Source: Acidobacteriota bacterium
GTDB taxonomy: Bacteria; Acidobacteriota; Blastocatellia; UBA7656
Direction: 5' to 3'
Assembly (NCBI GenBank): GCA_040754075.1
Contig: JBFMDH010000022.1
Span: forward strand, 1 to 64,000
Length of the DNA stretch: 64,000 nucleotides
The notes below the pieces were generated by a model. That model had not been told where the DNA came from. It worked only from the letters and a program-made list of their open reading frames with translations, and did no database searches. Positions 1 through 64,000 of the stretch are shown piece after piece; position 1 is the stretch's first letter; every line of letters begins with the position of its first letter. The translations under genes were made by a program, and so were the position numbers.

Positions 1-294
1 TGGGCGGAAGGCGACGAGTATTTTTCGGTCTGGTTTGAATCATTTGCGGCGCATATTATGCAATCTCTGGGATCGCTTCCAACAGATTGCGTTTCGACAA
101 GTTACTCAACTTTTGTCATGTACATAGCTGTCCGTCTTAAAGTAACCAATAAACGGGTAAGTCACAGACGTTGCAGATGCTGTGCTCTTTTTAGCCGGAG
201 AGCAAGCTGCCTGGATCACAGGCGTGCTAATGCCGCTCGACGGCGGCGTAACGGCTGGTCGTCACAATTAACCCATGCCATCAAAAAATCAAGC

Positions 295-329
295 GGAGCC
301 GCCAGTCGTTGTGCTGGCGGCTCCTTTCT
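295..329 (+). terminator. Rho-independent terminator
   Basis: A perfect 11-bp stem (295-305 with 314-324, arm GGAGCCGCCAG) has an 8-nt loop and is followed by TTTCT. It would end transcription of whatever enters from the left edge and separates it from the DoxX-sigma cassette. Confidence 0.75.
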
Positions 330-514
330 GATGAATTACTGTTGTGCAAAGATATGATGTCCAATTCAGTTACCGTTTTGGGCGCGCTGCCACGCGCGCC
401 GATTATTTCATCGTATGCCAACGTAGCGCATTATTTCTGTATGAGAAAATCTTTTGGAATAAATCACCTCAGTAAAGGAGTAGGTGGTATTGAGTGCTTA
501 ATTTGAATGGTGAA

Positions 515-546
515 AGAACCCTGGGATCAGAAGCCTCCAGGGTTCT
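515..546 (+). other. Leader hairpin upstream of DoxX gene
   Basis: A perfect 10-bp inverted repeat (515-524 with 537-546, arm AGAACCCTGG) encloses a 12-nt loop. It lacks a T-tract and lies 44 bases before the DoxX start, so it is more likely a leader structure or operator than a terminator. Function is not known. Confidence 0.5.
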
Positions 547-589
547 GGTGGATGAACCTAAGTAGAGACCATTTTGGAGGAGCTGAAAA

Positions 590-982
590 ATGGAATTATC
601 GAAAACCAAAAATACGCTTTTGTGGGTGCTGCAAATTCTTCTTGCCATTTTTTACATCGCTCAGGCGGTTCTCAAGTTAATGGGAAGTGAAGAGGTTGTG
701 GCGAACTTCAAACGCTGGGGCTTCCCCTCAGGCTTTCATCTGGTTATCGGCGGAGTTGAATTACTCGGCGGCTTGCTGCTGCTCTTTCCCAAAACCGCAG
801 CTTACGCAGCTATCGGGTTAATTTTGGTGATGATTGGCGCAGCGTTTACGCACATTCTCAACGGCGAAGGCGCGATGGTCATTATGCCGATTATCCCGCT
901 GCTTTTGCTCGCCGTAGTTGCCTACTTTCGAGGCGGTTGGGGTACAAAAGGAAGGCTGTCCAGGCTGGATGCCAACCAGTGA
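590..982 (+). CDS. DoxX family membrane protein
   Basis: A 130-residue integral membrane protein with four hydrophobic segments (about residues 10-30, 46-66, 68-92 and 95-113), the usual size and layout of the DoxX/DoxX-like family. Family members sit in the inner membrane and are often linked to redox or thiol stress, but no reaction can be assigned here. A strong Shine-Dalgarno (GGAGGAG, about 575-581) fixes the ATG start. It lies 67 bases upstream of an ECF sigma factor gene in the same direction, so the three-gene set DoxX-sigma-anti-sigma may be one transcription unit in which the membrane protein is a target or partner of the sigma system. Confidence 0.8.
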   Translation: MELSKTKNTLLWVLQILLAIFYIAQAVLKLMGSEEVVANFKRWGFPSGFHLVIGGVELLGGLLLLFPKTAAYAAIGLILVMIGAAFTHILNGEGAMVIMPIIPLLLLAVVAYFRGGWGTKGRLSRLDANQ

Positions 983-1049
983 ACCGCCATTTTGTGAACG
1001 AGAGATGTAATAGCAGGATATAAAATGAGCATATTTTGTACCCGGAGAT

Positions 1050-1595
1050 GTGGTGTCGAAATTCGATAACATTCAACGAAAGACCAATTTCGAGCGTCAG
1101 GTTATTGCTTATGTAGATGACTTATTGAAGACCGCCACTCATATCCTGAAGAACCGACAGGATGCTGAGGATGCGGTGCAGGAGGCATATTTTCGCGCCT
1201 GGAAATATTTTGAGTCTTTTGACCCATCTACGGATGGAAGACCCTGGATGTACCGCATTCTCTTTAACGTCATCAATGGCAAATTAGGGAAACGAGCAAA
1301 GCTGGCTGAAACTCCTTTTGAGGCGATGGAGAATGCTGACCTGCCCGCAAGTAAGGTTTTGATATTCGATCCGGTTGCCAGTTTAGATGGGAGTGAAGTG
1401 GTGGCAGCGACCGAAAAATTATCGGCGGAGCACCGCAGCGTTTTACTACTGGTTATCGTGGAAGAGTTCAGCTACAAAGAGACCGCTGACATCCTCGATA
1501 TTCCGGTTGGCACGGTAATGTCCAGGCTGCACCGCGCCAGAAAAGAGATTCGCGCGATTCTTAATCGAAAGCGCGCGACAGGAACTTCGCATTGA
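1050..1595 (+). CDS. RNA polymerase ECF-type sigma-70 factor
   Basis: A 180-residue sigma factor with only regions 2 and 4, the ECF layout. Region 2 lies at about residues 18-85, with the acidic stretch RQDAEDAVQEAYFRAWKYF. Region 4 lies at about 125-175, with helix-turn-helix ETADILDIPVGTVMSRLHRA. There is no ATG: two consecutive GTG codons (1050 and 1053) are candidates, and the GGAG at 1044-1047 is better spaced for 1053. The next gene, 44 bases downstream, encodes a zinc-finger anti-sigma protein with one membrane span, the expected partner. The regulated promoter is not identifiable from sequence alone. Confidence 0.9.
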   Translation: MVSKFDNIQRKTNFERQVIAYVDDLLKTATHILKNRQDAEDAVQEAYFRAWKYFESFDPSTDGRPWMYRILFNVINGKLGKRAKLAETPFEAMENADLPASKVLIFDPVASLDGSEVVAATEKLSAEHRSVLLLVIVEEFSYKETADILDIPVGTVMSRLHRARKEIRAILNRKRATGTSH

Positions 1596-1639
1596 TGCCA
1601 TCCTGATTGAACTACTGAAGGGTAGGTGGTGGAGTATTT

Positions 1640-2404
1640 ATGAATTGCAAGGAAACCCAGGAACTCATTCAATTGTTTTTGGATAGTGAATTAGACTCGC
1701 GAAATACGCTCGATGTGCAGGCACATTTAGAGACCTGTTATGCCTGTACGCGACAACTAGACGCTTATGCCGAACAGGATCGGTTGCTTAAAGACCGAAT
1801 CAAAACCGAAAAGGTGGATAGCCGTCGGCTTCTTGACAACATTCGTGGTGTGATGGAGGAAAAGCCTGTCACCGTTAAGCCGCGATGGTTTGCGTTTGAT
1901 GGATGGAAGCGGGTTGCCGCGATCATTGTACTTGGCTTTTTAATCACCTTTTTCGCCTTACAATCCTTTCTCCCGGGCGGCAACAGTAAGGTGTATGCTG
2001 ATGTGGTCACCGACCATGCCAATCATTGCTCAATGGAGGCAATGATGGGTATTGGCAGCGATAGCGCAGAATTTAATCTACTGGTGCGTCAATATGGTGG
2101 TCTTGTCAGAGTGCCTGATCTTTCGACCTTTGGGTACGCTAGCCCGCAGGCGCGTCCCTGTCTGATAGACGGGCTTGATTTTCTTCATATCGCTTTTTAC
2201 AGCCCGAATGCCAAACCGATTTCATTGTTTGTGCGCCCACACCAACCGGGGTTGATCACGGATCGTTTAACCCTGTTCCAAAAAGGCAATTATCGGGTGG
2301 CGGCACTCGCCCCAGCCGGAGTTGACCTGATCGTTGTTACCTCCGGTGATGAGTCGCAGGCGAAAGACCTTGCCGAGTTGATCAGCAACCAATTACAGGG
2401 CTAA
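1640..2404 (+). CDS. Transmembrane anti-sigma factor, zinc-finger type
   Basis: 254 residues. The N-terminus carries a zf-HC2 (ZAS-like) pattern: Cys3, His29, Cys33, Cys36, with the HxxxCxxC core seen as HLETCYAC. This is the domain that clamps ECF sigma factors in the cytoplasm. A single membrane span follows at about residues 92-111, then a ~140-residue periplasmic domain (112-254) that could sense the signal; it contains Cys32-distant cysteines near residues 130 and 174 but no domain I can name. It is encoded directly after its presumed sigma partner. Release may require regulated proteolysis or a thiol/metal change, which is inference. Confidence 0.85.
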   Translation: MNCKETQELIQLFLDSELDSRNTLDVQAHLETCYACTRQLDAYAEQDRLLKDRIKTEKVDSRRLLDNIRGVMEEKPVTVKPRWFAFDGWKRVAAIIVLGFLITFFALQSFLPGGNSKVYADVVTDHANHCSMEAMMGIGSDSAEFNLLVRQYGGLVRVPDLSTFGYASPQARPCLIDGLDFLHIAFYSPNAKPISLFVRPHQPGLITDRLTLFQKGNYRVAALAPAGVDLIVVTSGDESQAKDLAELISNQLQG

Positions 2405-2412
2405 GCACGAGG

Positions 2413-2520
2413 CTAAACCAGAACTTAAAACATCGGCACACTCGATAAGGCGAGAATACCGATAAACTAAGGCTTTTCGTCATAATGTGGTGTGTGCCAA
2501 TCTTCTGCATTCCGGTTTGG
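2413..2520 (+). repeat. MITE-like repeat, copy A
   Basis: A ~108 bp element with terminal inverted repeats (2413-2423 CTAAACCAGAA; 2510-2520 complement CCAAACCGGAA). It shares its ends and most of its interior (blocks GGCACACTCGAT, CCGATAAAC, TCTGCATTCCGGTTT) with the reverse complement of 5644-5748. It lies just after the anti-sigma gene and before the 3' end of the response regulator gene. No coding capacity. Confidence 0.75.
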
Positions 2521-2603
2521 TAGTTCAATGGCGCAGCCCCATCGGCTGCGAAGTGTCACGTCGGGGAGGACGGCAAGCACCTCCACACAGTTTACAGGAT
2601 GGG

Positions 2604-3239
2604 CTAGTCGGACGGTCTGGCTTCGAGTATGAAGCGGGCGATTTCAACGCGGTTACTGAGTCCCTTCTTGGCAAGAATGTGACTGACGTGATTTTCAACC
2701 GTCCTGACGCTGATGTCGAGTTCGGCGGCGATCTCTTTATTGCTGAACCCGCGCGCCACCGCTTCGGCGATCTTCAACTCGGCATCGGTCAAATCCTCCA
2801 GGTAATGGCGGGGAGAGGGTAACGCCTCTGCCGCGCCCAGCATCCGCGAAAATTCGGCGCGGGTGCGCTCGACGCGGTTGAAGATAGCCAGAATGACCGC
2901 GAGCAATTCGTCCGGCTCAAACGGTTTGGTGATATAAGCGTCCACCCCCGTCCGAAAGCCTTCGACGCGGTCTTCTTTCTGGTCTTTCGCGGTCAGAAAA
3001 ATCACCGGAATCAGGGCAGTTCGCGGCGACGAACGGATGCGGTGCACAAGTGTGTGGCCGTCCATCCCCGGCATTCTCACGTCGCTGATGATCAAATCCG
3101 GGAGGGACTCGGTGAGACTCACCAATGCGTCCCTGCCGCTGCGCGCGGTGCTGACGTCGTAGCCCTCCAACCGCAGACAGGCGGCGACCGCGCGCAACAA
3201 GTTCGGTTCGTCGTCTACCACAAGAAGCCGTTTAGCCAT
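2604..3239 (-). CDS. NarL/FixJ-family response regulator
   Basis: 211 residues. The receiver domain occupies about 1-120, with acidic pair Asp9/Asp10, phospho-acceptor Asp53 (ISDVRMPG) and Lys105 (TKPFEP). A LuxR-type helix-turn-helix follows at 148-205 (ELKIAEAVARGFSNKEIA, then VRTVENHVSHILAKKGL). The ATG at 3239 overlaps the TGA of the upstream kinase gene by one base, indicating translational coupling; a longer in-frame start inside the kinase gene is less likely. The pair forms a complete two-component system, with this protein the DNA-binding output. Codon use is clearly more GC-rich than in the genes beyond 14 kb. Target genes are not evident; the divergent gene at 5257 is a candidate. 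Confidence 0.9.
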   Translation of the reverse strand: MAKRLLVVDDEPNLLRAVAACLRLEGYDVSTARSGRDALVSLTESLPDLIISDVRMPGMDGHTLVHRIRSSPRTALIPVIFLTAKDQKEDRVEGFRTGVDAYITKPFEPDELLAVILAIFNRVERTRAEFSRMLGAAEALPSPRHYLEDLTDAELKIAEAVARGFSNKEIAAELDISVRTVENHVSHILAKKGLSNRVEIARFILEARPSD

Positions 3240-5077
3240 CAATTTTGCTCCTCGTCCGCCAAGCCGTTCTCCTGACTCCCCCACCTCGGCAGAGAGATGG
3301 TGAACGTGCTGCCGATCCCGGCGATGCTTTCTACAGAGATGCGTCCGCCGATCCCTTCGATGATTGTTCGCCCCAGGTAAAGGCCAAGTCCAACACCCGG
3401 CGCTTCCGCGACCTCTTCACTCACTTCAAGTAAAGGGTCAGTGACGCCAAGGCGAGGGGCGTGCCCGCGATAAAACTTCTCAAAGATGAATGGCAGGTCT
3501 TCAGCCAGAATGCCACGCCCGGTATCGGCAACCTGAATGACTACCTCATCCCCCACACTTTCGGCACGGATGCGAATTCGTCCGCCGTCAGGCGTATACT
3601 TGACGGCATTTTCAACCAGCCCGCACAGGGCACGCCGCAGGGCTGCGCGGTCGGCGAGCACCTGCGGCAGGGTTTCGGGGAGTTCGGCGCTGAGCAGGTG
3701 GCGGTGCGCCTCGGCACTGTGACGGGTGATGGTGAGGGTTGAGTTAACCACTTCCCTTACGTCCACCGGATCAAGGGTGATGTTGAAGGTGCCGGACTCG
3801 ATGCGGGAAAGGTCAAGCAGGTTCAGCACCAGATCGATCTGCCGGTCGCACTCTGCCTCTATGGTATCCAGGAATTCTTCGCGCTCTTCCAGGCTCACCT
3901 TTCCGCGCCTGAGGACGCGAACCAGCGTTTTAACTGTGGTCAGCGGAGTCCGCATCTCATGCGAAACGCCACTCACAAAATCTGACTTCAACCGGTCAAG
4001 CTCTTTCAGCCGCATCTCGCGCTCTTCAATCTCTTGTGCCATGAAGTTAAAAGAGGTGCGAAGCTCTTCAAATTCGCCGGCGGCTGCAAAGGTCGCGCGT
4101 GTGGAAAGCTCTCCCGCGCCGAACCTCTGGGTGGCTTGACTCAGCCCTCGTATAGGCTGAACGACTCCCCGCGCCATCACAATCGATGCCAGGATTGCCA
4201 GCAATACTCCGGCGAGGCTGAACAGTAGAAAGCGGTTGAGTTGCGCCTGCGCCGGAGCATACAGCGTGTCGCTGGGCAGCCCGACCAGAGTGACGCAGCC
4301 GGTATCCCCGACGCGCGCCATACCATAAACCCGCCGTATTCCGTCAATCGGGCTTTTAAGCTCGATCATGGCAGTCGGGTTGTCGCCTAATGCTGAGTAA
4401 AACGGCGAGTTGCTCATGTCCTTGCCGAGATAGGTTTCGGGGCTGGGGTTGCGGTAAAGGATAATGCGACTCTGCGGGCCAAAGACGGCGAAGACGGATT
4501 GACTGGAAAGCTTGATTTCTTTCAGAAAAAAATTGCTCAGGGTGCTGACATCGATTTGCGCCACCGCCGCGCCACCGCGACTCATCGGCACCGCCAGCAG
4601 GAAAATCCCGCGCGGGTCGCCCGACGGCCAATCCGTATCCACCACCCATTTCCTCTCCCGCAGTTGGGTTAAGATTTTGTTCGCCACGTCTGTAGAAAGC
4701 GCGGGTGCGTTGGAAGGCTCTGAAATTGTCACCTCACCTGATGAATTCAGAATACGAAGTCCGATCCAGTGCGAGCGGCTGGTGACCACCAGATCAAGCA
4801 GGTGCTGCAACTCAAGCCGCGGCGTCGGTCGTTCATCGAAATTCGCGGCTACGGTCGTCAGGGGTTCCCGCTGGGATTCCAACCATTGCTCAAAGGCGAC
4901 GGCGGTGATTTCGGCTTGCAATTTTATCGAATCCTCGAGCTGGTCACGAGTGGCATTTGACATCGCCCAGAGACTCACAAACCCCACGAGGGCGAGCGGC
5001 AACGCGACACCCGCCGCATAAACGAGCAGCTTGAAGCGAATTCCACCTTTAAAACCATCGCGGCGCATATGCATCAA
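3239..5077 (-). CDS. Membrane sensor histidine kinase with Cache-like sensor domain
   Basis: 612 residues. A membrane span at about 15-36 and another at about 283-303 enclose a ~245-residue extracytoplasmic region of Cache/PAS-like character. HAMP follows at about 304-356, HisKA with phospho-acceptor His373 (SGVSHEMRTPLT), and HATPase_c with N box (LVENAVKYTPDGG, Asn490), G1 (DTGRGI, 518-523) and G2 (GVGLGL, 561-566). All catalytic motifs are intact. It precedes and overlaps the NarL-type regulator by one base. The ligand is unknown. The kinase-regulator pair together with the small gene at 5257 is enclosed by two inverted MITE-like repeats. Confidence 0.92.
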   Translation of the reverse strand: MMHMRRDGFKGGIRFKLLVYAAGVALPLALVGFVSLWAMSNATRDQLEDSIKLQAEITAVAFEQWLESQREPLTTVAANFDERPTPRLELQHLLDLVVTSRSHWIGLRILNSSGEVTISEPSNAPALSTDVANKILTQLRERKWVVDTDWPSGDPRGIFLLAVPMSRGGAAVAQIDVSTLSNFFLKEIKLSSQSVFAVFGPQSRIILYRNPSPETYLGKDMSNSPFYSALGDNPTAMIELKSPIDGIRRVYGMARVGDTGCVTLVGLPSDTLYAPAQAQLNRFLLFSLAGVLLAILASIVMARGVVQPIRGLSQATQRFGAGELSTRATFAAAGEFEELRTSFNFMAQEIEEREMRLKELDRLKSDFVSGVSHEMRTPLTTVKTLVRVLRRGKVSLEEREEFLDTIEAECDRQIDLVLNLLDLSRIESGTFNITLDPVDVREVVNSTLTITRHSAEAHRHLLSAELPETLPQVLADRAALRRALCGLVENAVKYTPDGGRIRIRAESVGDEVVIQVADTGRGILAEDLPFIFEKFYRGHAPRLGVTDPLLEVSEEVAEAPGVGLGLYLGRTIIEGIGGRISVESIAGIGSTFTISLPRWGSQENGLADEEQN

Positions 5078-5256
5078 TGATTTCCAAATGCGAACCTGCT
5101 CAACATCGTGAGATGATTTGGAAAGTAAAGTATAGCACTCCCTACTTCTCCCCTAATAGCGGGAAACACCTAGGCGATGAGAGTGATTTCACAGTATTTT
5201 TCACCGTCCTTAAATCGCTATCGTAATCTATCAAACCATCGTTAAAGGATTAGAGC

Positions 5257-5559
5257 ATGATTTTCTACATCGGATCGAAACAGTTTGGCGGATCGTCCGC
5301 TGTCGAGGTCACACGAAAAATAGAGGGCGATTGCGCGGCATATCACCAGGAGGGAGGGACGGTGCGCGACTTCATATCCTGGTCGCTGCTACAACTCGAA
5401 GGACAGTTGCCGCGGAGAGAACTTGCCGTCAGCGACCACGTCAGCGACGAAACCCTGGCGTTCAGTTATTTGTGTCTGCTCGATCGGTACGGGTTAGGTG
5501 AATTAGACTGCCTGACGGAAGCAAATCAACATCACCCTGCAAAGATGAATGTCCGGTAA
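5257..5559 (+). CDS. Small hypothetical protein divergent from the kinase gene
   Basis: 100 residues, soluble, no signal peptide or membrane span, no family I recognise. It is acidic, with a predicted helical middle (RDFISWSLLQLEGQLP) and a second helical block (SDETLAFSYLCLLDRYGL). The start is ATG with a weak AAAGGA about 11 bases upstream. It is transcribed divergently from the histidine kinase, with a 179-base shared promoter region, and lies inside the pair of MITE-like repeats, so it may be controlled by that two-component system. It could be a false ORF, but its codon use matches that of the neighbouring kinase. Confidence 0.5.
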   Translation: MIFYIGSKQFGGSSAVEVTRKIEGDCAAYHQEGGTVRDFISWSLLQLEGQLPRRELAVSDHVSDETLAFSYLCLLDRYGLGELDCLTEANQHHPAKMNVR

Positions 5560-5643
5560 ACTGCACGGATGACTTTATAAGTATAAACACTCAGACCGAA
5601 TAAGGGTTCATACAGATGATCGGTTGAACAAATAATTTACCAT

Positions 5644-5748
5644 CTAAACCGGAATGCAGATGCTTGGTACACGACACATTAAGAATAAGCCCGGTTTATC
5701 GGCATTTTTTCAACATCGAGTGTGCCAACCTCATGCTTTCTGGTTTAG
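5644..5748 (-). repeat. MITE-like repeat, copy B (inverted)
   Basis: A ~105 bp element in the opposite orientation to the copy at 2413-2520. Terminal inverted repeats are CTAAACCGGAA (5644-5654) and the complement CTAAACCAGAA (5738-5748). Interior blocks match copy A with substitutions and small gaps, so the copies are related but diverged. It lies between the small gene at 5257 and the ankyrin gene. Confidence 0.75.
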
Positions 5749-5817
5749 ACAGGCGCTTCTGGGTAGATTCAGCCGAATGCCTACCCATAAGCTTTACTAA
5801 CCAGGTAAGGAGATAAC

Positions 5818-6465
5818 ATGAAAAAACAAGGAGTTTTAACATGTGCGCTGGTTCTTTTGATTTCAGCGGTCGCTTTCGGAAAGGATGACAAAGTCACTTT
5901 GCACGAAGCGGCAAGGAAAGGGGATACCGATAAAGTCAAAGAGTTGTTAGCGGGAGAGGCGGATATCAATTCAAAAGATCACACCGGGCGCACGCCGTTG
6001 ATGGAGGCGGCATACTGGGGTCGCGCCGACACGGTTGCCTTTTTGCTTGAGAAAGGCGCGGACGTGAACCTGAAGGATAAGCGCGGGCTGACGGTCTTAA
6101 TCGCCGTATCGCAGCCCGGTCACCATAAAATTGTTCAGGCGCTGCTGGCAAAGGGGGCTGAGGTGAACGCCAGGAACAACGAGGGCAGTACCGCCTTGAT
6201 CGAAGCGGCGGCTAACGGTCGGGCAGAGATTGTCGAAACCTTGCTGCTGGCCGGCGCCGACGTTAATGCCAAGAAGAATAACGGCCGCACGGCTCTGATG
6301 ATGGCTGCCTATTTCGGGCACCCCAAAGTGGTGAAAGCCTTGCTTGACCGGGGCGCGAAGCTCGGCGAGAAAGACAACTCCGGTTATGTGGCGTTGGATT
6401 TTGCCAAAAGCGGAGATCACAAAGAGGTCATTGAGATGTTGACTCATGTCCAGGCAAAACAGTGA
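5818..6465 (+). CDS. Secreted ankyrin-repeat protein
   Basis: 215 residues. An N-terminal signal peptide (about residues 1-21, basic then hydrophobic, ending VAFG) is followed by five to six ankyrin repeats of about 33 residues with the typical [14 protein letters not shown] and GHxKVVxALL words (about residues 28-212). The protein is therefore probably periplasmic and acts in protein binding; no partner can be named. The start has a clear AAGGAG eight bases upstream. The product ends immediately before a universal-stress-protein remnant. Ankyrin proteins of this size often partner with catalases or other stress enzymes, but nothing here proves that. Confidence 0.85.
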
Positions 6466-6488
6466 TCCCACTTCTCAGTGACTTCAAT

Positions 6489-6587
6489 GGGTCGCGCGGT
6501 CTTACGGGGATTAAGAAACTCCTGCTCGGAAGTGTTGCGCAATCAATCGTCAGTCATGCACCGTGTTCGGTCGAAGTCGTCCGGGCC
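6489..6587 (+). pseudogene. Universal stress protein (UspA) C-terminal remnant
   Basis: The frame starting at G of [19 protein letters not shown] and ending in [10 protein letters not shown] matches the C-terminal ATP-binding signature of UspA-domain proteins (G-x2-G-x9-G-S). Nothing upstream encodes the rest of the ~140-residue domain: the ankyrin gene stops at 6465, and there is no suitable start or ribosome site. Only the last ~33 residues of a Usp therefore survive, as a decayed gene fragment. Its presence between stress-type genes suggests the region once held a fuller stress island. Confidence 0.65.
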
Positions 6588-6774
6588 GCGGGGCAATCAA
6601 GCTGCCTGAAATTCCAGACAACCTGTACTCTGGAATCTCTTTTCGCCAGCACTCGCTTTGACGGGGGGCTGCGGCTTTCACTTAGTCTCAGCTCGCCCCG
6701 CTGGTATAACCGACTTGAGCAGTCCAGTTCCACCTTCGATTCCTGTCGAGGTAGCTCAAATCACGGAGGTCATA

Positions 6775-7230
6775 ATGAAGACCAAGTTGACACCACTCCT
6801 GTCAACTCTCGTCATAACGATCAGCCTTCTTATCGGTTGTGAGACTCAAAACGTCAAGCTGCAAAATGCCAATGCGCCTGACCCGGCAAAAACCGGCAAC
6901 GCGAATAACGGCGATTGGAATATCTCGCGCGAAGCGTTCGAGAGACAGAAAGATCGCCTTGCCAAAGAGGCCAGAGAGTTGGGGAGAAAAATCGGGGACG
7001 GTAACGATGACCTGTGGATTTGGACCAAGACGCGCGGTGCGCTGGCTTACGCCGACGGACTAAGAGGTGTGACCATCAATGTCGATGTCGAAAACGCCGT
7101 CATCACGTTAAGCGGCAGGTTGCCGAATGAGGCTCAGAAAACTCAAGCCGAAGAAATTGCCCGCAATATCGATGGCGTTAAGAGTGTAAAAAATGACCTG
7201 ATCGTTTCTGCGAACCTGCATACTGGCTGA
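6775..7230 (+). CDS. BON-domain lipoprotein
   Basis: 151 residues. A lipoprotein signal peptide ends in a lipobox (LLIGC, Cys22), so the mature protein should be membrane anchored. A low-complexity Asn/Ala-rich linker and a charged helical stretch follow (about 45-80). The C-terminal ~70 residues are a BON domain (about 80-147: [42 protein letters not shown]), as in OsmY-like osmotic-stress proteins, which bind membranes or envelope partners. The ATG at 6775 has GGAGG five bases upstream; the longer in-frame ORF from 6658 is rejected because it would bury the signal peptide. Confidence 0.85.
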
Positions 7231-7461
7231 CCTCATATCTATCAGAGGGCGTTCGTCGCAGGCATCATCGGAGTGTCGCAATCGGGTTGTTGAAGACAGG
7301 TCTTTGCTTGACCAGATGTGCCAGGTATTCGGGCACCATCCGACCTTAAAATAGAGTTTGAAGTGGGAAGAAAGGGGGAAGAAAAAGCAGCGATTGCAGG
7401 GCAGTGTGCCAGGATGGTCGCCAATGTCTGTCAGCAGAATTTGGAACTTCTCAGGCGCGAA

Positions 7462-7545
7462 TCACGCTAAGGGTTGCGGGCTTTCCGGTGTCGCAAGCCC
7501 TTCGCCGATTAGTCCAATTGCTAATAGTTCTTTAAGTCCGAGCAT
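7462..7545 (-). CDS. Possible 27-residue peptide
   Basis: A very short frame with ATG, a GGAG about nine bases upstream, and a hydrophobic N-terminus (MLGLKELLAIGLIGEG) followed by a polar tail. The only support is the ribosome site and its position next to another minigene on the same strand. It could equally be chance or the remnant of a longer gene. Confidence 0.2.
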   Translation of the reverse strand: MLGLKELLAIGLIGEGLATPESPQPLA

Positions 7546-7626
7546 AATTGATCTCCATTCCACTATCGCTTATGCGCCATCTTTTGGTGGCATAAATGTA
7601 GCGTCACTTATGCTATTTAAGTGATA

Positions 7627-7794
7627 TTACCCATGAATAGATTTCCGACTGTTGAATAGATTGATAAGAAAAATGAGGACTGCTGGAAGTAGTAGCAGAT
7701 GAATAAAGCCGCCAAGATTTAATAAAAATCCCCAAAACCACAAAACTATGATGACAGCAAACACGAACCAAAGGTCGGCTTCAATATCCTTCAT
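7627..7794 (-). CDS. DUF5670 (lmo0937-type) mini membrane protein
   Basis: A 55-residue frame below usual ORF cut-offs. Two hydrophobic segments (about residues 8-28 and 30-46) include WFWGFLLNLGGFIHLLLL, closely resembling the lmo0937/DUF5670 family of ~50-residue inner-membrane proteins (pattern LW-x-LG-x-GG-x-IHLLL). AAAGGGG lies about six bases before the ATG. The family is common in stress-gene neighbourhoods of Acidobacteria and Bacteroidetes but has no known biochemical role. It is consistent with the BON, ankyrin and Usp-remnant genes nearby. Confidence 0.65.
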   Translation of the reverse strand: MKDIEADLWFVFAVIIVLWFWGFLLNLGGFIHLLLLPAVLIFLINLFNSRKSIHG

Positions 7795-8317
7795 AGTTGC
7801 CCCTTTCTTTTGAGATCTCCGATGTGCATCCAGATTAAGTCAATCAGACGGCTATTTTCTTCCGTGTGATCCCTCAGACTTATAAGTAATTTCACTCAAA
7901 CTGCGCGGATGAACGCTTTATGCTGATACATCGATCTCACTGACCGGGCTGGTTCAAACGGGTTCTATCCGTCCCGATTTGAAAAATAGGGATAATCACT
8001 CATGCGCTATGGGTATTCACACCCTGATTTCCGCCTTTAATTTTCACTAAAATCATTACTGGCAAGGCGTTGATGAACCATTATCGGAATGATGAGTCAG
8101 AGAGCCGGCGAATGTGTCTATTTCTCAACTCGACGACCAGGTTTTGAAATCGCTGAACGGAGTGACGCCCAAGACAAAATAGGTTGCACCCATCAGCGAT
8201 ATAGATGCCGGGCGCGCATTATTTAATGGGGGTGACCCGTCCGCTGACAGACGACTCTGCCGCAACGCATTAAAAGATGTAGAAAGGAGAACGCCAATTA
8301 AATCTGCACAATCATCA

Positions 8318-11300
8318 TTGATCCATTCATTGCCAGCGCCGGAAAATCCAGGCACCCTGGCGGCTCAATTGATGGTACACCTGATCTCCCATAACCACTG
8401 GGATCGGGAATGGATATTCACCGCCAACTACACCAACCGCTGGCTGGTCTCCTTCTTTGATAACCTGCTAAGGGTCTTGGAAACCCAGCCCGAATATCGT
8501 TTCGTTCTCGACGGACAAACAGCGATCATTGAGGACTATTTGAGTCAGTTATCTCCCGCAGACGCCCGTCAGTGTGAACAGGAACTGAGTAAATATGTAA
8601 AACAAAACCGGCTACTCGTCGGCCCGGCTTACCTGCAACCGGACTGGGCGTTGGTGAGCGGCGAAGCGCTGGTGCGCAATCTGATGGTTGGTCACAAAAT
8701 GGCTGAAAAGTTGGGCGGCGTCATGAAAGCCGGCTGGATGCTCGATAACTTCGGTCAGATTGCCCAGGCGCCGCAGATCTGCAAGGGCTTTGGCATCGAC
8801 GGGGTGTTCATCTGGCGGGGCGTGGCTATGGACGCTGAGAACCTCAAGTCAGAGTTCTGGTGGGAATCTCCCGACGGCTCAACCGTGTTGGCTATCTACC
8901 TCATTAACAGTTATCGCAACGCTATGGTGTTGTCGCTGACCCGGGAGATCGCCGGGCAGCGCATTCTCTCGGAAGCCCAAGCGTTGCGATGCTTTGCTTC
9001 AACCCCCAATGTTCTCCTTATGAATGGCTACGAGCAGGTTCCCTGGCCCGACGACGTGCTGCCGATCATCAAGGAGTTTAACCACAGCGTTACCGAGAAC
9101 CTGAAGTGTGTTCAGAGTACACCGCCCGAATACCTGGAGGCTATCAGGTCATTCAATCCCAACCTGCCAAGACTCAAAGGCTATCTTTACAGCGGGTTCT
9201 ACATGCCTGTGCTGAAGGGCGTCTTCTCCAGCCGCAGCCACCTCAAGTTGCTCAATAATGAATGTCAGAGAGAGCTTGAGCGCTGGGCTGAGCCGTTTGC
9301 CACGATTGCCTGGATGATGGGAGCGGAGTACCCCAAGGATAAACTTGAGAAAGCCTGGAAGACATTGATGCTTAACCAGGCGCACGATGACATGTGCGGG
9401 TGCAGCATAGACAAGATTGCCCGCGATATGGAGTCCCGGTTTGCCGAGGTCTATCAAAGCGCCTATGACATCAGTGAGACCAGTTTGCGGACGATTGCTG
9501 ATGCGGTAGACACGTCGCGCGCCGATAGTCTGCTCGCCATCGTCGTCTTCAACCCCTCGCCCCGCGTGCGCAGCGATGTCATCAGTTTCTCACTTGACCT
9601 GCCGGCTTCGGTCGAATCATTCAGCATAAAAGATGGCGGCGGGAAGTCCGCGCCATATCAGATCACGCGGCGTGACGAAAATAAGGTAGACCTGTTCCTC
9701 TACGCAACGGATATTCCCTCACTCGGCTATAAGACCTATTACCTCAAGCCTGGGAGTGCAGCGAATGAATTATCGGAAATGGTGATTGCTTCAGCCGAAG
9801 GGCGAACGCTTGAGAATGGTCACCTGTTCGTCCACATCAACGCGGACGGCACGCTAAACGTTACTGAGAAAGCGAGCGGCCACTTCTATGAAAATCTCGG
9901 CCATTTTGAGGACGGCGGTGACGCGGGCGACACCTACGACTACTCTTTTCCAGCGTGCGACCAGGTGATCACCAGCCTCGGCGAGCAGGCAACCATCTCA
10001 CTGGTTGAGCGGGGACCATTGCTTGCCAGGTTCAGGGTTGAAATCAACCTGAACCTCTCGGAGCGCCTCACTGAAGATCGCCAATCGCGAAGCAAACAAA
10101 CTCGCAGGTTCCCGATTGTGTCCTACGTAGAGTTGACTGCCGGTTCGCGTCGGGTCGAAGTGAAAACTCTGCTCACCAACATCGTTAAGGATCACCGCCT
10201 GCGCGTCATCTTCCCTACGGGTATTCAGTCCGATTACGCATACGCCGAGGAGCCGTTCGATGTCGCCAAACTGTATGTCGCTGAAGACCCTCCTCCGAAA
10301 GAACTGCCGGAGAGGGTGCGTAACCTGCTGCTTGCCGGCCGCTATACCCGACCGATCAACACCCACCCGTTTCAGAATTTTGTTGACTACAGCGACGGGA
10401 CGAAAGGCTTGGCGATCATCAGCCGCAGAGTTACCGAATATGAAGTGCTGCCGGAAACGGGTGCCATTGCCCTGACGCTTTTGCGCTCTGTGGGGTGGCT
10501 TGCCCGCTACGACCTGCTGACGCGCGTCGGGGACGTAGGCCCTCATATCTTCACACCCGAAGCGCAGTGTCTGGGCGAGCATGTGTTTCATTACGCCATC
10601 TACCCTCATGGCGGTGATTGGTTCTATGGCAAAACACCTTTGGAAGCTTTTTCCCACAACCTCAGACTTCGCGCTGTGCAGACCTATTCCCCGGGTGTGT
10701 TGCCCGATGAGTTAGGGTTTGTCAGTTTGACAACCGACAGTCCTGAGGGGGCTTTCCGGCTGACCGCATTGAAACGCTCTGAATCCGGGGACGGCGTCAT
10801 CATCAGGTTTTTTAACACCCTGGAGACCGCTGTACAGGGCGAAGCAAGAACCTGGTGGACTGCAATGGAGAAAGCGTTTCGGGTTAACCTCAACGAGGAA
10901 GAACAGGACGAACTCCTTCATGATAAGGGCTTGGTGAAGGTACAAGCCGGGCAAAAGGAGATTGTCTCTCTGAAGCTTAAACTCATGCCGGGACTACAGA
11001 TTGATGCTCAGTATTTTGACGCGGCAAAGCTACTTCCGCCCTTGCCGCCGGGAGACAAACCGCCAGTCGCCGACCTTCCTCCTGTGCTTACCAAAGAGGA
11101 TGTCCAAGCCGAGGAGGATCGAGTAACGCGCCTGGAGGCAGCTTTGCTAAACGCGAAGGCTGGAGTTTACACCCTGGAAGATGAGATCGAACGCACAGGC
11201 GGTGCCGCCATCGACCTCAGTAAGCAGGTCGAGTTACAGAAGAAGAAAATGGAAGTCGCCACGCTGACTCGTCAACTCAACGAGAGCCGAATCTCGGCGC

Positions 11301-11470
11301 TGCTCAACAAGCAGCTTTTCATTACCAACCAGATCGAGAGCGAGCTTGAAGAAATTGGTGAAGCGATGAGTTGGTCGAGGACCAAGAAACGCGCCAGCGA
11401 ATACCTCGTCCATTACTATGAAAGTCTCCTCGAAAAACAAACCCTGGAGGTAAAGTTAAAGCCGAAATAA
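8318..11470 (+). CDS. Glycoside hydrolase family 38 alpha-mannosidase
   Basis: About 1,050 residues. The N-terminal GH38 catalytic domain opens with HLISHNHWDREW (zinc ligands His and Asp29) and has the nucleophile Asp143 in GWMLDNFGQIAQAP. The MngB-like layout (helical middle, beta-sandwich C-terminal half to about 920) follows. Residues ~935-1045 form an extra charged coiled coil (KEDVQAEEDRVTRLEAA onward), unusual for the family. The next genes make mannosylglycerate, and MngB-type GH38 enzymes cleave (phospho)mannosylglycerate, so this enzyme probably recycles that solute; alpha-mannan breakdown is the alternative. No signal peptide. Start uncertain: TTG 8318 lacks a well-spaced site, ATG 8372 sits right before the domain, and AAAGGAG at 8284-8290 precedes an ATT at 8297. 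Confidence 0.88.
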   Translation: MIHSLPAPENPGTLAAQLMVHLISHNHWDREWIFTANYTNRWLVSFFDNLLRVLETQPEYRFVLDGQTAIIEDYLSQLSPADARQCEQELSKYVKQNRLLVGPAYLQPDWALVSGEALVRNLMVGHKMAEKLGGVMKAGWMLDNFGQIAQAPQICKGFGIDGVFIWRGVAMDAENLKSEFWWESPDGSTVLAIYLINSYRNAMVLSLTREIAGQRILSEAQALRCFASTPNVLLMNGYEQVPWPDDVLPIIKEFNHSVTENLKCVQSTPPEYLEAIRSFNPNLPRLKGYLYSGFYMPVLKGVFSSRSHLKLLNNECQRELERWAEPFATIAWMMGAEYPKDKLEKAWKTLMLNQAHDDMCGCSIDKIARDMESRFAEVYQSAYDISETSLRTIADAVDTSRADSLLAIVVFNPSPRVRSDVISFSLDLPASVESFSIKDGGGKSAPYQITRRDENKVDLFLYATDIPSLGYKTYYLKPGSAANELSEMVIASAEGRTLENGHLFVHINADGTLNVTEKASGHFYENLGHFEDGGDAGDTYDYSFPACDQVITSLGEQATISLVERGPLLARFRVEINLNLSERLTEDRQSRSKQTRRFPIVSYVELTAGSRRVEVKTLLTNIVKDHRLRVIFPTGIQSDYAYAEEPFDVAKLYVAEDPPPKELPERVRNLLLAGRYTRPINTHPFQNFVDYSDGTKGLAIISRRVTEYEVLPETGAIALTLLRSVGWLARYDLLTRVGDVGPHIFTPEAQCLGEHVFHYAIYPHGGDWFYGKTPLEAFSHNLRLRAVQTYSPGVLPDELGFVSLTTDSPEGAFRLTALKRSESGDGVIIRFFNTLETAVQGEARTWWTAMEKAFRVNLNEEEQDELLHDKGLVKVQAGQKEIVSLKLKLMPGLQIDAQYFDAAKLLPPLPPGDKPPVADLPPVLTKEDVQAEEDRVTRLEAALLNAKAGVYTLEDEIERTGGAAIDLSKQVELQKKKMEVATLTRQLNESRISALLNKQLFITNQIESELEEIGEAMSWSRTKKRASEYLVHYYESLLEKQTLEVKLKPK

Positions 11471-11662
11471 AAGAGTTGTTTGGGTGGCAAAAACGCCCGG
11501 CGCTGTTTTGCCATAATTTAATCAATGCCAATAATCCAATCATTTGCCACAGAATTACGGCGCTGTGAAGATTGCCGTTAGAAATTCTAAAGCAACGAAT
11601 GAATAGGAATTTAACCTTGTCCCATAAAAGTATGATCTTGTGGGAATCTTATGGAGATCATT

Positions 11663-12862
11663 ATGCGAATAGAACGTCCCCGCGAAGCGCAACGTTTCGG
11701 TGCCAATCTGATTTACGGCGTGCAAAAAGTCTATGAACTCGATTCAGGTCCGCTCGCCGAGCCTTTATATGAACCTTATTTTGTCATCCGGCAGGTCCCG
11801 TACGAAGCGCTTCACGAAGTCGAAAAGCAGATGGCGATCATTGTGCCGATCAAGGGCGAACGCTTGAGGTTGATCGAAGGAGTGCTCTACGGCATCCCTC
11901 ATGCCTGCCTGACGATTGTCGTGTCGAACAGCCCCCGCGAACCGGTTGATCGCTTTAACATGGAAAAAAATGCCATCGAAAATTTCAACACCTTCAGCAG
12001 AAAAAATGTCATGGTCGTGCATCAGAAAGACCCGGTTTTGGCAAACGCTTTCGCCAGCAGCGGGTACAGCGAGATAGTCGATCAAACGGACAGGGTGGCA
12101 GACGGCAAAGCCGAAGGTATGATCATCGGGCTGATGCTGGCGCGGCTCGCGGGAAAGAAGTACGTCGGGTTTATTGACGCCGACAACTATTTCCCGGGAG
12201 CCGTCTTCGAGTATGTGCGAGTGTATGCAGCCGGTTTTGCCCTAAGCCAGTCGGATTACGTGATGGTGCGAAATCTCTGGCACAGTAAACCCAAGGTTGT
12301 CGAGTCGAGTTTATATTTCGCCAAGTATGGGCGCACTTCCCTGGTGACGAATCAGTATTTAAATCGCCTGATCAGCTATCACACGGGGTTTGAGACCGAA
12401 GTGATCAAGACCGGCAATGCCGGAGAGCACGCGCTCAGCATGGATCTGGCTCTCTTGCTGGACTATGCCGCCGGTTATGCGGTTGAGCCTTATCACTACA
12501 TTGATCTGATAGAGAAATTCGGCGGCTTGCAGGAAAGCCCGTACCCGGAAGTCATGCGGCAAAGCGTCGAGATTTACCAAATTGAATCGCGCAACCCGCA
12601 CCTGCACGCCTCGAAAGGCGACCCGCACATCCAGGATATGATCAGCGCGTCTTTGCGAGCCATTTACTATTCTCCGGCTTGCCCTGACGCGCTCAAAATC
12701 GAGATTCTTCATGAGATGCGCCGCCGCCGAATTCTTTCCAAAGAACAGGAGCCTGCGCCGATTACTCGCTATCCGGCGCTAGCCGAAGTCTCAGCGGAGC
12801 CTTTTGCGAACGCCCTTTCCGGCCAAGCCTATTTGCCGCTCCTGGAAGCGCTTTCGTTATAA
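11663..12862 (+). CDS. mpgS: Mannosyl-3-phosphoglycerate synthase
   Basis: 399 residues, family GT55. It transfers mannose from GDP-mannose to 3-phosphoglycerate, the first step to the compatible solute mannosylglycerate. Visible marks are the N-terminal RIERPREAQRFGA, the VPIKGERLRLIEGVL and VVSNSPREP blocks, GKAEGM near residue 148, and the metal-binding DAD (Asp172/Asp174) in GFIDADNYFPG. The length matches the family. The ATG at 11663 has GGAG six bases upstream; the alternative ATG at 11651 lacks a good site. The phosphatase for the second step starts five bases after the stop, so the two are surely co-transcribed. Cytoplasmic. Confidence 0.93.
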   Translation: MRIERPREAQRFGANLIYGVQKVYELDSGPLAEPLYEPYFVIRQVPYEALHEVEKQMAIIVPIKGERLRLIEGVLYGIPHACLTIVVSNSPREPVDRFNMEKNAIENFNTFSRKNVMVVHQKDPVLANAFASSGYSEIVDQTDRVADGKAEGMIIGLMLARLAGKKYVGFIDADNYFPGAVFEYVRVYAAGFALSQSDYVMVRNLWHSKPKVVESSLYFAKYGRTSLVTNQYLNRLISYHTGFETEVIKTGNAGEHALSMDLALLLDYAAGYAVEPYHYIDLIEKFGGLQESPYPEVMRQSVEIYQIESRNPHLHASKGDPHIQDMISASLRAIYYSPACPDALKIEILHEMRRRRILSKEQEPAPITRYPALAEVSAEPFANALSGQAYLPLLEALSL

Positions 12863-12867
12863 ACAGA

Positions 12868-13701
12868 ATGAAGAGAGTCGAATCACCCCGGTTGATTATC
12901 TTTACCGACCTGGATGGAACCTTGCTGGATTTAACCAGTTATTCCTTCCGCCCGGCTATTGAGGCATTGACTCGGGTAAAGGAAACCGCCACCCCGCTGA
13001 TCTTTTGTTCGTCAAAGACTGCCGCAGAGCAGTTGTACTATCATAAAGAAATGGGCATCCGTGCCCCGTTCATCGTCGAGAACGGCAGCGCCATTTTCAT
13101 CCCGCAAGATTATTTCACTATCGCCTATCCGGCACAGCGCACCACATTTGCTTACCGGGTCATCGAGATGGGAGTTTCAGCGGCGGTGATTAACCAGAGA
13201 CTGCAATCGATGCGGGATGACCTGAAATTACAATTTCAGATGTACACCGAATTATCTATCAACGCGCTTTGCCGCCTGACCGGGCTTGACCGCCAGGCGG
13301 CAAGCCGCGCCAGGCTGCGTGACTATAGCGAAACGATTGTTGGGTTATCTCGCCCGGAGGCAGAGACCCTCCATCAGGCGTTGGCGCCCGCAGGTCTATC
13401 TTGCACATGGGGGGGCAGGTTTTGTACCGTCACCGCTGCGCAAATTGATAAAGGGCAGGCAGTCAACCGGCTGACCGATTTATTTCAAAAGCAGTATGGG
13501 GCTGTCATAACCGTCGGCATTGGTGATAGCGCCAATGATGCCTCGTTCCTTGCAGCCGTTGACGAAGCCTTCCTGGTTCAACAGCCGGATCAGAGGTGGG
13601 AGCCGATTTCCACCGGCTACTGCAAACCGGTCGAAGGGGTAGGTCCGATTGGCTGGAATCGCGTAGTCAGCAATCTCCTCAACATCTATTACTATTTTTA
13701 G
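12868..13701 (+). CDS. mpgP: Mannosyl-3-phosphoglycerate phosphatase
   Basis: 277 residues, HAD superfamily (Cof/MPGP type). Asp14 and Asp16 (FTDLDGTLLD) are the nucleophile and acid/base, SS-K occurs in FCSSKTAAEQ, a Lys is in KGQAVNRL, and the metal site is GDSANDASF. It removes phosphate from mannosyl-3-phosphoglycerate to give mannosylglycerate, an osmo- and heat-protectant. It begins five bases after mpgS. Together the two genes form the two-step pathway, with the GH38 enzyme upstream as likely turnover enzyme. No regulator is adjacent. Confidence 0.92.
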   Translation: MKRVESPRLIIFTDLDGTLLDLTSYSFRPAIEALTRVKETATPLIFCSSKTAAEQLYYHKEMGIRAPFIVENGSAIFIPQDYFTIAYPAQRTTFAYRVIEMGVSAAVINQRLQSMRDDLKLQFQMYTELSINALCRLTGLDRQAASRARLRDYSETIVGLSRPEAETLHQALAPAGLSCTWGGRFCTVTAAQIDKGQAVNRLTDLFQKQYGAVITVGIGDSANDASFLAAVDEAFLVQQPDQRWEPISTGYCKPVEGVGPIGWNRVVSNLLNIYYYF

Positions 13702-14019
13702 CGGCGACATACGATCTGCTTGATTCGGGTTTATTCGCAATCAGGGTTTGGGCTATGGAATTCAATCAGGCTCAAGCTCATCAATTAGCAGGTGCGTCAC
13801 TGCGACCTGCTGGCTGCCGGATTCAACTCAAGGCTCAGGTTTATTTAGTTTGAAAAGTTTTAGCGAATTTGAGGTTACGTTATGGTCACGTGAATCGATG
13901 ATAAGCCTTGATACTTGATGGTAAGGCTTGCAAATTTAAATGTGGTCGTAATGGCGGCAACCTGTAGATTTTGTAATGAAAGATCACCGATTGATAAGTG
14001 GTGACCATTGGTTTTTCGC
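13702..14019. other. Non-coding stretch before the tRNA fragment
   Basis: About 320 bases with no credible frame on either strand and no promoter or hairpin that I can defend. It does not contain the 5' half of the tRNA whose 3' half follows: a search by eye for the acceptor strand GCCAGCG upstream found none. Confidence 0.5.
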
Positions 14020-14020
14020 T

Positions 14021-14061
14021 TTCGTAAACCGGCGTCGGAGGTTCGAGTCCCTTCGCTGGCA
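14021..14061 (+). pseudogene. tRNA-Thr(CGU) 3' fragment (putative att site)
   Basis: Bases 14021-14027 read TTCGTAA, an anticodon loop for CGU. They are followed by a 3' anticodon-stem strand, a short variable region, a T arm with TTCGAGT loop (14042-14048), acceptor strand CGCTGGC (14054-14060) and discriminator A. The matching 5' acceptor, D arm and 5' anticodon stem are absent upstream, and the T stem is imperfect. Identity that begins exactly in the anticodon loop is the usual footprint of a tRNA-targeting integrase, so this is read as the displaced end of an island lying to the left. Confidence 0.6.
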
Positions 14062-14076
14062 TCAATAAAAATCAAT

Positions 14077-14110
14077 AAAAAGAGCAAGCGCCATATGGCT
14101 TGCTCTTTTT
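14077..14110 (+). terminator. Strong bidirectional terminator
   Basis: A perfect 13-bp stem (14077-14089 with 14098-14110, arm AAAAAGAGCAAGC) with an 8-nt loop gives a T-run on the plus strand and the same on the minus strand. It follows the tRNA fragment and ends the convergent queA-like transcript from the other side. It is probably the original terminator of the tRNA gene. Confidence 0.85.
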
Positions 14111-14218
14111 ATTGCACACAACCACGCAGGCTTTCATTCCTGACCGCATTTCAACTAATTGGTGATGGTCTTAAAAAACGCCGATAAGATATGCCTTGCC
14201 GATTAATCAGATAAATTT

Positions 14219-15223
14219 TTAACCTCCGGCGATAATCAAACAAGCATCGCCAAACTCATGGGTCAGGTAATCGTGGTCATCAAGATGCTGACTAACCCTC
14301 GCTAGAATGGACGCAGGCAGGAAGGCTCCAAGCAGTTGATAATGGCTTTCCGATACTTCATGGGTGCCGGTGATGATGCCGTCCACGAATTGCAGTTTAT
14401 GACCGGAACTCAATTTAAGTTCGGTGAAGCCCGCAAGACCGAGGCTTGCGCTTTCCAAGGCGCGCACCACTGAAGTGCCTACCGCAATCACGCGACCACG
14501 CTTGCTTCGCGTTTGCCTGATCATCTCCATCGTCGTCGGTGGAATCTCGAATTTTTCAGCGAGCGGCAAAACCGCATCAATACCTGCATCGCCGGTTGAT
14601 GACAAGCCTGCGCCATGCGTGAGCGAGGCGATTTGCACCCCTTTTCTTATCAACCGCAACAGCAATTGCCAATTGAAGGCGTGCCCGGCGCTCGGCATTT
14701 CAACTGCCCAGGGGCGGCTGCCGTAAACATTTTGCACCGACCAGAGTTTGAGTTCTTTATTCATATAAGCGTATTGCACAGGCTTGCCGTATCGGTAAAT
14801 GCCGCGCCAAAGTTCTGTATTTGAGAGGTTGAACTCAAGATGCAGCAGCCTGTCTGAAATTTCGCTTTTTCTGAGAACGCTAGCCTGGAAATCGTCAGAG
14901 AAAATAATTTTCTCGCCGGTTTGCAGTTGCGGCGGCGAGGGGCGGTTCTCGGTCGGCGTTTGCCAATCCCCTTCACCCAGAATAACTGCCTGCCAGACGC
15001 TGGCATTCAATTGTGTACTCAGCCGAACTTCCACCTGCCGGTTATGTTGATCCCGACCGAAAAGCGAAGCCGGCAAGGTCGCCGCATCGTTGATCACCAA
15101 CAGGTCGCCCGATTGCACAAAATCAGGCAGAAATTCGATAGTGCTGTCGCATAGTTCGCCGCCACTGACAACCAGCAACTTGTCTTTCATTTTATCTGCT
15201 CGAGGCGCGCGTGCTGCTTTCAT
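14219..15223 (-). CDS. QueA-like S-adenosylmethionine:tRNA ribosyltransferase-isomerase family protein (divergent)
   Basis: 334 residues of the QueA/COG0809 fold. Shared marks are SGDLLVINDAATLPASL near the N-terminus, VYGSRPWAVEMPSAGHAF mid-protein, RVIAVGTSVVRALESA, and DGIITGTHEVSESHYQLL near the end. QueA makes epoxyqueuosine in tRNA, but the canonical LHVGxGTF and AxPTAGLHF motifs are replaced by LTHGAGLSS and EMPSAGHAF, and the first ~15 residues of normal QueA are missing. It may therefore be a paralogue with another substrate. The start at 15223 lies inside the 3' end of the SDR gene, so the two are coupled; ATG 15190, one base after the SDR stop, is the alternative. Confidence 0.8.
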   Translation of the reverse strand: MKAARAPRADKMKDKLLVVSGGELCDSTIEFLPDFVQSGDLLVINDAATLPASLFGRDQHNRQVEVRLSTQLNASVWQAVILGEGDWQTPTENRPSPPQLQTGEKIIFSDDFQASVLRKSEISDRLLHLEFNLSNTELWRGIYRYGKPVQYAYMNKELKLWSVQNVYGSRPWAVEMPSAGHAFNWQLLLRLIRKGVQIASLTHGAGLSSTGDAGIDAVLPLAEKFEIPPTTMEMIRQTRSKRGRVIAVGTSVVRALESASLGLAGFTELKLSSGHKLQFVDGIITGTHEVSESHYQLLGAFLPASILARVSQHLDDHDYLTHEFGDACLIIAGG

Positions 15224-15950
15224 AAACCACCTTCCAATCTGAGGCAAGCAGTCTTGCCCCGTTTGCTATTTCGTTGCCATGTTCGATTATCGAAACGATT
15301 TTTTCAGCCACTGCATCAGGCGGAAGTAAACTGCTACGGTCGGCTTCGGGCATCGCCTCGGCGTGCATACGGGTATCCATCTCACCGGGATCAATGCTCA
15401 GGAAACGAACGCCGGTGTCGGCTAATTCCAACGCGGCGATGCGCGTCAGATGATCCAGAGCCGCTTTGGAAGCGCCGTACGCGCCCCAGAATGGATAAGC
15501 CTCAACTGCCGCGTCAGAAGAGATGTTGATGACCACTCCGGTTCGTTTGAAAATCATGGAGCCAACCACCGCTTTGATAAGGCGAAACGCGCCAAGAGTG
15601 TTTACCTGAAGGGCGCGTTCAAAGTCTTCACATTCCGTATCCGCAATTAACCGCAAAGGCACAGGCCCGAGCGTACTGGCATTATTGATGAGGATGTCGA
15701 TTGTGCCAGCTAAAGCCGCTGCCTGACCGACGATGGGATAAATCTCTTCTTTGTTGCCGACATCGGCAGCGATTCCATAGGCGACGCCGCCTGCCCTGAT
15801 GATATCCTTTACCGCATCATCAAGTTTTGATGATTCACGAGCCACGAGAACAACTTTCGTACCTCTTGAAGCAAGGCTCTGTGCCAGCGCATACCCCAAC
15901 CCCTGGCTGCCACCGGTGATCAGTGCCGATTTTCCATTAATATCAAACAT
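15192..15950 (-). CDS. SDR family NAD(P)-dependent oxidoreductase
   Basis: 252 residues, classical short-chain dehydrogenase. The dinucleotide motif is TGGSQGLG (12-19), then NNAS (89-92), catalytic Ser144/145, Tyr158 and Lys162 (YGASKAA), and a PGEMDTRMH loop. Cytoplasmic. The substrate cannot be read from sequence. It is the first gene of a two-gene unit with the QueA-like protein, overlapping it, and is divergent from an XRE-cupin regulator across a 94-base gap, which may control it. Its start has AGGAGG about eight bases upstream. Confidence 0.9.
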   Translation of the reverse strand: MFDINGKSALITGGSQGLGYALAQSLASRGTKVVLVARESSKLDDAVKDIIRAGGVAYGIAADVGNKEEIYPIVGQAAALAGTIDILINNASTLGPVPLRLIADTECEDFERALQVNTLGAFRLIKAVVGSMIFKRTGVVINISSDAAVEAYPFWGAYGASKAALDHLTRIAALELADTGVRFLSIDPGEMDTRMHAEAMPEADRSSLLPPDAVAEKIVSIIEHGNEIANGARLLASDWKVVYESSTRASSR

Positions 15951-16044
15951 ATTCGATTACCTCCTTATTGTTACACTGCCATCATACGCATCGGCTGATG
16001 ATTAGTCATCGAAATTGACAATAAATTATCGAAATGCTAATAAG

Positions 16045-16611
16045 ATGGTGATGAAGGATGCAATTGCCGGTTATCTCGCACAGAACATCAAACAATTACG
16101 GCTCAGCCGCAATATGAGTCAGGAACAACTCGCCAGGATTTCGGGTGTCCCCAGACCGACGTGGTCTAATCTGGAATCCGGCACGGCTAACCCGACGGTT
16201 TCCGTGCTCACCAAAGTTGCTGCCGCGTTACAGGTTCCGGTTGAAGAATTGATCAGCCCGCCGAAAGCCGTGGCAAAGTTATACCGGGCGGATACGCTTC
16301 CGAAAAAACAACGGACGGGCATTGTGATTCGCAGGCTCTTACCGGATCACCTGCAAGGCATTGAACTCGACCGCATGGAACTTGCGCCCGCTTCACATAT
16401 GATTGGTGTTCCTCATCGCATGGGAACGAGAGAATATCTGGCGTGTGAGAGCGGTCGGGTAGAACTGGTGGTCTCCGGTGAAACCTATGAACTCTCGCCC
16501 GGTGATGTGGTCGTGTTTCGCGGCGATCAGCGTCATTCGTACGCCAATCGCAGCACAAAAGTGGCAATCGCTTACAGCGCGGTGGTTTTAGGTCCGGGGC
16601 GAATTGAATAA
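16045..16611 (+). CDS. XRE-family transcriptional regulator with C-terminal cupin
   Basis: 188 residues. A helix-turn-helix of the XRE/HTH_3 type lies at about residues 10-65 (LRLSRNMSQEQLARISGVP, TWSNLESGTANPTV), followed by a linker and a cupin_2 domain at about 112-182 (ESGRVELVVSGETYELSPGD, then FRGDQRHSYAN with a metal-type His). This is the HipB/PuuR-like design, where the cupin binds a small ligand. The start is uncertain: ATG 16045, ATG 16051 or TTG 16015 are possible and none has a good ribosome site. The TTGACA at 16015 may instead be a -35 box. It faces the SDR/QueA-like pair and is their likeliest local regulator. Confidence 0.85.
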   Translation: MVMKDAIAGYLAQNIKQLRLSRNMSQEQLARISGVPRPTWSNLESGTANPTVSVLTKVAAALQVPVEELISPPKAVAKLYRADTLPKKQRTGIVIRRLLPDHLQGIELDRMELAPASHMIGVPHRMGTREYLACESGRVELVVSGETYELSPGDVVVFRGDQRHSYANRSTKVAIAYSAVVLGPGRIE

Positions 16612-16913
16612 ACTTGTCCGTGAGAATTGTTCCGGCAGATGACGGGCTTCCTTTACCTGATTTAATCACCCATAAACCCTGAGCCTAGAGCAGGGCGGGA
16701 AATGACTCGACTGACCTGTGAACAGAGAACGTTCGGCTCTCTATCCGATTTTATTTTTGCATCGTGTTTTTACTATTTTGCGTCATCAAGGTTTGAGTGC
16801 CCTTATTTTTTGTCCGCTGAATGAGCGGACTCTTGAAGTCAGTTTAAAAGTCATAACGGGCGGGGGCGTTCGCCTTTCAACAGGCATCTAAATTCATCCC
16901 CAAGGAGAAAACC
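16612..16913. other. Intergenic region before the 140-residue gene
   Basis: About 300 bases without a gene. A short hairpin with 7-bp stem (16812-16818 with 16824-16830, arm GTCCGCT) lies in it without a following T-run. No other defined signal was found. Confidence 0.4.
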
Positions 16914-17336
16914 ATGAATCAAGTTTTACCCGAATCGTTAGTTGTCACCATGACGACGCTTTATCAACCCTGCTCCGGTAATGTTGGCGTACAAATTCAA
17001 GCGGGCAACACCTTCGCTGTGCCCTTCGATTTATCGCACGTACACGGGCAAAGCGGCACGGTTTATTTAACCACGGATGCCGAGAATAATTTTCAGGCGG
17101 CAGAGCAGATGACCCTTGCGCCGGAAGGCTTAGCCGGTAAGGTCGCCTTCATGTCAATCGGAACCATTCAAGCGACGGTTTTCGGAGAAACAGAGACCGT
17201 TACGCGGTCATATATTGTCGGGACACCGGAAGGCACGGGTTATTCGTGGCAAGCGGGAATCATCGTCGGCGGTTGTATTGTGACCAACGGCGTAAGCGAC
17301 GACGCCATCATCGCCAAGTTGAAGGGTGATTCCTAA
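16914..17336 (+). CDS. Hypothetical protein, 140 residues
   Basis: I do not recognise this protein. It has no signal peptide. It is rich in Thr, Gly and Val, with alternating patterns suggesting a beta-rich fold (VYLTTDAENNF, KVAFMSIGTIQATVFGE). A glycine-rich hydrophobic stretch lies near the C-terminus (residues ~112-124, QAGIIVGGCIV), and there are two cysteines (21 and 120). The gene is well formed: AAGGAG sits eight bases before the ATG, and two terminator hairpins follow within 125 bases. It stands alone with its own transcription unit. The sharp double termination suggests high expression. Confidence 0.75.
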   Translation: MNQVLPESLVVTMTTLYQPCSGNVGVQIQAGNTFAVPFDLSHVHGQSGTVYLTTDAENNFQAAEQMTLAPEGLAGKVAFMSIGTIQATVFGETETVTRSYIVGTPEGTGYSWQAGIIVGGCIVTNGVSDDAIIAKLKGDS

Positions 17337-17356
17337 CTCCTCGGAAAAAGATTGAT

Positions 17357-17384
17357 GATGCGAAAAATATTTTGCATCGTTTTT
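17357..17384 (+). terminator. Terminator after the 140-residue gene
   Basis: GATGC (17357-17361) pairs with GCATC (17374-17378), extended by an A/T stem, and is followed by GTTTTT. It lies 20 bases after the stop codon. Confidence 0.6.
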
Positions 17385-17429
17385 GAAAAAAACCGCGTCT
17401 ATCAGAAACGTTAATCATTTTTTATCTCT

Positions 17430-17460
17430 GCCCTGCTTTTTGAGCGGGGCTTTTTGTTTT
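17430..17460 (+). terminator. Second terminator, GC stem with T-run
   Basis: An eight-base stem (17430-17437 with 17443-17450, GCCCTGCT/AGCGGGGC, one G-T pair) and a 5-nt loop precede TTTTTGTTTT. It backs up the previous terminator. Confidence 0.75.
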
Positions 17461-17615
17461 ACGCCAGGGATTTTGGCTCTTTCTTTTTGAAGCGCCTGAC
17501 AGTCGCCCGGAGAAAATGGATCAGCAAGTTGACGCGACGCTATAATTTGGTGCTTATCTCCTAAAAATATTCGCCTCGCGCCAACTTGCTGATTTGCTGC
17601 CTGCATTCTTAAAAC

Positions 17616-18683
17616 TTATTTTGCCTGTTGCAGTTTGCCGCCTTTTGCCGAGAGCATCAGTTTGATTAACTCTTCGGTGACTTTCGGTTCAAGCCCTTCG
17701 GTGTGACCTTTGTCTATACGCACAACATCGGCGACGACACGACCATCTTTGCAATCGGGATAGATTTGAACCTGGGCTTTGCCCGGCGCTGGCAGAAGTC
17801 CCCAGCCCGGTCGCAACTGATTCAAACGGCTGCTGTCAAAAACATACCCGGCTTTGCTATCAGCTACCTCGACCGGCGGGCGGCGCGCCCCACAGCTATA
17901 TTTTTTTGCCCAGTCCGAAGTTTCCGGCAGGCTTTCAATTTCGCGCTGTCCTGTGGTGTAGATGAATGAAAAATCATTGGTCGGCAATTCGCGCAACGCC
18001 GCCATTGCCGAAGCCATCGCGCTGCTCGGAGGGGTAGCGCCGGGCGTGGGAGAACCGGCTGCCACTGCGCCGGGAGGGGATGCGGGCGCAAAGGTTGCGC
18101 TGCGACCCGGGTTGCCGCCGAGTCGCCCGCCCGAAAGACTTAACCAGCCATCCACCTTATCTTTGAAAAAATCTGTGCGAATGATGCGATTGCTGGTCAT
18201 CCCGCCCTGCGAATGTCCGACCAGCCAGAAGGCTTTGATATTTTCTTTGCCGAGTTGCTCAATCACGAAATTTACGATGTTCTGCAAATATTCATCATCT
18301 GGCGCAGACCAGGCGCGCGTCGGCGCATTCGGCGTCGCCACAACCAGACGATACTTGTTCACATAATCGAGCAGCGGAAAGTAATGGCGTTGCCAGTTCC
18401 CGTATGAGCCGCCGCCGTGCAGGCTCAAAATGAAGGTGACTTTTTCGCCCTTTTGCAAATCACAAGGGTAATCCAGAAAATAGGTGCGGCGCGTCTTCAT
18501 CTCGACGACATTCCCCTGATTGATAACCGTAGCGCCTGAGCATTCGCTATCGGGACAATGCAGGTAAGCAGTTCCCGTACAGGTCGTGCCCGGAAAACGG
18601 AAAGGCTGTTGCTGCGCTGTGGCAATCGCAACGGTTCCCGTAAACACGACGCAAAACAAAATGGTGTTGAATAAATTTCGCAT
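17616..18683 (-). CDS. Secreted alpha/beta-hydrolase esterase (PHB-depolymerase/LpqC-like)
   Basis: 355 residues. A signal peptide (about 1-23, ending ATA-QQQ) is followed by an alpha/beta-hydrolase domain with oxyanion block [12 protein letters not shown] (87-98), nucleophile Ser158 in GHSQGG and a C-terminal His in KGHTEG. A Pro/Ala/Gly-rich low-complexity insert lies at about 198-222. The layout resembles secreted polyhydroxybutyrate depolymerase or feruloyl-esterase-like enzymes; exact substrate unknown. The ATG at 18683 has AAGGAG about eight bases upstream; the longer frame to 18860 is rejected as it would bury the signal peptide. Confidence 0.82.
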
Positions 18684-19201
18684 GACGATTCTCCTTTTCG
18701 CCTCTGTTAAACCCTTATCAATCATCTTCGGCAAGAGCTTAACGTTCAGACTTGCGCCGATTGAGCTTAGGAATTTTGATTCGGGTAATTTTTCAGAATT
18801 GAATGTTTGATTGGTCAGCAATCCCTGTCGCAAGTTTATCACTCGCAAGCTACGACTCAAAGCAAGATGTGAGGCGAATGAACATTGACTGTAGATTTAT
18901 TGTGCCAGGTGGTCTGCGATTACTGCATGTACACTTTGTTAAAGCGAAATTTTATCTTAGGATCAGGTAGCTTGCACGGATGAAATGGATAAGCCCGCCT
19001 GGTTGTTCAATCCGAAGATAAAACTTTACCGTTCGGCAGTGAGCGACTATCAGTGAATGCTTGAATGCAACTCACGCTTGATGATTTCACGCCGAAGCGG
19101 CTCATTTACCCAAACCTTTCATGATGTCTCATTCAATGTTAAGAATGTAAAATTTTCGCGGCTTTCAACACACCGCGAAAATTGTGCGCTATAATCGCGC
19201 T
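18684..19201. other. Divergent intergenic region
   Basis: About 520 bases between the esterase and the second sensor kinase. It holds the esterase ribosome site near one end and the inverted repeat and -10 box of the kinase gene at the other. Nothing else was recognised in between. Confidence 0.5.
19151..19195 (+). promoter_or_regulatory. Inverted repeat plus -10 box at the kinase start
   Basis: A perfect 11-bp inverted repeat (19151-19161 AATTTTCGCGG with 19173-19183), arms 22 bp centre to centre, lies directly before TATAAT at 19190-19195, which is six bases from the ATG at 19202. The repeat occupies the expected -35 zone, so it is a candidate operator, possibly for autoregulation by the paired OmpR-type protein. 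A leaderless or very short-leader transcript is implied if this -10 is used. Confidence 0.5.
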
Positions 19202-21124
19202 ATGAAATTTGGGAAGCGCAAACCACCGGTGATTTTAATGATTACGGTGGCAATGCTTGCATTGCTTCCGGTGCTTGCGGTTTTGCAATATCGCTGGATG
19301 GGCAAAGTCAGTGAAGCCGAACGCCAACGTATGCAAAGCAATTTGCGTGAAGGCGCAAGCAAATTCACCCAGGATTTTGACCGCGAAATGGCGCGCGTAT
19401 TTTTCGGTTTTCAATGTTCGGCAACCACAGAGGCAGAACTCGGCGCAGGGCTTGCTGAAGCTTACAGGCGGTGGTCTGAGGAAACCGCTTTTCCGCAACT
19501 CGTGAGTGGCATTTATCTGGTGGCGATGAATGAACATCAACAACCGGGTTTGCAGCGCGTCAATCCGGCAACCGGACAATTGCAAACCAGCGATTGGACA
19601 GACAATCTCGCGCCACTCAAAGACCGTTTGCAAAATTATTTTCATAAAACGCCGGTAAATCTCTCTGCGACTGAGATATCGAAAATCAAATTGCCGGGAC
19701 TGAAATCCGATGGCTTGAAGATTTTTAGAAACGAATTTGAACCCGTGCAAAGCGATGTGCCGGCGTTCATCATTCACAACTTGCCGACCAAAATGGAAGG
19801 CGATTTTGCCATCCTGCCTTTTCAATCGCGCAATCTGACCATCATCACTTTGAACCTCGACTATCTTAAACAAGAGATGATTCCCCAACTTGCCGCGAAA
19901 TATTTTTCCGGCAACAGCGGATTGGATTACAACCTGACCATTCTTGATAAAAATGTGCCACAAAAAATCATTTATCAAACGGATACGGCATCAGTACCAC
20001 CAACGGAAACCAGTGATGCTTCCGCCAATCTGTTCAGCGTGCGTTTGATGGAGATGAATTCGGTCGTCAGAGCGCGCAGCACCGAAACCGTTGAAGATAA
20101 GCGCATAGATAGTAAAAAGACCAGTCACGTTGCAGTTCAGGTTATCAGCAGCGACAGCCCGGAACTGTCCGTCGGCAAACTCACAGAGAATGCCCTGCTT
20201 GCGGCAAACAGCGGCAAATGGCAACTGCTGTTGCAACATCGCGCCGGCTCACTTGGCGCGGTCGTCGAAAGCGCCCGCCGTCGTAATCTCGCTATCAGTT
20301 TCGGGGTGTTGATTTTGCTATCCATCAGCATCGCCCTGCTCATCATTTCAACCCGTCGCGCCAAACGTTTAGCCGAACAACAGATGGAATTTGTTGCGGG
20401 CGTTTCGCATGAACTTCGCACCCCGCTTGCCGTCATTCGCTCGGCGGGCGAAAATCTTGCCGACGGTGTCATTGATGAAAAAAATCAAATCAAACGCTAC
20501 GGCTCGTTGATTGCCAGTGAAGGACGCAGGCTCACGGAGATGGTCGAACAAATTCTCGAATTTTCCGGCATTCAAAGCGGCAAAAAGAATTACTCACTGA
20601 TTCCGACCGATGTGAGTGACATTATCGAACACGCTATCGCTTCGTGTTTGCCGATGATTGAAGAGGGCGGCTTTGAACTCAAGAAAGAAATTGCCGAAAA
20701 TTTACCGGCAGTCGCGGCAGATGAAGCGGCGCTCAGTCGTTCGATTCAAAATCTGCTAACCAACGCCCTGAAATATTCCGACACCCATCGCGTCATTGAA
20801 CTCAAGGCAGGCGTTCATAAAACCGCCAGAGGTCAAGAGGTGCGCCTCACGGTTTCGGATAAAGGACTAGGGATTGCCGCTGAAGATTTACCGCATATTT
20901 TCGAGCCGTTTTATCGCGGTCGCGAAGCCGTCGCTTCGCAAATTCACGGAAGCGGTCTTGGACTGAGCCTCGTCAAACAAATTATCGATTCGCATCAAGG
21001 GCGCATCACAGTAAGCAGCGAAGCCGGTAAAGGCAGTTCATTTACCATTCATCTTCCGGTTGCTAAAAGTTTGGAGTCTGGAGTCTGGAGCCGTGAGTCA
21101 GTTTCAGAAACCCAACTGACTTAA
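19202..21124 (+). CDS. Membrane sensor histidine kinase
   Basis: 640 residues. A membrane span at about 9-27, an extracytoplasmic region of ~330 residues with no named domain, and a second span at about 363-385 lead to HisKA with His403 (AGVSHELRTPLAVI). HATPase_c follows with LTNALKYS (N box), DKGLGI and GSGLGLSL. No HAMP is obvious. The kinase fold ends at SSFTIHLP; the last ~20 residues (KSLESGVWSRES onward) are translated from a heptanucleotide repeat arm and are probably not functional. The partner regulator starts 61 bases downstream. The ATG at 19202 is chosen; an upstream GTG at 19184 overlaps the inverted repeat. Confidence 0.9.
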   Translation: MKFGKRKPPVILMITVAMLALLPVLAVLQYRWMGKVSEAERQRMQSNLREGASKFTQDFDREMARVFFGFQCSATTEAELGAGLAEAYRRWSEETAFPQLVSGIYLVAMNEHQQPGLQRVNPATGQLQTSDWTDNLAPLKDRLQNYFHKTPVNLSATEISKIKLPGLKSDGLKIFRNEFEPVQSDVPAFIIHNLPTKMEGDFAILPFQSRNLTIITLNLDYLKQEMIPQLAAKYFSGNSGLDYNLTILDKNVPQKIIYQTDTASVPPTETSDASANLFSVRLMEMNSVVRARSTETVEDKRIDSKKTSHVAVQVISSDSPELSVGKLTENALLAANSGKWQLLLQHRAGSLGAVVESARRRNLAISFGVLILLSISIALLIISTRRAKRLAEQQMEFVAGVSHELRTPLAVIRSAGENLADGVIDEKNQIKRYGSLIASEGRRLTEMVEQILEFSGIQSGKKNYSLIPTDVSDIIEHAIASCLPMIEEGGFELKKEIAENLPAVAADEAALSRSIQNLLTNALKYSDTHRVIELKAGVHKTARGQEVRLTVSDKGLGIAAEDLPHIFEPFYRGREAVASQIHGSGLGLSLVKQIIDSHQGRITVSSEAGKGSSFTIHLPVAKSLESGVWSRESVSETQLT

Positions 21125-21180
21125 AACATTTATCGAATTATTTTTTGACTCCAGACTCCAGACTCTCGACTCTGGACTTT
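21068..21180. repeat. Heptanucleotide inverted-arm element, unit TGGAGTC
   Basis: The left arm (21068-21099) holds about four 7-nt units of TGGAGTC type. The right arm (21147-21180) is its imperfect reverse complement with the same period. The core is ~47 bases. It spans the stop codon of the kinase gene and ends six bases before the response regulator ATG, so the hairpin lies between the two cistrons of a two-component system. Confidence 0.8.
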
Positions 21181-21185
21181 TACTT

Positions 21186-21875
21186 ATGAGTAAACGTTTA
21201 CTTTTAGTTGAAGACGAACCGGGGTTGGTGCTGACGCTCACCGACCGTTTGATTAAAGAGGGCTTTACGGTCGAATCGGCGCGTGATGGGGAAACCGGGT
21301 TTGAACGCGCCGTCAATGAAAATTTCGATTTAATTATTCTCGATGTGATGTTGCCGCGCAGAAACGGTTTCGATGTATGCCGCGATTTGCGGCAACGCGG
21401 TGTGCAAACGCCCATCATTATGCTGACGGCTCGCGGGCAGGTGGTTGATAAAGTTGTCGGTCTTAAACTTGGAGCCGATGATTACCTCACCAAACCTTTT
21501 GAAATGCTTGAACTGCTCGCGCGGATTGAAGCCTTGCTCAGGCGCGCTCCGGCAATTGACGCTCAGGTGAATTCCGAAACTTATCAATTCGGACAGGTGC
21601 GCGTTGATTTTCGTCGCGCCGAAGTTTTTTTTGATGATAAACCGGCTGAACTTTCCGCCCGCGAATTTCAATTGCTCAGATATTTCATCGAACATCGCGG
21701 CAATACGATTTCGCGTGATGAATTATTGAATGAAGTTTGGGGCTATAACGCCATGCCTTCGACGCGCACGGTTGATGTGCATATCGCCTGGCTCCGACAA
21801 AAGCTCGAACCCAATCCGCGACACCCGCAATACATTCTCACCATTCACGGTCTCGGTTATAAATTCATCGGCTGA
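21186..21875 (+). CDS. OmpR-family response regulator
   Basis: 229 residues. The receiver has Glu9/Asp10, phospho-acceptor Asp53 (IILDVMLPRRNG) and Lys103 (TKPFEM). A winged-helix output domain occupies about 130-228 (LSAREFQLLRYFIEH, TRTVDVHIAWLRQKLE, ILTIHGLGYKF). It pairs with the kinase upstream. No separate ribosome site is visible because the heptanucleotide element runs up to six bases before the ATG, so translation may depend on the upstream gene or be limited by that hairpin. Targets unknown; the inverted repeat at 19151-19183 is a candidate. Confidence 0.93.
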   Translation: MSKRLLLVEDEPGLVLTLTDRLIKEGFTVESARDGETGFERAVNENFDLIILDVMLPRRNGFDVCRDLRQRGVQTPIIMLTARGQVVDKVVGLKLGADDYLTKPFEMLELLARIEALLRRAPAIDAQVNSETYQFGQVRVDFRRAEVFFDDKPAELSAREFQLLRYFIEHRGNTISRDELLNEVWGYNAMPSTRTVDVHIAWLRQKLEPNPRHPQYILTIHGLGYKFIG

Positions 21876-21983
21876 TGATGTTCGTCTACAGTTGCTGAAC
21901 GACATATCGCTTTTGAACCTTTCCTTTTGCTGTTCAAGCAATCAGTCTATAAAATTCATAGTTGAAACGATGGAGAATAAAGA

Positions 21984-22919
21984 ATGCCTCTATACACCCT
22001 ATTTGATTGGCAAATCGGTTGGCAGTTGAAAAAAGAGAAGGGCAAAGTTACGGCGCTCGTTCGGCTTTTCATTTTTTTTATTTTGATTGCGAACGCTACG
22101 CCGTTGCCGGCACAAACCGATGATGGTAAAGCGAAAACCAATCCGCCCGCAATCAGCGCCGGGAATGCAAATCAAGAAGCTCATGCCAATCAGAATGAAT
22201 CTTTTTTTTCAAAGTTGTTTGGCTCGCAAGCCTCTGCAAACGGTGTAGAAGAAAGTCTGTCGCTACACGTCACCAAGATTGCCATCAGTTTTTTGTTAGC
22301 TGCCCTGCTGGCGGCGGCGCTCGCGTATCGTCCGCGTAAAAAGATGATGGTATCGCAAAACAACCCTTATGTTGCGCAGACCCAAATTCTGCTTTCGGTC
22401 ACAGCGGCAGCCATGATGATGATTGTTTCCGATAATGCGGCGCGCGCTTTTGGAATTTTCGCCGCAGCCTCTTTAGTGCGCTATCGCACCAACATTCGTG
22501 ACCCGAAAGAGACCAGCGTGCTGTTAGCCTGTCTGGCTATTGGTTTGGCTTCGGGCGTCAGGCGTTGGGAAATCGCCCTGGTGCTGACGATTTTCATGAT
22601 GTTGTTGTTGATGCTTTTGGAATCCCTGGAACCGAAACAGGTTTTTCGCACGATGGAACTTAAAATCAAATCCCGCAATGTGGAAAAGACCGATTTGATT
22701 TTAAAACGCATCTTTAAAAAGCGGAACATTAAAGCCGAGTTGCGCAAGATTGATTTACCCGACGAAGAGAATAGTTTTGGCAGCCTTCTCTATTTTATCA
22801 ATGTTCATCCGATCATCAGCACAGACCGGTTAACCGATGATTTTTTTGCAGCCGACCCTGATAACATTGATAAAATCGAATGGCAGCAGAAAAAGAGCCA
22901 ATCTTACATCTATCGCTGA
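21984..22919 (+). CDS. DUF4956-type membrane protein
   Basis: 311 residues. A signal-like segment (about 25-42, ending PLPAQ), an Asn/Ala-rich linker, a membrane span at about 96-113, then three spans between ~128 and ~212 with the block AFGIFAAASLVRYRT-NIRDPKETS. That block matches the DUF4956/MgtC-like families, where a glycine-rich span is followed by VRxRT. A cytoplasmic ACT-like C-terminus (~220-300) follows, consistent with those families. Function is unknown; polyphosphate or transport roles have been suggested for relatives. GGAGAA lies eight bases before the ATG. It follows the two-component system and could be its target. Confidence 0.7.
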   Translation: MPLYTLFDWQIGWQLKKEKGKVTALVRLFIFFILIANATPLPAQTDDGKAKTNPPAISAGNANQEAHANQNESFFSKLFGSQASANGVEESLSLHVTKIAISFLLAALLAAALAYRPRKKMMVSQNNPYVAQTQILLSVTAAAMMMIVSDNAARAFGIFAAASLVRYRTNIRDPKETSVLLACLAIGLASGVRRWEIALVLTIFMMLLLMLLESLEPKQVFRTMELKIKSRNVEKTDLILKRIFKKRNIKAELRKIDLPDEENSFGSLLYFINVHPIISTDRLTDDFFAADPDNIDKIEWQQKKSQSYIYR

Positions 22920-23019
22920 TGGATGAGCTTTATTTTCCCGGACGGCATTGCAAAACCTTTGAGTTCTCATTCAGGCAAATCGTCACGCGATAATTTTTCT
23001 GGCAAGGAGCGCCTAAGCA

Positions 23020-23838
23020 ATGGATTCAGAATATCAATCATTAACCGTCATCCGACAAAATCGCATCGCTGAAGTTACCCTCACAGGACCCGGCAAAGGC
23101 AATGCGATGGGACCGGATTTCTGGCGCGAGCTACCTCAGGTTGTCGCGCAACTTGAACGCGACAACGAAGTTCGCGTCATCATCGTTGCGGGCGCGGGCG
23201 GCAATTTCAGTTACGGACTCGATTTGATGTCGATGACTTCCGAAATTGGCGCAAAAGGCGCTAACCTTGCTGCCGAACGCACCGCATTTTTAGATAAACT
23301 TTATGAATTACAGAAAGCCTTCGATCAGGTTTTCTTCTGTCGCAAGCCGGTCATCGCAGCCGTTTCGGGTTGGTGTGTCGGGGGCGGCGTCGATTTGATT
23401 TCCGCCTGTGATCTGCGCGTTTGTTCCGCCGATGCCAAATTCAGTGTGCGCGAAGTGCGCGTCGCGATGGTCGCCGATTTAGGCAGCCTGCAACGTTTGC
23501 CTTACATCATCGGTGAAGCAGCGACCCGCGAACTTGCCTATTCAGGCAAAGATATTGACGCGCAAAAAGCTTTAAAACTCGGTCTCGTGAGCGAAGTTTT
23601 CGCGACGCCCGATGCCACGCTTGAAGCCGCGCGCGCCTTAGCTCACGAAATCGCTGCCAATCCGCCGCTTGTCGTACAAGGCATCAAACAAGTGATGAAC
23701 CATCGCATTGCCAGCGAAATCACCGAAGGGTTGCGCTACGTTGGCGCATGGAATTCTGCTTTTCTGCACTCCGAAGATTTAATCGAAGCCATTCAGGCAT
23801 TTCGTGAACGCCGCGCGCCGGAGTTTAAAGGAAGATGA
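23020..23838 (+). CDS. Delta(3,5)-Delta(2,4)-dienoyl-CoA isomerase (crotonase family)
   Basis: 272 residues of the enoyl-CoA hydratase/isomerase fold. The oxyanion loops are NFSYGLDL and GWCVGGGVDL. The three acidic residues that define mammalian dienoyl-CoA isomerase are all present with the same spacing: Asp125 (GGGVDL), Glu145 (VREVRV) and Asp153 (MVADLGSLQRLP). It would shift double bonds during beta-oxidation of unsaturated fatty acids whose double bonds start at odd carbons. Cytoplasmic. No other fatty-acid gene is adjacent. A general enoyl-CoA hydratase is less likely because both Glu of the hydratase pair are not in place. Confidence 0.85.
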   Translation: MDSEYQSLTVIRQNRIAEVTLTGPGKGNAMGPDFWRELPQVVAQLERDNEVRVIIVAGAGGNFSYGLDLMSMTSEIGAKGANLAAERTAFLDKLYELQKAFDQVFFCRKPVIAAVSGWCVGGGVDLISACDLRVCSADAKFSVREVRVAMVADLGSLQRLPYIIGEAATRELAYSGKDIDAQKALKLGLVSEVFATPDATLEAARALAHEIAANPPLVVQGIKQVMNHRIASEITEGLRYVGAWNSAFLHSEDLIEAIQAFRERRAPEFKGR

Positions 23839-23842
23839 TTTC

Positions 23843-23957
23843 CAGTAGGCAGCAGGCAGCAAGAAAATCCTGTTTTAAGAATTGCTCATCAAATCAATAG
23901 AGTAAAACTGTTTAATCTTAATTCCTGAAACTGCCTACCGCCTACTGCCTACTCTTG
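23843..23957. repeat. Heptanucleotide inverted-arm element, unit AGYAGGC
   Basis: The left arm (23843-23863) carries AGTAGGC, AGCAGGC and a partial unit. The right arm (23931-23957) is the reverse complement with CTGCCTA, CCGCCTA, CTGCCTA units. The ~67-base core contains a GTTTTA...TAAAAC inverted pair. It fills the whole gap between the isomerase gene and the helicase gene, ending two bases before the helicase ATG. Confidence 0.8.
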
Positions 23958-23959
23958 TT

Positions 23960-26728
23960 ATGAATTGGACACCTGCACAACGTGAAGCAATTGAAACGCG
24001 CGGGCGACGGGTGCTGGTTTCTGCCGGTGCAGGCTCTGGTAAAACCCGTGTGCTGGTTGAACGTTTCCTCGCGTTGCTTGAAGAAAATATTGATTGGCGG
24101 GTTGCCGACATTGTCGCGGTAACCTTTACGGAAAAAGCGGCGCGCGAAATGGTGTCGCGCATTCGCCGCGAAATCCGCTCGCGTATTGAACGAAGCGCGG
24201 ATGCAACGGAACGCGCGCGTTGGCGTGAACATCGCAATGCTCTGGATTCGTCGCGCATCGGCACGATTCACGCGCTTTGTGCAGCGATTTTGCGCGCCCA
24301 TCCCGCAGAAGCCGGACTCGACCCGGCATTTGAAGTGATCGAAGAAATCGAAGCCTCGCGTCTGCTCACCGAAGCGATTGATGAGGTGTTGCTCGATACG
24401 GTTCGCAGCCTCACAGCCGAGGCTGAAGTTTTTTCTTATCTGACCCCTTTTCAAATTCGTGAAGTCTTGCATTCACTCATTGCCCAAGGTGAACGGGCGC
24501 GTCGCGCTATTGCATTGTTTGCCGACCACACACCGGAAGACCTGCTTAGGTTTTGGCAGGAAATCATCAATGAACAGCGCCGTCACGCAATTAGAAATTT
24601 ATTTCATCAAGACCTCTGGCGAAACGCTGTCAATACAGTAATGAGGCTTGCCGCACTTGATGCAAGCGATAAACGCGAACAACTTCGGGCACAGGTTGCA
24701 GAACTGTTAAGCTTCATTGAACAGAGCACCCCTGAAGAAGGCATCGGGTTGCTTCTCAATATTAAATCCACCATTAAATTGACCGGCGGTTCAAAAAATA
24801 ACTGGGCATCCGTAGAAGAGTTTGAAGCGGTTAAAGAGGCTTTGCGAATCATCCGCACGATGATTGAAAACGAAGCGATTTTTGAACTCTGTTTGAATGA
24901 ACTCGACGCGCAGGCGGCTCGTGTGGCTGTGCACCTTGCGAAACTTTACACGAAGGTTCGCGCGCGTTTTGCCGAACTCAAAGACGAACGCGCTGTGTTG
25001 GACTTCAATGACCTCGAAGAAATCACCGAACGCCTGCTTGCTTCACACCAAGAGGTTCGCGAGTTGTATAAAAATCAAGGTTGGCTTCGCGCCTTGATGG
25101 TCGATGAATTTCAAGACACCGCGCCGATTCAAAAAAATATTCTCTGGATGATTGCTCCGGCTTCCGCAGAACTCTTCATCATCGGCGATGCCAAACAATC
25201 GATCTATCGTTTCAGAGGCGCGGATGTCACGGTGTTTCAGGATGTGCGTTTGGAATTTGAAGCAAGCGACGGACACATCGTCGGCATGGACACTTGCTTT
25301 CGCACTCACACCCGATTGATTGATTTCGTGAATCACCTGTTTCCACAAGTGTTTTTGCAGGAAAGTCGTTACGACACGCCGTATGAAGCCATGCAAGCAG
25401 TTCGCGAAGCGGCGCATGACCATGCGGCTATCGAGATTCACATCATCGAAAAAGATAAAGATGCGGAGGTAAAATTAACCACCCATGATTTACGCATCGT
25501 TGAAGCCCGTTTGATTGCTGAACGCATTCGCCAACTTATCGACAGCGGCGATGTCCAGGTTGCTGATGAACAGGGAAATCCGCGACCCGTTGAGTACGGC
25601 GATATTGCTTTGCTTTTTCAAGCCTCGACGAATTTTGAGCTTTACGAAAGCGCACTTGCCGATGCCGGCATTCCTTATGTGACGGTTGCCGGAAGAGGAT
25701 TTTATGCGCGCCAGGAAATCACCGACATCAGCAATTTGCTGGCGTTTCTCGCCAATCCACTGGATAACCTGAGTCTGGCGGCGGCGCTGCGTTCACCGAT
25801 GTTCGCGCTGTCGGATGAAACGCTTTTTAAACTGCGAAGCATTGATGCAACATTGTGGACAAGCCTTTGCGAAGACCACAAAGACCTGCCCACTGATCAA
25901 CAGGAGGCTTTACGATTTGCGCGCGAAACTTTACAAAATTTGCGTTCACTGGTTGGGCGCGTCTCTCCTGCCCAACTATTAACTCAGGTGGTGCGCCAAA
26001 CCGGTTATCTCGCGACTTTGATGGCGCTCCCGCATGGCGAACGTCGCGTCGCCAATGTTGAAAAATTGATTGAACAGATGCAGGCGCTTTCGACGCTCAC
26101 ACTTGTTGAAGTTGTTGAACGCATCAATGAATTGAAATTCCGCGAAGCCCGCGAAGGCGAAGCGACGATAGAAGAAACCGGCGCGGTAAAAATTATGACT
26201 GTGCATAAATCAAAAGGGTTGGAGTTTCCGATTGTCTGGATCGTTGATGCGGCTTATGCAGGCAACTCTGATAAAGCGATTTTCGCTACCCATCCCGATT
26301 TAGGCGTCGCCGTTAATTTGCGCGATGAAAAAGAGATTGACAGAAAATCGGCTCCTGTAGCCGCTTTCAGGTTGATTAAGCGAATCGAAGCGCAGATGGA
26401 ACGGGCAGAAAAGAAGCGTTTGCTCTATGTCGCGGCAACCCGGGCGCGCGACCATCTGATTATTTCCGCATCGCTTGGTCGCCTGAACCTGACAGGCGAA
26501 CACTGGCTTGGTCTCCTGGTTTCGGCGCTCGGCATTGAAGCCAATGAACCGCGGGGGCAGATTGAATATGAATCCGGGTTCATTGATATTCATTGGCACA
26601 ACGCCGAATCGTGGATTGATTCCGAAGGCATGAATCAGCATAAAGCACAATCCCTACAAAAGGATTTGACTTCGGCTGCTAAGGATTCCTCTTTACAGTT
26701 TCCTCTCCTCAGTCGCATCTCAAAATAA
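23960..26728 (+). CDS. AddA-like UvrD/Rep-family helicase lacking the nuclease domain
   Basis: 922 residues. SF1A helicase motifs are complete: Walker A SAGAGSGKT (21-29), FTEKAAREM, DEFQDTAPIQ, GDAKQSIYRFRGAD, a motif V block HKSKGLEFPIVW and motif VI YVAATRARDHL. The layout and the GTIHALCAAILR block follow the AddA (helicase-nuclease subunit) family, but AddA is about 1,200 residues and ends in a PD-(D/E)xK nuclease. Here the protein stops ~110 residues after motif VI in low-complexity sequence (SSLQFPLLSRISK). No AddB gene is nearby. It may be a truncated or nuclease-less repair helicase. The start is set two bases after a heptanucleotide element, and no ribosome site is visible. Confidence 0.85.
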   Translation: MNWTPAQREAIETRGRRVLVSAGAGSGKTRVLVERFLALLEENIDWRVADIVAVTFTEKAAREMVSRIRREIRSRIERSADATERARWREHRNALDSSRIGTIHALCAAILRAHPAEAGLDPAFEVIEEIEASRLLTEAIDEVLLDTVRSLTAEAEVFSYLTPFQIREVLHSLIAQGERARRAIALFADHTPEDLLRFWQEIINEQRRHAIRNLFHQDLWRNAVNTVMRLAALDASDKREQLRAQVAELLSFIEQSTPEEGIGLLLNIKSTIKLTGGSKNNWASVEEFEAVKEALRIIRTMIENEAIFELCLNELDAQAARVAVHLAKLYTKVRARFAELKDERAVLDFNDLEEITERLLASHQEVRELYKNQGWLRALMVDEFQDTAPIQKNILWMIAPASAELFIIGDAKQSIYRFRGADVTVFQDVRLEFEASDGHIVGMDTCFRTHTRLIDFVNHLFPQVFLQESRYDTPYEAMQAVREAAHDHAAIEIHIIEKDKDAEVKLTTHDLRIVEARLIAERIRQLIDSGDVQVADEQGNPRPVEYGDIALLFQASTNFELYESALADAGIPYVTVAGRGFYARQEITDISNLLAFLANPLDNLSLAAALRSPMFALSDETLFKLRSIDATLWTSLCEDHKDLPTDQQEALRFARETLQNLRSLVGRVSPAQLLTQVVRQTGYLATLMALPHGERRVANVEKLIEQMQALSTLTLVEVVERINELKFREAREGEATIEETGAVKIMTVHKSKGLEFPIVWIVDAAYAGNSDKAIFATHPDLGVAVNLRDEKEIDRKSAPVAAFRLIKRIEAQMERAEKKRLLYVAATRARDHLIISASLGRLNLTGEHWLGLLVSALGIEANEPRGQIEYESGFIDIHWHNAESWIDSEGMNQHKAQSLQKDLTSAAKDSSLQFPLLSRISK

Positions 26729-26820
26729 ACACTCATTGTTTTAAGAAAACTATTTTGTAGGGGCGGAATTGCTCTTATATTGGCGTGGTGGGTCCCCATA
26801 TTTTTTCTGGTGAGGAGTGT

Positions 26821-27207
26821 ATGGCGACCAGAAGCCGATATAGTAATTTCAATGATGTAGATGAATATTTGTTAGCTCTTGACGAACGCCGCCGTTCGTC
26901 CCTTGAAAAGCTACGCGCGATTATTCGCCGCGTTGCGCCGCAAGCCAGAGAAGTGATGCGGTTTAATATGCCTTATTACGAATACAACGGCATGCTTTGC
27001 GCGTTTTCTGCTCTGGAAAACCAACTCCGTTTTTATTTGCATGAAGGGTTAGAGTTGGAAAATTTTCAACCGGAACTTTCCGGCATTGAAATTCGCAAAG
27101 GCTGCATTCGCTTTCAGGATATTTCCGAAATACCCGAAAGTCTGATTGAGCGAATCGTTAAAGAAGCGGTGTTGACCAGTGAACAGTTAAACAATCAAAC
27201 GCACTAA
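26821..27207 (+). CDS. DUF1801 / YdhG-type protein
   Basis: 128 residues. The pattern SSLEKLRAIIRRVAPQAREVMRF-NMPYYEYNG and the closing helix with IRKGCIRF belong to the DUF1801 (YdhG/YjbR-like, frataxin-like fold) family of small cytoplasmic proteins, some annotated as iron chaperones. No catalytic residue can be assigned. The ATG at 26821 is chosen because GAGGAG lies five bases upstream; an in-frame ATG at 26785 has none. It seems to be transcribed alone. Confidence 0.82.
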   Translation: MATRSRYSNFNDVDEYLLALDERRRSSLEKLRAIIRRVAPQAREVMRFNMPYYEYNGMLCAFSALENQLRFYLHEGLELENFQPELSGIEIRKGCIRFQDISEIPESLIERIVKEAVLTSEQLNNQTH

Positions 27208-27226
27208 AATCGAAGACATTAATCTT

Positions 27227-27541
27227 TTATTCGTTTTTCAGCAGGTCGGCGCGGGCGTTATAAACGTGACCGCTTGCCCTTGAACTATCGCCAAACAGGG
27301 CATAATGGCTGCGCAAGGTCGGCACCACATCAATCAACCGTTTACCATATTTTTGTTTGAGGATGGCAAGGATTTCCTCGAATCGTTCGTAAACTTCCCA
27401 TCCCGTCCATTCCCGCCAGACGATTAAATTGCCGTAACAGATGAGGCTCTCCCATTCCAGTTGGTCCCAGACGAAAATTAATTCATTATCTCCGGCAATA
27501 TCCGGCAACTGGTCTGGTGAATGTAAAGTTATTTCCTGCAT
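27227..27541 (-). CDS. Small hypothetical protein
   Basis: 104 residues, soluble, rich in Trp and acidic residues (LIFVWDQLEWESLICYGN, VWREWTGWEVYERF). No family recognised. It converges with the DUF1801 gene (19-base gap) and lies downstream of the MFS gene on the same strand, from which 75 bases separate it. Only a weak A/G-rich ribosome site is seen. Codon use resembles the neighbours, so it is probably real. Confidence 0.6.
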   Translation of the reverse strand: MQEITLHSPDQLPDIAGDNELIFVWDQLEWESLICYGNLIVWREWTGWEVYERFEEILAILKQKYGKRLIDVVPTLRSHYALFGDSSRASGHVYNARADLLKNE

Positions 27542-27616
27542 AAATCTTTTTGAAAGAGAGTAAATATTAAGGTCGCAAGCGCGATTCTTGCGACCTTATA
27601 TTTACCGCTTCTCGAT

Positions 27617-28969
27617 TTAATCCCCGAAGCTTTCGCGGACGGCGTTTGAGGGGACGCGGAATTTTGCGAAGCTGATGGCGATGAGCCACCACAGACCGGG
27701 CGTTGCCGACAGCAAACCGGACACGATGATTGCCTGTAGCGGGGTTATCGAATTCAATAACCAAGTCGCCACGCCCATTGAAAAGGTCATCATGCCAAAT
27801 TCCAACGAGCGGTCAGTGGTAAACACCCGTCCGCGATAATCATCAGGTAAGACGCGCATCACCATGGTTTCCTGCACCCCGAATTCCAACCCTAACAGGA
27901 AACGACTGGCAGCAATAAATGGCAGCATGGTAAATAAGGATGACATCAAACCCGCTGCCGCAAATAAAATTCCATGCGCGAGCAACGACCAGCCGATGAA
28001 GTAGGCAGCCTTTTTCTCTTCGACGAGATAATCTCCGGCACGACGCGCCAGCACCATGCCTAAAAATACTCCCAAGCCTGCCGAGGCAAACATCGCTGCA
28101 ACGCTCCAGTCGCCGCGTTCCCCGATTTTGAAAACGTGCCCACCGATTTGCTCGAATAAAATATTCGGCATCCCTCCGCCAGTTGCCCAGGCGATGTTGA
28201 CTAATATGACCGCACGCACAAAAGGCGTTGCCCAGATGTATGACAGACCTTCGCGCAAATCCGCAAAGAAATGTATCTTAGGTTTTTCAGTTGATGCTTG
28301 ATTTGTAAACTGATTAACCGTCAACGGATTGACATTATTCTGTTCATTAGCGGATAACAGATTTTCTTCAACCGGTTTGCGCATCTTCGCCCCGGATATC
28401 GGCGCGATAAACAATGCTGACGCAATAAACGAGATTGAATTCACCACGAAAGCCGTCGTGTAACCAAACTGCGCCGCTACCAGTCCGCCGAGCGCCACAC
28501 CCAAGGTGTATTGCAAAAAGCGATTTGAAAGCATGAGAACATTAGCAGTAAGCAATTCACGCGAGTTTACGATATTGGGAGTTGCTGCGTTTTTCGCCGC
28601 ATCAAAAAACATGGTGAGCGACAGCATCACAAAGCTGCAAAGAATAATGACCCACACCTGCCCGTATGCCATCGCCGGAATATAAACGATGGCAATCGCT
28701 GCGCGCAGTAAATCGGTGATGATCATTATTTTTTTGCGCGGCAGACGGTCTGCACACACCCCTGCAAAGGGCGCGACCAACAGAAAGGGAAGCATACGCG
28801 CCGCCATCAAGGCGGTGGTGGCGATTGCCGAACCCGAAAACATTCTGACGAGTCCGAGTTCTGCAATAAATGAGAACCAGTTGCCGAGTTCACTGATGAC
28901 CTGACCTGACCAGAGCCGTCGAAAATCTTGATTGTGAGTGAGCAATTGTTTATAGGTTGCCGAAGCCAT
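27617..28969 (-). CDS. MFS transporter (MFS_3 / EntS-like)
   Basis: 450 residues with about 12 hydrophobic segments and a long polar loop at ~195-235 between the two halves. The conserved loop 2-3 motif reads GVCADRLPRKKIMI. The N-terminal FRRLWSGQVISELGNWF is typical of the MFS_3 branch, which includes enterobactin exporter EntS and antibiotic efflux proteins. It is likely an inner-membrane proton-driven exporter; the substrate is unknown. GGAG stands six bases before the ATG. A GC-rich hairpin lies in its leader (28988-29023). Confidence 0.88.
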   Translation of the reverse strand: MASATYKQLLTHNQDFRRLWSGQVISELGNWFSFIAELGLVRMFSGSAIATTALMAARMLPFLLVAPFAGVCADRLPRKKIMIITDLLRAAIAIVYIPAMAYGQVWVIILCSFVMLSLTMFFDAAKNAATPNIVNSRELLTANVLMLSNRFLQYTLGVALGGLVAAQFGYTTAFVVNSISFIASALFIAPISGAKMRKPVEENLLSANEQNNVNPLTVNQFTNQASTEKPKIHFFADLREGLSYIWATPFVRAVILVNIAWATGGGMPNILFEQIGGHVFKIGERGDWSVAAMFASAGLGVFLGMVLARRAGDYLVEEKKAAYFIGWSLLAHGILFAAAGLMSSLFTMLPFIAASRFLLGLEFGVQETMVMRVLPDDYRGRVFTTDRSLEFGMMTFSMGVATWLLNSITPLQAIIVSGLLSATPGLWWLIAISFAKFRVPSNAVRESFGD

Positions 28970-28987
28970 AACACTCCTGAAAATTCA

Positions 28988-29023
28988 AAAGCCGCCAACA
29001 TCAAACTCGATGCTGGCGGCTTT
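28988..29023 (-). terminator. GC hairpin in MFS leader (possible terminator)
   Basis: A 10-bp perfect stem (28988-28997 with 29014-29023, arm AAAGCCGCCA) is extended by four more pairs after one mismatch. Read on the minus strand it is followed by a T-rich run. It could end a short upstream transcript (29195-29046) or act as an attenuator before the MFS gene. Confidence 0.5.
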
Positions 29024-29045
29024 CGTGCTTGAAGTTTTTTATCTT

Positions 29046-29195
29046 TCACGGTTTTTGCAAAACCTGTTTTTCCAGGTGAATTGAGCGCACCATTCGCCAG
29101 TCTGCGGACTGGACGTAAAGCGGTTGCTCAGTACAAACGAGTTGTACAGCGACGCTTTTAGCGGTTTCCGTAAGTTGTGCGGTAAAGCTTTTCAT
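29046..29195 (-). CDS. Possible 49-residue protein upstream of MFS gene
   Basis: A short frame (MKSFTAQLTETAKS start, basic C-terminus) with AGAAAG about seven bases upstream. It ends 23 bases before the hairpin at 28988-29023, an arrangement that suits a small independent gene. No homologue known to me. It may also be chance. Confidence 0.3.
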   Translation of the reverse strand: MKSFTAQLTETAKSVAVQLVCTEQPLYVQSADWRMVRSIHLEKQVLQKP

Positions 29196-29672
29196 AAGAC
29201 TTTCTGTGTAACCCAAATTGGCTACGCAAATTTTTGTACCGTTGTTGCAAAAAATATTTCGAGTCACCAAGATAGATGACTGGAGTTTGCCTGTCAACAT
29301 TCGTAATCGTCTCAATTATTTTTGGGGGTTTTATCAAACCCAATTTTCCTCATTCCTTTGATAAATCATACTGACGATACAAAATTTCGGTTGTGATTGG
29401 TTAAGTTACCCAAACAGGTAAAAAGTATTGAGTTGGGTTGATGCCTGGCATATGATGGAAACGGGGTTTCAGAGTGTCGATTATCTGTAATGAAGGTCTC
29501 TGCCCTCTCTATTGTGCGGGGTTGCCCGTTAGGCTATGATAATGCCTCCTCAAACGTTAGGCTTTGCAGCTTGGTGGGAAGCAATTTAGTAACCGAGTGC
29601 CTGGCATTGTCGAATGCCCCTTTGTGGTTCATTAGCCTTAACTCAATCAACCAATTTGTGTAGGAGCGAGCA
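29196..29672. other. Intergenic region upstream of AMIN-domain gene
   Basis: About 480 bases without a gene. The part from 29500 to 29660 has several short complementary words (for example TTAGGC and GCCTAAC-type pairs) and may be a folded leader, but I cannot match it to a known riboswitch class. TGTAGGAG provides the ribosome site of the next gene. Confidence 0.4.
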
Positions 29673-31916
29673 ATGAAGGTCTGTTGGAAACAATTAACGC
29701 TTGCTGTTAGTCTTTTTTTCTTTTGTATAATCGCTGTTCAGGTCAACGGTGACCGCACAAAATTTGGAGAAAGCCGCAGCGTCTTATTACCATCGGAGGC
29801 AATTATTGATGAACGTTGTTTCCCGGTTTTAACTGTCAATGGCAAGGTTGGGTTCATCGCCTCTGCGACGACAGGTTCAGCCCTGTCGTTTAGCACAGTA
29901 ACGGGCAGAATCATGTCTTCGGTAGTGGTGGGCGAAAACGCTGGAGCTATTTCCCTGGTTGAAACCGACTCTCGCCGGTTGCTCGCTGTACCGGCAGTCA
30001 ATGACCCTGAACATGATAAACCTGCAAGTGTTTCCATAATTGATGCCACCAGACCCAAAGAATTGGAAATTGCCGCGCTGACGATTTTGCCGAAAACCGC
30101 TCGCTTAACGCCTGCCTCGCGCGCTCATCTGACTAGCGATGGACGCTTTGGTCTGATTGCTTCAAGTTTCAACCAATCAATGCTCTATTCATTCAGCACA
30201 ACTACCGGACAAATCATCGGACAATTAACCCTTGCGGGACAACCATCGGAGATCGCTTTACGAAATGTCGGAGCTAATCACTTTATTGCCGTAGCCAGCG
30301 CAGCAGCCAATACGCTTTCAATCATTAAACTCGACGCGAACGGACTTTTAACTCAAATATCAACATTTGCGCCTAAAAATGCACATTTTGCTGAATCAAA
30401 CAATCCTGCGCTAAGTATTGACGGGCGTATTGCCTACATCGCTGCGAGCCAAGGTGAATCCCTGTTTGCGATTGAGGTTACGACTGGCGAATTGCTCAGC
30501 ACCTTGAAAGTGTTTCCCTCACCACAGCGAATTTCGCTTGCCCGAAATCAAAATCGCGAAGAATTAATCGCCATCACTCGCACGCATTCAACAACTGCTA
30601 ATCAATCTGGCGGCGTGATGATTGCTGTCGGTTCCAGAGGCCAACTACAAGGGCGAAGCATTTTCGACCCGCCGGAGCCAATCGAGTTTTCTGACATCAA
30701 TAATGTTGTATTTAATGATGATGCTTCGTTGGCTTTCGTGGGCGCAAAAAGCGGGATGCTTTTTGCATTCAATACGGCAACCGGTGAATTGCATTCGCAT
30801 CTTTTGCTCGGCGGGGAATTGATGAGCATTGCTTTTAATGGCGCTGCACAGAAAATTATTGCTGCAAAACGCAATGCCCATCGTGATGAAATTTCAATTA
30901 TTGATTTCGATTTCGTCAGTTCTCAAGAAACTGATGAACGTATTTTAAAACCGGACTATTCACTAGCTGAGAACCTGACAACTCCTTCTCCAAATCCACC
31001 TGCTCTCTCCAGCAATCGCTCAACGATAATGACGCCGGTATCCAAAGCCATTCCGAGGGTGACAATGCGCGATGGCGCGGGCAATCAAATTCAAATTGAT
31101 GCCTCGCGTGTGCGCTTCCGTTCTAGCAAAACTTTGGAAATTGCTTTGGATGGAAAGCTGACCGAACTTATTGAACGCGGCGGCTGGAAATTTAATGTGA
31201 GAACCGCGTCAACCGATGAAGCGAAGCCTCAAGGAACTCGTGCCGCGCCGCAAATCAGTCGGGTTATTATTAAGCCTGCGAAGAACGAAGCAGGGAATTT
31301 GCGGATTAAAATTGGCGGTTCAAATTTTCAAGAAGGCAATGTTGTTGAATTCATTAAGGCTGGAGCCGTTTTATTCAGGCAAAAACCTGACAGTTTAACT
31401 ACTGATGAATTGCTGATAAAAATTCCCGAACATAAATACCAATCGCTAGGGCTTTTCAGCCTTCGGGTTATCAATACTGCAAAACTCGCCTCAAACACCG
31501 TCGATGTCGAGCCTTTTAATAGGGAAACGATAGCCAATGCTGATGCGCAAATACTAAATAAAACCAGGGAATTTCCTTTGCCGTCGTCATCCATCGTTGG
31601 CAGCATCAGCGCCAAAGCGCTTGGCAACGGCGTCCAGGTATTCGTAAAAACCAATACCCAAGCCCAGTATTCAGATTTCACTTTGCGCAATCCTTCACGC
31701 ATTGTTGTCGATGTCATCGGAGCAGAAAACGCTATTGGATACAAAACTCTGCGGGTCAACTCATCAGCTATCTCAAAAGTGCGAGTTGGTCAACCATCCG
31801 ATGGCGTCGTGCGCATCGTTCTTGATGCATCGCACAACGTTCCTTATAAAATAACTCACAACCGTGGCTTTTTGATTATTACAGCGGGTGAAGCGGCACT
31901 CTTCGCAGGCAAATAA
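29673..31916 (+). CDS. Secreted beta-propeller-like protein with IPT/TIG and AMIN domains
   Basis: 747 residues. A signal peptide (about 1-26) is followed by ~400 residues of repeated beta-propeller-like blocks (TGRIMSSVVVGENAG, TGQIIGQLTLAGQPS, TGELLSTLKVFPSP, TGELHSHLLLGGEL, one per ~45-90 residues). An IPT/TIG-like domain lies at about 525-610 (PQISRVIIKPA, KIGGSNFQEGNVVEF) and a C-terminal AMIN domain at about 640-742 (FVKTNTQAQYSDFTL-NPSRIVVDV, RVGQPSDGVVRIVLD). AMIN domains direct proteins to the cell wall or secretion pores, so it is probably a periplasmic or cell-surface protein. Function beyond that is unknown. It converges with the TPR gene with only ten bases between stops. Confidence 0.7.
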   Translation: MKVCWKQLTLAVSLFFFCIIAVQVNGDRTKFGESRSVLLPSEAIIDERCFPVLTVNGKVGFIASATTGSALSFSTVTGRIMSSVVVGENAGAISLVETDSRRLLAVPAVNDPEHDKPASVSIIDATRPKELEIAALTILPKTARLTPASRAHLTSDGRFGLIASSFNQSMLYSFSTTTGQIIGQLTLAGQPSEIALRNVGANHFIAVASAAANTLSIIKLDANGLLTQISTFAPKNAHFAESNNPALSIDGRIAYIAASQGESLFAIEVTTGELLSTLKVFPSPQRISLARNQNREELIAITRTHSTTANQSGGVMIAVGSRGQLQGRSIFDPPEPIEFSDINNVVFNDDASLAFVGAKSGMLFAFNTATGELHSHLLLGGELMSIAFNGAAQKIIAAKRNAHRDEISIIDFDFVSSQETDERILKPDYSLAENLTTPSPNPPALSSNRSTIMTPVSKAIPRVTMRDGAGNQIQIDASRVRFRSSKTLEIALDGKLTELIERGGWKFNVRTASTDEAKPQGTRAAPQISRVIIKPAKNEAGNLRIKIGGSNFQEGNVVEFIKAGAVLFRQKPDSLTTDELLIKIPEHKYQSLGLFSLRVINTAKLASNTVDVEPFNRETIANADAQILNKTREFPLPSSSIVGSISAKALGNGVQVFVKTNTQAQYSDFTLRNPSRIVVDVIGAENAIGYKTLRVNSSAISKVRVGQPSDGVVRIVLDASHNVPYKITHNRGFLIITAGEAALFAGK

Positions 31917-31925
31917 GCTATCTAT

Positions 31926-34349
31926 TTAACGATCAAAGAAAACCATCGGGTTTGGATAAGGTGAAGCATCCCAATCTGCGGGATTAAACTTTGGCGCTTC
32001 AATTATATTCTCGATGGAGGGCAATTTGGCTGGCAAAACGATGGGAATATATTTATCTGAAGGAGTGAAATCATCTGCTTGTAATTCCAACTTGACGGGC
32101 ACATCTTTATAAATATCCGCTAAATTCTTGATGACCTGCCTATCATCCATTTCTAAGGCTTTGTAAAAAACTCTTAGGGGTTTTTCAATATCATTGGTTT
32201 GATCAATCAATGCCAGTGTTCGCTCAATGATTGATTTAGCATCATCTAATCTCTGATTGAGAATATTTGTCACAGCGATTTTTACGGCAAGTTGTGCAAG
32301 CGCATCCTGCATCTTTTTATTCAATCCCAGGCTTGCAAAACTGTCAGGTTGGCTTTTAATTAAACAGCTTTCTATTAATAAAAATCCCGCAAAATAATCT
32401 CCCATTTCAAGACAGCGCTTTCCTAAAATCACATTTGCCGTTTCAAACTGCCGATGTGGGAGCAGTTTGACCGCCAGGCGCTCGGCGGCTTCCCACTTCC
32501 CACTTAATGCTAAACAGCGAATTTTTAAATCTAATGCAGTTTCAATTATCGCTGTGGGTTGCTTCTCTTCGCCAGTTAATAGTTCGTCTAAAGTTATTAT
32601 CGCCTTGTTGTAGCGCTTTTGAACCATCAGCACGTAAGCTAATGCGATTTTTAACCGACCGCTTTTTTTGGGCTGTTTATAAGCTACAGCCACGCCATGT
32701 CTGAGGACATTTTCAGCAGCCGTTACTTCGTCTGCTAAATACAGTGCTAATCCCAGATGGTAACTGGCACCTGGATTAATTGAATTTGCTGCCAGAATGA
32801 ACCGCAATCTCTCCACTGCGATTGCATAATCTTTCTGTTTTAAATCTACTAAACTCAAACCATAATCATACTTTAAATTATTTGTAATAAACTTACCTGT
32901 ATTTAGTAATTTTTTTATCTTTTCAAAATCTGGCTGCTTTTGGCTTAATAAATCAATTGCATATGTAAAACAAATTTCAGCAAGTTTTTTGGAGATGTCT
33001 TCATCTTTATTCTTTTCAATATAATTTTCCAACCAGAGGATTGCTTCATCAATCAATCTTCTAGTTATCAATTGCTGAATCAGACCTTGAAAAGCATTTT
33101 TAAAAGCCTCATTAGGAATCCCATCTTCCTCACTTAAACGCCCCCAGTATTTAATCGCTTCAGCGTATTCACCGGAAAAAATTGCCGCTGCCCCAAGCAT
33201 TTTAATTAGGTGTTTATCATTGGGGTGATATTGAGATGATTGCTTCAGGCTCCACAAAGCAGCGGGATAATTTCTTAATTTAAATTGCAACAACCCCATC
33301 CTTAATTTCACAATACCTAACAGCTCGACTGATTGGACTAATTCATACTGCATTAGGCTTTTCTCAAGATCATTATTCAATTCCATTTGTGCTGCGAGCA
33401 GACAATAATTTAGGTCTGTGGCATTTTTATTCACCTCGATTTTTTGCTGATAATCAGTAAACTCGAAAACTCTATTGGTCAAAAGACAGATGGTTGCGAG
33501 TCCATAAAAAATTGTCTCTACATTTTGGAGATTATATTTCAAAGCCTCTTTGTAAAAGCGTTCTGCTTCCTCATACCATCCTGACATCAAACACACATTT
33601 CCCAATTGAATTAAAGGCTCCGGACGGCGAGGAACCCAGCGAATCAGTTGGCCCAAGATGCGTCGCGCATCGTCGAAGCGACCAGACCATCCATAAGCGC
33701 AACCCAAGAAATAATTAATCTCATAATTTTCACCAAAACGCGCCTCGGCACGCTCAAGAAGCGTTATTCCAGAATCGAAATCCCCAACTTTTAAGTAACA
33801 GCGAGCTGTATAACAAAGTGTATTGGATGATTCCGGAAGTGTACTGAATTTTTTAACCGCTTCCTGATAACCACCACACTCGAAATCGGCAACCGCCATT
33901 AAATGAACTGCATTATTATAATTTGGGTCTATTGATAATATCCGTTTTATGTGTTCTCGAGCCTCTTTTCCAAATCCTATAGCTAAGGCATATTGCGCCA
34001 TTAATTCATGCCCTTCCAACCACTCATTCCTTATTTTAAATCCTTCATTTAACAATCTTTCTGCTTGATGATAAGCTCCACTATGTTTTTCCAAAGCAAA
34101 TAGTGTTTTAGCCTTCCCTAAAAGCGCTTCCGTATACTCTTTTTTCCACTTATTACTGGTTAAAACATCATCAGCAACCATTTTTCTGCAAATCTCCGAA
34201 TCGAGAAGATTTATTGATTGATCAAAAAGCGCCTGTGCCTGGTTAAAATCATTGGAAGCCAATTTACCATATGCCTGTATGATATTTTTTGAAGTTTCCT
34301 CAAAGGCAAACAAGACTTTTCTTTTTTGGTTTAGAATCGGTATTTGCAT
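31926..34349 (-). CDS. Large tetratricopeptide-repeat protein
   Basis: 807 residues made largely of TPR units across about residues 25-720, with the usual A/G-Y-x-A-x-x pattern (AREHIKRILSIDPNYNNA, DARRILGQLIRWVPRRPEP, EEAERFYKEALKYNL, GASYHLGLALYLAD). No signal peptide or membrane span, and no catalytic domain, so it is a cytoplasmic scaffold or adaptor. The final ~70 residues are Pro-rich and non-repeat. Base composition is AT-rich like dnaA. It is transcribed away from the origin, divergent from dnaA with a 529-base gap that contains the parS-like site. Confidence 0.85.
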   Translation of the reverse strand: MQIPILNQKRKVLFAFEETSKNIIQAYGKLASNDFNQAQALFDQSINLLDSEICRKMVADDVLTSNKWKKEYTEALLGKAKTLFALEKHSGAYHQAERLLNEGFKIRNEWLEGHELMAQYALAIGFGKEAREHIKRILSIDPNYNNAVHLMAVADFECGGYQEAVKKFSTLPESSNTLCYTARCYLKVGDFDSGITLLERAEARFGENYEINYFLGCAYGWSGRFDDARRILGQLIRWVPRRPEPLIQLGNVCLMSGWYEEAERFYKEALKYNLQNVETIFYGLATICLLTNRVFEFTDYQQKIEVNKNATDLNYCLLAAQMELNNDLEKSLMQYELVQSVELLGIVKLRMGLLQFKLRNYPAALWSLKQSSQYHPNDKHLIKMLGAAAIFSGEYAEAIKYWGRLSEEDGIPNEAFKNAFQGLIQQLITRRLIDEAILWLENYIEKNKDEDISKKLAEICFTYAIDLLSQKQPDFEKIKKLLNTGKFITNNLKYDYGLSLVDLKQKDYAIAVERLRFILAANSINPGASYHLGLALYLADEVTAAENVLRHGVAVAYKQPKKSGRLKIALAYVLMVQKRYNKAIITLDELLTGEEKQPTAIIETALDLKIRCLALSGKWEAAERLAVKLLPHRQFETANVILGKRCLEMGDYFAGFLLIESCLIKSQPDSFASLGLNKKMQDALAQLAVKIAVTNILNQRLDDAKSIIERTLALIDQTNDIEKPLRVFYKALEMDDRQVIKNLADIYKDVPVKLELQADDFTPSDKYIPIVLPAKLPSIENIIEAPKFNPADWDASPYPNPMVFFDR

Positions 34350-34878
34350 GAATTATTTTCCGAGGGGGCAATTTAAAAATAACTTTTATCCGTAATATCA
34401 GGGCAACAAGGTTATTTTACGCCCCCTGTCAATGTTTTCACTTTTTTAAAAGGTGAGCAAGGTTTACCTCATCTACTGTGCTTTCATCGTTTTCTTTCAA
34501 TTAGGTTGAAAAAAAATTATAACCAGAAAAATACTCTGCGTATTCCAAATAGTTTCACGTGAAACTATTTGGAATACATAAACTATCCTTTTTGTAATCA
34601 GCTTTCACACTAAAAAATAAATTTTGAAGGCAGTATACCTTCTGCCTCCCATTTAAAAAGTATAAATAATAGCTTAGGATATAATCCTTTTATTGCCTTA
34701 ACTTCCGTTTGCTCAAGAAGTATGATTTGTGATAGAGTGAAAACGGCTTAACTCAAATTTGTCATCTCCAATTCTCAACCACTTAGTTAAGTTAATGCGC
34801 TTTCGTATTGGCATTTTGAGTAAGTATATTCAGCATTTTCACTCACAAAAAATTTAAGTAAACAGGCGGTAACCTAAA
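34350..34878. other. AT-rich region upstream of dnaA
   Basis: About 530 bases between the TPR gene and dnaA. It holds the parS-like palindrome (34540-34577), a smaller hairpin near 34629-34648 with a GGCAG/CTGCC stem, and the dnaA promoter zone. I see no clear TTATCCACA-type DnaA box here; those lie on the dnaN side. Confidence 0.6.
34540..34577. promoter_or_regulatory. parS-like centromere site in a 38-bp perfect palindrome
   Basis: The centre (34551-34566) reads AGTTTCACGTGAAACT, which matches the ParB-binding parS consensus TGTTTCACGTGAAACA at 14 of 16 positions, with the two outer changes symmetric. The palindrome extends without a mismatch for 11 more bases on each side (arm ends GTATTCCAAAT). 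It lies 302 bases upstream of dnaA, where parS sites usually cluster in bacterial chromosomes. Confidence 0.8.
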
Positions 34879-36267
34879 ATGCAATCGGACTTGCTCTCAG
34901 CGATTCTATCTTCTATTTCCAAAAGGGTAAATTATCAAAGTTTCAATACCTGGTTTAAACCGATTTCTTATGCGGCAATTGATAATTCCACTTTTTTGCT
35001 AAAAGTACCCAATGAATTTTGTAGAGATTGGATAATCAATAATTATTCAGATGTTTTAGAAGAGTCTATCAGAGAATTGGATTTGGACGGCTATAATTTA
35101 AGCTTCTTAATTGAAGAAAAAGGAAAAGCTGAGGGGGTAGTTAATAATGGCAATTCACAAATTGCGAATAAGCCTGCTAAACCACCATTGATTAATTTTC
35201 ATGATCTGACCGTAACGGGAACCCAGCCAGCGTTTGAACTGGAAAATGTTGAACCGCTGCTCAACCCAAAATATACATTTGAAACTTTTGTGGTTGGTTC
35301 CTGTAATCAATTTGCTCATGCAGCCTCCCTGGCTGTCGTGGATATGCCATCTAAAACCTATAACCCACTATATATTTATGGCGGTGTAGGCTTGGGGAAA
35401 ACTCACTTAATGCATGCCATTGGGCATGCGATTAAGGGTAGAAATAATAAGGTAAAGCTGGCTTATATCTCTTCGGAAAAGTTTATGAATGAGCTGATTA
35501 ATGCCATACGTTACGATAAAACCATTACTTTTAGAGAAAAATATCGAAATATTGATATATTATTGATGGATGATATTCAATTCATTGCCGGCAAGGAGCG
35601 AACCCAGGAAGAATTTTTCCATACTTTTAATGCGCTATATGATTCGCAAAAACAAATCGTTATCTCAAGTGATTGTCCGCCACGAGAGATTCCCACACTG
35701 GAAGAACGTTTACATTCCCGGTTTGAATGGGGATTAATTGCAGATATTCAGCCACCTGATCTAGAAACTAAGGTTGCAATTTTAAAACGAAAGGCTGAAT
35801 TAGAAAAAATAGATCTGCCGGATAATGTAGCCTTGTTTATAGCCAGTAAAATAAAATCGAATATACGCGAGTTAGAAGGGTCGCTGGTAAGACTTGTTGC
35901 TTATGCTTCACTGAAAGGTTTGCCTTTAGGGATAGAGCTTGCCCAGGAGGTTCTCAAGAATATTATTGAAGAAGAAAGTGCTGGCATTACCATCATTCAA
36001 ATTCAAAAAGTAGTCGCGAACTACTATGGTTTAAAGGTGTCAGACCTTAAATCGAAGAATAATTCCCGCAGTGTTGCAGTGCCAAGACAGGTAGCAATGT
36101 ATTTATGTAAATCACTTACAAAAACCAGTCTTCCAGAGATAGGTCGAGAATTTGGTGGAAAACATCATACAACAGTTTTGCACAGCATAAATAAAATTGC
36201 TCAGCTTTGTAAGACAGATAAGGTTTTCCACAAGGTTATCAACAGTTTAATTGTTGATATTAAATAA
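34879..36267 (+). CDS. dnaA: Chromosomal replication initiator protein DnaA
   Basis: 462 residues. Domain I lies at about 1-80, with a short, Asn-rich domain II (~85-120). The AAA+ domain has Walker A GGVGLGKT (168-175), Walker B with Asp231/Asp232 (LLMDDIQF) and the arginine-finger region LHSRFEWGL. Domain IV carries the box-recognising helix-turn-helix ([15 protein letters not shown], ~422-436). It binds DnaA boxes and melts the origin. dnaN follows after a 317-base region packed with boxes, and one box lies inside the 3' end of dnaA itself. Its codon use is more AT-rich than the distant genes. Confidence 0.98.
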
Positions 36268-36477
36268 AATACTAGTTTTTTCCACAGTTAGGTGTTGTGG
36301 AACCGCTGTGGAACCTGTTGAAAAAATCTAGTTTAGAAAAAGGTTCCACAGAAAAGGCGTTTTTTCCACAAGTTTACAACAGGGTTTTCCACAACCTGAA
36401 TTTACAAATAGCTCTTTATTTTCTTAATTTAGATGTATGGCTCCACTTTTCCACAGCCACTACTACTACTACTATAG
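36224..36477 (+). other. Replication origin (oriC): DnaA boxes and DnaA-trio
   Basis: Eight 9-mers of the form TTTTCCACA or GGTTCCACA occur at 36224, 36278, 36342, 36362, 36385 and 36447 (plus strand) and 36296 and 36307 (minus strand; starts of each 9-mer given). The last box (36447-36455) is followed by GCC and then five ACT triplets plus ATA (36459-36476), which fits the DnaA-trio motif that guides strand opening. A/T-only sequence continues to about 36515. This is the unwinding end of the origin, directly before dnaN. Confidence 0.88.
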
Positions 36478-36584
36478 AAAATAGTATTTTTTTTATTAGG
36501 AAAATTAGTATAAGAGGCAGTCGTTGAGGAAAATTCTTAAAGAATAAAGGAATGAGTAAAAAAATGAGTTGAAAGGAGCTTTTT

Positions 36585-37697
36585 ATGAAATTCAGTATTA
36601 ATAAAGCGGAAATACTAAAGGAGTTGAATGCCTTACAGGGAGTTGTGGAAAAAAAGAACACCATTCCAATACTCTCTAATATACTAATAGAAGCCACAGA
36701 TGCTTCGACCATCGCATTTTTGGCTACAGACCTTGATATTTCGCTTCAGACTGTTTGTGCAGCGGATGTCGCTACACCGGGAGCCGTTGTGGTTCAGGCA
36801 AAGAAATTATTTGATATTGTTCGCAACCTGCCGGATGCCGAAATCCATTTCCTAAAAGAAGACAATGACTGGGTAAAAATTTTGTGTGGCTCTTCAGAAT
36901 TTAAAATTGTCGGGCAATCAAAAGAAAATTTTCCGTCAACAACAATGGCAGAAAACTACGACACAACCTTATCAGCCAGCGTAATGAACAACCTGATTCA
37001 AAGAACCATCTATGCCATCACTCAGGAAGAATCGCGTTATGCGCTCAACGGAGCGATGTTCGTTACAGATGTCGATAAGCTGGAAATGGTAGCAACCGAC
37101 GGTCACCGTTTAGCCTTAGCGAGCGTTGCCCATGAACAAAATCAGGTTGCTGAAAAGAAGAGTTTCATTATTCCTAAAAAAGCCTTGTCGGAAATTTTGA
37201 AACTCACAACCGGAGTAGAAGAACCTATGGAGTTTGCGACTGATGAAAATCATCTCTATTTCAAAATTGGCGCAAGGAGATTTACCTCCAGGAAACTAGC
37301 CGGGCAATTTCCCAACTATGAACTGGTCATTCCTAAAAACAATGATAAAGCGGTGCCGCTTAATACAGAGCGAATTGCGCAGGCAATCAAACGCGCGGCT
37401 TTGATGGCTGATGAAAGAAGTCATAGTGTGAAATTTGAGTTTGAAAAATCCAAACTCAATATCACCTCGCAAAGCGCCGATGTCGGTGAACTGCGCGAAA
37501 CCATTCCGATTGATTACACAGATGCAAGCGTCTTTATCGGGTTTAATGCGCAATACCTCCTGGACTTTTTCAATGTCGTCAGTTCCGATGAAGTGGTGAT
37601 TGAATTTAAAGATGAACAAAGCCCTGCATTAATTCGCCCGGCAAAAGATGAAGGTTGCGATTATCGCTATATCGTCATGCCGATGCGATTGATGTAG
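36585..37697 (+). CDS. dnaN: DNA polymerase III beta subunit (sliding clamp)
   Basis: 370 residues, three clamp domains. Typical blocks are LQGVVEKKNTIPILSN, TDVDKLEMVATDGHRLA and the C-terminal RYIVMPMRLM that closes the clamp. It forms the ring that tethers polymerase III and other DNA enzymes. AAAGGAG lies seven bases before the ATG. It is transcribed in the same direction as dnaA and ends at a terminator (37769-37829). recF, often next in other bacteria, is absent here. Confidence 0.97.
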   Translation: MKFSINKAEILKELNALQGVVEKKNTIPILSNILIEATDASTIAFLATDLDISLQTVCAADVATPGAVVVQAKKLFDIVRNLPDAEIHFLKEDNDWVKILCGSSEFKIVGQSKENFPSTTMAENYDTTLSASVMNNLIQRTIYAITQEESRYALNGAMFVTDVDKLEMVATDGHRLALASVAHEQNQVAEKKSFIIPKKALSEILKLTTGVEEPMEFATDENHLYFKIGARRFTSRKLAGQFPNYELVIPKNNDKAVPLNTERIAQAIKRAALMADERSHSVKFEFEKSKLNITSQSADVGELRETIPIDYTDASVFIGFNAQYLLDFFNVVSSDEVVIEFKDEQSPALIRPAKDEGCDYRYIVMPMRLM

Positions 37698-37768
37698 AAG
37701 AACTCACGAAACAGTTTTCACCGATTGGCATTCAATGAGGAGTTGCCAATCAATTCCAAAACAGATTC

Positions 37769-37829
37769 GCGGACAAGCTTTAACTTTGAGTAAAAATCAA
37801 AGAGGAGGGCTTGTCCGCTTTTCGTTTTT
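37769..37829 (+). terminator. Terminator after dnaN
   Basis: A 10-bp stem GCGGACAAGC (37769-37778 with 37809-37818) encloses a second small stem (CTTTGA/TCAAAG) and is followed by TTTTCGTTTTT. It lies about 70 bases after the dnaN stop codon. Confidence 0.8.
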
Positions 37830-37886
37830 CTTATACAACATGAGCCACGATTTCCGAATTATTGATACAAGAGAGGATTAAGCCTA

Positions 37887-38792
37887 ATGAAAGAACTATT
37901 CGTCGCATTCTTGTTGTCGTTGGTCTTTCTTCTATGCAACCCAACAGCTCAGGCTGATACGGATTTTGAGAGCAAGGTTAAGCACGGGTATGCAGATAAT
38001 AGTGGTGTGAAAATTCACTATGCCAGCATTGGTCAAGGACCGCTCATTGTCATGATTCACGGCTTTCCGGATTTCTGGTATACTTGGCGCGATCAAATGG
38101 CGGCGCTTTCTGCGAACTATCAAGCTGTAGCCATTGACCAGCGCGGTTACAACCTCAGCGACAAACCCAAGGGTGTAGAAAATTACGATATTAAATTTTT
38201 GGTGAGTGATGTTGCTGCGGTCATCAAACATCTCGGTAAAGATAAAGCCATCATTGTCGGCCACGATTGGGGCGGTTTCGTAGCCTGGTCATTTGCGATG
38301 GCAATGCCTGATATGACCGAGAAATTAATTATTCTCAACTTACCGCATCCGCGAGGACTGGCGCGCGAACTCGCAACCAATCCCAAGCAACAGCAAAACA
38401 GTGCCTATGCGCGCGCTTTTCAAAAAGAGGGTGCTGAAAAACAACTCACGGCTGAGGGCTTGGCGCGTTGGGTGAAAGACCCAAAGGCTCGTGAAAAATA
38501 TATTGAAGCCTTCAAGCGTTCCGATTTTGAAGCGATGCTCAACTATTACAAACGCAACTATCCGCGTGAGCCTTATCAAGAAGACCCGTCGCCGGTGATT
38601 AAAATTAAAATGCCTGTGCTGTTAATTCATGGACTCAGCGATACGGCGCTGCTTGCCGGGGCATTGAATAATACCTGGGAGTGGGTGGAAAAAGATTTAA
38701 CCCTTGTCACCATTCCCGGCGCTGGTCACTTTGTGCAACAGGACGCCTCAGAGATGGTGACAAAAAGCATCAAGATGTGGCTTGCGCGGTGA
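37887..38792 (+). CDS. Secreted alpha/beta hydrolase, epoxide hydrolase-like
   Basis: 301 residues. A signal peptide (about 1-23, ending AQA-DTD) precedes a fold with [13 protein letters not shown] (HGxP oxyanion motif), nucleophile Asp in [11 protein letters not shown] (about residue 131), lid sequence, acid in HGLSDTALL and His in GAGHFVQQ. The Asp nucleophile and GHDWGG place it with epoxide hydrolases and haloalkane dehalogenases; HGFP favours epoxide hydrolase. The signal peptide suggests action outside the cytoplasm. The substrate is unknown. It is a single gene between the origin and the convergent sugar-acid locus. Confidence 0.85.
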
Positions 38793-38845
38793 GATGAGAT
38801 TAAGAAAGAGACCATTTGATCAGTCACCATTTTTACATTCAATAA

Positions 38846-40093
38846 TCAAAAAGCGATATTAGTGGGCTGCCTCGCATCCAACGGGTCAGCCCAACGATTA
38901 TTGGGAATCGTCGGCGTCCATCCAATCCTCAAGGGGTCTTGATCGTATGGATAAGCCCCCAATCGTTTATAAAGCGCGCTATAGTCCATCAATTTATCAC
39001 GGTCGAGTTTTACACCGAGTCCTGCGCCTGTGGGAACCGCAATCGAGCCATTCTCATATTGAAATTTTCCGCCTTCGATAATGTCGTCGATAAGGTGATG
39101 GTAATGCGCATCGGCTGCAAACGATAGATTCGGAATCACTGCGCCGAGGTGCAACATGGTTGCGAGTTGGATGCCGAGTTCACCGGATGAATGCACCGCA
39201 ACCCCGAGTTGAAAAGTTTCGCAGATGCCTGCGGCTTTAACGCAGGCACGAATGCCGCCCCAAAAAGTCGTATCAAGCAAGATGACATCAACTGCCGTAT
39301 TCAAAACATTAGTTGCGAGTTGTTCAAAATTGACAACCACTGTGTTGGTCGCAAGCGGCATTCGCACTTTTTCACGCACCCGTCGCATGCCGTTCAACCC
39401 GAACACCGGGTCTTCCAGATAATCGTTTTTTATGTCTGCAATTTGTTGCCCGAACCAGATGGCTTGCTCAGTTGACCAGACGCCATTCGGATCGAAGCGA
39501 AACCTATCGCCATCTAGCGCAGCAGCAACCGCGCGATAGCCTTCCAATTCATATTCAGGCGCAAATACGCCGCCTTTAAGTTTGTGTGAAGTGAACCCGA
39601 AGCGCGCTTTTAACTCACGCGCATGCGCTACGAGTTGTTCAACAGTTCGGACTTCACCTGTGCCATCTTGGGGATTCGGATAGCGAAAGAAAAGATAGGA
39701 TGCGAAAGGCACACGTTCCTGCAATCGACCGCCGAGAATTTCCGAAACCGGTACATTCCATTTTTGTCCAAGAATATCGAGACAGGCGAATTCAAGCGCC
39801 GCGAGAATTTGTGTGCGATTGTTATAAAGCGAGGCTGTCGGATTGGCAATCAGAAAGCGCATCTCTTCAAGTCGCGCGGGGTCATGCCCGACAAGATAAT
39901 TTTTCATGGCGCGAAACACCGATTCCGCCGATTCACCGCCACCGCCCATTTCACCAAGCCCGATGATTCCTTCATCGGTTTCAACCTCAACGATAGTGCG
40001 CACAAAACGCCCCCAATGGCAGCCGTTGGCGTGGCGCAGCGGCGCTTCAAGCGGGACGGTAACAGTTGTCGCTCGAATATCAACAATCTTCAT
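38846..40093 (-). CDS. Enolase-superfamily sugar-acid dehydratase (glucarate dehydratase-like)
   Basis: 415 residues. Catalytic Lys171-x-Lys173 (SHKLKGG), metal ligands Asp201 (FDPNGVW), Glu227 (YLEDP) and Asn250 (ATNTVV), and His301 ([12 protein letters not shown]) follow the order and spacing of glucarate dehydratases. The reaction would be removal of water from D-glucarate or a close aldarate to 5-keto-4-deoxyglucarate. The ATG at 40093 is preferred over 40114. It sits downstream of a GH67 alpha-glucuronidase on the same strand, which frees (methyl)glucuronic acid; oxidation of that acid to glucarate would supply this enzyme. Cytoplasmic. Confidence 0.88.
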
Positions 40094-40168
40094 GGGTAGC
40101 CCCCTGTTGCCCAAGCATGAGCACGGGCGTCAATTATGCTATGCCATCCCTGTCGGGCGACCGACAGA

Positions 40169-42337
40169 TTACCAATCCAAACTTTTAGCTTTGTATTCCT
40201 CAAGGGTTTTCTGCGGTGGCTCTACGCCTTTCGGAAGCGGTCGTTTGGAAAAGCTTTGAAAATAGAGCAACACCGCATCACGCCAATGAATGGCATCACG
40301 CTCTTGTATCGCTAACTTCTTCGCTGCTTCGGCGTGACGTTGCGCGTCAATCACATTACCCATCGAGTCCCATTTTTTGCGTGCGGCTCGCGTCCAGTCA
40401 ACGCCACGTTGGTAATGCAATGCTAATTCATCCCACAATGTCTGACCTGAACGCATTCGATAATCCCAAGGGAGGTGATGAAACCAGAGCAGGAATTTTT
40501 CAGGACACCTGGATACATTAGCAAAGCGATTGCGCACCGGCGGAAAATACTGACTCACCGTGTTGCTGCCGGTTTTGGTACGGTCAAAGCCGATGCCGCG
40601 TTCATCAGCTTTGTGATAATAAGTGGGATTCCAGTCATCACGTTTTTCCGTGTCCCACCAGGGCGCAGGTCCGTAATGATGCCCGCCCCATATTATGTGA
40701 TGCAAACCAAGCGGCGTCATATAATCGACCAACGCTTCGTGAGATTCAAGCAGCATCTGAACCAAAGTTTCAGCAGCCTGCGACTCGCGCGTCAGGGTCA
40801 TCTTCACCCACTCTTCGGCAATCTGTTTGGAAGACAAATCGGGATTCCAGGCGAGTCGCCCAAAGGCATACCAGTTTGCCTGCGCAAAATGATGCCCCGT
40901 CCAGTTGGTATCGGTTCCGGTATTGGCAACACCGGCAATGCCTGTGAGTCTTTGTTTGAACAAACTGCCATCAACAACTTTGATAACTGTCGAACCGCGC
41001 CCTTTCGCATAGGTATCAGAGTCGAGAATTTCGCGCCACATCTCTGCAAGAAAAACCAGATGATTGGAAAAACCAAGATATTCCTGAGTAATTTGCAATT
41101 CCGGCATCACCTGAGTTTTCGGCATCGCGCCAAACAGCGGATGAAAAGGCTCACGCGGTTGGAAATCAATAGGGCCGTTTTTAACTTGCAATAAAACATT
41201 CGCAGCAAATTTCCCGTCAAACGGTTGCAAGTTCTCATACGCCGCGCCGGCGCGGTCATAACCCGGTTTCATGTCGTAAACAAATGCCCGCCAAATCACC
41301 ATGCCCTGATGCGCAGCCACTGCCTTAGCCAGCATATTCGCGCCGTCAACATGATTGCGATTATAGGTTCGCGGTCCCGGTTGACCTTCGCTATTGGCTT
41401 TAACCAGAAAGCCACCAAAATCAGGAATGAGTTGGTAAATCTCGTCGGCTTTTTTCTTCCACCATGCAGCAACATCTGTGTCGAGTGGGTCAGCGGTTTT
41501 CAAGCCGCCTGATTCCATCGGTGCAGAAAATCGCGCCGATAAAAAAACGCGAATACCATAAGGGCGAAAGACCGCCGCGATTGCCGCGACCTTGTGTAAG
41601 TATTCGGCGTTTAAAATCTGGGCATTGGCGTTGACGTTATTTAGCGCCGTCGCATTGATGCCAAGCGATGCGTTGGCGCGCGCATAATCGCGGAGTCGGG
41701 AATCGATGCGGTCAGGCAACTCCTGCCAGTTCCACAAAGATTTTCCCGCATAGCCGCGTTCGATGCTGCCGTCGAGATTGTCCCAATGATTGAGCATTCT
41801 TAGTTGCAGGCGCGGCTTTTGGCTCACATTCAATTGATGAATCGGTTGCAGGGTTTGCATTAAACGCAAAAAATGGAATGCGCCATAAAGCAATCCGGTT
41901 TCACCGTTCGAGGCAATCACGGTGACAGAATGATTATTGATTTTCGTCGAACGTATGATGAAACCTTCTGCGCCTAAGGCATTCAATTGTCGTTGCCATT
42001 TGAGACTCGTAATCATCGGCGAACTCGTCGGAGTTCCGATAATCAATGCGCCGTTGCCTTCAACGGTATTTGTAAAGGGAATCGCGCGACCGAGTAAACC
42101 ATTGCAGCCATCCATCAATTCATTACGAATTGCCTTTAAGGTTGGCGAATCGCCTTCAATTAGTATTGATTTAAGTTGTGCTTGATAGACCTTGAGGGAT
42201 TGCTCAGGCAATAAATCGTAGCGTAACCACAAACGATAACCGTCCTCTGCTTGTGCTTGAGTTCCGGCGAAAATAATCGCCACAAGCAAAACCTGAAGGC
42301 TGGATTTCAGAAGTTGGTGATGATTGTTAATAGTCAT
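40169..42337 (-). CDS. aguA: Alpha-glucuronidase, glycoside hydrolase family 67
   Basis: 722 residues. A signal peptide (about 1-30, ending TQAQA) directs export. The N-terminal beta domain is followed by the catalytic barrel with [19 protein letters not shown], the acid [11 protein letters not shown], and the GH67 hallmark [13 protein letters not shown] that carries the Asp/Glu pair. The C-terminal helical domain follows. Length is normal for the family. It releases 4-O-methyl-D-glucuronic acid from glucuronoxylan oligomers. It lies between the dehydratase and a deacetylase on the same strand; gaps of 36-75 bases suggest one operon. Confidence 0.93.
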
Positions 42338-42373
42338 GGATATGCAATAAAAGAACGGATGAAATCAGCCTGA

Positions 42374-43339
42374 TCATTTCTGAGCGTCCGAAAAGGCTTT
42401 CTGAATGAACTCCAGCGGCGACGGTGACGGGGCAAATTTTTTTCCTTTATTGAAAGCCCATTGCGCTAACCAGTCTGAGGTGCTGATGTAAGTATCGGGA
42501 AAGCGATAAACCGGGTCTTTTAATGCCGCTTCCAAAGTAATAAATTGATAGCCGCGATTTTTTATTATTTTCACCAGACCGTCAAAATTATCGGCGTTGA
42601 GTTCATTGGCGTGCAGAAGAAGAATATGTTTTATCGGATAACCGAATAGTTCACCGGTCAGTTGTTCGCAAAAAGCAAACTTCAAATCAACGAACTTCAA
42701 GTATTCCTCAGACACACGTTTTACCATTTCACTGTCGCCTTGATTTTTGGCTTTGCCGTAAGCCGCCAGAAACATCCAATCCATCGTGTCAATAGTCACG
42801 GGTGCGATTTGGTAACCGCGTTCAGCAATAAATTTCTCAAATGATTTTTCAATTTCAGGCGTGTTGCCCATTTGCAAAAATGGATGACGAAAATACCTGA
42901 CCGCTTGCCCCCGTTGCTTCATTAATATTTTGATGAAGGCATCCCCGCGAATGAAATCATCCTGATAATTGGCAAGCGAATTGTCCTTGAACCCCATATG
43001 CGAAAAGGTGTGATTGCCAAGTTCGACTCCCGAATCAAACCAGGCTTTTAAGAGGGCAATCCGCGCATCGGTTTCATTGGGTGTATAAAGCAGCGATTCG
43101 TTTACAAATCCGACAGTTGGAATTTTATAGTGCTTAATGCCGCTTAGAATTTTATCGGTCATCGTCTGCAATCGTTTGAGTTCAATGTGTGAGCCATTAA
43201 GCGGCAAATCATCAATAGTGACGGCAATCTCTTTGGTTTGCGAAGTCGCTTCGGACAAATGCTGCGCCTGAGTGTTGCCCGAACCGCCAGGTAGCCCTGC
43301 GACCAGAAAAATGACGAACCCCAAAATCTTACGCTTCAT
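42374..43339 (-). CDS. Secreted polysaccharide deacetylase family protein
   Basis: 321 residues. A signal peptide (about 1-25) and a NodB-homology domain with VTIDDLPLNGSH (catalytic/metal Asp pair), LGNHTFSHMGF (metal His pair) and YFRHPFLQMG. This family (CE4) removes N- or O-acetyl groups from chitin, peptidoglycan or xylan. In this neighbourhood acetyl-xylan is the likeliest substrate, though the C-terminal half (TLEAALKDPVYRFPDTY) resembles deacetylases of peptidoglycan and other glycans. AGGAGAG lies a few bases before the start. Confidence 0.85.
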   Translation of the reverse strand: MKRKILGFVIFLVAGLPGGSGNTQAQHLSEATSQTKEIAVTIDDLPLNGSHIELKRLQTMTDKILSGIKHYKIPTVGFVNESLLYTPNETDARIALLKAWFDSGVELGNHTFSHMGFKDNSLANYQDDFIRGDAFIKILMKQRGQAVRYFRHPFLQMGNTPEIEKSFEKFIAERGYQIAPVTIDTMDWMFLAAYGKAKNQGDSEMVKRVSEEYLKFVDLKFAFCEQLTGELFGYPIKHILLLHANELNADNFDGLVKIIKNRGYQFITLEAALKDPVYRFPDTYISTSDWLAQWAFNKGKKFAPSPSPLEFIQKAFSDAQK

Positions 43340-43411
43340 ATTTCAACTCTCTCCTCAAACATTTTTAATAGGGTCGGTAATCATTTGCAGACCTTGCGAA
43401 TCTTAACTGCA

Positions 43412-44356
43412 TTATTCTGCCTTCAAAAGCTTTTGTTTACGCAGAAAGGTTCTGATTTCGGTAAATCCATTGATCATCTGTTGTCGATTAAATCCGCCAT
43501 GTTTTGCGCCGCGAACCGTAACCAGTTGATTAACGACACCGGCTTTATCCAATGCTTCGTGAAGACGTGTCGCATGGGCATAGGGCACAACATCGTCGCC
43601 ATCACCGTGAAGAGTAATAATCGCCGGAAGCCCTGCGCGAACGTAATTAATTGGCGAAAGCTGTTTGGCAAGTTCCTGTCGATTAGTTAAACTGCCGAAC
43701 CATTCGATGGCATAGTGTTTGGCATTGGTGCCTTCCAATAAATCGGCAACATCGGTGATGCCGTACCAGTTAATAATTGCAGCGACTTTCAATTGCGGTT
43801 CGCTGCCTTCGCGCCAGCGCGTGCTGCTATCAGTTGGACATTGCCGGTCAAATGCAGACTGTGCGGGCAACATTCCGGTAATTAGCGCCAGATGCCCTCC
43901 TGCGGAACCACCGGTTAAAATAATTTTTGCAGTATCCAGATTGTAATCTTTCGCGTGATACATCACCCAGCGAAGCGCACAACGACAATCTTCAACCGCA
44001 GCCGGAGCTAAAGAATTGCGCGCCAAACGATACTCTACATTGATGACCGCCCAACCAAAGGAGAGGTAAGGCAGGAGTTGCATCACATTGCGCTCTTTCG
44101 CCCCGTCAACCCAGCCGCCGCCATGAAAGAGCATCAAAGTTGGCAAAGGGGTGCTGCGATTTCTGGGGAGATATAAATCAAGTTTTAATTCGCTATTGTT
44201 GGCTATTGCATAGGTAAGGTTTGGCAGAATGTCATAATCTGCCGAAGCATAATCTACCCATTTATCTGAATCTGAAGACTGCGCTTGACTGGCATGGGTT
44301 ATGCAACCTGCCAGCAATGCGCCAACTAATACAAAAATGCTCAGTGTTCGAGTCAC
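43412..44356 (-). CDS. Secreted carbohydrate esterase (BD-FAE / acetyl-xylan esterase-like)
   Basis: 314 residues. The signal peptide region (about 1-25) has LVGALLAGC-ITHASQAQ, where Cys18 could be a lipobox cysteine. The alpha/beta-hydrolase fold has HGGGWVDGAKE (oxyanion), nucleophile Ser in TGGSAGGHLAL (about residue 150), acid in HGDGDDVVPYAHA and His in GAKHGGF. The fold and motifs match bifunctional acetyl-xylan/feruloyl esterases (BD-FAE). It would strip acetyl or feruloyl groups from xylan before GH67 and GH3 action. It is the promoter-proximal gene of the minus-strand set and diverges from the GH3 gene across 240 bases. Confidence 0.85.
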   Translation of the reverse strand: MTRTLSIFVLVGALLAGCITHASQAQSSDSDKWVDYASADYDILPNLTYAIANNSELKLDLYLPRNRSTPLPTLMLFHGGGWVDGAKERNVMQLLPYLSFGWAVINVEYRLARNSLAPAAVEDCRCALRWVMYHAKDYNLDTAKIILTGGSAGGHLALITGMLPAQSAFDRQCPTDSSTRWREGSEPQLKVAAIINWYGITDVADLLEGTNAKHYAIEWFGSLTNRQELAKQLSPINYVRAGLPAIITLHGDGDDVVPYAHATRLHEALDKAGVVNQLVTVRGAKHGGFNRQQMINGFTEIRTFLRKQKLLKAE

Positions 44357-44596
44357 CTTCTCTCCTTTAGCGATTGCCCACCTCCAGATGTAATGACTTG
44401 CGGAATGGCGAGCAAAATTTATTCAATTGCGGTTTGAAAGGCTGATATTATCACAAGCGTGTGACCCACCTTAGTTGAAATCAGGCGCAAATTTTTGCGC
44501 GAGGTTCATCGTTAGCATAAAAATTCAGGTTTCAATTTGCAAAGACGGATAATGCTTGAGAATTTATTCACTGTGAATTTACCGGGAGGAAAAATT

Positions 44597-47281
44597 ATGA
44601 GCCGATTTCGCTGGCTGGCATTGTGTGGTTTGTTTTTCGCTTTCAGTTTATTGCTTGATGTGCGGCAAATCCGTTCAAGCGGACAAACCATGCTTCCCTA
44701 TAAAGACGCTTCATTGCCAATCGAACGTCGAGTTGACGATCTGATTTCGCGAATGACATTGGAAGAAAAAGTTTCGCAAATGGTCAACAACGCCGAGGCT
44801 ATCGAACGCCTCGGCATTCCCGAATATGATTGGTGGAATGAAGCCCTGCACGGGGTTGCTCGCGCCGGCTATGCAACCGTTTTTCCGCAGGCTATCGGTC
44901 TTGCCGCGACCTGGAATGAAAAACTGCTTCACGATGTCGCCGATGTCGCTTCAACCGAAGCGCGCGCCAAACACCATGAATTTGTCCGCAACAATGAACG
45001 CGGTCGTTACAAAGGGCTGACCTTTTGGAGTCCCAACATCAACATCTTTCGTGACCCCAGATGGGGGCGCGGACAGGAAACTTTTGGCGAAGACCCTTAC
45101 TTAACTTCACGACTCGGTGTGGCGTTCGTTAAAGGTTTACAAGGCGATGACCCAAATTATTGGAAAGTGGTTTCGACGCCCAAACATTATGCAGTGCATA
45201 GCGGGCCCGAACCTGAACGTCACGGATTCAATGCCGTCGTCAGTGAACGAGATTTACGCGAAACTTATCTGCCCGCCTTTCGCGCGACGGTCATCGAAGG
45301 CAAAGCCGCTGCCGTGATGTGCGCTTACAATCGCACCAATGGTGAACCGTGTTGCGCGAATAAAAATTTGACCGACATATTGAGGACCGAGTGGGGTTTC
45401 ACAGGTCATGTGGTTTCCGATTGCGGCGCGATTTATAACATCCACATCTTTCATAAAGTCACTAAAAATGAAGCCGAATCTTCGGCAATATCTGTTAAAG
45501 CCGGAACCGATTTATCGTGCGGAGGTGAATATAGATCACTGGTGAAAGCTGTCAGAGAAGGCTTAATCAGCGAAGCGGAAATCAATGTTTCACTTAAACG
45601 TTTAATGACCGCGAGATTTCGTCTGGGAATGTTCGACTCAGCGGAGAAAGTTGCCTATGCGCGAATTCCCTTTTCGGAAAATGATTCACCTGCGCATCGC
45701 GAACTGGCGCTCAAAGCGGCACGCGAATCCATCGTGCTGTTAAAAAATGAAAACAACACGTTGCCGCTGAAAAAGGGGATTAAAACGCTTGCCGTCATCG
45801 GTCCCAATGCCGATGCGCCCGAAGTCCTGCTTGGAAATTACAACGGACAACCCTCGAAATCCACCACGCCGCTTGCAGGCATTAAAGCAAAAGTGTCGCC
45901 CTCAACAAAAGTTCTATATGCGCTTGGCTCAACCCTCACCGGCGAAGAAGCTGCGCCGGTTTTCGCGTCAACCTTGACAACCAATGGCAAAGGTTCGCAG
46001 GCAGGTTTTAAAGGTGAATATTTCAATAACAAAAATTTACAAGGGCAACCGGCGCTGGTTCGCACCGACGAGCAAATCAATTTTGATTGGAGTCGTGGGA
46101 GACCTGCACCACAAATCAATGAGGATAATTTTTCGGTGCGTTGGACGGGCAAATTCACGCCCCCCGAATCTGGCAAATATCAACTTGGCGCAATCGCCGA
46201 TGATGGCGTTCGCCTTTATCTCGACGGCAAATTATTGATTGATGCCTGGGCAGTCGAACAGGCAAATCAAATTCGCACAACCCTGAAAGAGGTCACCCTT
46301 GAAGCCGGGCGCGACTATGATATTCGCTTCGAGTATTACGATGACACCCGTTCGGCGATTGCGAAATTCGTCTGGGCATTTCCGCGATTTACCGAACGTC
46401 TGATTGAAGAAGCCGTTGCAACTGCGCGACAAGCCGATGCCGTGGTGATGTTCATCGGCATTTCACCAACCCTTGAAGGCGAAGAGATGCCGGTAAAAAT
46501 CGAAGGTTTTCGCGGTGGCGACCGCACCACGCTTGATTTACCGAAAGCCCAGGAGAGTTTATTAAAAGCCGTTCGCGCAACCGGCAAACCCATGATTCTT
46601 GTTTTGCTCAACGGCAGCGCGATTGCAGTTAATTGGGCGGATGCCAATGTTTCAGCAATTCTCGAGGCGTGGTATCCCGGCGAAGAAGGCGGAACCGCAA
46701 TCGCTGATGTGTTATTCGGTGATTATAATCCCGGCGGGCGATTGCCTGTGACGTTTTATAAATCCGCAGACCAGTTGCCGCCATTTGAAGATTATCGAAT
46801 GCAGGGGCGCACCTATCGTTATTTCAGAGGTGAACCGCTCTATCCGTTTGGTTTTGGTCTGAGCTACACCACATTCAGATACGACGGATTGAAATTCACT
46901 AAATCAGGTATAAAGACCGGCGATGATTTAGAGGTGAGTGTGAATGTGCAAAACCTTGGCAATCGCGCCGGTGATGAAGTCACGCAGGTTTATTTGACCG
47001 ATGTGGTTGCAAACGTCCCTGTGACGATTCGTTCGCTGGTTGGCATCCAGCGCGTTTTTCTAAAGCCCGGTGAAAAGCAAAAACTGACGTTTAAAATTTC
47101 CGCAAGACAGATGTCGCTTATTGATGAGCGAGGCAGGCGCATCATTGAACCCGGCGAATTTTTAGTGAGTATTGGCGGCAAGCAACCGGGATTTAGCGGA
47201 CGAGCGGACGCGAAGACTAGCGGGCTTGTCAGCGGACGGTTTAACGCTTCAGGAAAAATTTTTGAAATACCGGAAAAATAA
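44597..47281 (+). CDS. GH3 beta-xylosidase with inserted PA14 domain
   Basis: 894 residues. Signal peptide at about 1-32. The GH3 N-terminal barrel includes TPKHYAVHSGPEPERHGF, CAYNRTNGEPCCANK (typical of xylosidases) and the nucleophile Asp in VVSDCGAI. The C-terminal sandwich begins near residue 370 and is interrupted by a PA14 domain at about 470-610 (GFKGEYFNNKNLQG, FTPPESGKYQLGAIADDGV) that usually binds sugar and shapes substrate choice. A fibronectin-III-like end domain follows. It would release xylose from xylo-oligosaccharides. GGGAGG sits seven bases before ATG 44597, so the ATG at 44537 is rejected. Confidence 0.9.
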   Translation: MSRFRWLALCGLFFAFSLLLDVRQIRSSGQTMLPYKDASLPIERRVDDLISRMTLEEKVSQMVNNAEAIERLGIPEYDWWNEALHGVARAGYATVFPQAIGLAATWNEKLLHDVADVASTEARAKHHEFVRNNERGRYKGLTFWSPNINIFRDPRWGRGQETFGEDPYLTSRLGVAFVKGLQGDDPNYWKVVSTPKHYAVHSGPEPERHGFNAVVSERDLRETYLPAFRATVIEGKAAAVMCAYNRTNGEPCCANKNLTDILRTEWGFTGHVVSDCGAIYNIHIFHKVTKNEAESSAISVKAGTDLSCGGEYRSLVKAVREGLISEAEINVSLKRLMTARFRLGMFDSAEKVAYARIPFSENDSPAHRELALKAARESIVLLKNENNTLPLKKGIKTLAVIGPNADAPEVLLGNYNGQPSKSTTPLAGIKAKVSPSTKVLYALGSTLTGEEAAPVFASTLTTNGKGSQAGFKGEYFNNKNLQGQPALVRTDEQINFDWSRGRPAPQINEDNFSVRWTGKFTPPESGKYQLGAIADDGVRLYLDGKLLIDAWAVEQANQIRTTLKEVTLEAGRDYDIRFEYYDDTRSAIAKFVWAFPRFTERLIEEAVATARQADAVVMFIGISPTLEGEEMPVKIEGFRGGDRTTLDLPKAQESLLKAVRATGKPMILVLLNGSAIAVNWADANVSAILEAWYPGEEGGTAIADVLFGDYNPGGRLPVTFYKSADQLPPFEDYRMQGRTYRYFRGEPLYPFGFGLSYTTFRYDGLKFTKSGIKTGDDLEVSVNVQNLGNRAGDEVTQVYLTDVVANVPVTIRSLVGIQRVFLKPGEKQKLTFKISARQMSLIDERGRRIIEPGEFLVSIGGKQPGFSGRADAKTSGLVSGRFNASGKIFEIPEK

Positions 47282-47584
47282 ATTACCGGCAATGGCAACT
47301 TAAAGAGCTACTGTTGGGTCAGTGGTTGGTTTTACCGGCACACTCATAAAGTGAATCGCTGGTAAATGGTAAGGATAAATTGTTGACTTTTAGCAAGTCT
47401 ATTTTTGTTAAGAGAAAATCGCTTTCCTTCACCTGCTCACCGGTCACAAATCAACCTGACTGATTCTGTTTGCAATAATTTCTCACCAACAAGCATAATT
47501 TCTCATTCGACAAGCTGAAGGTTTCTTCATTACGAACCTGGTGAATATAAAATTTCTTGGGCTTAAACGGTGAACGAATCATTG
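47282..47584. other. Intergenic region before orphan regulator
   Basis: About 300 bases with no gene, no hairpin followed by T-run and no clear promoter that I can name. The GH3 gene therefore has no obvious factor-independent terminator. Confidence 0.4.
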
Positions 47585-48307
47585 ATGGAGTTTTCTCAAA
47601 AGAAAAAAATTCTCGTCGTCGATGACAACACTTCGATTCGCACGATGGTGGTATCGCATTTGCGCAATCAGGGTTATGAAGTCGAAGAAGCGACGGATGG
47701 CATTCAAGGTTTGGAAAAAGGGCTTCAACCCGGATTGCAGGCAATCTTGCTCGATGTGGTGATGCCCGGAATCGACGGATTCAGACTTTGTCATTTGCTG
47801 AGAGAAAAAGGTGTGAAAGCGCCCATCATTATGCTCACCGAAAAAAATGCCATCGAAGACAAAATTCAAGGATTTTCCGGCGGCGCGGATGATTATTTAC
47901 CGAAACCCTTTGATGTCGTTGAACTCGAATTGCGCCTCAATGCCTTGATTAAACGCTATAACTGGATGCCAGCCGAAGAGACGCCAGCCGAACCGGAAGC
48001 GATTAAACACGGCGGACTTGAAATTGATTTGCTGCGTCACCGCGTCGCGGTTGATGGCAAGGAAGTTTCGTTGACGCCAATCGAATTCAATATTCTCAAA
48101 CTGCTGGCAGCAAAACCCGGATTCGTTTACGCCCGCAATGATTTATTAAATGCCATCTGGGATACTTCCTACGAAGGCTACAATCGCAACATTGACCCGC
48201 ACGTCAATCGCCTCAGAACCAAAATCGAAGCTAATCCAAGAAAACCTAAATATATCCTTACGGTCTGGGGAGTCGGTTATAAATTCAACGACTCGCTGCC
48301 GCAATAA
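47585..48307 (+). CDS. Orphan OmpR-family response regulator
   Basis: 240 residues. The receiver has Asp13/Asp14, phospho-acceptor Asp57 (ILLDVVMPGIDG) and Lys in PKPFD. A winged-helix output follows (LTPIEFNILKLLAAKP, IDPHVNRLRTKIEANP, ILTVWGVGYKF). No kinase gene is adjacent, so the partner is elsewhere or the protein is an orphan. The start could be ATG 47585 or GTG 47570; neither has a strong ribosome site. It is followed by egtD after 146 bases in the same direction, so it may sense conditions that call for ergothioneine, but this is inference only. Confidence 0.9.
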   Translation: MEFSQKKKILVVDDNTSIRTMVVSHLRNQGYEVEEATDGIQGLEKGLQPGLQAILLDVVMPGIDGFRLCHLLREKGVKAPIIMLTEKNAIEDKIQGFSGGADDYLPKPFDVVELELRLNALIKRYNWMPAEETPAEPEAIKHGGLEIDLLRHRVAVDGKEVSLTPIEFNILKLLAAKPGFVYARNDLLNAIWDTSYEGYNRNIDPHVNRLRTKIEANPRKPKYILTVWGVGYKFNDSLPQ

Positions 48308-48453
48308 CTTTCACGCCCGGTTGGAAGATAAATTACGCAAAGCGGCATTCATTTTATGAAGTCAAAAACCATCTGTTTTGCGAGAATCGTATTTGCTGGT
48401 TAGAATCAACAGCAGCATTTTAGTGACCAATAATAAAGAGCAGAGAGGACAAC

Positions 48454-49461
48454 ATGCCTTTACACACACACAACGAAACCGGAGAAAGATTAACGCTACA
48501 TAAATTTGCTCAAGGCGGTGATGTCAATGCATTCAGCGAAGACGTTCGCCAGGGGTTAACCGCAAAACAGAAATACCTTTTACCAAAATATTTGTACGAT
48601 GATTTAGGCTCACGCTTGTTTGAAGCGATTTGCCTGTTGCCGGAATACTATTTAACCCGCGCCGAAAAATCGATTTTACAAAATCAGTCGGATGAAATCG
48701 TCAGCCACTTACCCTTGCCTTCGCGTATCGTCGAACTCGGAAGCGGCAATGCGGAAAAGACGCGCTTTCTGCTTGAAGCATTATTAAAACGCCAAACCAC
48801 TTTGCACTATCTGCCGATAGATATTTCCGAAGAGAGTTTGCGCCGCAGCAGCGAAGAGTTGCTGGGAAATTATGATCGCTTACGCATCACAGCCTATGCC
48901 GCCGACTATTTCAGAGCGTTGCGGTCGATTGTTAAAGCTGATGAAAACGAACACACGGTAGTTTTATTTTTAGGCTCGAATATCGGCAATTTCAGCGAAG
49001 ATGAGGCGATGAATTTTTTGCAACAGGTTCGCAGCATCCTTGAAGTCGGAGACGCGCTGTTGCTCGGTGCCGATTTGAAAAAATCCGAAGAGATTTTAAT
49101 TCCCGCCTATGATGATGCGCTGGGCGTCACCGCCGCTTTTAATCTCAATTTGCTGGTGCGCATGAATCGCGAGTTGAATGCGGATTTCGATTTAAGAAAA
49201 TTTCAACATCGCGCCATCTACAATAAAAAATTTGGACGGGTCGAAATGCATCTGGTGAGCAAAGAAGAACAGACAGTCACCTTGAAAGCCTTGGAATTGC
49301 GCGTCCATTTTGCAAAAGGCGAAAGTATTCATAAGGAGAATTCTTACAAATTCGACCTTGAGCAAATCAACTCGCTCGGTTTAAACACCGGCTTTGCGCT
49401 CCAGCAAACCTGGTATGACCCGCAGCAGCAATTCAGTTTCAATCTCTTGAAAGCGCAATAA
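48454..49461 (+). CDS. egtD: L-histidine N(alpha)-methyltransferase
   Basis: 335 residues. It trimethylates histidine to hercynine with SAM, the first step in ergothioneine synthesis. Visible family marks are KYLLPKYLYDDLGSRLFEAI, the SAM loop VELGSGNAEKTRFLL, FLGSNIGNFSEDEA (Asn and Asp near the histidine site), RMNRELNADFDL and the closing IHKENSYKFDLEQI. GAGAGGA lies before the ATG. No egtB, egtC or egtE is visible in the window, so the rest of the pathway lies elsewhere. The ABC importer that starts 42 bases downstream resembles the ergothioneine transporter EgtUV. Confidence 0.93.
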   Translation: MPLHTHNETGERLTLHKFAQGGDVNAFSEDVRQGLTAKQKYLLPKYLYDDLGSRLFEAICLLPEYYLTRAEKSILQNQSDEIVSHLPLPSRIVELGSGNAEKTRFLLEALLKRQTTLHYLPIDISEESLRRSSEELLGNYDRLRITAYAADYFRALRSIVKADENEHTVVLFLGSNIGNFSEDEAMNFLQQVRSILEVGDALLLGADLKKSEEILIPAYDDALGVTAAFNLNLLVRMNRELNADFDLRKFQHRAIYNKKFGRVEMHLVSKEEQTVTLKALELRVHFAKGESIHKENSYKFDLEQINSLGLNTGFALQQTWYDPQQQFSFNLLKAQ

Positions 49462-49503
49462 AAGCTCAGTAAAGACGGGCATTTTTTATCTTCCAAAATT
49501 TAC

Positions 49504-50259
49504 ATGACCACATCGCCAAACTCAGACTTATCGGTTGCCATCGAATTTCGCGATGTTGGTCTGCAAATCAATGATAAAGTTTTGGTCAAAGATTTGCGCT
49601 TTGCCATCAAACCCGGTGAGACGCTTGTCCTGCTGGGTCGCAGTGGTTCGGGAAAAACCACCACTTTGAAACTCATCAATCGTTTGCTCGAACCGACGAG
49701 CGGGCAAATCTTGATTGACGGCACGCCAACAAGCGAATGGGATATTATCAAGTTACGCCGACGCATTGGCTATGTCATTCAGGAAACCGGCTTGTTTCCA
49801 CATTTCACGGTTGAACGTAACGTCGCATTGGTTCCCCGTCTGGAAAACTGGGAAGCAGAAAAAACCCGCCGACGGGTTCGAGATTTACTTGAACTCGTCG
49901 GATTAAATCCACAGGTTTTTGCACAGCGTTTTCCACAGGAACTTTCCGGCGGGCAGCGTCAAAGAGTGGGCGTCGCGCGCGCTTTAGCCGCTGACCCGCC
50001 GATTATTTTAATGGACGAGCCGTTCGGTGCGCTCGACCCGTTGACGCGCGCGGAACTGCAACAGGAATTCGCGAATTTAGCGAAAAAGCTCAATAAAACC
50101 ATCGTTTTTGTCACTCACGATATCCGTGAAGCCTTCAAACTGGCAACGCGCATCGGACTTTTTCAGGACGGAAAGTTGATTGAGTTGAGTGAACCTAAAG
50201 AATTTCTTGAATCCAAAAGCGTCGAAGCCAGAGCCTTTTTGGAAACCCTGAACCAATGA
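49504..50259 (+). CDS. egtV: ABC transporter ATPase, OpuCA/EgtV-like
   Basis: 251 residues. Walker A GRSGSGKTT, Q-loop VIQETGLFPHFTV, signature LSGGQRQRVGVARAL, Walker B IILMDEPFGALDP and switch His in VTHDIREAF. The sequence class is the betaine/choline (OpuC) group; no CBS domains are attached, as in EgtV. It overlaps the permease gene by four bases (ATGA at 50256-50259). The symbol rests on position next to egtD and on the fused partner; the osmolyte importer OpuC is the alternative. Confidence 0.82.
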   Translation: MTTSPNSDLSVAIEFRDVGLQINDKVLVKDLRFAIKPGETLVLLGRSGSGKTTTLKLINRLLEPTSGQILIDGTPTSEWDIIKLRRRIGYVIQETGLFPHFTVERNVALVPRLENWEAEKTRRRVRDLLELVGLNPQVFAQRFPQELSGGQRQRVGVARALAADPPIILMDEPFGALDPLTRAELQQEFANLAKKLNKTIVFVTHDIREAFKLATRIGLFQDGKLIELSEPKEFLESKSVEARAFLETLNQ

Positions 50260-51836
50260 GCCTGTGGGAATTTTTTAAACAGAATATCAGCGAGATTTTG
50301 CAACTCGCCTTCGAGCACTTGTTGCTCGTTGTCATCGCAACCGGTGCGGCAGTAATCGTTGGCGTGCCGGTTGGTATTCTGCTTGCGCGAAAACCGCAGT
50401 TTGCAAAACCGGTTCTCGCGATTGCCAATATTTTACAAACCATTCCGAGCCTTGCGCTTTTTGGCGCGCTTATCCCATTCGTCGGTCTTGGCAGCAAACC
50501 GGCTATCATTGCGCTTTTTCTTTATTCGCTCTTGCCGATTATCAGAAATACCTTCACAGGCATTAATGGCGTTGACCCGGCGGTGCGCGAAGCGGCGCGG
50601 GCAATGGGGATGACCCCGTGGCAAATGCTCATTCAGGTCGAATTGCCGCTGGCGCTCAGTGTCATTATTGCGGGTATTCGTGTGGCAACGGTGATTTCCG
50701 TAGGCACAGCGACCATTGCGGCAGCAATCGGCGCAGGCGGGCTTGGCATGTACATCTTTCGCGGACTCAGAATGAATGACAACAATCTGGTTTTAGCGGG
50801 CGCAATACCGGCAGCCTTGATGGCGCTTGCGGCTGATTTTTTTCTCGGTTGGTTTGAAAAAAGCCTCACGCCAAATCGCCGGCGAACGGTTGCCACAGCA
50901 AATCCCTATAAACGACTCGCCACCGTTTCAATCTTGTTAATGATTGCCTTGCTTGCGATTTTCTTCTGGCAAAAAAAATCGGGGCAAACGGCTTTCAATC
51001 TATCCTCAAATAATTTGCCAAACGGCTCGCAAGTGCGAATCGTCGTTGGCTCGAAAGATTTCACCGAGCAAGTGATTCTAAGCGAAATTGTCGCACAACT
51101 CCTGGAAACCAAATTAAGCGCACAGGTCGAACGCAAATTTGAACTCGGCGGCGACCTCTGCCATCGCGGCTTGCTTGCAAAAGAAATTGATGTCTATGTC
51201 GAATATACCGGCACGGCATTCGCGGCGATTTTAAAACATCAGGCACTGACCGATCCGCGCGAAGTTTACGCCCAGGTCAAAGAGGAATACGAACGTGAGT
51301 TTAACCTTGAATGGTTTGCTCCGCTCGGCTTTCAAAATACTTTTGCTGTACTGGTGCGCGGTGAAGATGCGCGCAATTTAAATTTGCAAACCATTTCGGA
51401 CGCCGCGCAGTATGCGCCGAAATGGCGTGCCGGGTTCGGACAGGATTTCATGTCGCGGCAGGACGGTTATCCCGGTTTTTCGCGTGCCTACGGTTTGAAA
51501 TTTTCTGCGCCGCCGCGTGAAATGGATTTATCGTTGACCTATCGGGCGCTGGCTTCCAAACAGGTCGATTTGATTGCCGGAAATTCAACCGATGGTTTGA
51601 TTGATAAACTCGATTTGTTTCAGCTTGAAGACGACAAAAAATATTTCCCGCCTTACGAAGCCGCCGCCGTATTTCGCAAAGAAGTATTAACTGCGTATCC
51701 GCAAATCCGCGATGCCCTGAAACTCATCGAAGGCAAAATCACCGACGCCGAAATGCGCCGCCTGAATTACGCCGTTGACGGCGAACACCGCAGCCCGAAA
51801 GATGTCGCGAATGAGTTTTTAGCAAATTTGAAATGA
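50256..51836 (+). CDS. egtU: ABC permease fused to solute-binding domain, EgtU-like
   Basis: 526 residues. The first ~215 residues are a BPD-type permease of about six spans with the coupling loop VREAARAMGMTPWQMLIQVELP. One further span at about 225-245 leads into an external OpuAC-type binding domain (about 260-526) with IVVGSKDFTEQVILSEI and IDVYVEYTGTAF. This fused design, with a separate ATPase, is that of EgtU, the ergothioneine importer subunit known in some gut bacteria; OpuC-family choline/betaine importers share it. Its gene directly follows egtD and egtV-like genes. I infer ergothioneine (or hercynine) as substrate with moderate confidence. Confidence 0.8.
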   Translation: MSLWEFFKQNISEILQLAFEHLLLVVIATGAAVIVGVPVGILLARKPQFAKPVLAIANILQTIPSLALFGALIPFVGLGSKPAIIALFLYSLLPIIRNTFTGINGVDPAVREAARAMGMTPWQMLIQVELPLALSVIIAGIRVATVISVGTATIAAAIGAGGLGMYIFRGLRMNDNNLVLAGAIPAALMALAADFFLGWFEKSLTPNRRRTVATANPYKRLATVSILLMIALLAIFFWQKKSGQTAFNLSSNNLPNGSQVRIVVGSKDFTEQVILSEIVAQLLETKLSAQVERKFELGGDLCHRGLLAKEIDVYVEYTGTAFAAILKHQALTDPREVYAQVKEEYEREFNLEWFAPLGFQNTFAVLVRGEDARNLNLQTISDAAQYAPKWRAGFGQDFMSRQDGYPGFSRAYGLKFSAPPREMDLSLTYRALASKQVDLIAGNSTDGLIDKLDLFQLEDDKKYFPPYEAAAVFRKEVLTAYPQIRDALKLIEGKITDAEMRRLNYAVDGEHRSPKDVANEFLANLK

Positions 51837-51850
51837 AAAAGGGGTCAGTT

Positions 51851-51875
51851 GAGAAGCGGCCTCAGACCGCTTCTC
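51851..51875. terminator. Bidirectional hairpin between convergent genes
   Basis: A perfect 9-bp stem GAGAAGCGG (51851-51859 with 51867-51875) and a 7-nt loop sit between the converging egtU-like and pepA genes. No T-run follows on either strand, so it may work with Rho or only as an end-stabilising structure. Confidence 0.5.
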
Positions 51876-51892
51876 TGTGAATACCGTCAATT

Positions 51893-53398
51893 TTATTTTG
51901 CGGCGTGATTGCAGACGTAGTTAATCAAGGTGCGAATCGCTACGCCCGTCGGGCCTTTCGACATATACGGTTTGCGTTCATTTTCCCAAGCCGTACCGGC
52001 AATATCGAGATGCACCCACGGGGTATTTTCTGCGAAGTGGCGTAAAAACCACGCGGCGGTTATGGTTCCTGCATAACGCCCGCCGGAATTTTTAATATCG
52101 GCAATGTCGCTCTTGATGATTTCTTTGTAATCATCATCCATCGGCAACTGCCAGAACCGTTCGCCAACTTCATTTGCGGACTGACAAACTTCATCAATAA
52201 ATTTCTGATCATTGCCCAGCACCCCGACATTGACCGGACCCAGCGCGATAGAGACCGCGCCGGTGAGCGTCGCTAAATCAATAATTTTTGTCGCGCCGAG
52301 TTTCCGCGCATAAGAGATGGCATCGGCGAGAATCAACCGACCTTCGGCATCGGTGTTGACGACTTCAATGGTTTTGCCACTCATCGCCCTCAACACATCG
52401 CCCGGTTTATAAGCGCGACCCGAAGGCATATTTTCGGTTGTAGGCATCACGCCAATGACATTGATGCGGGGTTTGAGTTGCGCGATGGCGCGCATTGCCG
52501 CAAGCGTCGCTGCCGCGCCCGACATATCATATTTCATTTTTTCCATGCCTTCGGCAGGTTTGATGGAAATGCCGCCGGTATCAAAGGTGATGCCTTTGCC
52601 GACAATCGCAATCACATCGGCATCATTGCCCATTGGCTCTGTGCCTTCGGGTTCGTAACGCAAGACAATCAACTTCGCAGGTTCGTCAGAGCCGCGCGCC
52701 ACGCCAAGCAACGCGCCCATGCCGAGTTCTTTCATGCGCGTTTCATCGAGGATATCAATGTCGAGTCCGTAAGTTGACGCGACCTCTTTTGAACGCTCGG
52801 CAAGTTCTGTCGGGGTCAGCACGGAACTTGGTTCGTTCGATAATTCACGCGCCATATTCACGGCATCGCCAATAATCTTGCCGCGTTCGACGCCACGCGC
52901 CAGGGCTTCGGATGCGCCTTCTGCGGAAGTGATTAAAATGATTTCATCAATGCGGCGCTCTTCTTTGCTTTCGGTTTTATACATATCCGGCTCGAACAAG
53001 CCAAGCAATGCGCCTTCAACAACCGCCTGAACGCTGCCTTCGATGTCGAGGTGCGAGCGCCGTAGAATCGCCATCGAACGCACGCCTTTGCTGCGCAAAA
53101 ATCGCGTAGCGGTTCCGGCAAGTTTGCGAACGGCATCGAAATTCAACTCTTCGCGTTTGCCGCCGCCAACCAGCAGCAAGCGTTTGGCGCGAATATTGCC
53201 CGGACGATAGATGAATACCGAATCGCCCTGCTTGCCGCGCATCTCATCCGAAGCGAGCATTTCGCTTAAAATTCCGCCGGTGCGCTGGTCAATTTCACTG
53301 AGCACGCCTTCATCAGCCTTTTCGCCTTCGTAAACCATAACCACCAGCGCATCGGCTTCGACTTCATAAAATTTTGAATTATCGGCTTTGACTTCCAT
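51893..53398 (-). CDS. pepA: Leucyl aminopeptidase (M17 family)
   Basis: 501 residues. A C-terminal catalytic domain with the M17 signature NTDAEGRL (about 347-354), two-metal ligands in VGKGITFDTGG and the preceding Lys in GISIKPAEGM, after the usual N-terminal macro-like domain. It cleaves N-terminal residues from peptides in the cytoplasm; PepA relatives also bind DNA at recombination sites. The ATG has no visible ribosome site: a heptanucleotide inverted-arm element ends only five bases upstream of it, so its 31-bp stem would lie in the mRNA leader. smpB is upstream on the same strand. Confidence 0.93.
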   Translation of the reverse strand: MEVKADNSKFYEVEADALVVMVYEGEKADEGVLSEIDQRTGGILSEMLASDEMRGKQGDSVFIYRPGNIRAKRLLLVGGGKREELNFDAVRKLAGTATRFLRSKGVRSMAILRRSHLDIEGSVQAVVEGALLGLFEPDMYKTESKEERRIDEIILITSAEGASEALARGVERGKIIGDAVNMARELSNEPSSVLTPTELAERSKEVASTYGLDIDILDETRMKELGMGALLGVARGSDEPAKLIVLRYEPEGTEPMGNDADVIAIVGKGITFDTGGISIKPAEGMEKMKYDMSGAAATLAAMRAIAQLKPRINVIGVMPTTENMPSGRAYKPGDVLRAMSGKTIEVVNTDAEGRLILADAISYARKLGATKIIDLATLTGAVSIALGPVNVGVLGNDQKFIDEVCQSANEVGERFWQLPMDDDYKEIIKSDIADIKNSGGRYAGTITAAWFLRHFAENTPWVHLDIAGTAWENERKPYMSKGPTGVAIRTLINYVCNHAAK

Positions 53399-53403
53399 CT
53401 TTT

Positions 53404-53528
53404 AATTGCGGATTGCGAATTGCGGATTGCGGATTTATCAAGCGAATTGCCGAGAGCAATTTATTTGAATAGCAACCTGCGAAGGTTACTATCACATAAT
53501 CCGCAATCCGCAATTCGCAATCTGCAAT
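53404..53528. repeat. Heptanucleotide inverted-arm element, unit ATTGCGG, copy 1
   Basis: The left arm (53405-53434) has four 7-nt units (ATTGCGG, ATTGCGA, ATTGCGG, ATTGCGG) plus ATT. The right arm (53498-53528) is its reverse complement with one mismatch. The core carries two small hairpins: AATTGC/GCAATT (53445-53461) and AACCT/AGGTT (53474-53487). A cloverleaf-like fold is therefore possible. Bases 53418-53528 are repeated at 54097-54207. It lies between smpB and pepA. Confidence 0.9.
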
Positions 53529-53542
53529 CAAGGCATTCGCAA

Positions 53543-54004
53543 TCACCTGCTCCTTTCTTTTATCGCTGAACGGGCTTCGCGGTCTGCATCGCGGCGACGT
53601 TCGGTTTCGCGTTTATCATAAAGTTTTTTACCTTTGGCAACTGCCAGTTCGACTTTAAGACGACCATTTTTAAAATACATTTTCGTGGGCACCAAGGTCA
53701 GCCCTTTTTCCTGAGCCTTGCCCGCCAGACGATCAATCTCTCGTTTATGCAATAAGAGTTTTCGGGTGCGTGTTGGCTCGTGGTTATCACGATGACCGTG
53801 CGAATACGGGCTGATGTGAGCGTTGAATAACCAGGCTTCGCCGTTCCTGACCTGCGCATAACTGTCTTTAAGATTGCAACGACCTTGACGTATGGATTTG
53901 ACTTCGGTGCCGGTAAGCGAAATGCCGCACTCGTAGGTCTCAACGATGTGATAGTTGAAATAGGCTTCACGGTTTGAAGCGACGACTTTTTCGCTGCTAG
54001 TCAT
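53543..54004 (-). CDS. smpB: SsrA-binding protein SmpB
   Basis: 153 residues. It partners tmRNA (SsrA) to rescue stalled ribosomes. Family marks are [31 protein letters not shown], the block [37 protein letters not shown], and a basic tail ending [15 protein letters not shown] onward. The start at 54004 ([11 protein letters not shown]) fits the family; the frame extends upstream to 54097, where it enters the repeat, and is not part of the protein. The gene is bracketed by two direct copies of the ATTGCGG element. The tmRNA gene itself is not in the window. Confidence 0.95.
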
Positions 54005-54096
54005 AAGACAATTCAAGCGCGAGTCAACATTTGCTCGCGCCGGATGTTGAAAAATATATCCGATGCCTTGCCAGATGTGCAATGTGCGGAATCCCA

Positions 54097-54207
54097 AATT
54101 GCGGATTGCGGATTTATCAAGCGAATTGCCGAGAGCAATTTATTTGAATAGCAACCTGCGAAGGTTACTATCACATAATCCGCAATCCGCAATTCGCAAT
54201 CCGCAAT
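54097..54207. repeat. Heptanucleotide inverted-arm element, unit ATTGCGG, copy 2
   Basis: A direct repeat of 53418-53528, 111 bases with one visible difference (53523 T against 54202 C). The left arm has two units and the right arm four, with the same two internal hairpins. It lies between smpB and the divergent glycosyltransferase gene. Confidence 0.9.
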
Positions 54208-54258
54208 TAAAAGATTGCTTGCTTAGTTGATGGGCGGCGTCTACTATTTTTTAATTCG

Positions 54259-55255
<997 letters not shown>

Positions 55256-55272
<17 letters not shown>

Positions 55273-56083
55273 AGAGATTCAACCCGCAACTAAAACTGAG
55301 AATGAAAGCCTATCCGCTGCCTCCTGCCTCCTGCCTTCGGCTTACTGCACAATCGCCGGGATTGACATAAACAATCTCAGTCAAGACGAAGCCATCGAAA
55401 ACATTGGTCGGTTGATTGCCAAAAATGAACCGCATTACATGGTTGTGGTGAATGCTGCCAAAGTGGTTACTGCCACTCGCGACAGCGAACTTAAACGAAT
55501 TATATCGAATGCTGACCTGGTGACCGCAGATGGCATGTCTGTGGTTTGGGCTTCACGGTTATTTGGACGCCCGCTGAAAGAACGGGTCACCGGTATAGAT
55601 TTATTTGCGCGCTTGATTGCGACGGCTGCGGCAAAAAATCTGCGCGTCTATTTTCTCGGCGCAAGAGATGAAGCTGTGAAAAAAGTTGTTGAAATGTTGA
55701 AAACTCAACATCCCACGTTACAGGTGGCAGGCTCGCATCACGGTTACTTTACCGATTCCGAAAACCCGGCGATTGTTGAAGACATTAAATCAAGTCGGGC
55801 GGATTTACTGTTTGTTGCAATGGGTTCGCCCAAACAGGAAAAATGGATTGCGGCAAATGTTGAAAAGACCGGCGCGCGGTTTGCGCTTGGGGTTGGCGGC
55901 AGCTTTGACCATTTGAGCGGCGCGGTTCGTCGCGCGCCGTTGTGGATGCAAAACGCCGGGCTTGAATGGTTGCACAGACTGATGAGCGAACCGCGCCGCA
56001 TGTGGCGACGTTATTTAATCGGTAACTCCCAATTCATCTGGGTTGTTGTAAAGCAATTTTTCTCGCGAAAATCCCGCGCTTAG
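55256..56083 (+). CDS. WecG/TagA/CpsF family glycosyltransferase
   Basis: 275 residues, GT26. Family marks are VVVNAAKVVTATRDSELKR, NADLVTADGMSVVWASR, RVTGIDLF, LRVYFLGARDEAV, MGSPKQEKWIA and GVGGSFDHLSGAVRRAP. Such enzymes add UDP-ManNAc or related sugars to a lipid-linked precursor of surface polymers. ATG 55256 or 55241 are both possible. The N-terminal ~30 residues (ENESLSAASCLLPSAYC) precede the domain and are partly coded by a CTGCCTC heptanucleotide array (55317-55337), so they look like an added tail. Confidence 0.88.
55317..55337 (+). repeat. Heptanucleotide array, unit CTGCCTC, inside a coding region
   Basis: Three tandem 7-nt units (CTGCCTC, CTGCCTC, CTGCCTT) lie in the 5' part of the WecG-like gene. 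They read as Ala-Ala-Ser-Cys-Leu-Leu-Pro in that frame. No opposite arm was found nearby, so this is a single arm. Confidence 0.7.
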
Positions 56084-56086
56084 TTC

Positions 56087-56135
56087 AAAGTAAAAAGGCA
56101 AAAGTAAAAAGTAAAAAGGCAAAAGTAAAAATTGC
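56087..56135 (+). repeat. Heptanucleotide array, units AAAGTAA/AAAGGCA
   Basis: Seven tandem 7-mers follow the WecG-like stop codon: AAAGTAA, AAAGGCA, AAAGTAA, AAAGTAA, AAAGGCA, AAAGTAA, AAATTGC. The end merges into a hairpin (AAATTGCC with GGCATTTT) and T-run at about 56129-56151, which may serve as the operon terminator. Confidence 0.8.
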
Positions 56136-56194
56136 CGATGGGCATTTTTTAGCTTTTTATCATTGGGGGTTCACAAGACTTCCCAAGCTTAAAT

Positions 56195-57343
56195 TCATTT
56201 CTCGGATTTTGCATCCGCCAGACCGAACAGCACCCAGAGGTGGCGAAAATCTTCAATGTCGTTTGCCAGCCCGTCAATCAACATTCCTGCAAGCCCGCTC
56301 CAAATCGCCAAATCTGTAGGGCGTTTTCTGTTGCGCCACAAAAGAAAAATGATTGCCGTAAAGGCGAGCAACGCCGGAAGCCCAAGGGTTGCGGCGATGT
56401 TGAGCGGCGTCAGGTGCGCGTCAAAAGGCATCCCGCGATAGAAGCCGGGACTGTTGCCAAGTCCCACTCCGAAAATCGGATGGTCAATAAGTGATTGCCA
56501 TGACGTTGCAATGGTTGTGTAGCGGCTGGACGCTTCATTCCAGTTGAAATGCGCGGCAAATGGATGCGCCGGATCGAATGAGAGATTCCAGAAACTCAAA
56601 AGGGCAATAACCCCAATACAGATGATGACAGCAACCGCAGCGATAATTTTTTGCCGGCGCGATTGGGCGCGACGCATCAGAGCCGCGACCAGAAAAATTA
56701 AAATCGCCCGTGAAAAAGTGAGCATTATGGTGAGCAACAGGCTCGCAAACACCAGTCGGCGAAATCTGACTGAAAAATTCGCCTCCGGATGTTCAATGAT
56801 TGCCGCAGCGAAAATGCAGAAACTTGCGAGCATATTCGGTTGATAGGTTGCCGCCTGCACACGCGCATAATAGAGCGATGGCATTAAATCCCCATAAGTT
56901 CCAAGGAGTCGCGTAGGTACGCCGAAATAAAAAAGCGCAAGTCCGGTGATGGCTGCAAGACCGACGGCGAGTGATGATATTGCTACCGTCAAGGCAATCG
57001 GTTTAATCATTTCTGCGCGTGAGGCTATATCGGAAGTGATGATGGTGAATAAACAAAGTTCGCCGATGCCTAAAAGTTTTGGGGCGGTTGCCAGCGCATT
57101 GGATGAAGCAAAAACCAGCGATAAGGTCGCGGCAATAAAATATCCGGCAATTGCAAAATGCAGCGGGCGAATTCGCGGTAATTGAGGTTTGCTCACACGC
57201 TCGAAAAACCAGATGACGGCGGTAACGGCAAATAAGGCATCGCTCCACTGCGCGTGTTCATGCAAAAAAGGAAAGGGTGGAAACCACATCCACGGCAGCA
57301 GTGCGAGGGTTGCAAGATAAACTATGAGCAAAAGCCGCGACAT
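56195..57343 (-). CDS. O-antigen ligase-like membrane protein
   Basis: 382 residues with about ten to eleven hydrophobic segments and a periplasmic loop at about 265-315 holding the Wzy_C/WaaL block (SSRYTTIATSWQSLIDHPIFGVGLGNSPG). This family joins O-antigen or other glycan chains to lipid carriers or proteins at the periplasmic face. The ATG at 57343 has AAGGA seven bases upstream; an upstream ATG at 57397 has none. It converges with the two glycosyltransferase genes, and a shared role in surface polysaccharide is likely. Confidence 0.82.
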   Translation of the reverse strand: MSRLLLIVYLATLALLPWMWFPPFPFLHEHAQWSDALFAVTAVIWFFERVSKPQLPRIRPLHFAIAGYFIAATLSLVFASSNALATAPKLLGIGELCLFTIITSDIASRAEMIKPIALTVAISSLAVGLAAITGLALFYFGVPTRLLGTYGDLMPSLYYARVQAATYQPNMLASFCIFAAAIIEHPEANFSVRFRRLVFASLLLTIMLTFSRAILIFLVAALMRRAQSRRQKIIAAVAVIICIGVIALLSFWNLSFDPAHPFAAHFNWNEASSRYTTIATSWQSLIDHPIFGVGLGNSPGFYRGMPFDAHLTPLNIAATLGLPALLAFTAIIFLLWRNRKRPTDLAIWSGLAGMLIDGLANDIEDFRHLWVLFGLADAKSEK

Positions 57344-57666
57344 AAAATGTCCTTGAGCGAAAACCTGTTTAGCGATTATGCAAAGATAGAGCACCAATGA
57401 CCCGAATGCGACGGGGATTCACGGATTAGCGTTGGGTGAATTTAATGCGTCCGCGTCATTCCTGTTCCCATTCGATTGATTGCATCTCGTCAATTCTTCA
57501 AAAGCGACCGGTTGTTTTTAGCAAAAATATGGCAAATAGGTAAGGACGCGGAACCCGACTTGCTTGGAAATGTTGTGTTGTCTCGGCGCGACGCAAGGGC
57601 TACAATTCCCTTCGGTCAAGGCAGAGGCATTCAATCTGCGTGGACGATAAGAATAAGGAGAATTTT

Positions 57667-58863
57667 ATGTCGAGAGACAGAAGAACTCTCACCGATGTGA
57701 GTGGTAGAACGGCAGAGGTTGTGCCATTAAAAAAATCTGCCGAACTGGTCGCCTTGCTTGAAAAACATCGAGGTGAGCGCCATGCCATTGTCATGCAAGA
57801 TTATCCTGACCCCGACGCCATCTCTTCGGCATGGGCGCACAAAATGATTGCGGCGCGATTTGCTATTGAATGTGACATCATTTATGAAGGTCGCATCTCG
57901 CATCAGGAAAATCTCGCGCTGGTACAACTCACCGATATTGATCTGGTGCGTTATGGTGAAGGCTGTGACCTCAAACAATATCAAGGCACCGTGTTTGTCG
58001 ATAATCAAGGAACAACTTCAAAACTCACAGACCGCTTTGAAGCCCTCGGGATAAAGCCTCTGGTCATCGTTGACCATCACGAACCGCAAAACCGCATCAC
58101 CGCCGATTTCACAGATATTCGTAAAGTCGGAGCCACGGCAACCATTTATACCGAATACCTTCGCGAAGGGTTGTTTGAACTGAAAAAGAACGACCCCAAA
58201 TGCGTGATGCTGGCGACCTCTTTAATGCACGGAATTCGCAGCGAAACCAGCGGACTGGTGCGCGCTCATCTGGAAGAAATGGAGGCTGCGACTTTTCTTA
58301 CCAACCTCATTGATCATTCCATGCTTGAAGACATTATGTCCGTGAAGCGTTCAAAAAAAGTCATGGATGTGGTCAGGCTGGCGCTCGAAAATCGCACCAT
58401 TCAAGACAGCTACTCGATTTCCGGCGTCGGCTACTTGCGCGTCGAAGACCGCGACTCGATTCCGCAAGCTGCGGATTTTCTACTCACCGAAGAGAATGTT
58501 CACACCGCGATTGTTTACGGCATCATCATCAAAGGCGACCGCGAAATGGTGGTCGGTTCGATGCGCACGGATAAAGTGACGCTCAACCCCGATGAGTTTT
58601 TAAAAGAAGCATTGGGCGCAACCGAAACCGGACGTTATTACGGCGGCGGACGACGCGGTGCCGGTGGGTTTGAAATTCCCATAGGTTTTTTGGCGGGAAT
58701 CGTTGATGATGAATTGAACCGCATGAAATGGCACCTCTATGATGAGCTTATCAAAAAGAAATTCTTTGCTAGAATAGGAGTGACAAGTCCCACACAAATT
58801 CCCCGTGAATCATCACGCGATGCTTCAAAACTCGAAACCGGCGCACTGCGTCTGGAAGAGTGA
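57667..58863 (+). CDS. DHH-family phosphoesterase (NrnA-like)
   Basis: 398 residues. DHH domain motifs are MQDYPDPDAIS, FVDNQG, VDHHEPQN (the DHH triad) and GIRSETSG. The C-terminal DHHA1 domain ends in YGGGRRGAGGFEIPIG. NrnA-type enzymes degrade short RNA (nano-RNA) and 3'-phosphoadenosine-5'-phosphate with manganese in the cytoplasm; cyclic-dinucleotide breakdown is a known alternative in the superfamily. AAGGAG lies eight bases before the ATG 57667; the GTG at 57640 is rejected. The gene is alone in its direction but followed closely (34 bases) by an amine oxidase gene. Confidence 0.85.
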   Translation: MSRDRRTLTDVSGRTAEVVPLKKSAELVALLEKHRGERHAIVMQDYPDPDAISSAWAHKMIAARFAIECDIIYEGRISHQENLALVQLTDIDLVRYGEGCDLKQYQGTVFVDNQGTTSKLTDRFEALGIKPLVIVDHHEPQNRITADFTDIRKVGATATIYTEYLREGLFELKKNDPKCVMLATSLMHGIRSETSGLVRAHLEEMEAATFLTNLIDHSMLEDIMSVKRSKKVMDVVRLALENRTIQDSYSISGVGYLRVEDRDSIPQAADFLLTEENVHTAIVYGIIIKGDREMVVGSMRTDKVTLNPDEFLKEALGATETGRYYGGGRRGAGGFEIPIGFLAGIVDDELNRMKWHLYDELIKKKFFARIGVTSPTQIPRESSRDASKLETGALRLEE

Positions 58864-58896
58864 AGCGAATTTTTAGTTCTATAAAAGAGTTTTCAA

Positions 58897-60363
58897 ATGT
58901 CCGACAAATTTAATCGTCGCCAGTTCATTAAAGACTTGAGCCTTGGCGCAGCCGCACTTGCATTACTACCGAATGTTTCTATTGCCCGAAAACGCAACAA
59001 TCTGACGATTCAAGGCACGCCGAAAAATGTCGTCATCCTTGGCGGCGGACTCGCAGGTCTTGCTGCCGCTTACGAACTTAAAAAAGCCGGTCACACGGTT
59101 ACTGTTTTAGAGGCGCGCAAACAACCGGGTGGGCGTGTGCGCACCCTGCGCGATTTCGACGATGGGTTATATGCCGAAGCCGGACCCGTCGCTTTTCCCG
59201 AAAGCCACACCTTTACGTGGGACTACACGCGTGAATTCAGTTTGCCGATTCGTCCGGCATTTCGCATCGACCTGGATTCGCTGGCAAACATTCGCGGACA
59301 GCAATTCCGCATCGGCCCGTCAAGCACGACCATTCCGCTTGATTTAAAGGCAAGCGAAAGACAGGCAGGCATCGGCGGTATGCCGGCGCTCTATCTTGGT
59401 AATTATATGCGCGAAGTCGGCAATCCCCGGCGCGCAGGGTTCCCGACCGAAATGTTGCGGCAGATTGATTCGCTGTCTTTGCGCCAGTTGTTAATTAATG
59501 AAGGCGCATCCGAAGATGCCATCCGCATTATTGAAGCTTCGCAACTCGGCATCCTCGGATTCGGACTGGATTCGGTTTCGGCAATGGACGGCGTCGTCAC
59601 CGAAGCCATCGCTTCGGACGCCATCTTTTATGAAATCATTGACGGCATGGATTTATTGCCGAGCGCGCTGAAAAAGAAGGTCAAGAAGCAATTCCGCAAA
59701 GCCGCCATCGTTGAACGCCTCGAACAGACCGCAACCGGCGTGACGGTTTATTATACGCAGGGCGGTGAAAGTTTAAGTATCAATGCTGACCGGGTGATTT
59801 GTACGATTCCCTTTCCGGTGTTGAAAAATATTCCTGTGACCCCGGCGTTTTCGGCTGAAAAACAACAGGTGATTAATGAATTGAAACTGACGCCGGTGAC
59901 GCGCACCTATCTGCAATTTCGTCGTCGCATCTGGGAAGAGAGTAAATTGAGCGGTTACGGCATCACCGATTTGAATGTGCAAAACACCTATTCACCGACG
60001 ATTACTCAACCGGGCGCACGCGGCATCCTGGCATCGTATGCAGGCGGGCAGCGGGCTTTGGATTTAAGCGCGATGAGCGAAACCGACCGGCAAAGTGAAG
60101 TGCAGAGGCAGATGTCGGGAATGTTCGGTGTAACCAAAAAGCAATTGGATATGGGGATAAGTCAAATCTGGCACGAAGACCCCTGGACGCGCGGTGGATT
60201 CGCCTATTTCGAGCCGGGACAGATGGCAACGCTTTTACCGCTCGCGCAACAAGCCGAGGGACGCATTCATTTCGCAGGCGAACACACTTCCGCGTGGCAC
60301 GGCTGGATGAACGGGGCATTGGAATCGGGGGTTCGCGCCGCCGAAGAAGTCAATAACGCCTGA
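58897..60363 (+). CDS. Tat-exported flavin amine oxidase
   Basis: 488 residues. The N-terminus is a Tat signal (RRQFIKDLSLGAAALAL), so the folded flavoprotein is exported to the periplasm. FAD-binding begins with VILGGGLAGLAAAYELKKAG (about 46-65) and EARKQPGGRVRT, and ends with HFAGEHTSAWHGWMNGALES. These match monoamine oxidase-like enzymes (MAO, tryptophan/lysine oxidases), which turn amines to imines with release of peroxide. The exact amine is unknown. It is next to the ParDE-type pair but seems unrelated to it. Confidence 0.88.
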   Translation: MSDKFNRRQFIKDLSLGAAALALLPNVSIARKRNNLTIQGTPKNVVILGGGLAGLAAAYELKKAGHTVTVLEARKQPGGRVRTLRDFDDGLYAEAGPVAFPESHTFTWDYTREFSLPIRPAFRIDLDSLANIRGQQFRIGPSSTTIPLDLKASERQAGIGGMPALYLGNYMREVGNPRRAGFPTEMLRQIDSLSLRQLLINEGASEDAIRIIEASQLGILGFGLDSVSAMDGVVTEAIASDAIFYEIIDGMDLLPSALKKKVKKQFRKAAIVERLEQTATGVTVYYTQGGESLSINADRVICTIPFPVLKNIPVTPAFSAEKQQVINELKLTPVTRTYLQFRRRIWEESKLSGYGITDLNVQNTYSPTITQPGARGILASYAGGQRALDLSAMSETDRQSEVQRQMSGMFGVTKKQLDMGISQIWHEDPWTRGGFAYFEPGQMATLLPLAQQAEGRIHFAGEHTSAWHGWMNGALESGVRAAEEVNNA

Positions 60364-60447
60364 AATGAAAATTAAAGTGATTGACATGAATTTGCATCTG
60401 CCGAATACTTTGACAAACATTGCAAAAAGCAGAAGGAGTAAATTTTT

Positions 60448-60711
60448 ATGACTATCACGCTGTCGCCCGAATTAGAGAAAAAAATAAACGAGCGCATTGA
60501 AAGCGGTAAGTATACTTCGGCAAACGAGGTCATCAGCGAAGCCTTTAAAGTTCTCGAAGAACAGGAAGAACTCGACAGGCTGAAATACGAAGCCCTCAAA
60601 CGCGACATCGAAGAAGGCATCGAATCATTGGAAAACGGCGAAGGTATTCCGGCTGAGCAAGTTTTTGCGGAAATCCGTGAAAGACATAAAATGCTGAGAA
60701 AAACCCAATGA
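60448..60711 (+). CDS. ParD-type antitoxin (ribbon-helix-helix)
   Basis: 87 residues. The first ~45 residues form a ribbon-helix-helix fold (TITLSPELEKKINERIESG-KYTSANEVISEAF) and the acidic tail (EEQEELDRLKYEALKRDIEE) is the toxin-binding part, matching the ParD/CC2985 family. It neutralises the toxin encoded by the next gene, which overlaps it by four bases (60708-60711), and should autoregulate the operon with it. AAGGAG lies nine bases before the ATG. TTGACA boxes at 60381 and 60410 are possible promoter elements. Confidence 0.88.
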   Translation: MTITLSPELEKKINERIESGKYTSANEVISEAFKVLEEQEELDRLKYEALKRDIEEGIESLENGEGIPAEQVFAEIRERHKMLRKTQ

Positions 60712-61004
60712 AAAAGTGCATTTTCAGTCGCCCTGCTCAAAAAGACTTTCAGAACATTTATGATTACATTGCCGAGATAGATGAAGATGCCGCTTTGGAT
60801 TTTACGACCCGCCTGCAACTGATGTGCGATAATTTGGCGAAAATGCCGCAAATGGGAAGAGCTAGAGATGACTTGAAAAAAGGGCTTCGCAGTTTTTTCA
60901 TAGAAAGCTATGTTATTTTCTATCAGATAACCGGCACGGATATTCAAATCATTCGTGTCTTGCACAGTGCCAGAAATATCGAACGAATCTTTTCAAAGCG
61001 ATAG
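60708..61004 (+). CDS. ParE/RelE-superfamily toxin
   Basis: 98 residues. ParE toxin fold: FSRPAQKDFQNIYDYIAE (N-terminal helix pair), RLQLMCDNLAKMPQMGRAR, and the C-terminal strands RSFFIESYVIFYQI-TGTDIQIIRVLHSARN. Type II toxins of this branch poison gyrase (ParE) or cleave mRNA (RelE). The Arg-rich C-terminus with RVLHSARN favours ParE. It overlaps the antitoxin by four bases, confirming a toxin-antitoxin operon. Confidence 0.88.
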   Translation: MKKCIFSRPAQKDFQNIYDYIAEIDEDAALDFTTRLQLMCDNLAKMPQMGRARDDLKKGLRSFFIESYVIFYQITGTDIQIIRVLHSARNIERIFSKR

Positions 61005-61145
61005 AAGCGGCGAACGAACGCAAGCGCGACGGTGTACGCAGATGTTCTATGCGTCCGGGCAGTATCCGTCTGACTCACGCCATTCGCCGCCTGAGTGAAT
61101 AATTCTGGGTGTCTTTTGCGTCTAGGCGGTTTAACCTGTTCTGGC

Positions 61146-61195
61146 GCGGTCAGAGACCGCTTGCTCAACGGCAATAATTTAGAGACCGCTTTTTT
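61146..61195 (+). terminator. Possible terminator after the toxin-antitoxin operon
   Basis: GCGGTC (61146-61151) can pair either with GACCGC directly after it (61155-61160) or with a second GACCGC (61184-61189) that is followed by six T. A TTGC/GCAA stem lies between. The second pairing gives a plausible terminator; the two choices could compete. Confidence 0.4.
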
Positions 61196-61216
61196 AACAG
61201 CCATGAGTAAACCGCT

Positions 61217-62752
61217 CTAAACGCTTTCCATTTCAAACATCTTTTTGTAGTGGCGATACCAGTCGCTTTGAAATACTTCCTGCGTGTCGTATTTCAACTT
61301 CAGTTGCAAAAATTCTTTGAACTGCGGATAACATCGTTCAACCTGTTCGCGCCGCGCAAAGCGGTGATAGGTCAGGTAATAACTGCCATTATGTTTAATC
61401 GCCAAATCAATCAGAGAGCGAAAAGAATTCGCCGCCTGCTCGATGCCTTCCGTGTTGTGCGTGACGTGCAGGTTGAAAATCACGCAAGCCCAACTTTCTC
61501 GCGCCCACGCCAAAAAACTTTCGGTGTCTTTTTCAATCAGCCTCACCGTGCCATAAATCACATTGGCATTTTGCGCGCGTAACACGCGCCTGGCATCCAT
61601 CATAAATGCGACCAGTTTTTCGCGCGGCACATAGATTTCCGTAATCATCTCCGTCGCTTTCAGTTTTGCGCCGAGCCTGCGGTCTAAGGCTTCATGGTAG
61701 TTGTCAACATAAGCCGCCGAAAGCTGTGAATCAGACCAGTAGATTTGCCCGGAGGTTGCAAGGTATCGCCTGGTGTAAACATCGAAGGCGCGTTTTTTGT
61801 ATTTGTGGGTGTAGTAAGTCAGGCGTTCCCAATCTCGCGGATGAAAGCGCGTCGGGTTTTCGGTAATTGGCGTCAATGGGTCAACCGGCAGGTAACAGGA
61901 AAATACCCCACGACTTAAAAAACTTTCGCGGCTGCTGTCGGTGGCGAATTGAAAATCGCCGTACAGGTAACCATCCTTGATGCGTTGTTCAAACATTTGC
62001 GGGATGTCTCTGGTATCGCGAATCTCAACCACGCGCTGAACTTTTTTGCGTTCCCATAAACGCAGTTTCACGGAAATTACCATGCCAAACAGCCCATAGC
62101 CACCAATAACTAACCGAAAGAGTTCTGAGTTTTCCTGACGCGAACACTTCACCAATTCGCCCGCGTGATTCAAAATCGTAAACGACTCGACCTGATCAAT
62201 GATGGGTTTAAATTTGAGTCCCCGCCCGTGAACATTTGAAGCAAGCGCGCCGCCGATTGACAGCCGATCAGCGCCGGTCTGCTTTTGCATGATGCCCCAT
62301 TGTTTGCTGTCGCCTTCCTGCGCTTTGCGAAGATAATCAAGCAGCGCGGGCCATTCGATTCCGGCTTCGACTTCGACGATGCCGCGCGTTTTGTCGAAAT
62401 CCAAGACCCGGTTCATTGAACCCATATCAATCAAAAAACTGTCGGTGGCGAATTGCTGCCCACCCATCGAATGTTTATGCCCGCAGATGCTTACAGGGGT
62501 TCGCTGTTGTTTAGCGTCCCGAAGAATTGCGCGAAGGTCTTGCGCGGTGTTCGGCGTAAAATATCTTGCCACGCGAGTGCGGTTGAGTTGCGAATGCACA
62601 TCGTTGACAAAAATTTCCGAAACCGGATTATTTTTTGCGTTGCCTTGAACCTGGCTACCGTAGCCGGTTTCAGTAAACGCCTCGGCAGGCAACACGGCTA
62701 CTGCACAAGAAGCTTTTAAGAATTCAAGAAACTCGCGACGTGAAATTGACAT
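61217..62752 (-). CDS. Tat-exported FAD-linked oxidase (FAD_binding_4)
   Basis: 511 residues. A Tat-type signal (SRREFLEFLKASCAVAVLP) precedes a PCMH/FAD_binding_4 fold: YFTPNTAQDLRAILRDA, VSICGHKHSMGGQQF, the ADRLSIGGALASNVHGRG region and IGGYGLFGMVISVKLRL. The enzyme belongs to the broad vanillyl-alcohol-oxidase family (L-gulonolactone, sugar or aldonolactone oxidases). The His and Cys that bind FAD covalently cannot be assigned with certainty. The reaction is unknown; the periplasmic location suggests sugar or lactone oxidation. The start could also be 62758. Confidence 0.82.
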   Translation of the reverse strand: MSISRREFLEFLKASCAVAVLPAEAFTETGYGSQVQGNAKNNPVSEIFVNDVHSQLNRTRVARYFTPNTAQDLRAILRDAKQQRTPVSICGHKHSMGGQQFATDSFLIDMGSMNRVLDFDKTRGIVEVEAGIEWPALLDYLRKAQEGDSKQWGIMQKQTGADRLSIGGALASNVHGRGLKFKPIIDQVESFTILNHAGELVKCSRQENSELFRLVIGGYGLFGMVISVKLRLWERKKVQRVVEIRDTRDIPQMFEQRIKDGYLYGDFQFATDSSRESFLSRGVFSCYLPVDPLTPITENPTRFHPRDWERLTYYTHKYKKRAFDVYTRRYLATSGQIYWSDSQLSAAYVDNYHEALDRRLGAKLKATEMITEIYVPREKLVAFMMDARRVLRAQNANVIYGTVRLIEKDTESFLAWARESWACVIFNLHVTHNTEGIEQAANSFRSLIDLAIKHNGSYYLTYHRFARREQVERCYPQFKEFLQLKLKYDTQEVFQSDWYRHYKKMFEMESV

Positions 62753-62824
62753 AAACAACTCCGGTGAAAAAATCTACGTGCAACCGACATCAGGCGAGTG
62801 ATTGCTGCGTCGCCGCCTGGTTTT

Positions 62825-63331
62825 CTATTTTCCTTTTGCCGGTTGATGCGCGGCTTTCAGTTGTTTGGCGAAACTGTTGGCGATTTTGCCGGGCACGGTT
62901 CCGAATAATGAATTGACATGACCGCTGGCGACGACGATGCGAGTGCGGACGTGAATCACCGTGAATGAATACTCAATAGTGAACGGTTGACGGTCTATTG
63001 AAAGCACTAAATCAGCCGACGACATACTATCGGTTACGCCGAGTCCGTATTGCCGCAACTCTTTGTGGTCATTGAGGGCGCTAATCATCGCTTTGTTTTT
63101 AACGAAGGCGCTTTGCGAATTGACATAAACGGTTTTCGCCGAAGCGAGCAACACACGCGGGTCTCTGTCCGAAACGGTGTCTGGCTGGCTCGCTTGCAGT
63201 GTGTACCTGGCTGATCGTTGCAAGTTGTTGGTTTGTGCTAGTGATTGATAAGTGAAAATCGCCAGTAACATCAATAAAAATGCGCTTGCCTGACGCTTGA
63301 ACGAATGAATAGACCTCTCTTGATGAAACAT
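62825..63331 (-). CDS. Hypothetical secreted protein
   Basis: 168 residues. Signal peptide at about 15-33 (AFLLMLLAIFTYQSLAQ) and a small mixed alpha/beta domain (RDPRVLLASAKTVYVNSQ, SADLVLSIDRQPFTIEYSF, RTRIVVASGHVNSLFGTVPGK). The latter resembles small Acidobacterial periplasmic proteins of unknown function. ATG 63331 is preferred since GGAGGG lies eight bases upstream; the ATG at 63346 overlaps that site. Role unknown. Confidence 0.7.
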   Translation of the reverse strand: MFHQERSIHSFKRQASAFLLMLLAIFTYQSLAQTNNLQRSARYTLQASQPDTVSDRDPRVLLASAKTVYVNSQSAFVKNKAMISALNDHKELRQYGLGVTDSMSSADLVLSIDRQPFTIEYSFTVIHVRTRIVVASGHVNSLFGTVPGKIANSFAKQLKAAHQPAKGK

Positions 63332-63428
63332 AAATTTGCCCTCCATCTGCGATTTGTACAGTCGGGAGTTTACGCGGTTTGCCAGCAGTTGTGTTGACGG
63401 GTTGTGACAGTTTTTTAAGTGTCACAAT

Positions 63429-64000
63429 CTAAGTAAGCGGTTTGCTGAGGAAATCTTTGAATTTTCGGAGTTCATCAAGCGATGAATCGGCGAGGATGCG
63501 AAAGACGCGGTAGTTGCAGTCAGTGTTGAGTTGTTCGGCAGTCAACGCATCAGTAATCACCAACCAGCTTTGCTGTAAGCCTTTCTGCCAATCGTCAACA
63601 CCTGCCGAACGAAAGCAGATGGTTTCGGGGTCAATCCCTGCGGCAACTAAAACGGTGCGCGACCACTTGAACAACTCTTCCCAATGCGACACCACGGTGA
63701 TTAAATCCTCAGCCTCAGGACGCGCTTGTCCTTCTAAGGCTTCGGGAACCGAACGCATATGCAAAAAGAGACAGGACGCACCGACGGGGAGCGCGGCGCG
63801 AACCTGCTCGGTACGCGAATAGAGCGCGACGGGCGCTGCGCCTGCTAAATTTTTAGCACAGGCTTCAATAGTTGAACCGAGCACGCGAAAGCCTGTCGCC
63901 TGTTCAATCTCTGCCACGAGAATCCGGCGAAGCCCTTCGTCAGGTTCAATCAATAGAAAATGGTCAGGCGGTTGGGCTTCAATCCAGTGTTTGATGCGCG
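63429..64000 (-). CDS. C-terminal part of a GntR-type regulator (cut by window edge)
   Basis: The frame is open to the window edge; the first visible residues read RIKHWIEAQPPDHFLLIEPD. The remaining ~190 residues (LRRILVAEIEQATGFRV, RAALPVGASCLFLHMRSVPEAL, WSRTVLVAAGIDPETICFRSAG, YRVFRILADSSLDEL) look like the effector region found in Acidobacterial GntR-family regulators. The DNA-binding domain would lie to the right of base 64000. The TTG at 63953 is not a real start. Family assignment is from recall of this effector region and is moderate. Confidence 0.5.
   Translation of the reverse strand, partial: RIKHWIEAQPPDHFLLIEPDEGLRRILVAEIEQATGFRVLGSTIEACAKNLAGAAPVALYSRTEQVRAALPVGASCLFLHMRSVPEALEGQARPEAEDLITVVSHWEELFKWSRTVLVAAGIDPETICFRSAGVDDWQKGLQQSWLVITDALTAEQLNTDCNYRVFRILADSSLDELRKFKDFLSKPLT

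Follow-up and report, generated by a model that had tools for sequence, protein, structure and literature searches.

A GH38 mannosidase gene linked to mannosylglycerate synthesis genes in four phyla: a candidate turnover cassette

Do producers of mannosylglycerate (MG) recycle this solute with a dedicated hydrolase encoded in the same cluster as the synthesis genes? The question is made testable by a locus of an Acidobacteriota bacterium (GCA_040754075.1, contig JBFMDH010000022.1), of which positions 1–64,000 of the forward strand were analysed (the window). ORF calling and profile matches placed three ORFs between 8318 and 13701, all on the + strand, in the order GH38, mpgS, mpgP. Their position agreed with an earlier note on this DNA, and the three assignments were borne out by profile and structure matches.

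The synthesis genes and their surroundings

MpgS joins GDP-mannose to 3-phosphoglycerate, and MpgP then takes off the phosphate to yield MG. The ORF called at 11651–12862 matched TIGR02460 over its full length (480.6 bits; cut-off 351.2) and PF09488 with 490.4 bits against a cut-off of 27, and the solved MpgS structures 2zu7 and 2wvk were matched over almost the entire length. The called start was displaced by a conserved ATG at 11663 that aligned with the starts of all five relatives, which places mpgS (mannosyl-3-phosphoglycerate synthase) at 11663–12862 (+). After 5 nt it is followed by mpgP (mannosyl-3-phosphoglycerate phosphatase, HAD-IIB; 12868–13701, +). The product of this gene scored 249.2 bits with the MPGP family profile TIGR01486, above the cut-off of 164.75, and 241.5 bits with the equivalog TIGR02461, slightly under the cut-off of 244.35; it also matched the MpgP structures 3ztw and 1wzc. 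The two genes adjoined each other in four of the five linked relatives as well and lay one gene apart in the fifth. At the level of sequence, the window genes are MpgS and MpgP, and the profile scores and structure matches uphold the earlier view of them as the MG synthesis pair.

Upstream, a gap of 192 nt (11471–11662, +) lies between the GH38 gene and mpgS. It had no match to a known RNA family, riboswitches included, and promoter-like and terminator-like matches in the cluster, this gap included, occurred at chance frequency. The three genes may be co-transcribed in the window, although this is uncertain because of the 192 nt that separate GH38 from mpgS. Downstream of mpgP, the 3′ half of a tRNA gene was read by eye at 14023–14061 (+) as tRNA-Thr with anticodon CGT, followed by a terminator-like stem of 17 bp (14073–14114). 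The fragment was the sole exact copy in the genome, its 5′ half was absent, and ARAGORN called no tRNA. This tRNA half next to the cassette is possibly the scar of an integration event.

The GH38 enzyme

The first gene (8318–11470, +) encodes a GH38 alpha-mannosidase of 1050 amino acids and cytosolic type, with all four Pfam GH38 domains (N, middle, C and C2) above cut-offs. Its TTG start at 8318 is consistent with the N-termini of two relatives (L016 and L020). An AlphaFold model built from 13 sequences reached a pLDDT of 84 and a pTM of 0.87 (an earlier model from seven sequences had a pLDDT of 50), and its best PDB matches were EfGH38 (5kbp) and SpGH38 (2wyi). The predicted active site (8396–9388, +) was located by alignment and numbering against the SpGH38 residues H13, D15, D125, H351, R149 and D232 (PMC2815779). 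The predicted zinc ligands are H27, D29, D143 (doubling as the nucleophile) and H356, and R167 is also kept; by alignment, the zinc site and nucleophile are intact. The predicted acid/base is E239. Nearly all other GH38 enzymes compared have Asp there, whereas every subfamily member readable at this position has Glu, a conservative change that leaves the family membership unaffected, since both sequence and fold support it.

Past position 890, all eight subfamily members carried an extension of 150–164 residues, compared with 0–23 residues in 14 other GH38 enzymes. In the window protein (residues ~890–1050; 10985–11470, +) it was modelled as three long helices, for which a Pfam search gave no confident match. 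No signal peptide was visible, so the enzyme should be in the cytosol together with MG; the other Acidobacteriota GH38 enzymes examined look secreted. The subfamily formed a fully supported clade of its own, separate from the MngB clade (100/100 each). It is about equally distant from the characterised GH38 enzymes (~32% identity to MngB; 27% to SpGH38 by structure alignment), and the substrate is therefore not readable from homology. The earlier label "MngB-like GH38" thus held for the family and failed for MngB itself: the score with NCBIfam PRK09819 was 535.6 bits, far under the cut-off of 1138, and the protein fell outside the MngB clade.

The proposal that the enzyme acts, as MngB does, on the 6-phosphate fared no better, given this tree position and the lack of an adjacent PTS gene. 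No PTS gene adjoined the cassette, either in the window or in the linked loci, whereas mngB-type loci of E. coli, Enterobacter and Exiguobacterium have one adjacent; an Exiguobacterium plasmid carries mngA-GH38-glycerate kinase-manA. A GH63 mannosylglycerate hydrolase (MgH, EC 3.2.1.170) was also considered and rejected for the window hydrolase, the domains and fold of which are GH38. Elsewhere in the genome, the best PF22422 protein matched arabinobiosidase/YgjK and not the Thermus MgH 4wva; PF22422 is too broad to decide on MgH, as control genomes, that of E. coli among them, give matches to it too.

Conservation of the gene linkage

Relatives of the window GH38 were found at seven loci when 84,980 species genomes were scanned, and at five of these MpgS and MpgP were adjacent. 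The linked loci came from four phyla: Acidobacteriota, Calditrichota (two), Ignavibacteriota and Desulfobacterota. The order GH38-S-P was found in four of the five, and a Desulfobacterales locus had the order S-GH38-P with gaps of 3 nt. The genes of the PRO9 locus overlapped by 4 nt. Within the window's family, GH38 and MpgS were both present in two genomes and both missing from five (both or neither in 7/7). In samples of 297 genomes each, MpgS was found in only two from Acidobacteriota and two from Desulfobacterota. With the genes taken as independent at this rate, the chance of at least five linked loci among seven would be ~3e-10, and 6e-6 at a rate of 5%, although the loci are not fully independent. 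The GH38-MpgS-MpgP linkage exceeds chance. The MpgS proteins linked to GH38 formed one group (support 83/85), with those of Thermus and Pyrococcus and an unlinked acidobacterial MpgS outside, and the topology was much like that of the GH38 tree.

The genome survey that the earlier note had called for thus revealed a conserved cassette. The opposite outcome that it had named, orthologues mostly lacking MpgS/MpgP and situated in mannan-degrading loci, did not occur: five of the seven relatives were linked, mannan-degrading neighbours were not observed, and none of the linked loci had further genes of this kind close to the cassette. Its idea of both arms in one cluster was likewise sustained, as far as sequence can tell, by a synthesis pair conserved together with a cytosolic-type GH38.

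The linked cassette was seen in only about four independent lineages. This rare and patchy distribution suggests horizontal transfer. Carriage of the cassette on plasmids was rejected: among 72,556 plasmid records there was no MpgS match, and the GH38 matches were distant only.

Two of the seven relatives, from KSB1 and Methanolliviera, belonged to genomes without MpgS. The KSB1 gene adjoins an SSF symporter gene (an apparent frameshift in this GH38 was traced to N-gaps in the assembly), and the Methanolliviera gene adjoins parts of an ABC importer. The KSB1 symporter is 63% identical to one whose gene, in a genome of Desulfobacterota, separates mpgS from a different GH38 gene, an arrangement that provides a second tie between GH38 and MG genes. 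Related GH38 genes in other Desulfobacterota adjoin genes read from sequence as ROK-like sugar kinases. The idea that the window's genome encodes an importer dedicated to MG was rejected: the KSB1/Desulfobacterota symporter had matches of only 32–34% there.

Proposed role and comparison with known systems

Conservation of the three-gene cassette in four phyla makes a make-and-recycle unit likely, and we consider it probable that the genes form a self-contained MG turnover cassette in which GH38 hydrolyses unphosphorylated MG. MpgS would couple GDP-mannose with 3-phosphoglycerate and MpgP would dephosphorylate the product to MG. Once there is no further need for the solute, the cytosolic, zinc-dependent GH38 would split it into mannose and D-glycerate with retention of configuration, and would so fill the role of the GH63 MgH of Thermus, though an unrelated enzyme. 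We infer MG as the substrate and hydrolysis as the reaction from sequence and gene context; the use of the cassette may be osmotic or related to starvation. The MG scaffold is one that GH38 enzymes can handle, MngB being active on phosphorylated MG (PMC2815779). A bolder version, which we hold to be rather unlikely, is that the GH38 defines a new MG hydrolase subfamily having Glu as acid/base, that its C-terminal helices gate activity (e.g., by ionic strength or oligomer state), and that the cassette is thereby a transferable osmolyte switch filling and emptying the MG pool.

Mycobacteria use glucosylglycerate to prime methylglucose lipopolysaccharide, and MG could by analogy be, instead of a free solute, a building block at the start or end of a larger oligosaccharide or lipid that contains mannose, with GH38 trimming or recycling the product. 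GH38 enzymes mostly act on oligosaccharides (SpGH38; PMC2815779) and the extra helical domain is unexplained, but the three genes alone are conserved, with no glycosyltransferase, acyltransferase or exporter common to the linked loci, and we find this reading unlikely. An enzyme with the usual alpha-mannosidase task of cleaving fragments of mannan or N-glycans, its place beside mpgSP being incidental or due to shared transfer, would suit the two importer-adjoining members without MpgS and the related genes beside ROK-like kinases. Linkage across four phyla despite reordering, all-or-none co-occurrence in the window's family, the absence of mannan-degrading neighbours and a cytosolic type unlike the secreted-looking Acidobacteriota enzymes make this reading improbable.

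MngB, functionally the nearest known GH38, takes phosphorylated MG (PMC2815779), and the window enzyme might similarly act on mannosyl-3-phosphoglycerate (or the 6-phosphate) as an overflow valve that gives back 3-phosphoglycerate. The phosphate on the MngB substrate stems, however, from the MngA PTS, and no PTS gene was seen in the linked loci. A hydrolase that took the intermediate away from MpgP would also use up GDP-mannose to no purpose; such a valve appears quite improbable. Least credible, and very improbable, is a mainly synthetic enzyme adding mannose to MG or glycerate by transglycosylation. Retaining glycosidases are capable of this and a changed acid/base residue could shift the balance, yet every catalytic residue for hydrolysis is present.

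If MG turnover by GH38 is correct, free MG would be broken down by a second, unrelated enzyme family, and this "thermophile" solute and its turnover would extend to Acidobacteriota, Calditrichota, Ignavibacteriota and Desulfobacterota. Automatic MngB naming of these enzymes would be corrected. No paper linking GH38 with MG synthesis was found in the open literature searched.

The cassette shares with the Thermus/Pyrococcus pathway two full-length enzymes encoded side by side and matching 2zu7, 2wvk, 3ztw and 1wzc; it differs in its link to GH38 and in an MpgS of the GH38-linked group. MngB of E. coli, which works with the MngA PTS and MngR, is likewise a cytosolic GH38 with a glycerate-mannoside theme and 32% identity over ~850 residues, but the window enzyme has Glu as acid/base, a C-terminal extension of ~150 residues and its own clade, and its neighbours are synthesis genes instead of a PTS gene. 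SpGH38 and EfGH38 (2wyh, 3lvt, 5kbp) share the core fold (TM 0.83–0.87 by target length) and the zinc site, whereas the window enzyme has Glu for the Asp acid/base, the C-terminal extension and a +1 loop reading GDVGP in place of GDWGY, and does not keep SpGH38 W764, a proposed alpha-1,3 feature (PMC2815779). The proposed job, cleavage of an unphosphorylated glycosylglycerate in its producer, is that of the GH63 MgH of Thermus HB8 (4wva), Rubrobacter and Selaginella and of mycobacterial GgH (PMC6608630), but those enzymes belong to an unrelated family with an alpha/alpha barrel, as opposed to the GH38 fold of the window enzyme.

Gene content and surroundings of the cassette

Three forward-strand open reading frames, located as in the earlier note, encode a GH38 alpha-mannosidase (8318–11470), mannosyl-3-phosphoglycerate synthase (MpgS, 11663–12862, conserved start codon ATG at 11663) and mannosyl-3-phosphoglycerate phosphatase (MpgP, 12868–13701). 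All three family assignments were confirmed by domain or profile matches and by solved homologues; MpgS exceeded the TIGR02460 cut-off, and MpgP exceeded that of TIGR01486 and fell slightly below that of TIGR02461. No further ORF of ≥120 aa was found on this strand between 8318 and 13701. The window is the first part of contig 22; the genome measures 7.58 Mb, and its family includes Blastocatellia bacterium UBA7656 (Acidobacteriota).

About 320 nt after mpgP, a lone tRNA 3' half with a 17-bp terminator-like stem was observed (14023–14114). The half resembles tRNA-Thr (CGT), is the sole exact copy in the genome and, with the stem, is possibly an integration or deletion scar. The neighbouring ORFs that were scanned yielded no integrase, and the contig begins 8.3 kb upstream of the cassette, so this reading remains a lead. 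The minus-strand gene at 14219–15247, which overlaps a short-chain dehydrogenase gene, encodes a QueA-like protein, probably a divergent paralogue (134.9 bits; QueA equivalog cut-off 324). A second compatible-solute system, an OpuA-type glycine betaine permease/binding-protein fusion, is located at 50256–51836. Adjoining dnaA and dnaN genes (34879–37697) follow a low-GC stretch (GC 0.37 at 32–36 kb), and the replication origin probably lies near them, about 21 kb from the cassette.

Distribution and phylogeny

In UBA7656, the same gene order was found, with GH38 and MpgS 70% and 72% identical to those of the window, plus MpgP. Both GH38 and MpgS were missing from the five other genomes of the window's family. 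In an even sample of Acidobacteriota genomes, MpgS occurred in 2/297 and this GH38 subfamily in 1/297. When 84,980 species genomes were scanned with a profile built from two sequences, seven loci with relatives of this GH38 were returned; the scan used two exact peptide patterns, and the census therefore covers close members only. MpgS and MpgP adjoined GH38 in five of the seven (UBA7656, PRO9, Melioribacteraceae, Calditrichaceae and Desulfobacterales). PRO9 is titled Deltaproteobacteria, yet its returned phylum was that of the Calditrichaceae genome; because the two are near-identical, the linkage counts as seen in about four independent lineages. Intergenic gaps were −4/−4, 106/−4, 15/175, 154/26 and 192/5 nt (the last in the window), and 3/3 nt in the Desulfobacterales locus, where the genes are reordered. 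The three-gene cassette is real, conserved and little-noticed, and its rare, patchy spread over phyla points to horizontal transfer.

The eight subfamily members formed a single GH38 clade (support 100/100). MngB and the mngA-linked Exiguobacterium enzyme formed a separate clade (100/100), and other bacterial GH38s also stood apart. In the MpgS tree, the six GH38-linked sequences clustered (83/85), followed by MpgS of a Desulfobacterota genome (G623); Thermus and Pyrococcus MpgS and an unlinked acidobacterial MpgS were placed apart. The main groups were shared by both trees, which paired the window with UBA7656 and PRO9 with Calditrichaceae, the pattern to be expected of genes that moved jointly. 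The conserved linkage supports the earlier proposal of a possible make-and-recycle cluster. The MngB-like label holds only at the level of the GH38 family: the subfamily has its own clade and should not bear the name MngB.

Other GH38 types were also encountered. The G623 locus (881–6382) encodes MpgS, an SSF symporter and a highly divergent GH38 (25% identity), a different mannosylglycerate-linked type. Three Desulfobacterota loci carry a GH38 subgroup with FHH replacing the usual HD zinc motif, adjoined in two of them by a ROK-like sugar kinase gene. On a mobilizable Exiguobacterium plasmid, consecutive genes for mngA, a GH38, glycerate kinase and manA make up a complete set for mannosylglycerate catabolism.

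Active site and fold of the GH38 enzyme

By alignment, the predicted zinc ligands H27, D29, D143 (nucleophile) and H356, and R167, correspond to H13, D15, D125, H351 and R149 of SpGH38 (PMC2815779). The predicted acid/base residue is Glu239, whereas SpGH38 has D232 (PMC2815779). Glu occupied this site in all subfamily members readable there; other GH38s compared had Asp, except for Gly in the mpgS-linked G623 enzyme. Beyond position 890, all eight members have about 150–164 residues, versus 0–23 in 14 other GH38s. The AlphaFold model (13 sequences; pLDDT 84, pTM 0.87) comprised a GH38 core and three long C-terminal helices, with EfGH38 and SpGH38 as the best PDB matches. No signal peptide was visible on the window GH38; distant GH38s of other Acidobacteriota examined had secreted-like N-termini, as judged by eye.

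Proposed role in mannosylglycerate turnover

Two members, from Candidatus Methanolliviera (an archaeon) and a KSB1 bacterium, had no MpgS throughout their assemblies. The former adjoins an ABC permease, with an SBP_bac_5 binding protein nearby, and the latter an SSF symporter. In G623, a symporter of the KSB1 type, 63% identical to it, separates mpgS from the distant GH38 gene; close copies of this symporter are absent from the window's genome. An importer with GH38 and no synthesis genes fits scavenging of outside mannoside, and synthesis genes with GH38 fit internal turnover.

The cassette is most likely a mannosylglycerate make-and-recycle unit. MpgS and MpgP would act as in their established families, and the GH38 enzyme would cleave the product, given that the genes stay linked across lineages, that enzyme and solute would share a compartment, that the catalytic site is intact and that MngB offers a precedent. 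Turnover may serve osmotic downshift, starvation recovery or carbon recycling. MngB itself acts on phosphorylated mannosylglycerate (PMC2815779). Producers that hydrolyse their own glycosylglycerates include Thermus and Rubrobacter, with the GH63 enzyme MgH, and mycobacteria, with the hydrolase GgH acting after nitrogen starvation (PMC6608630).
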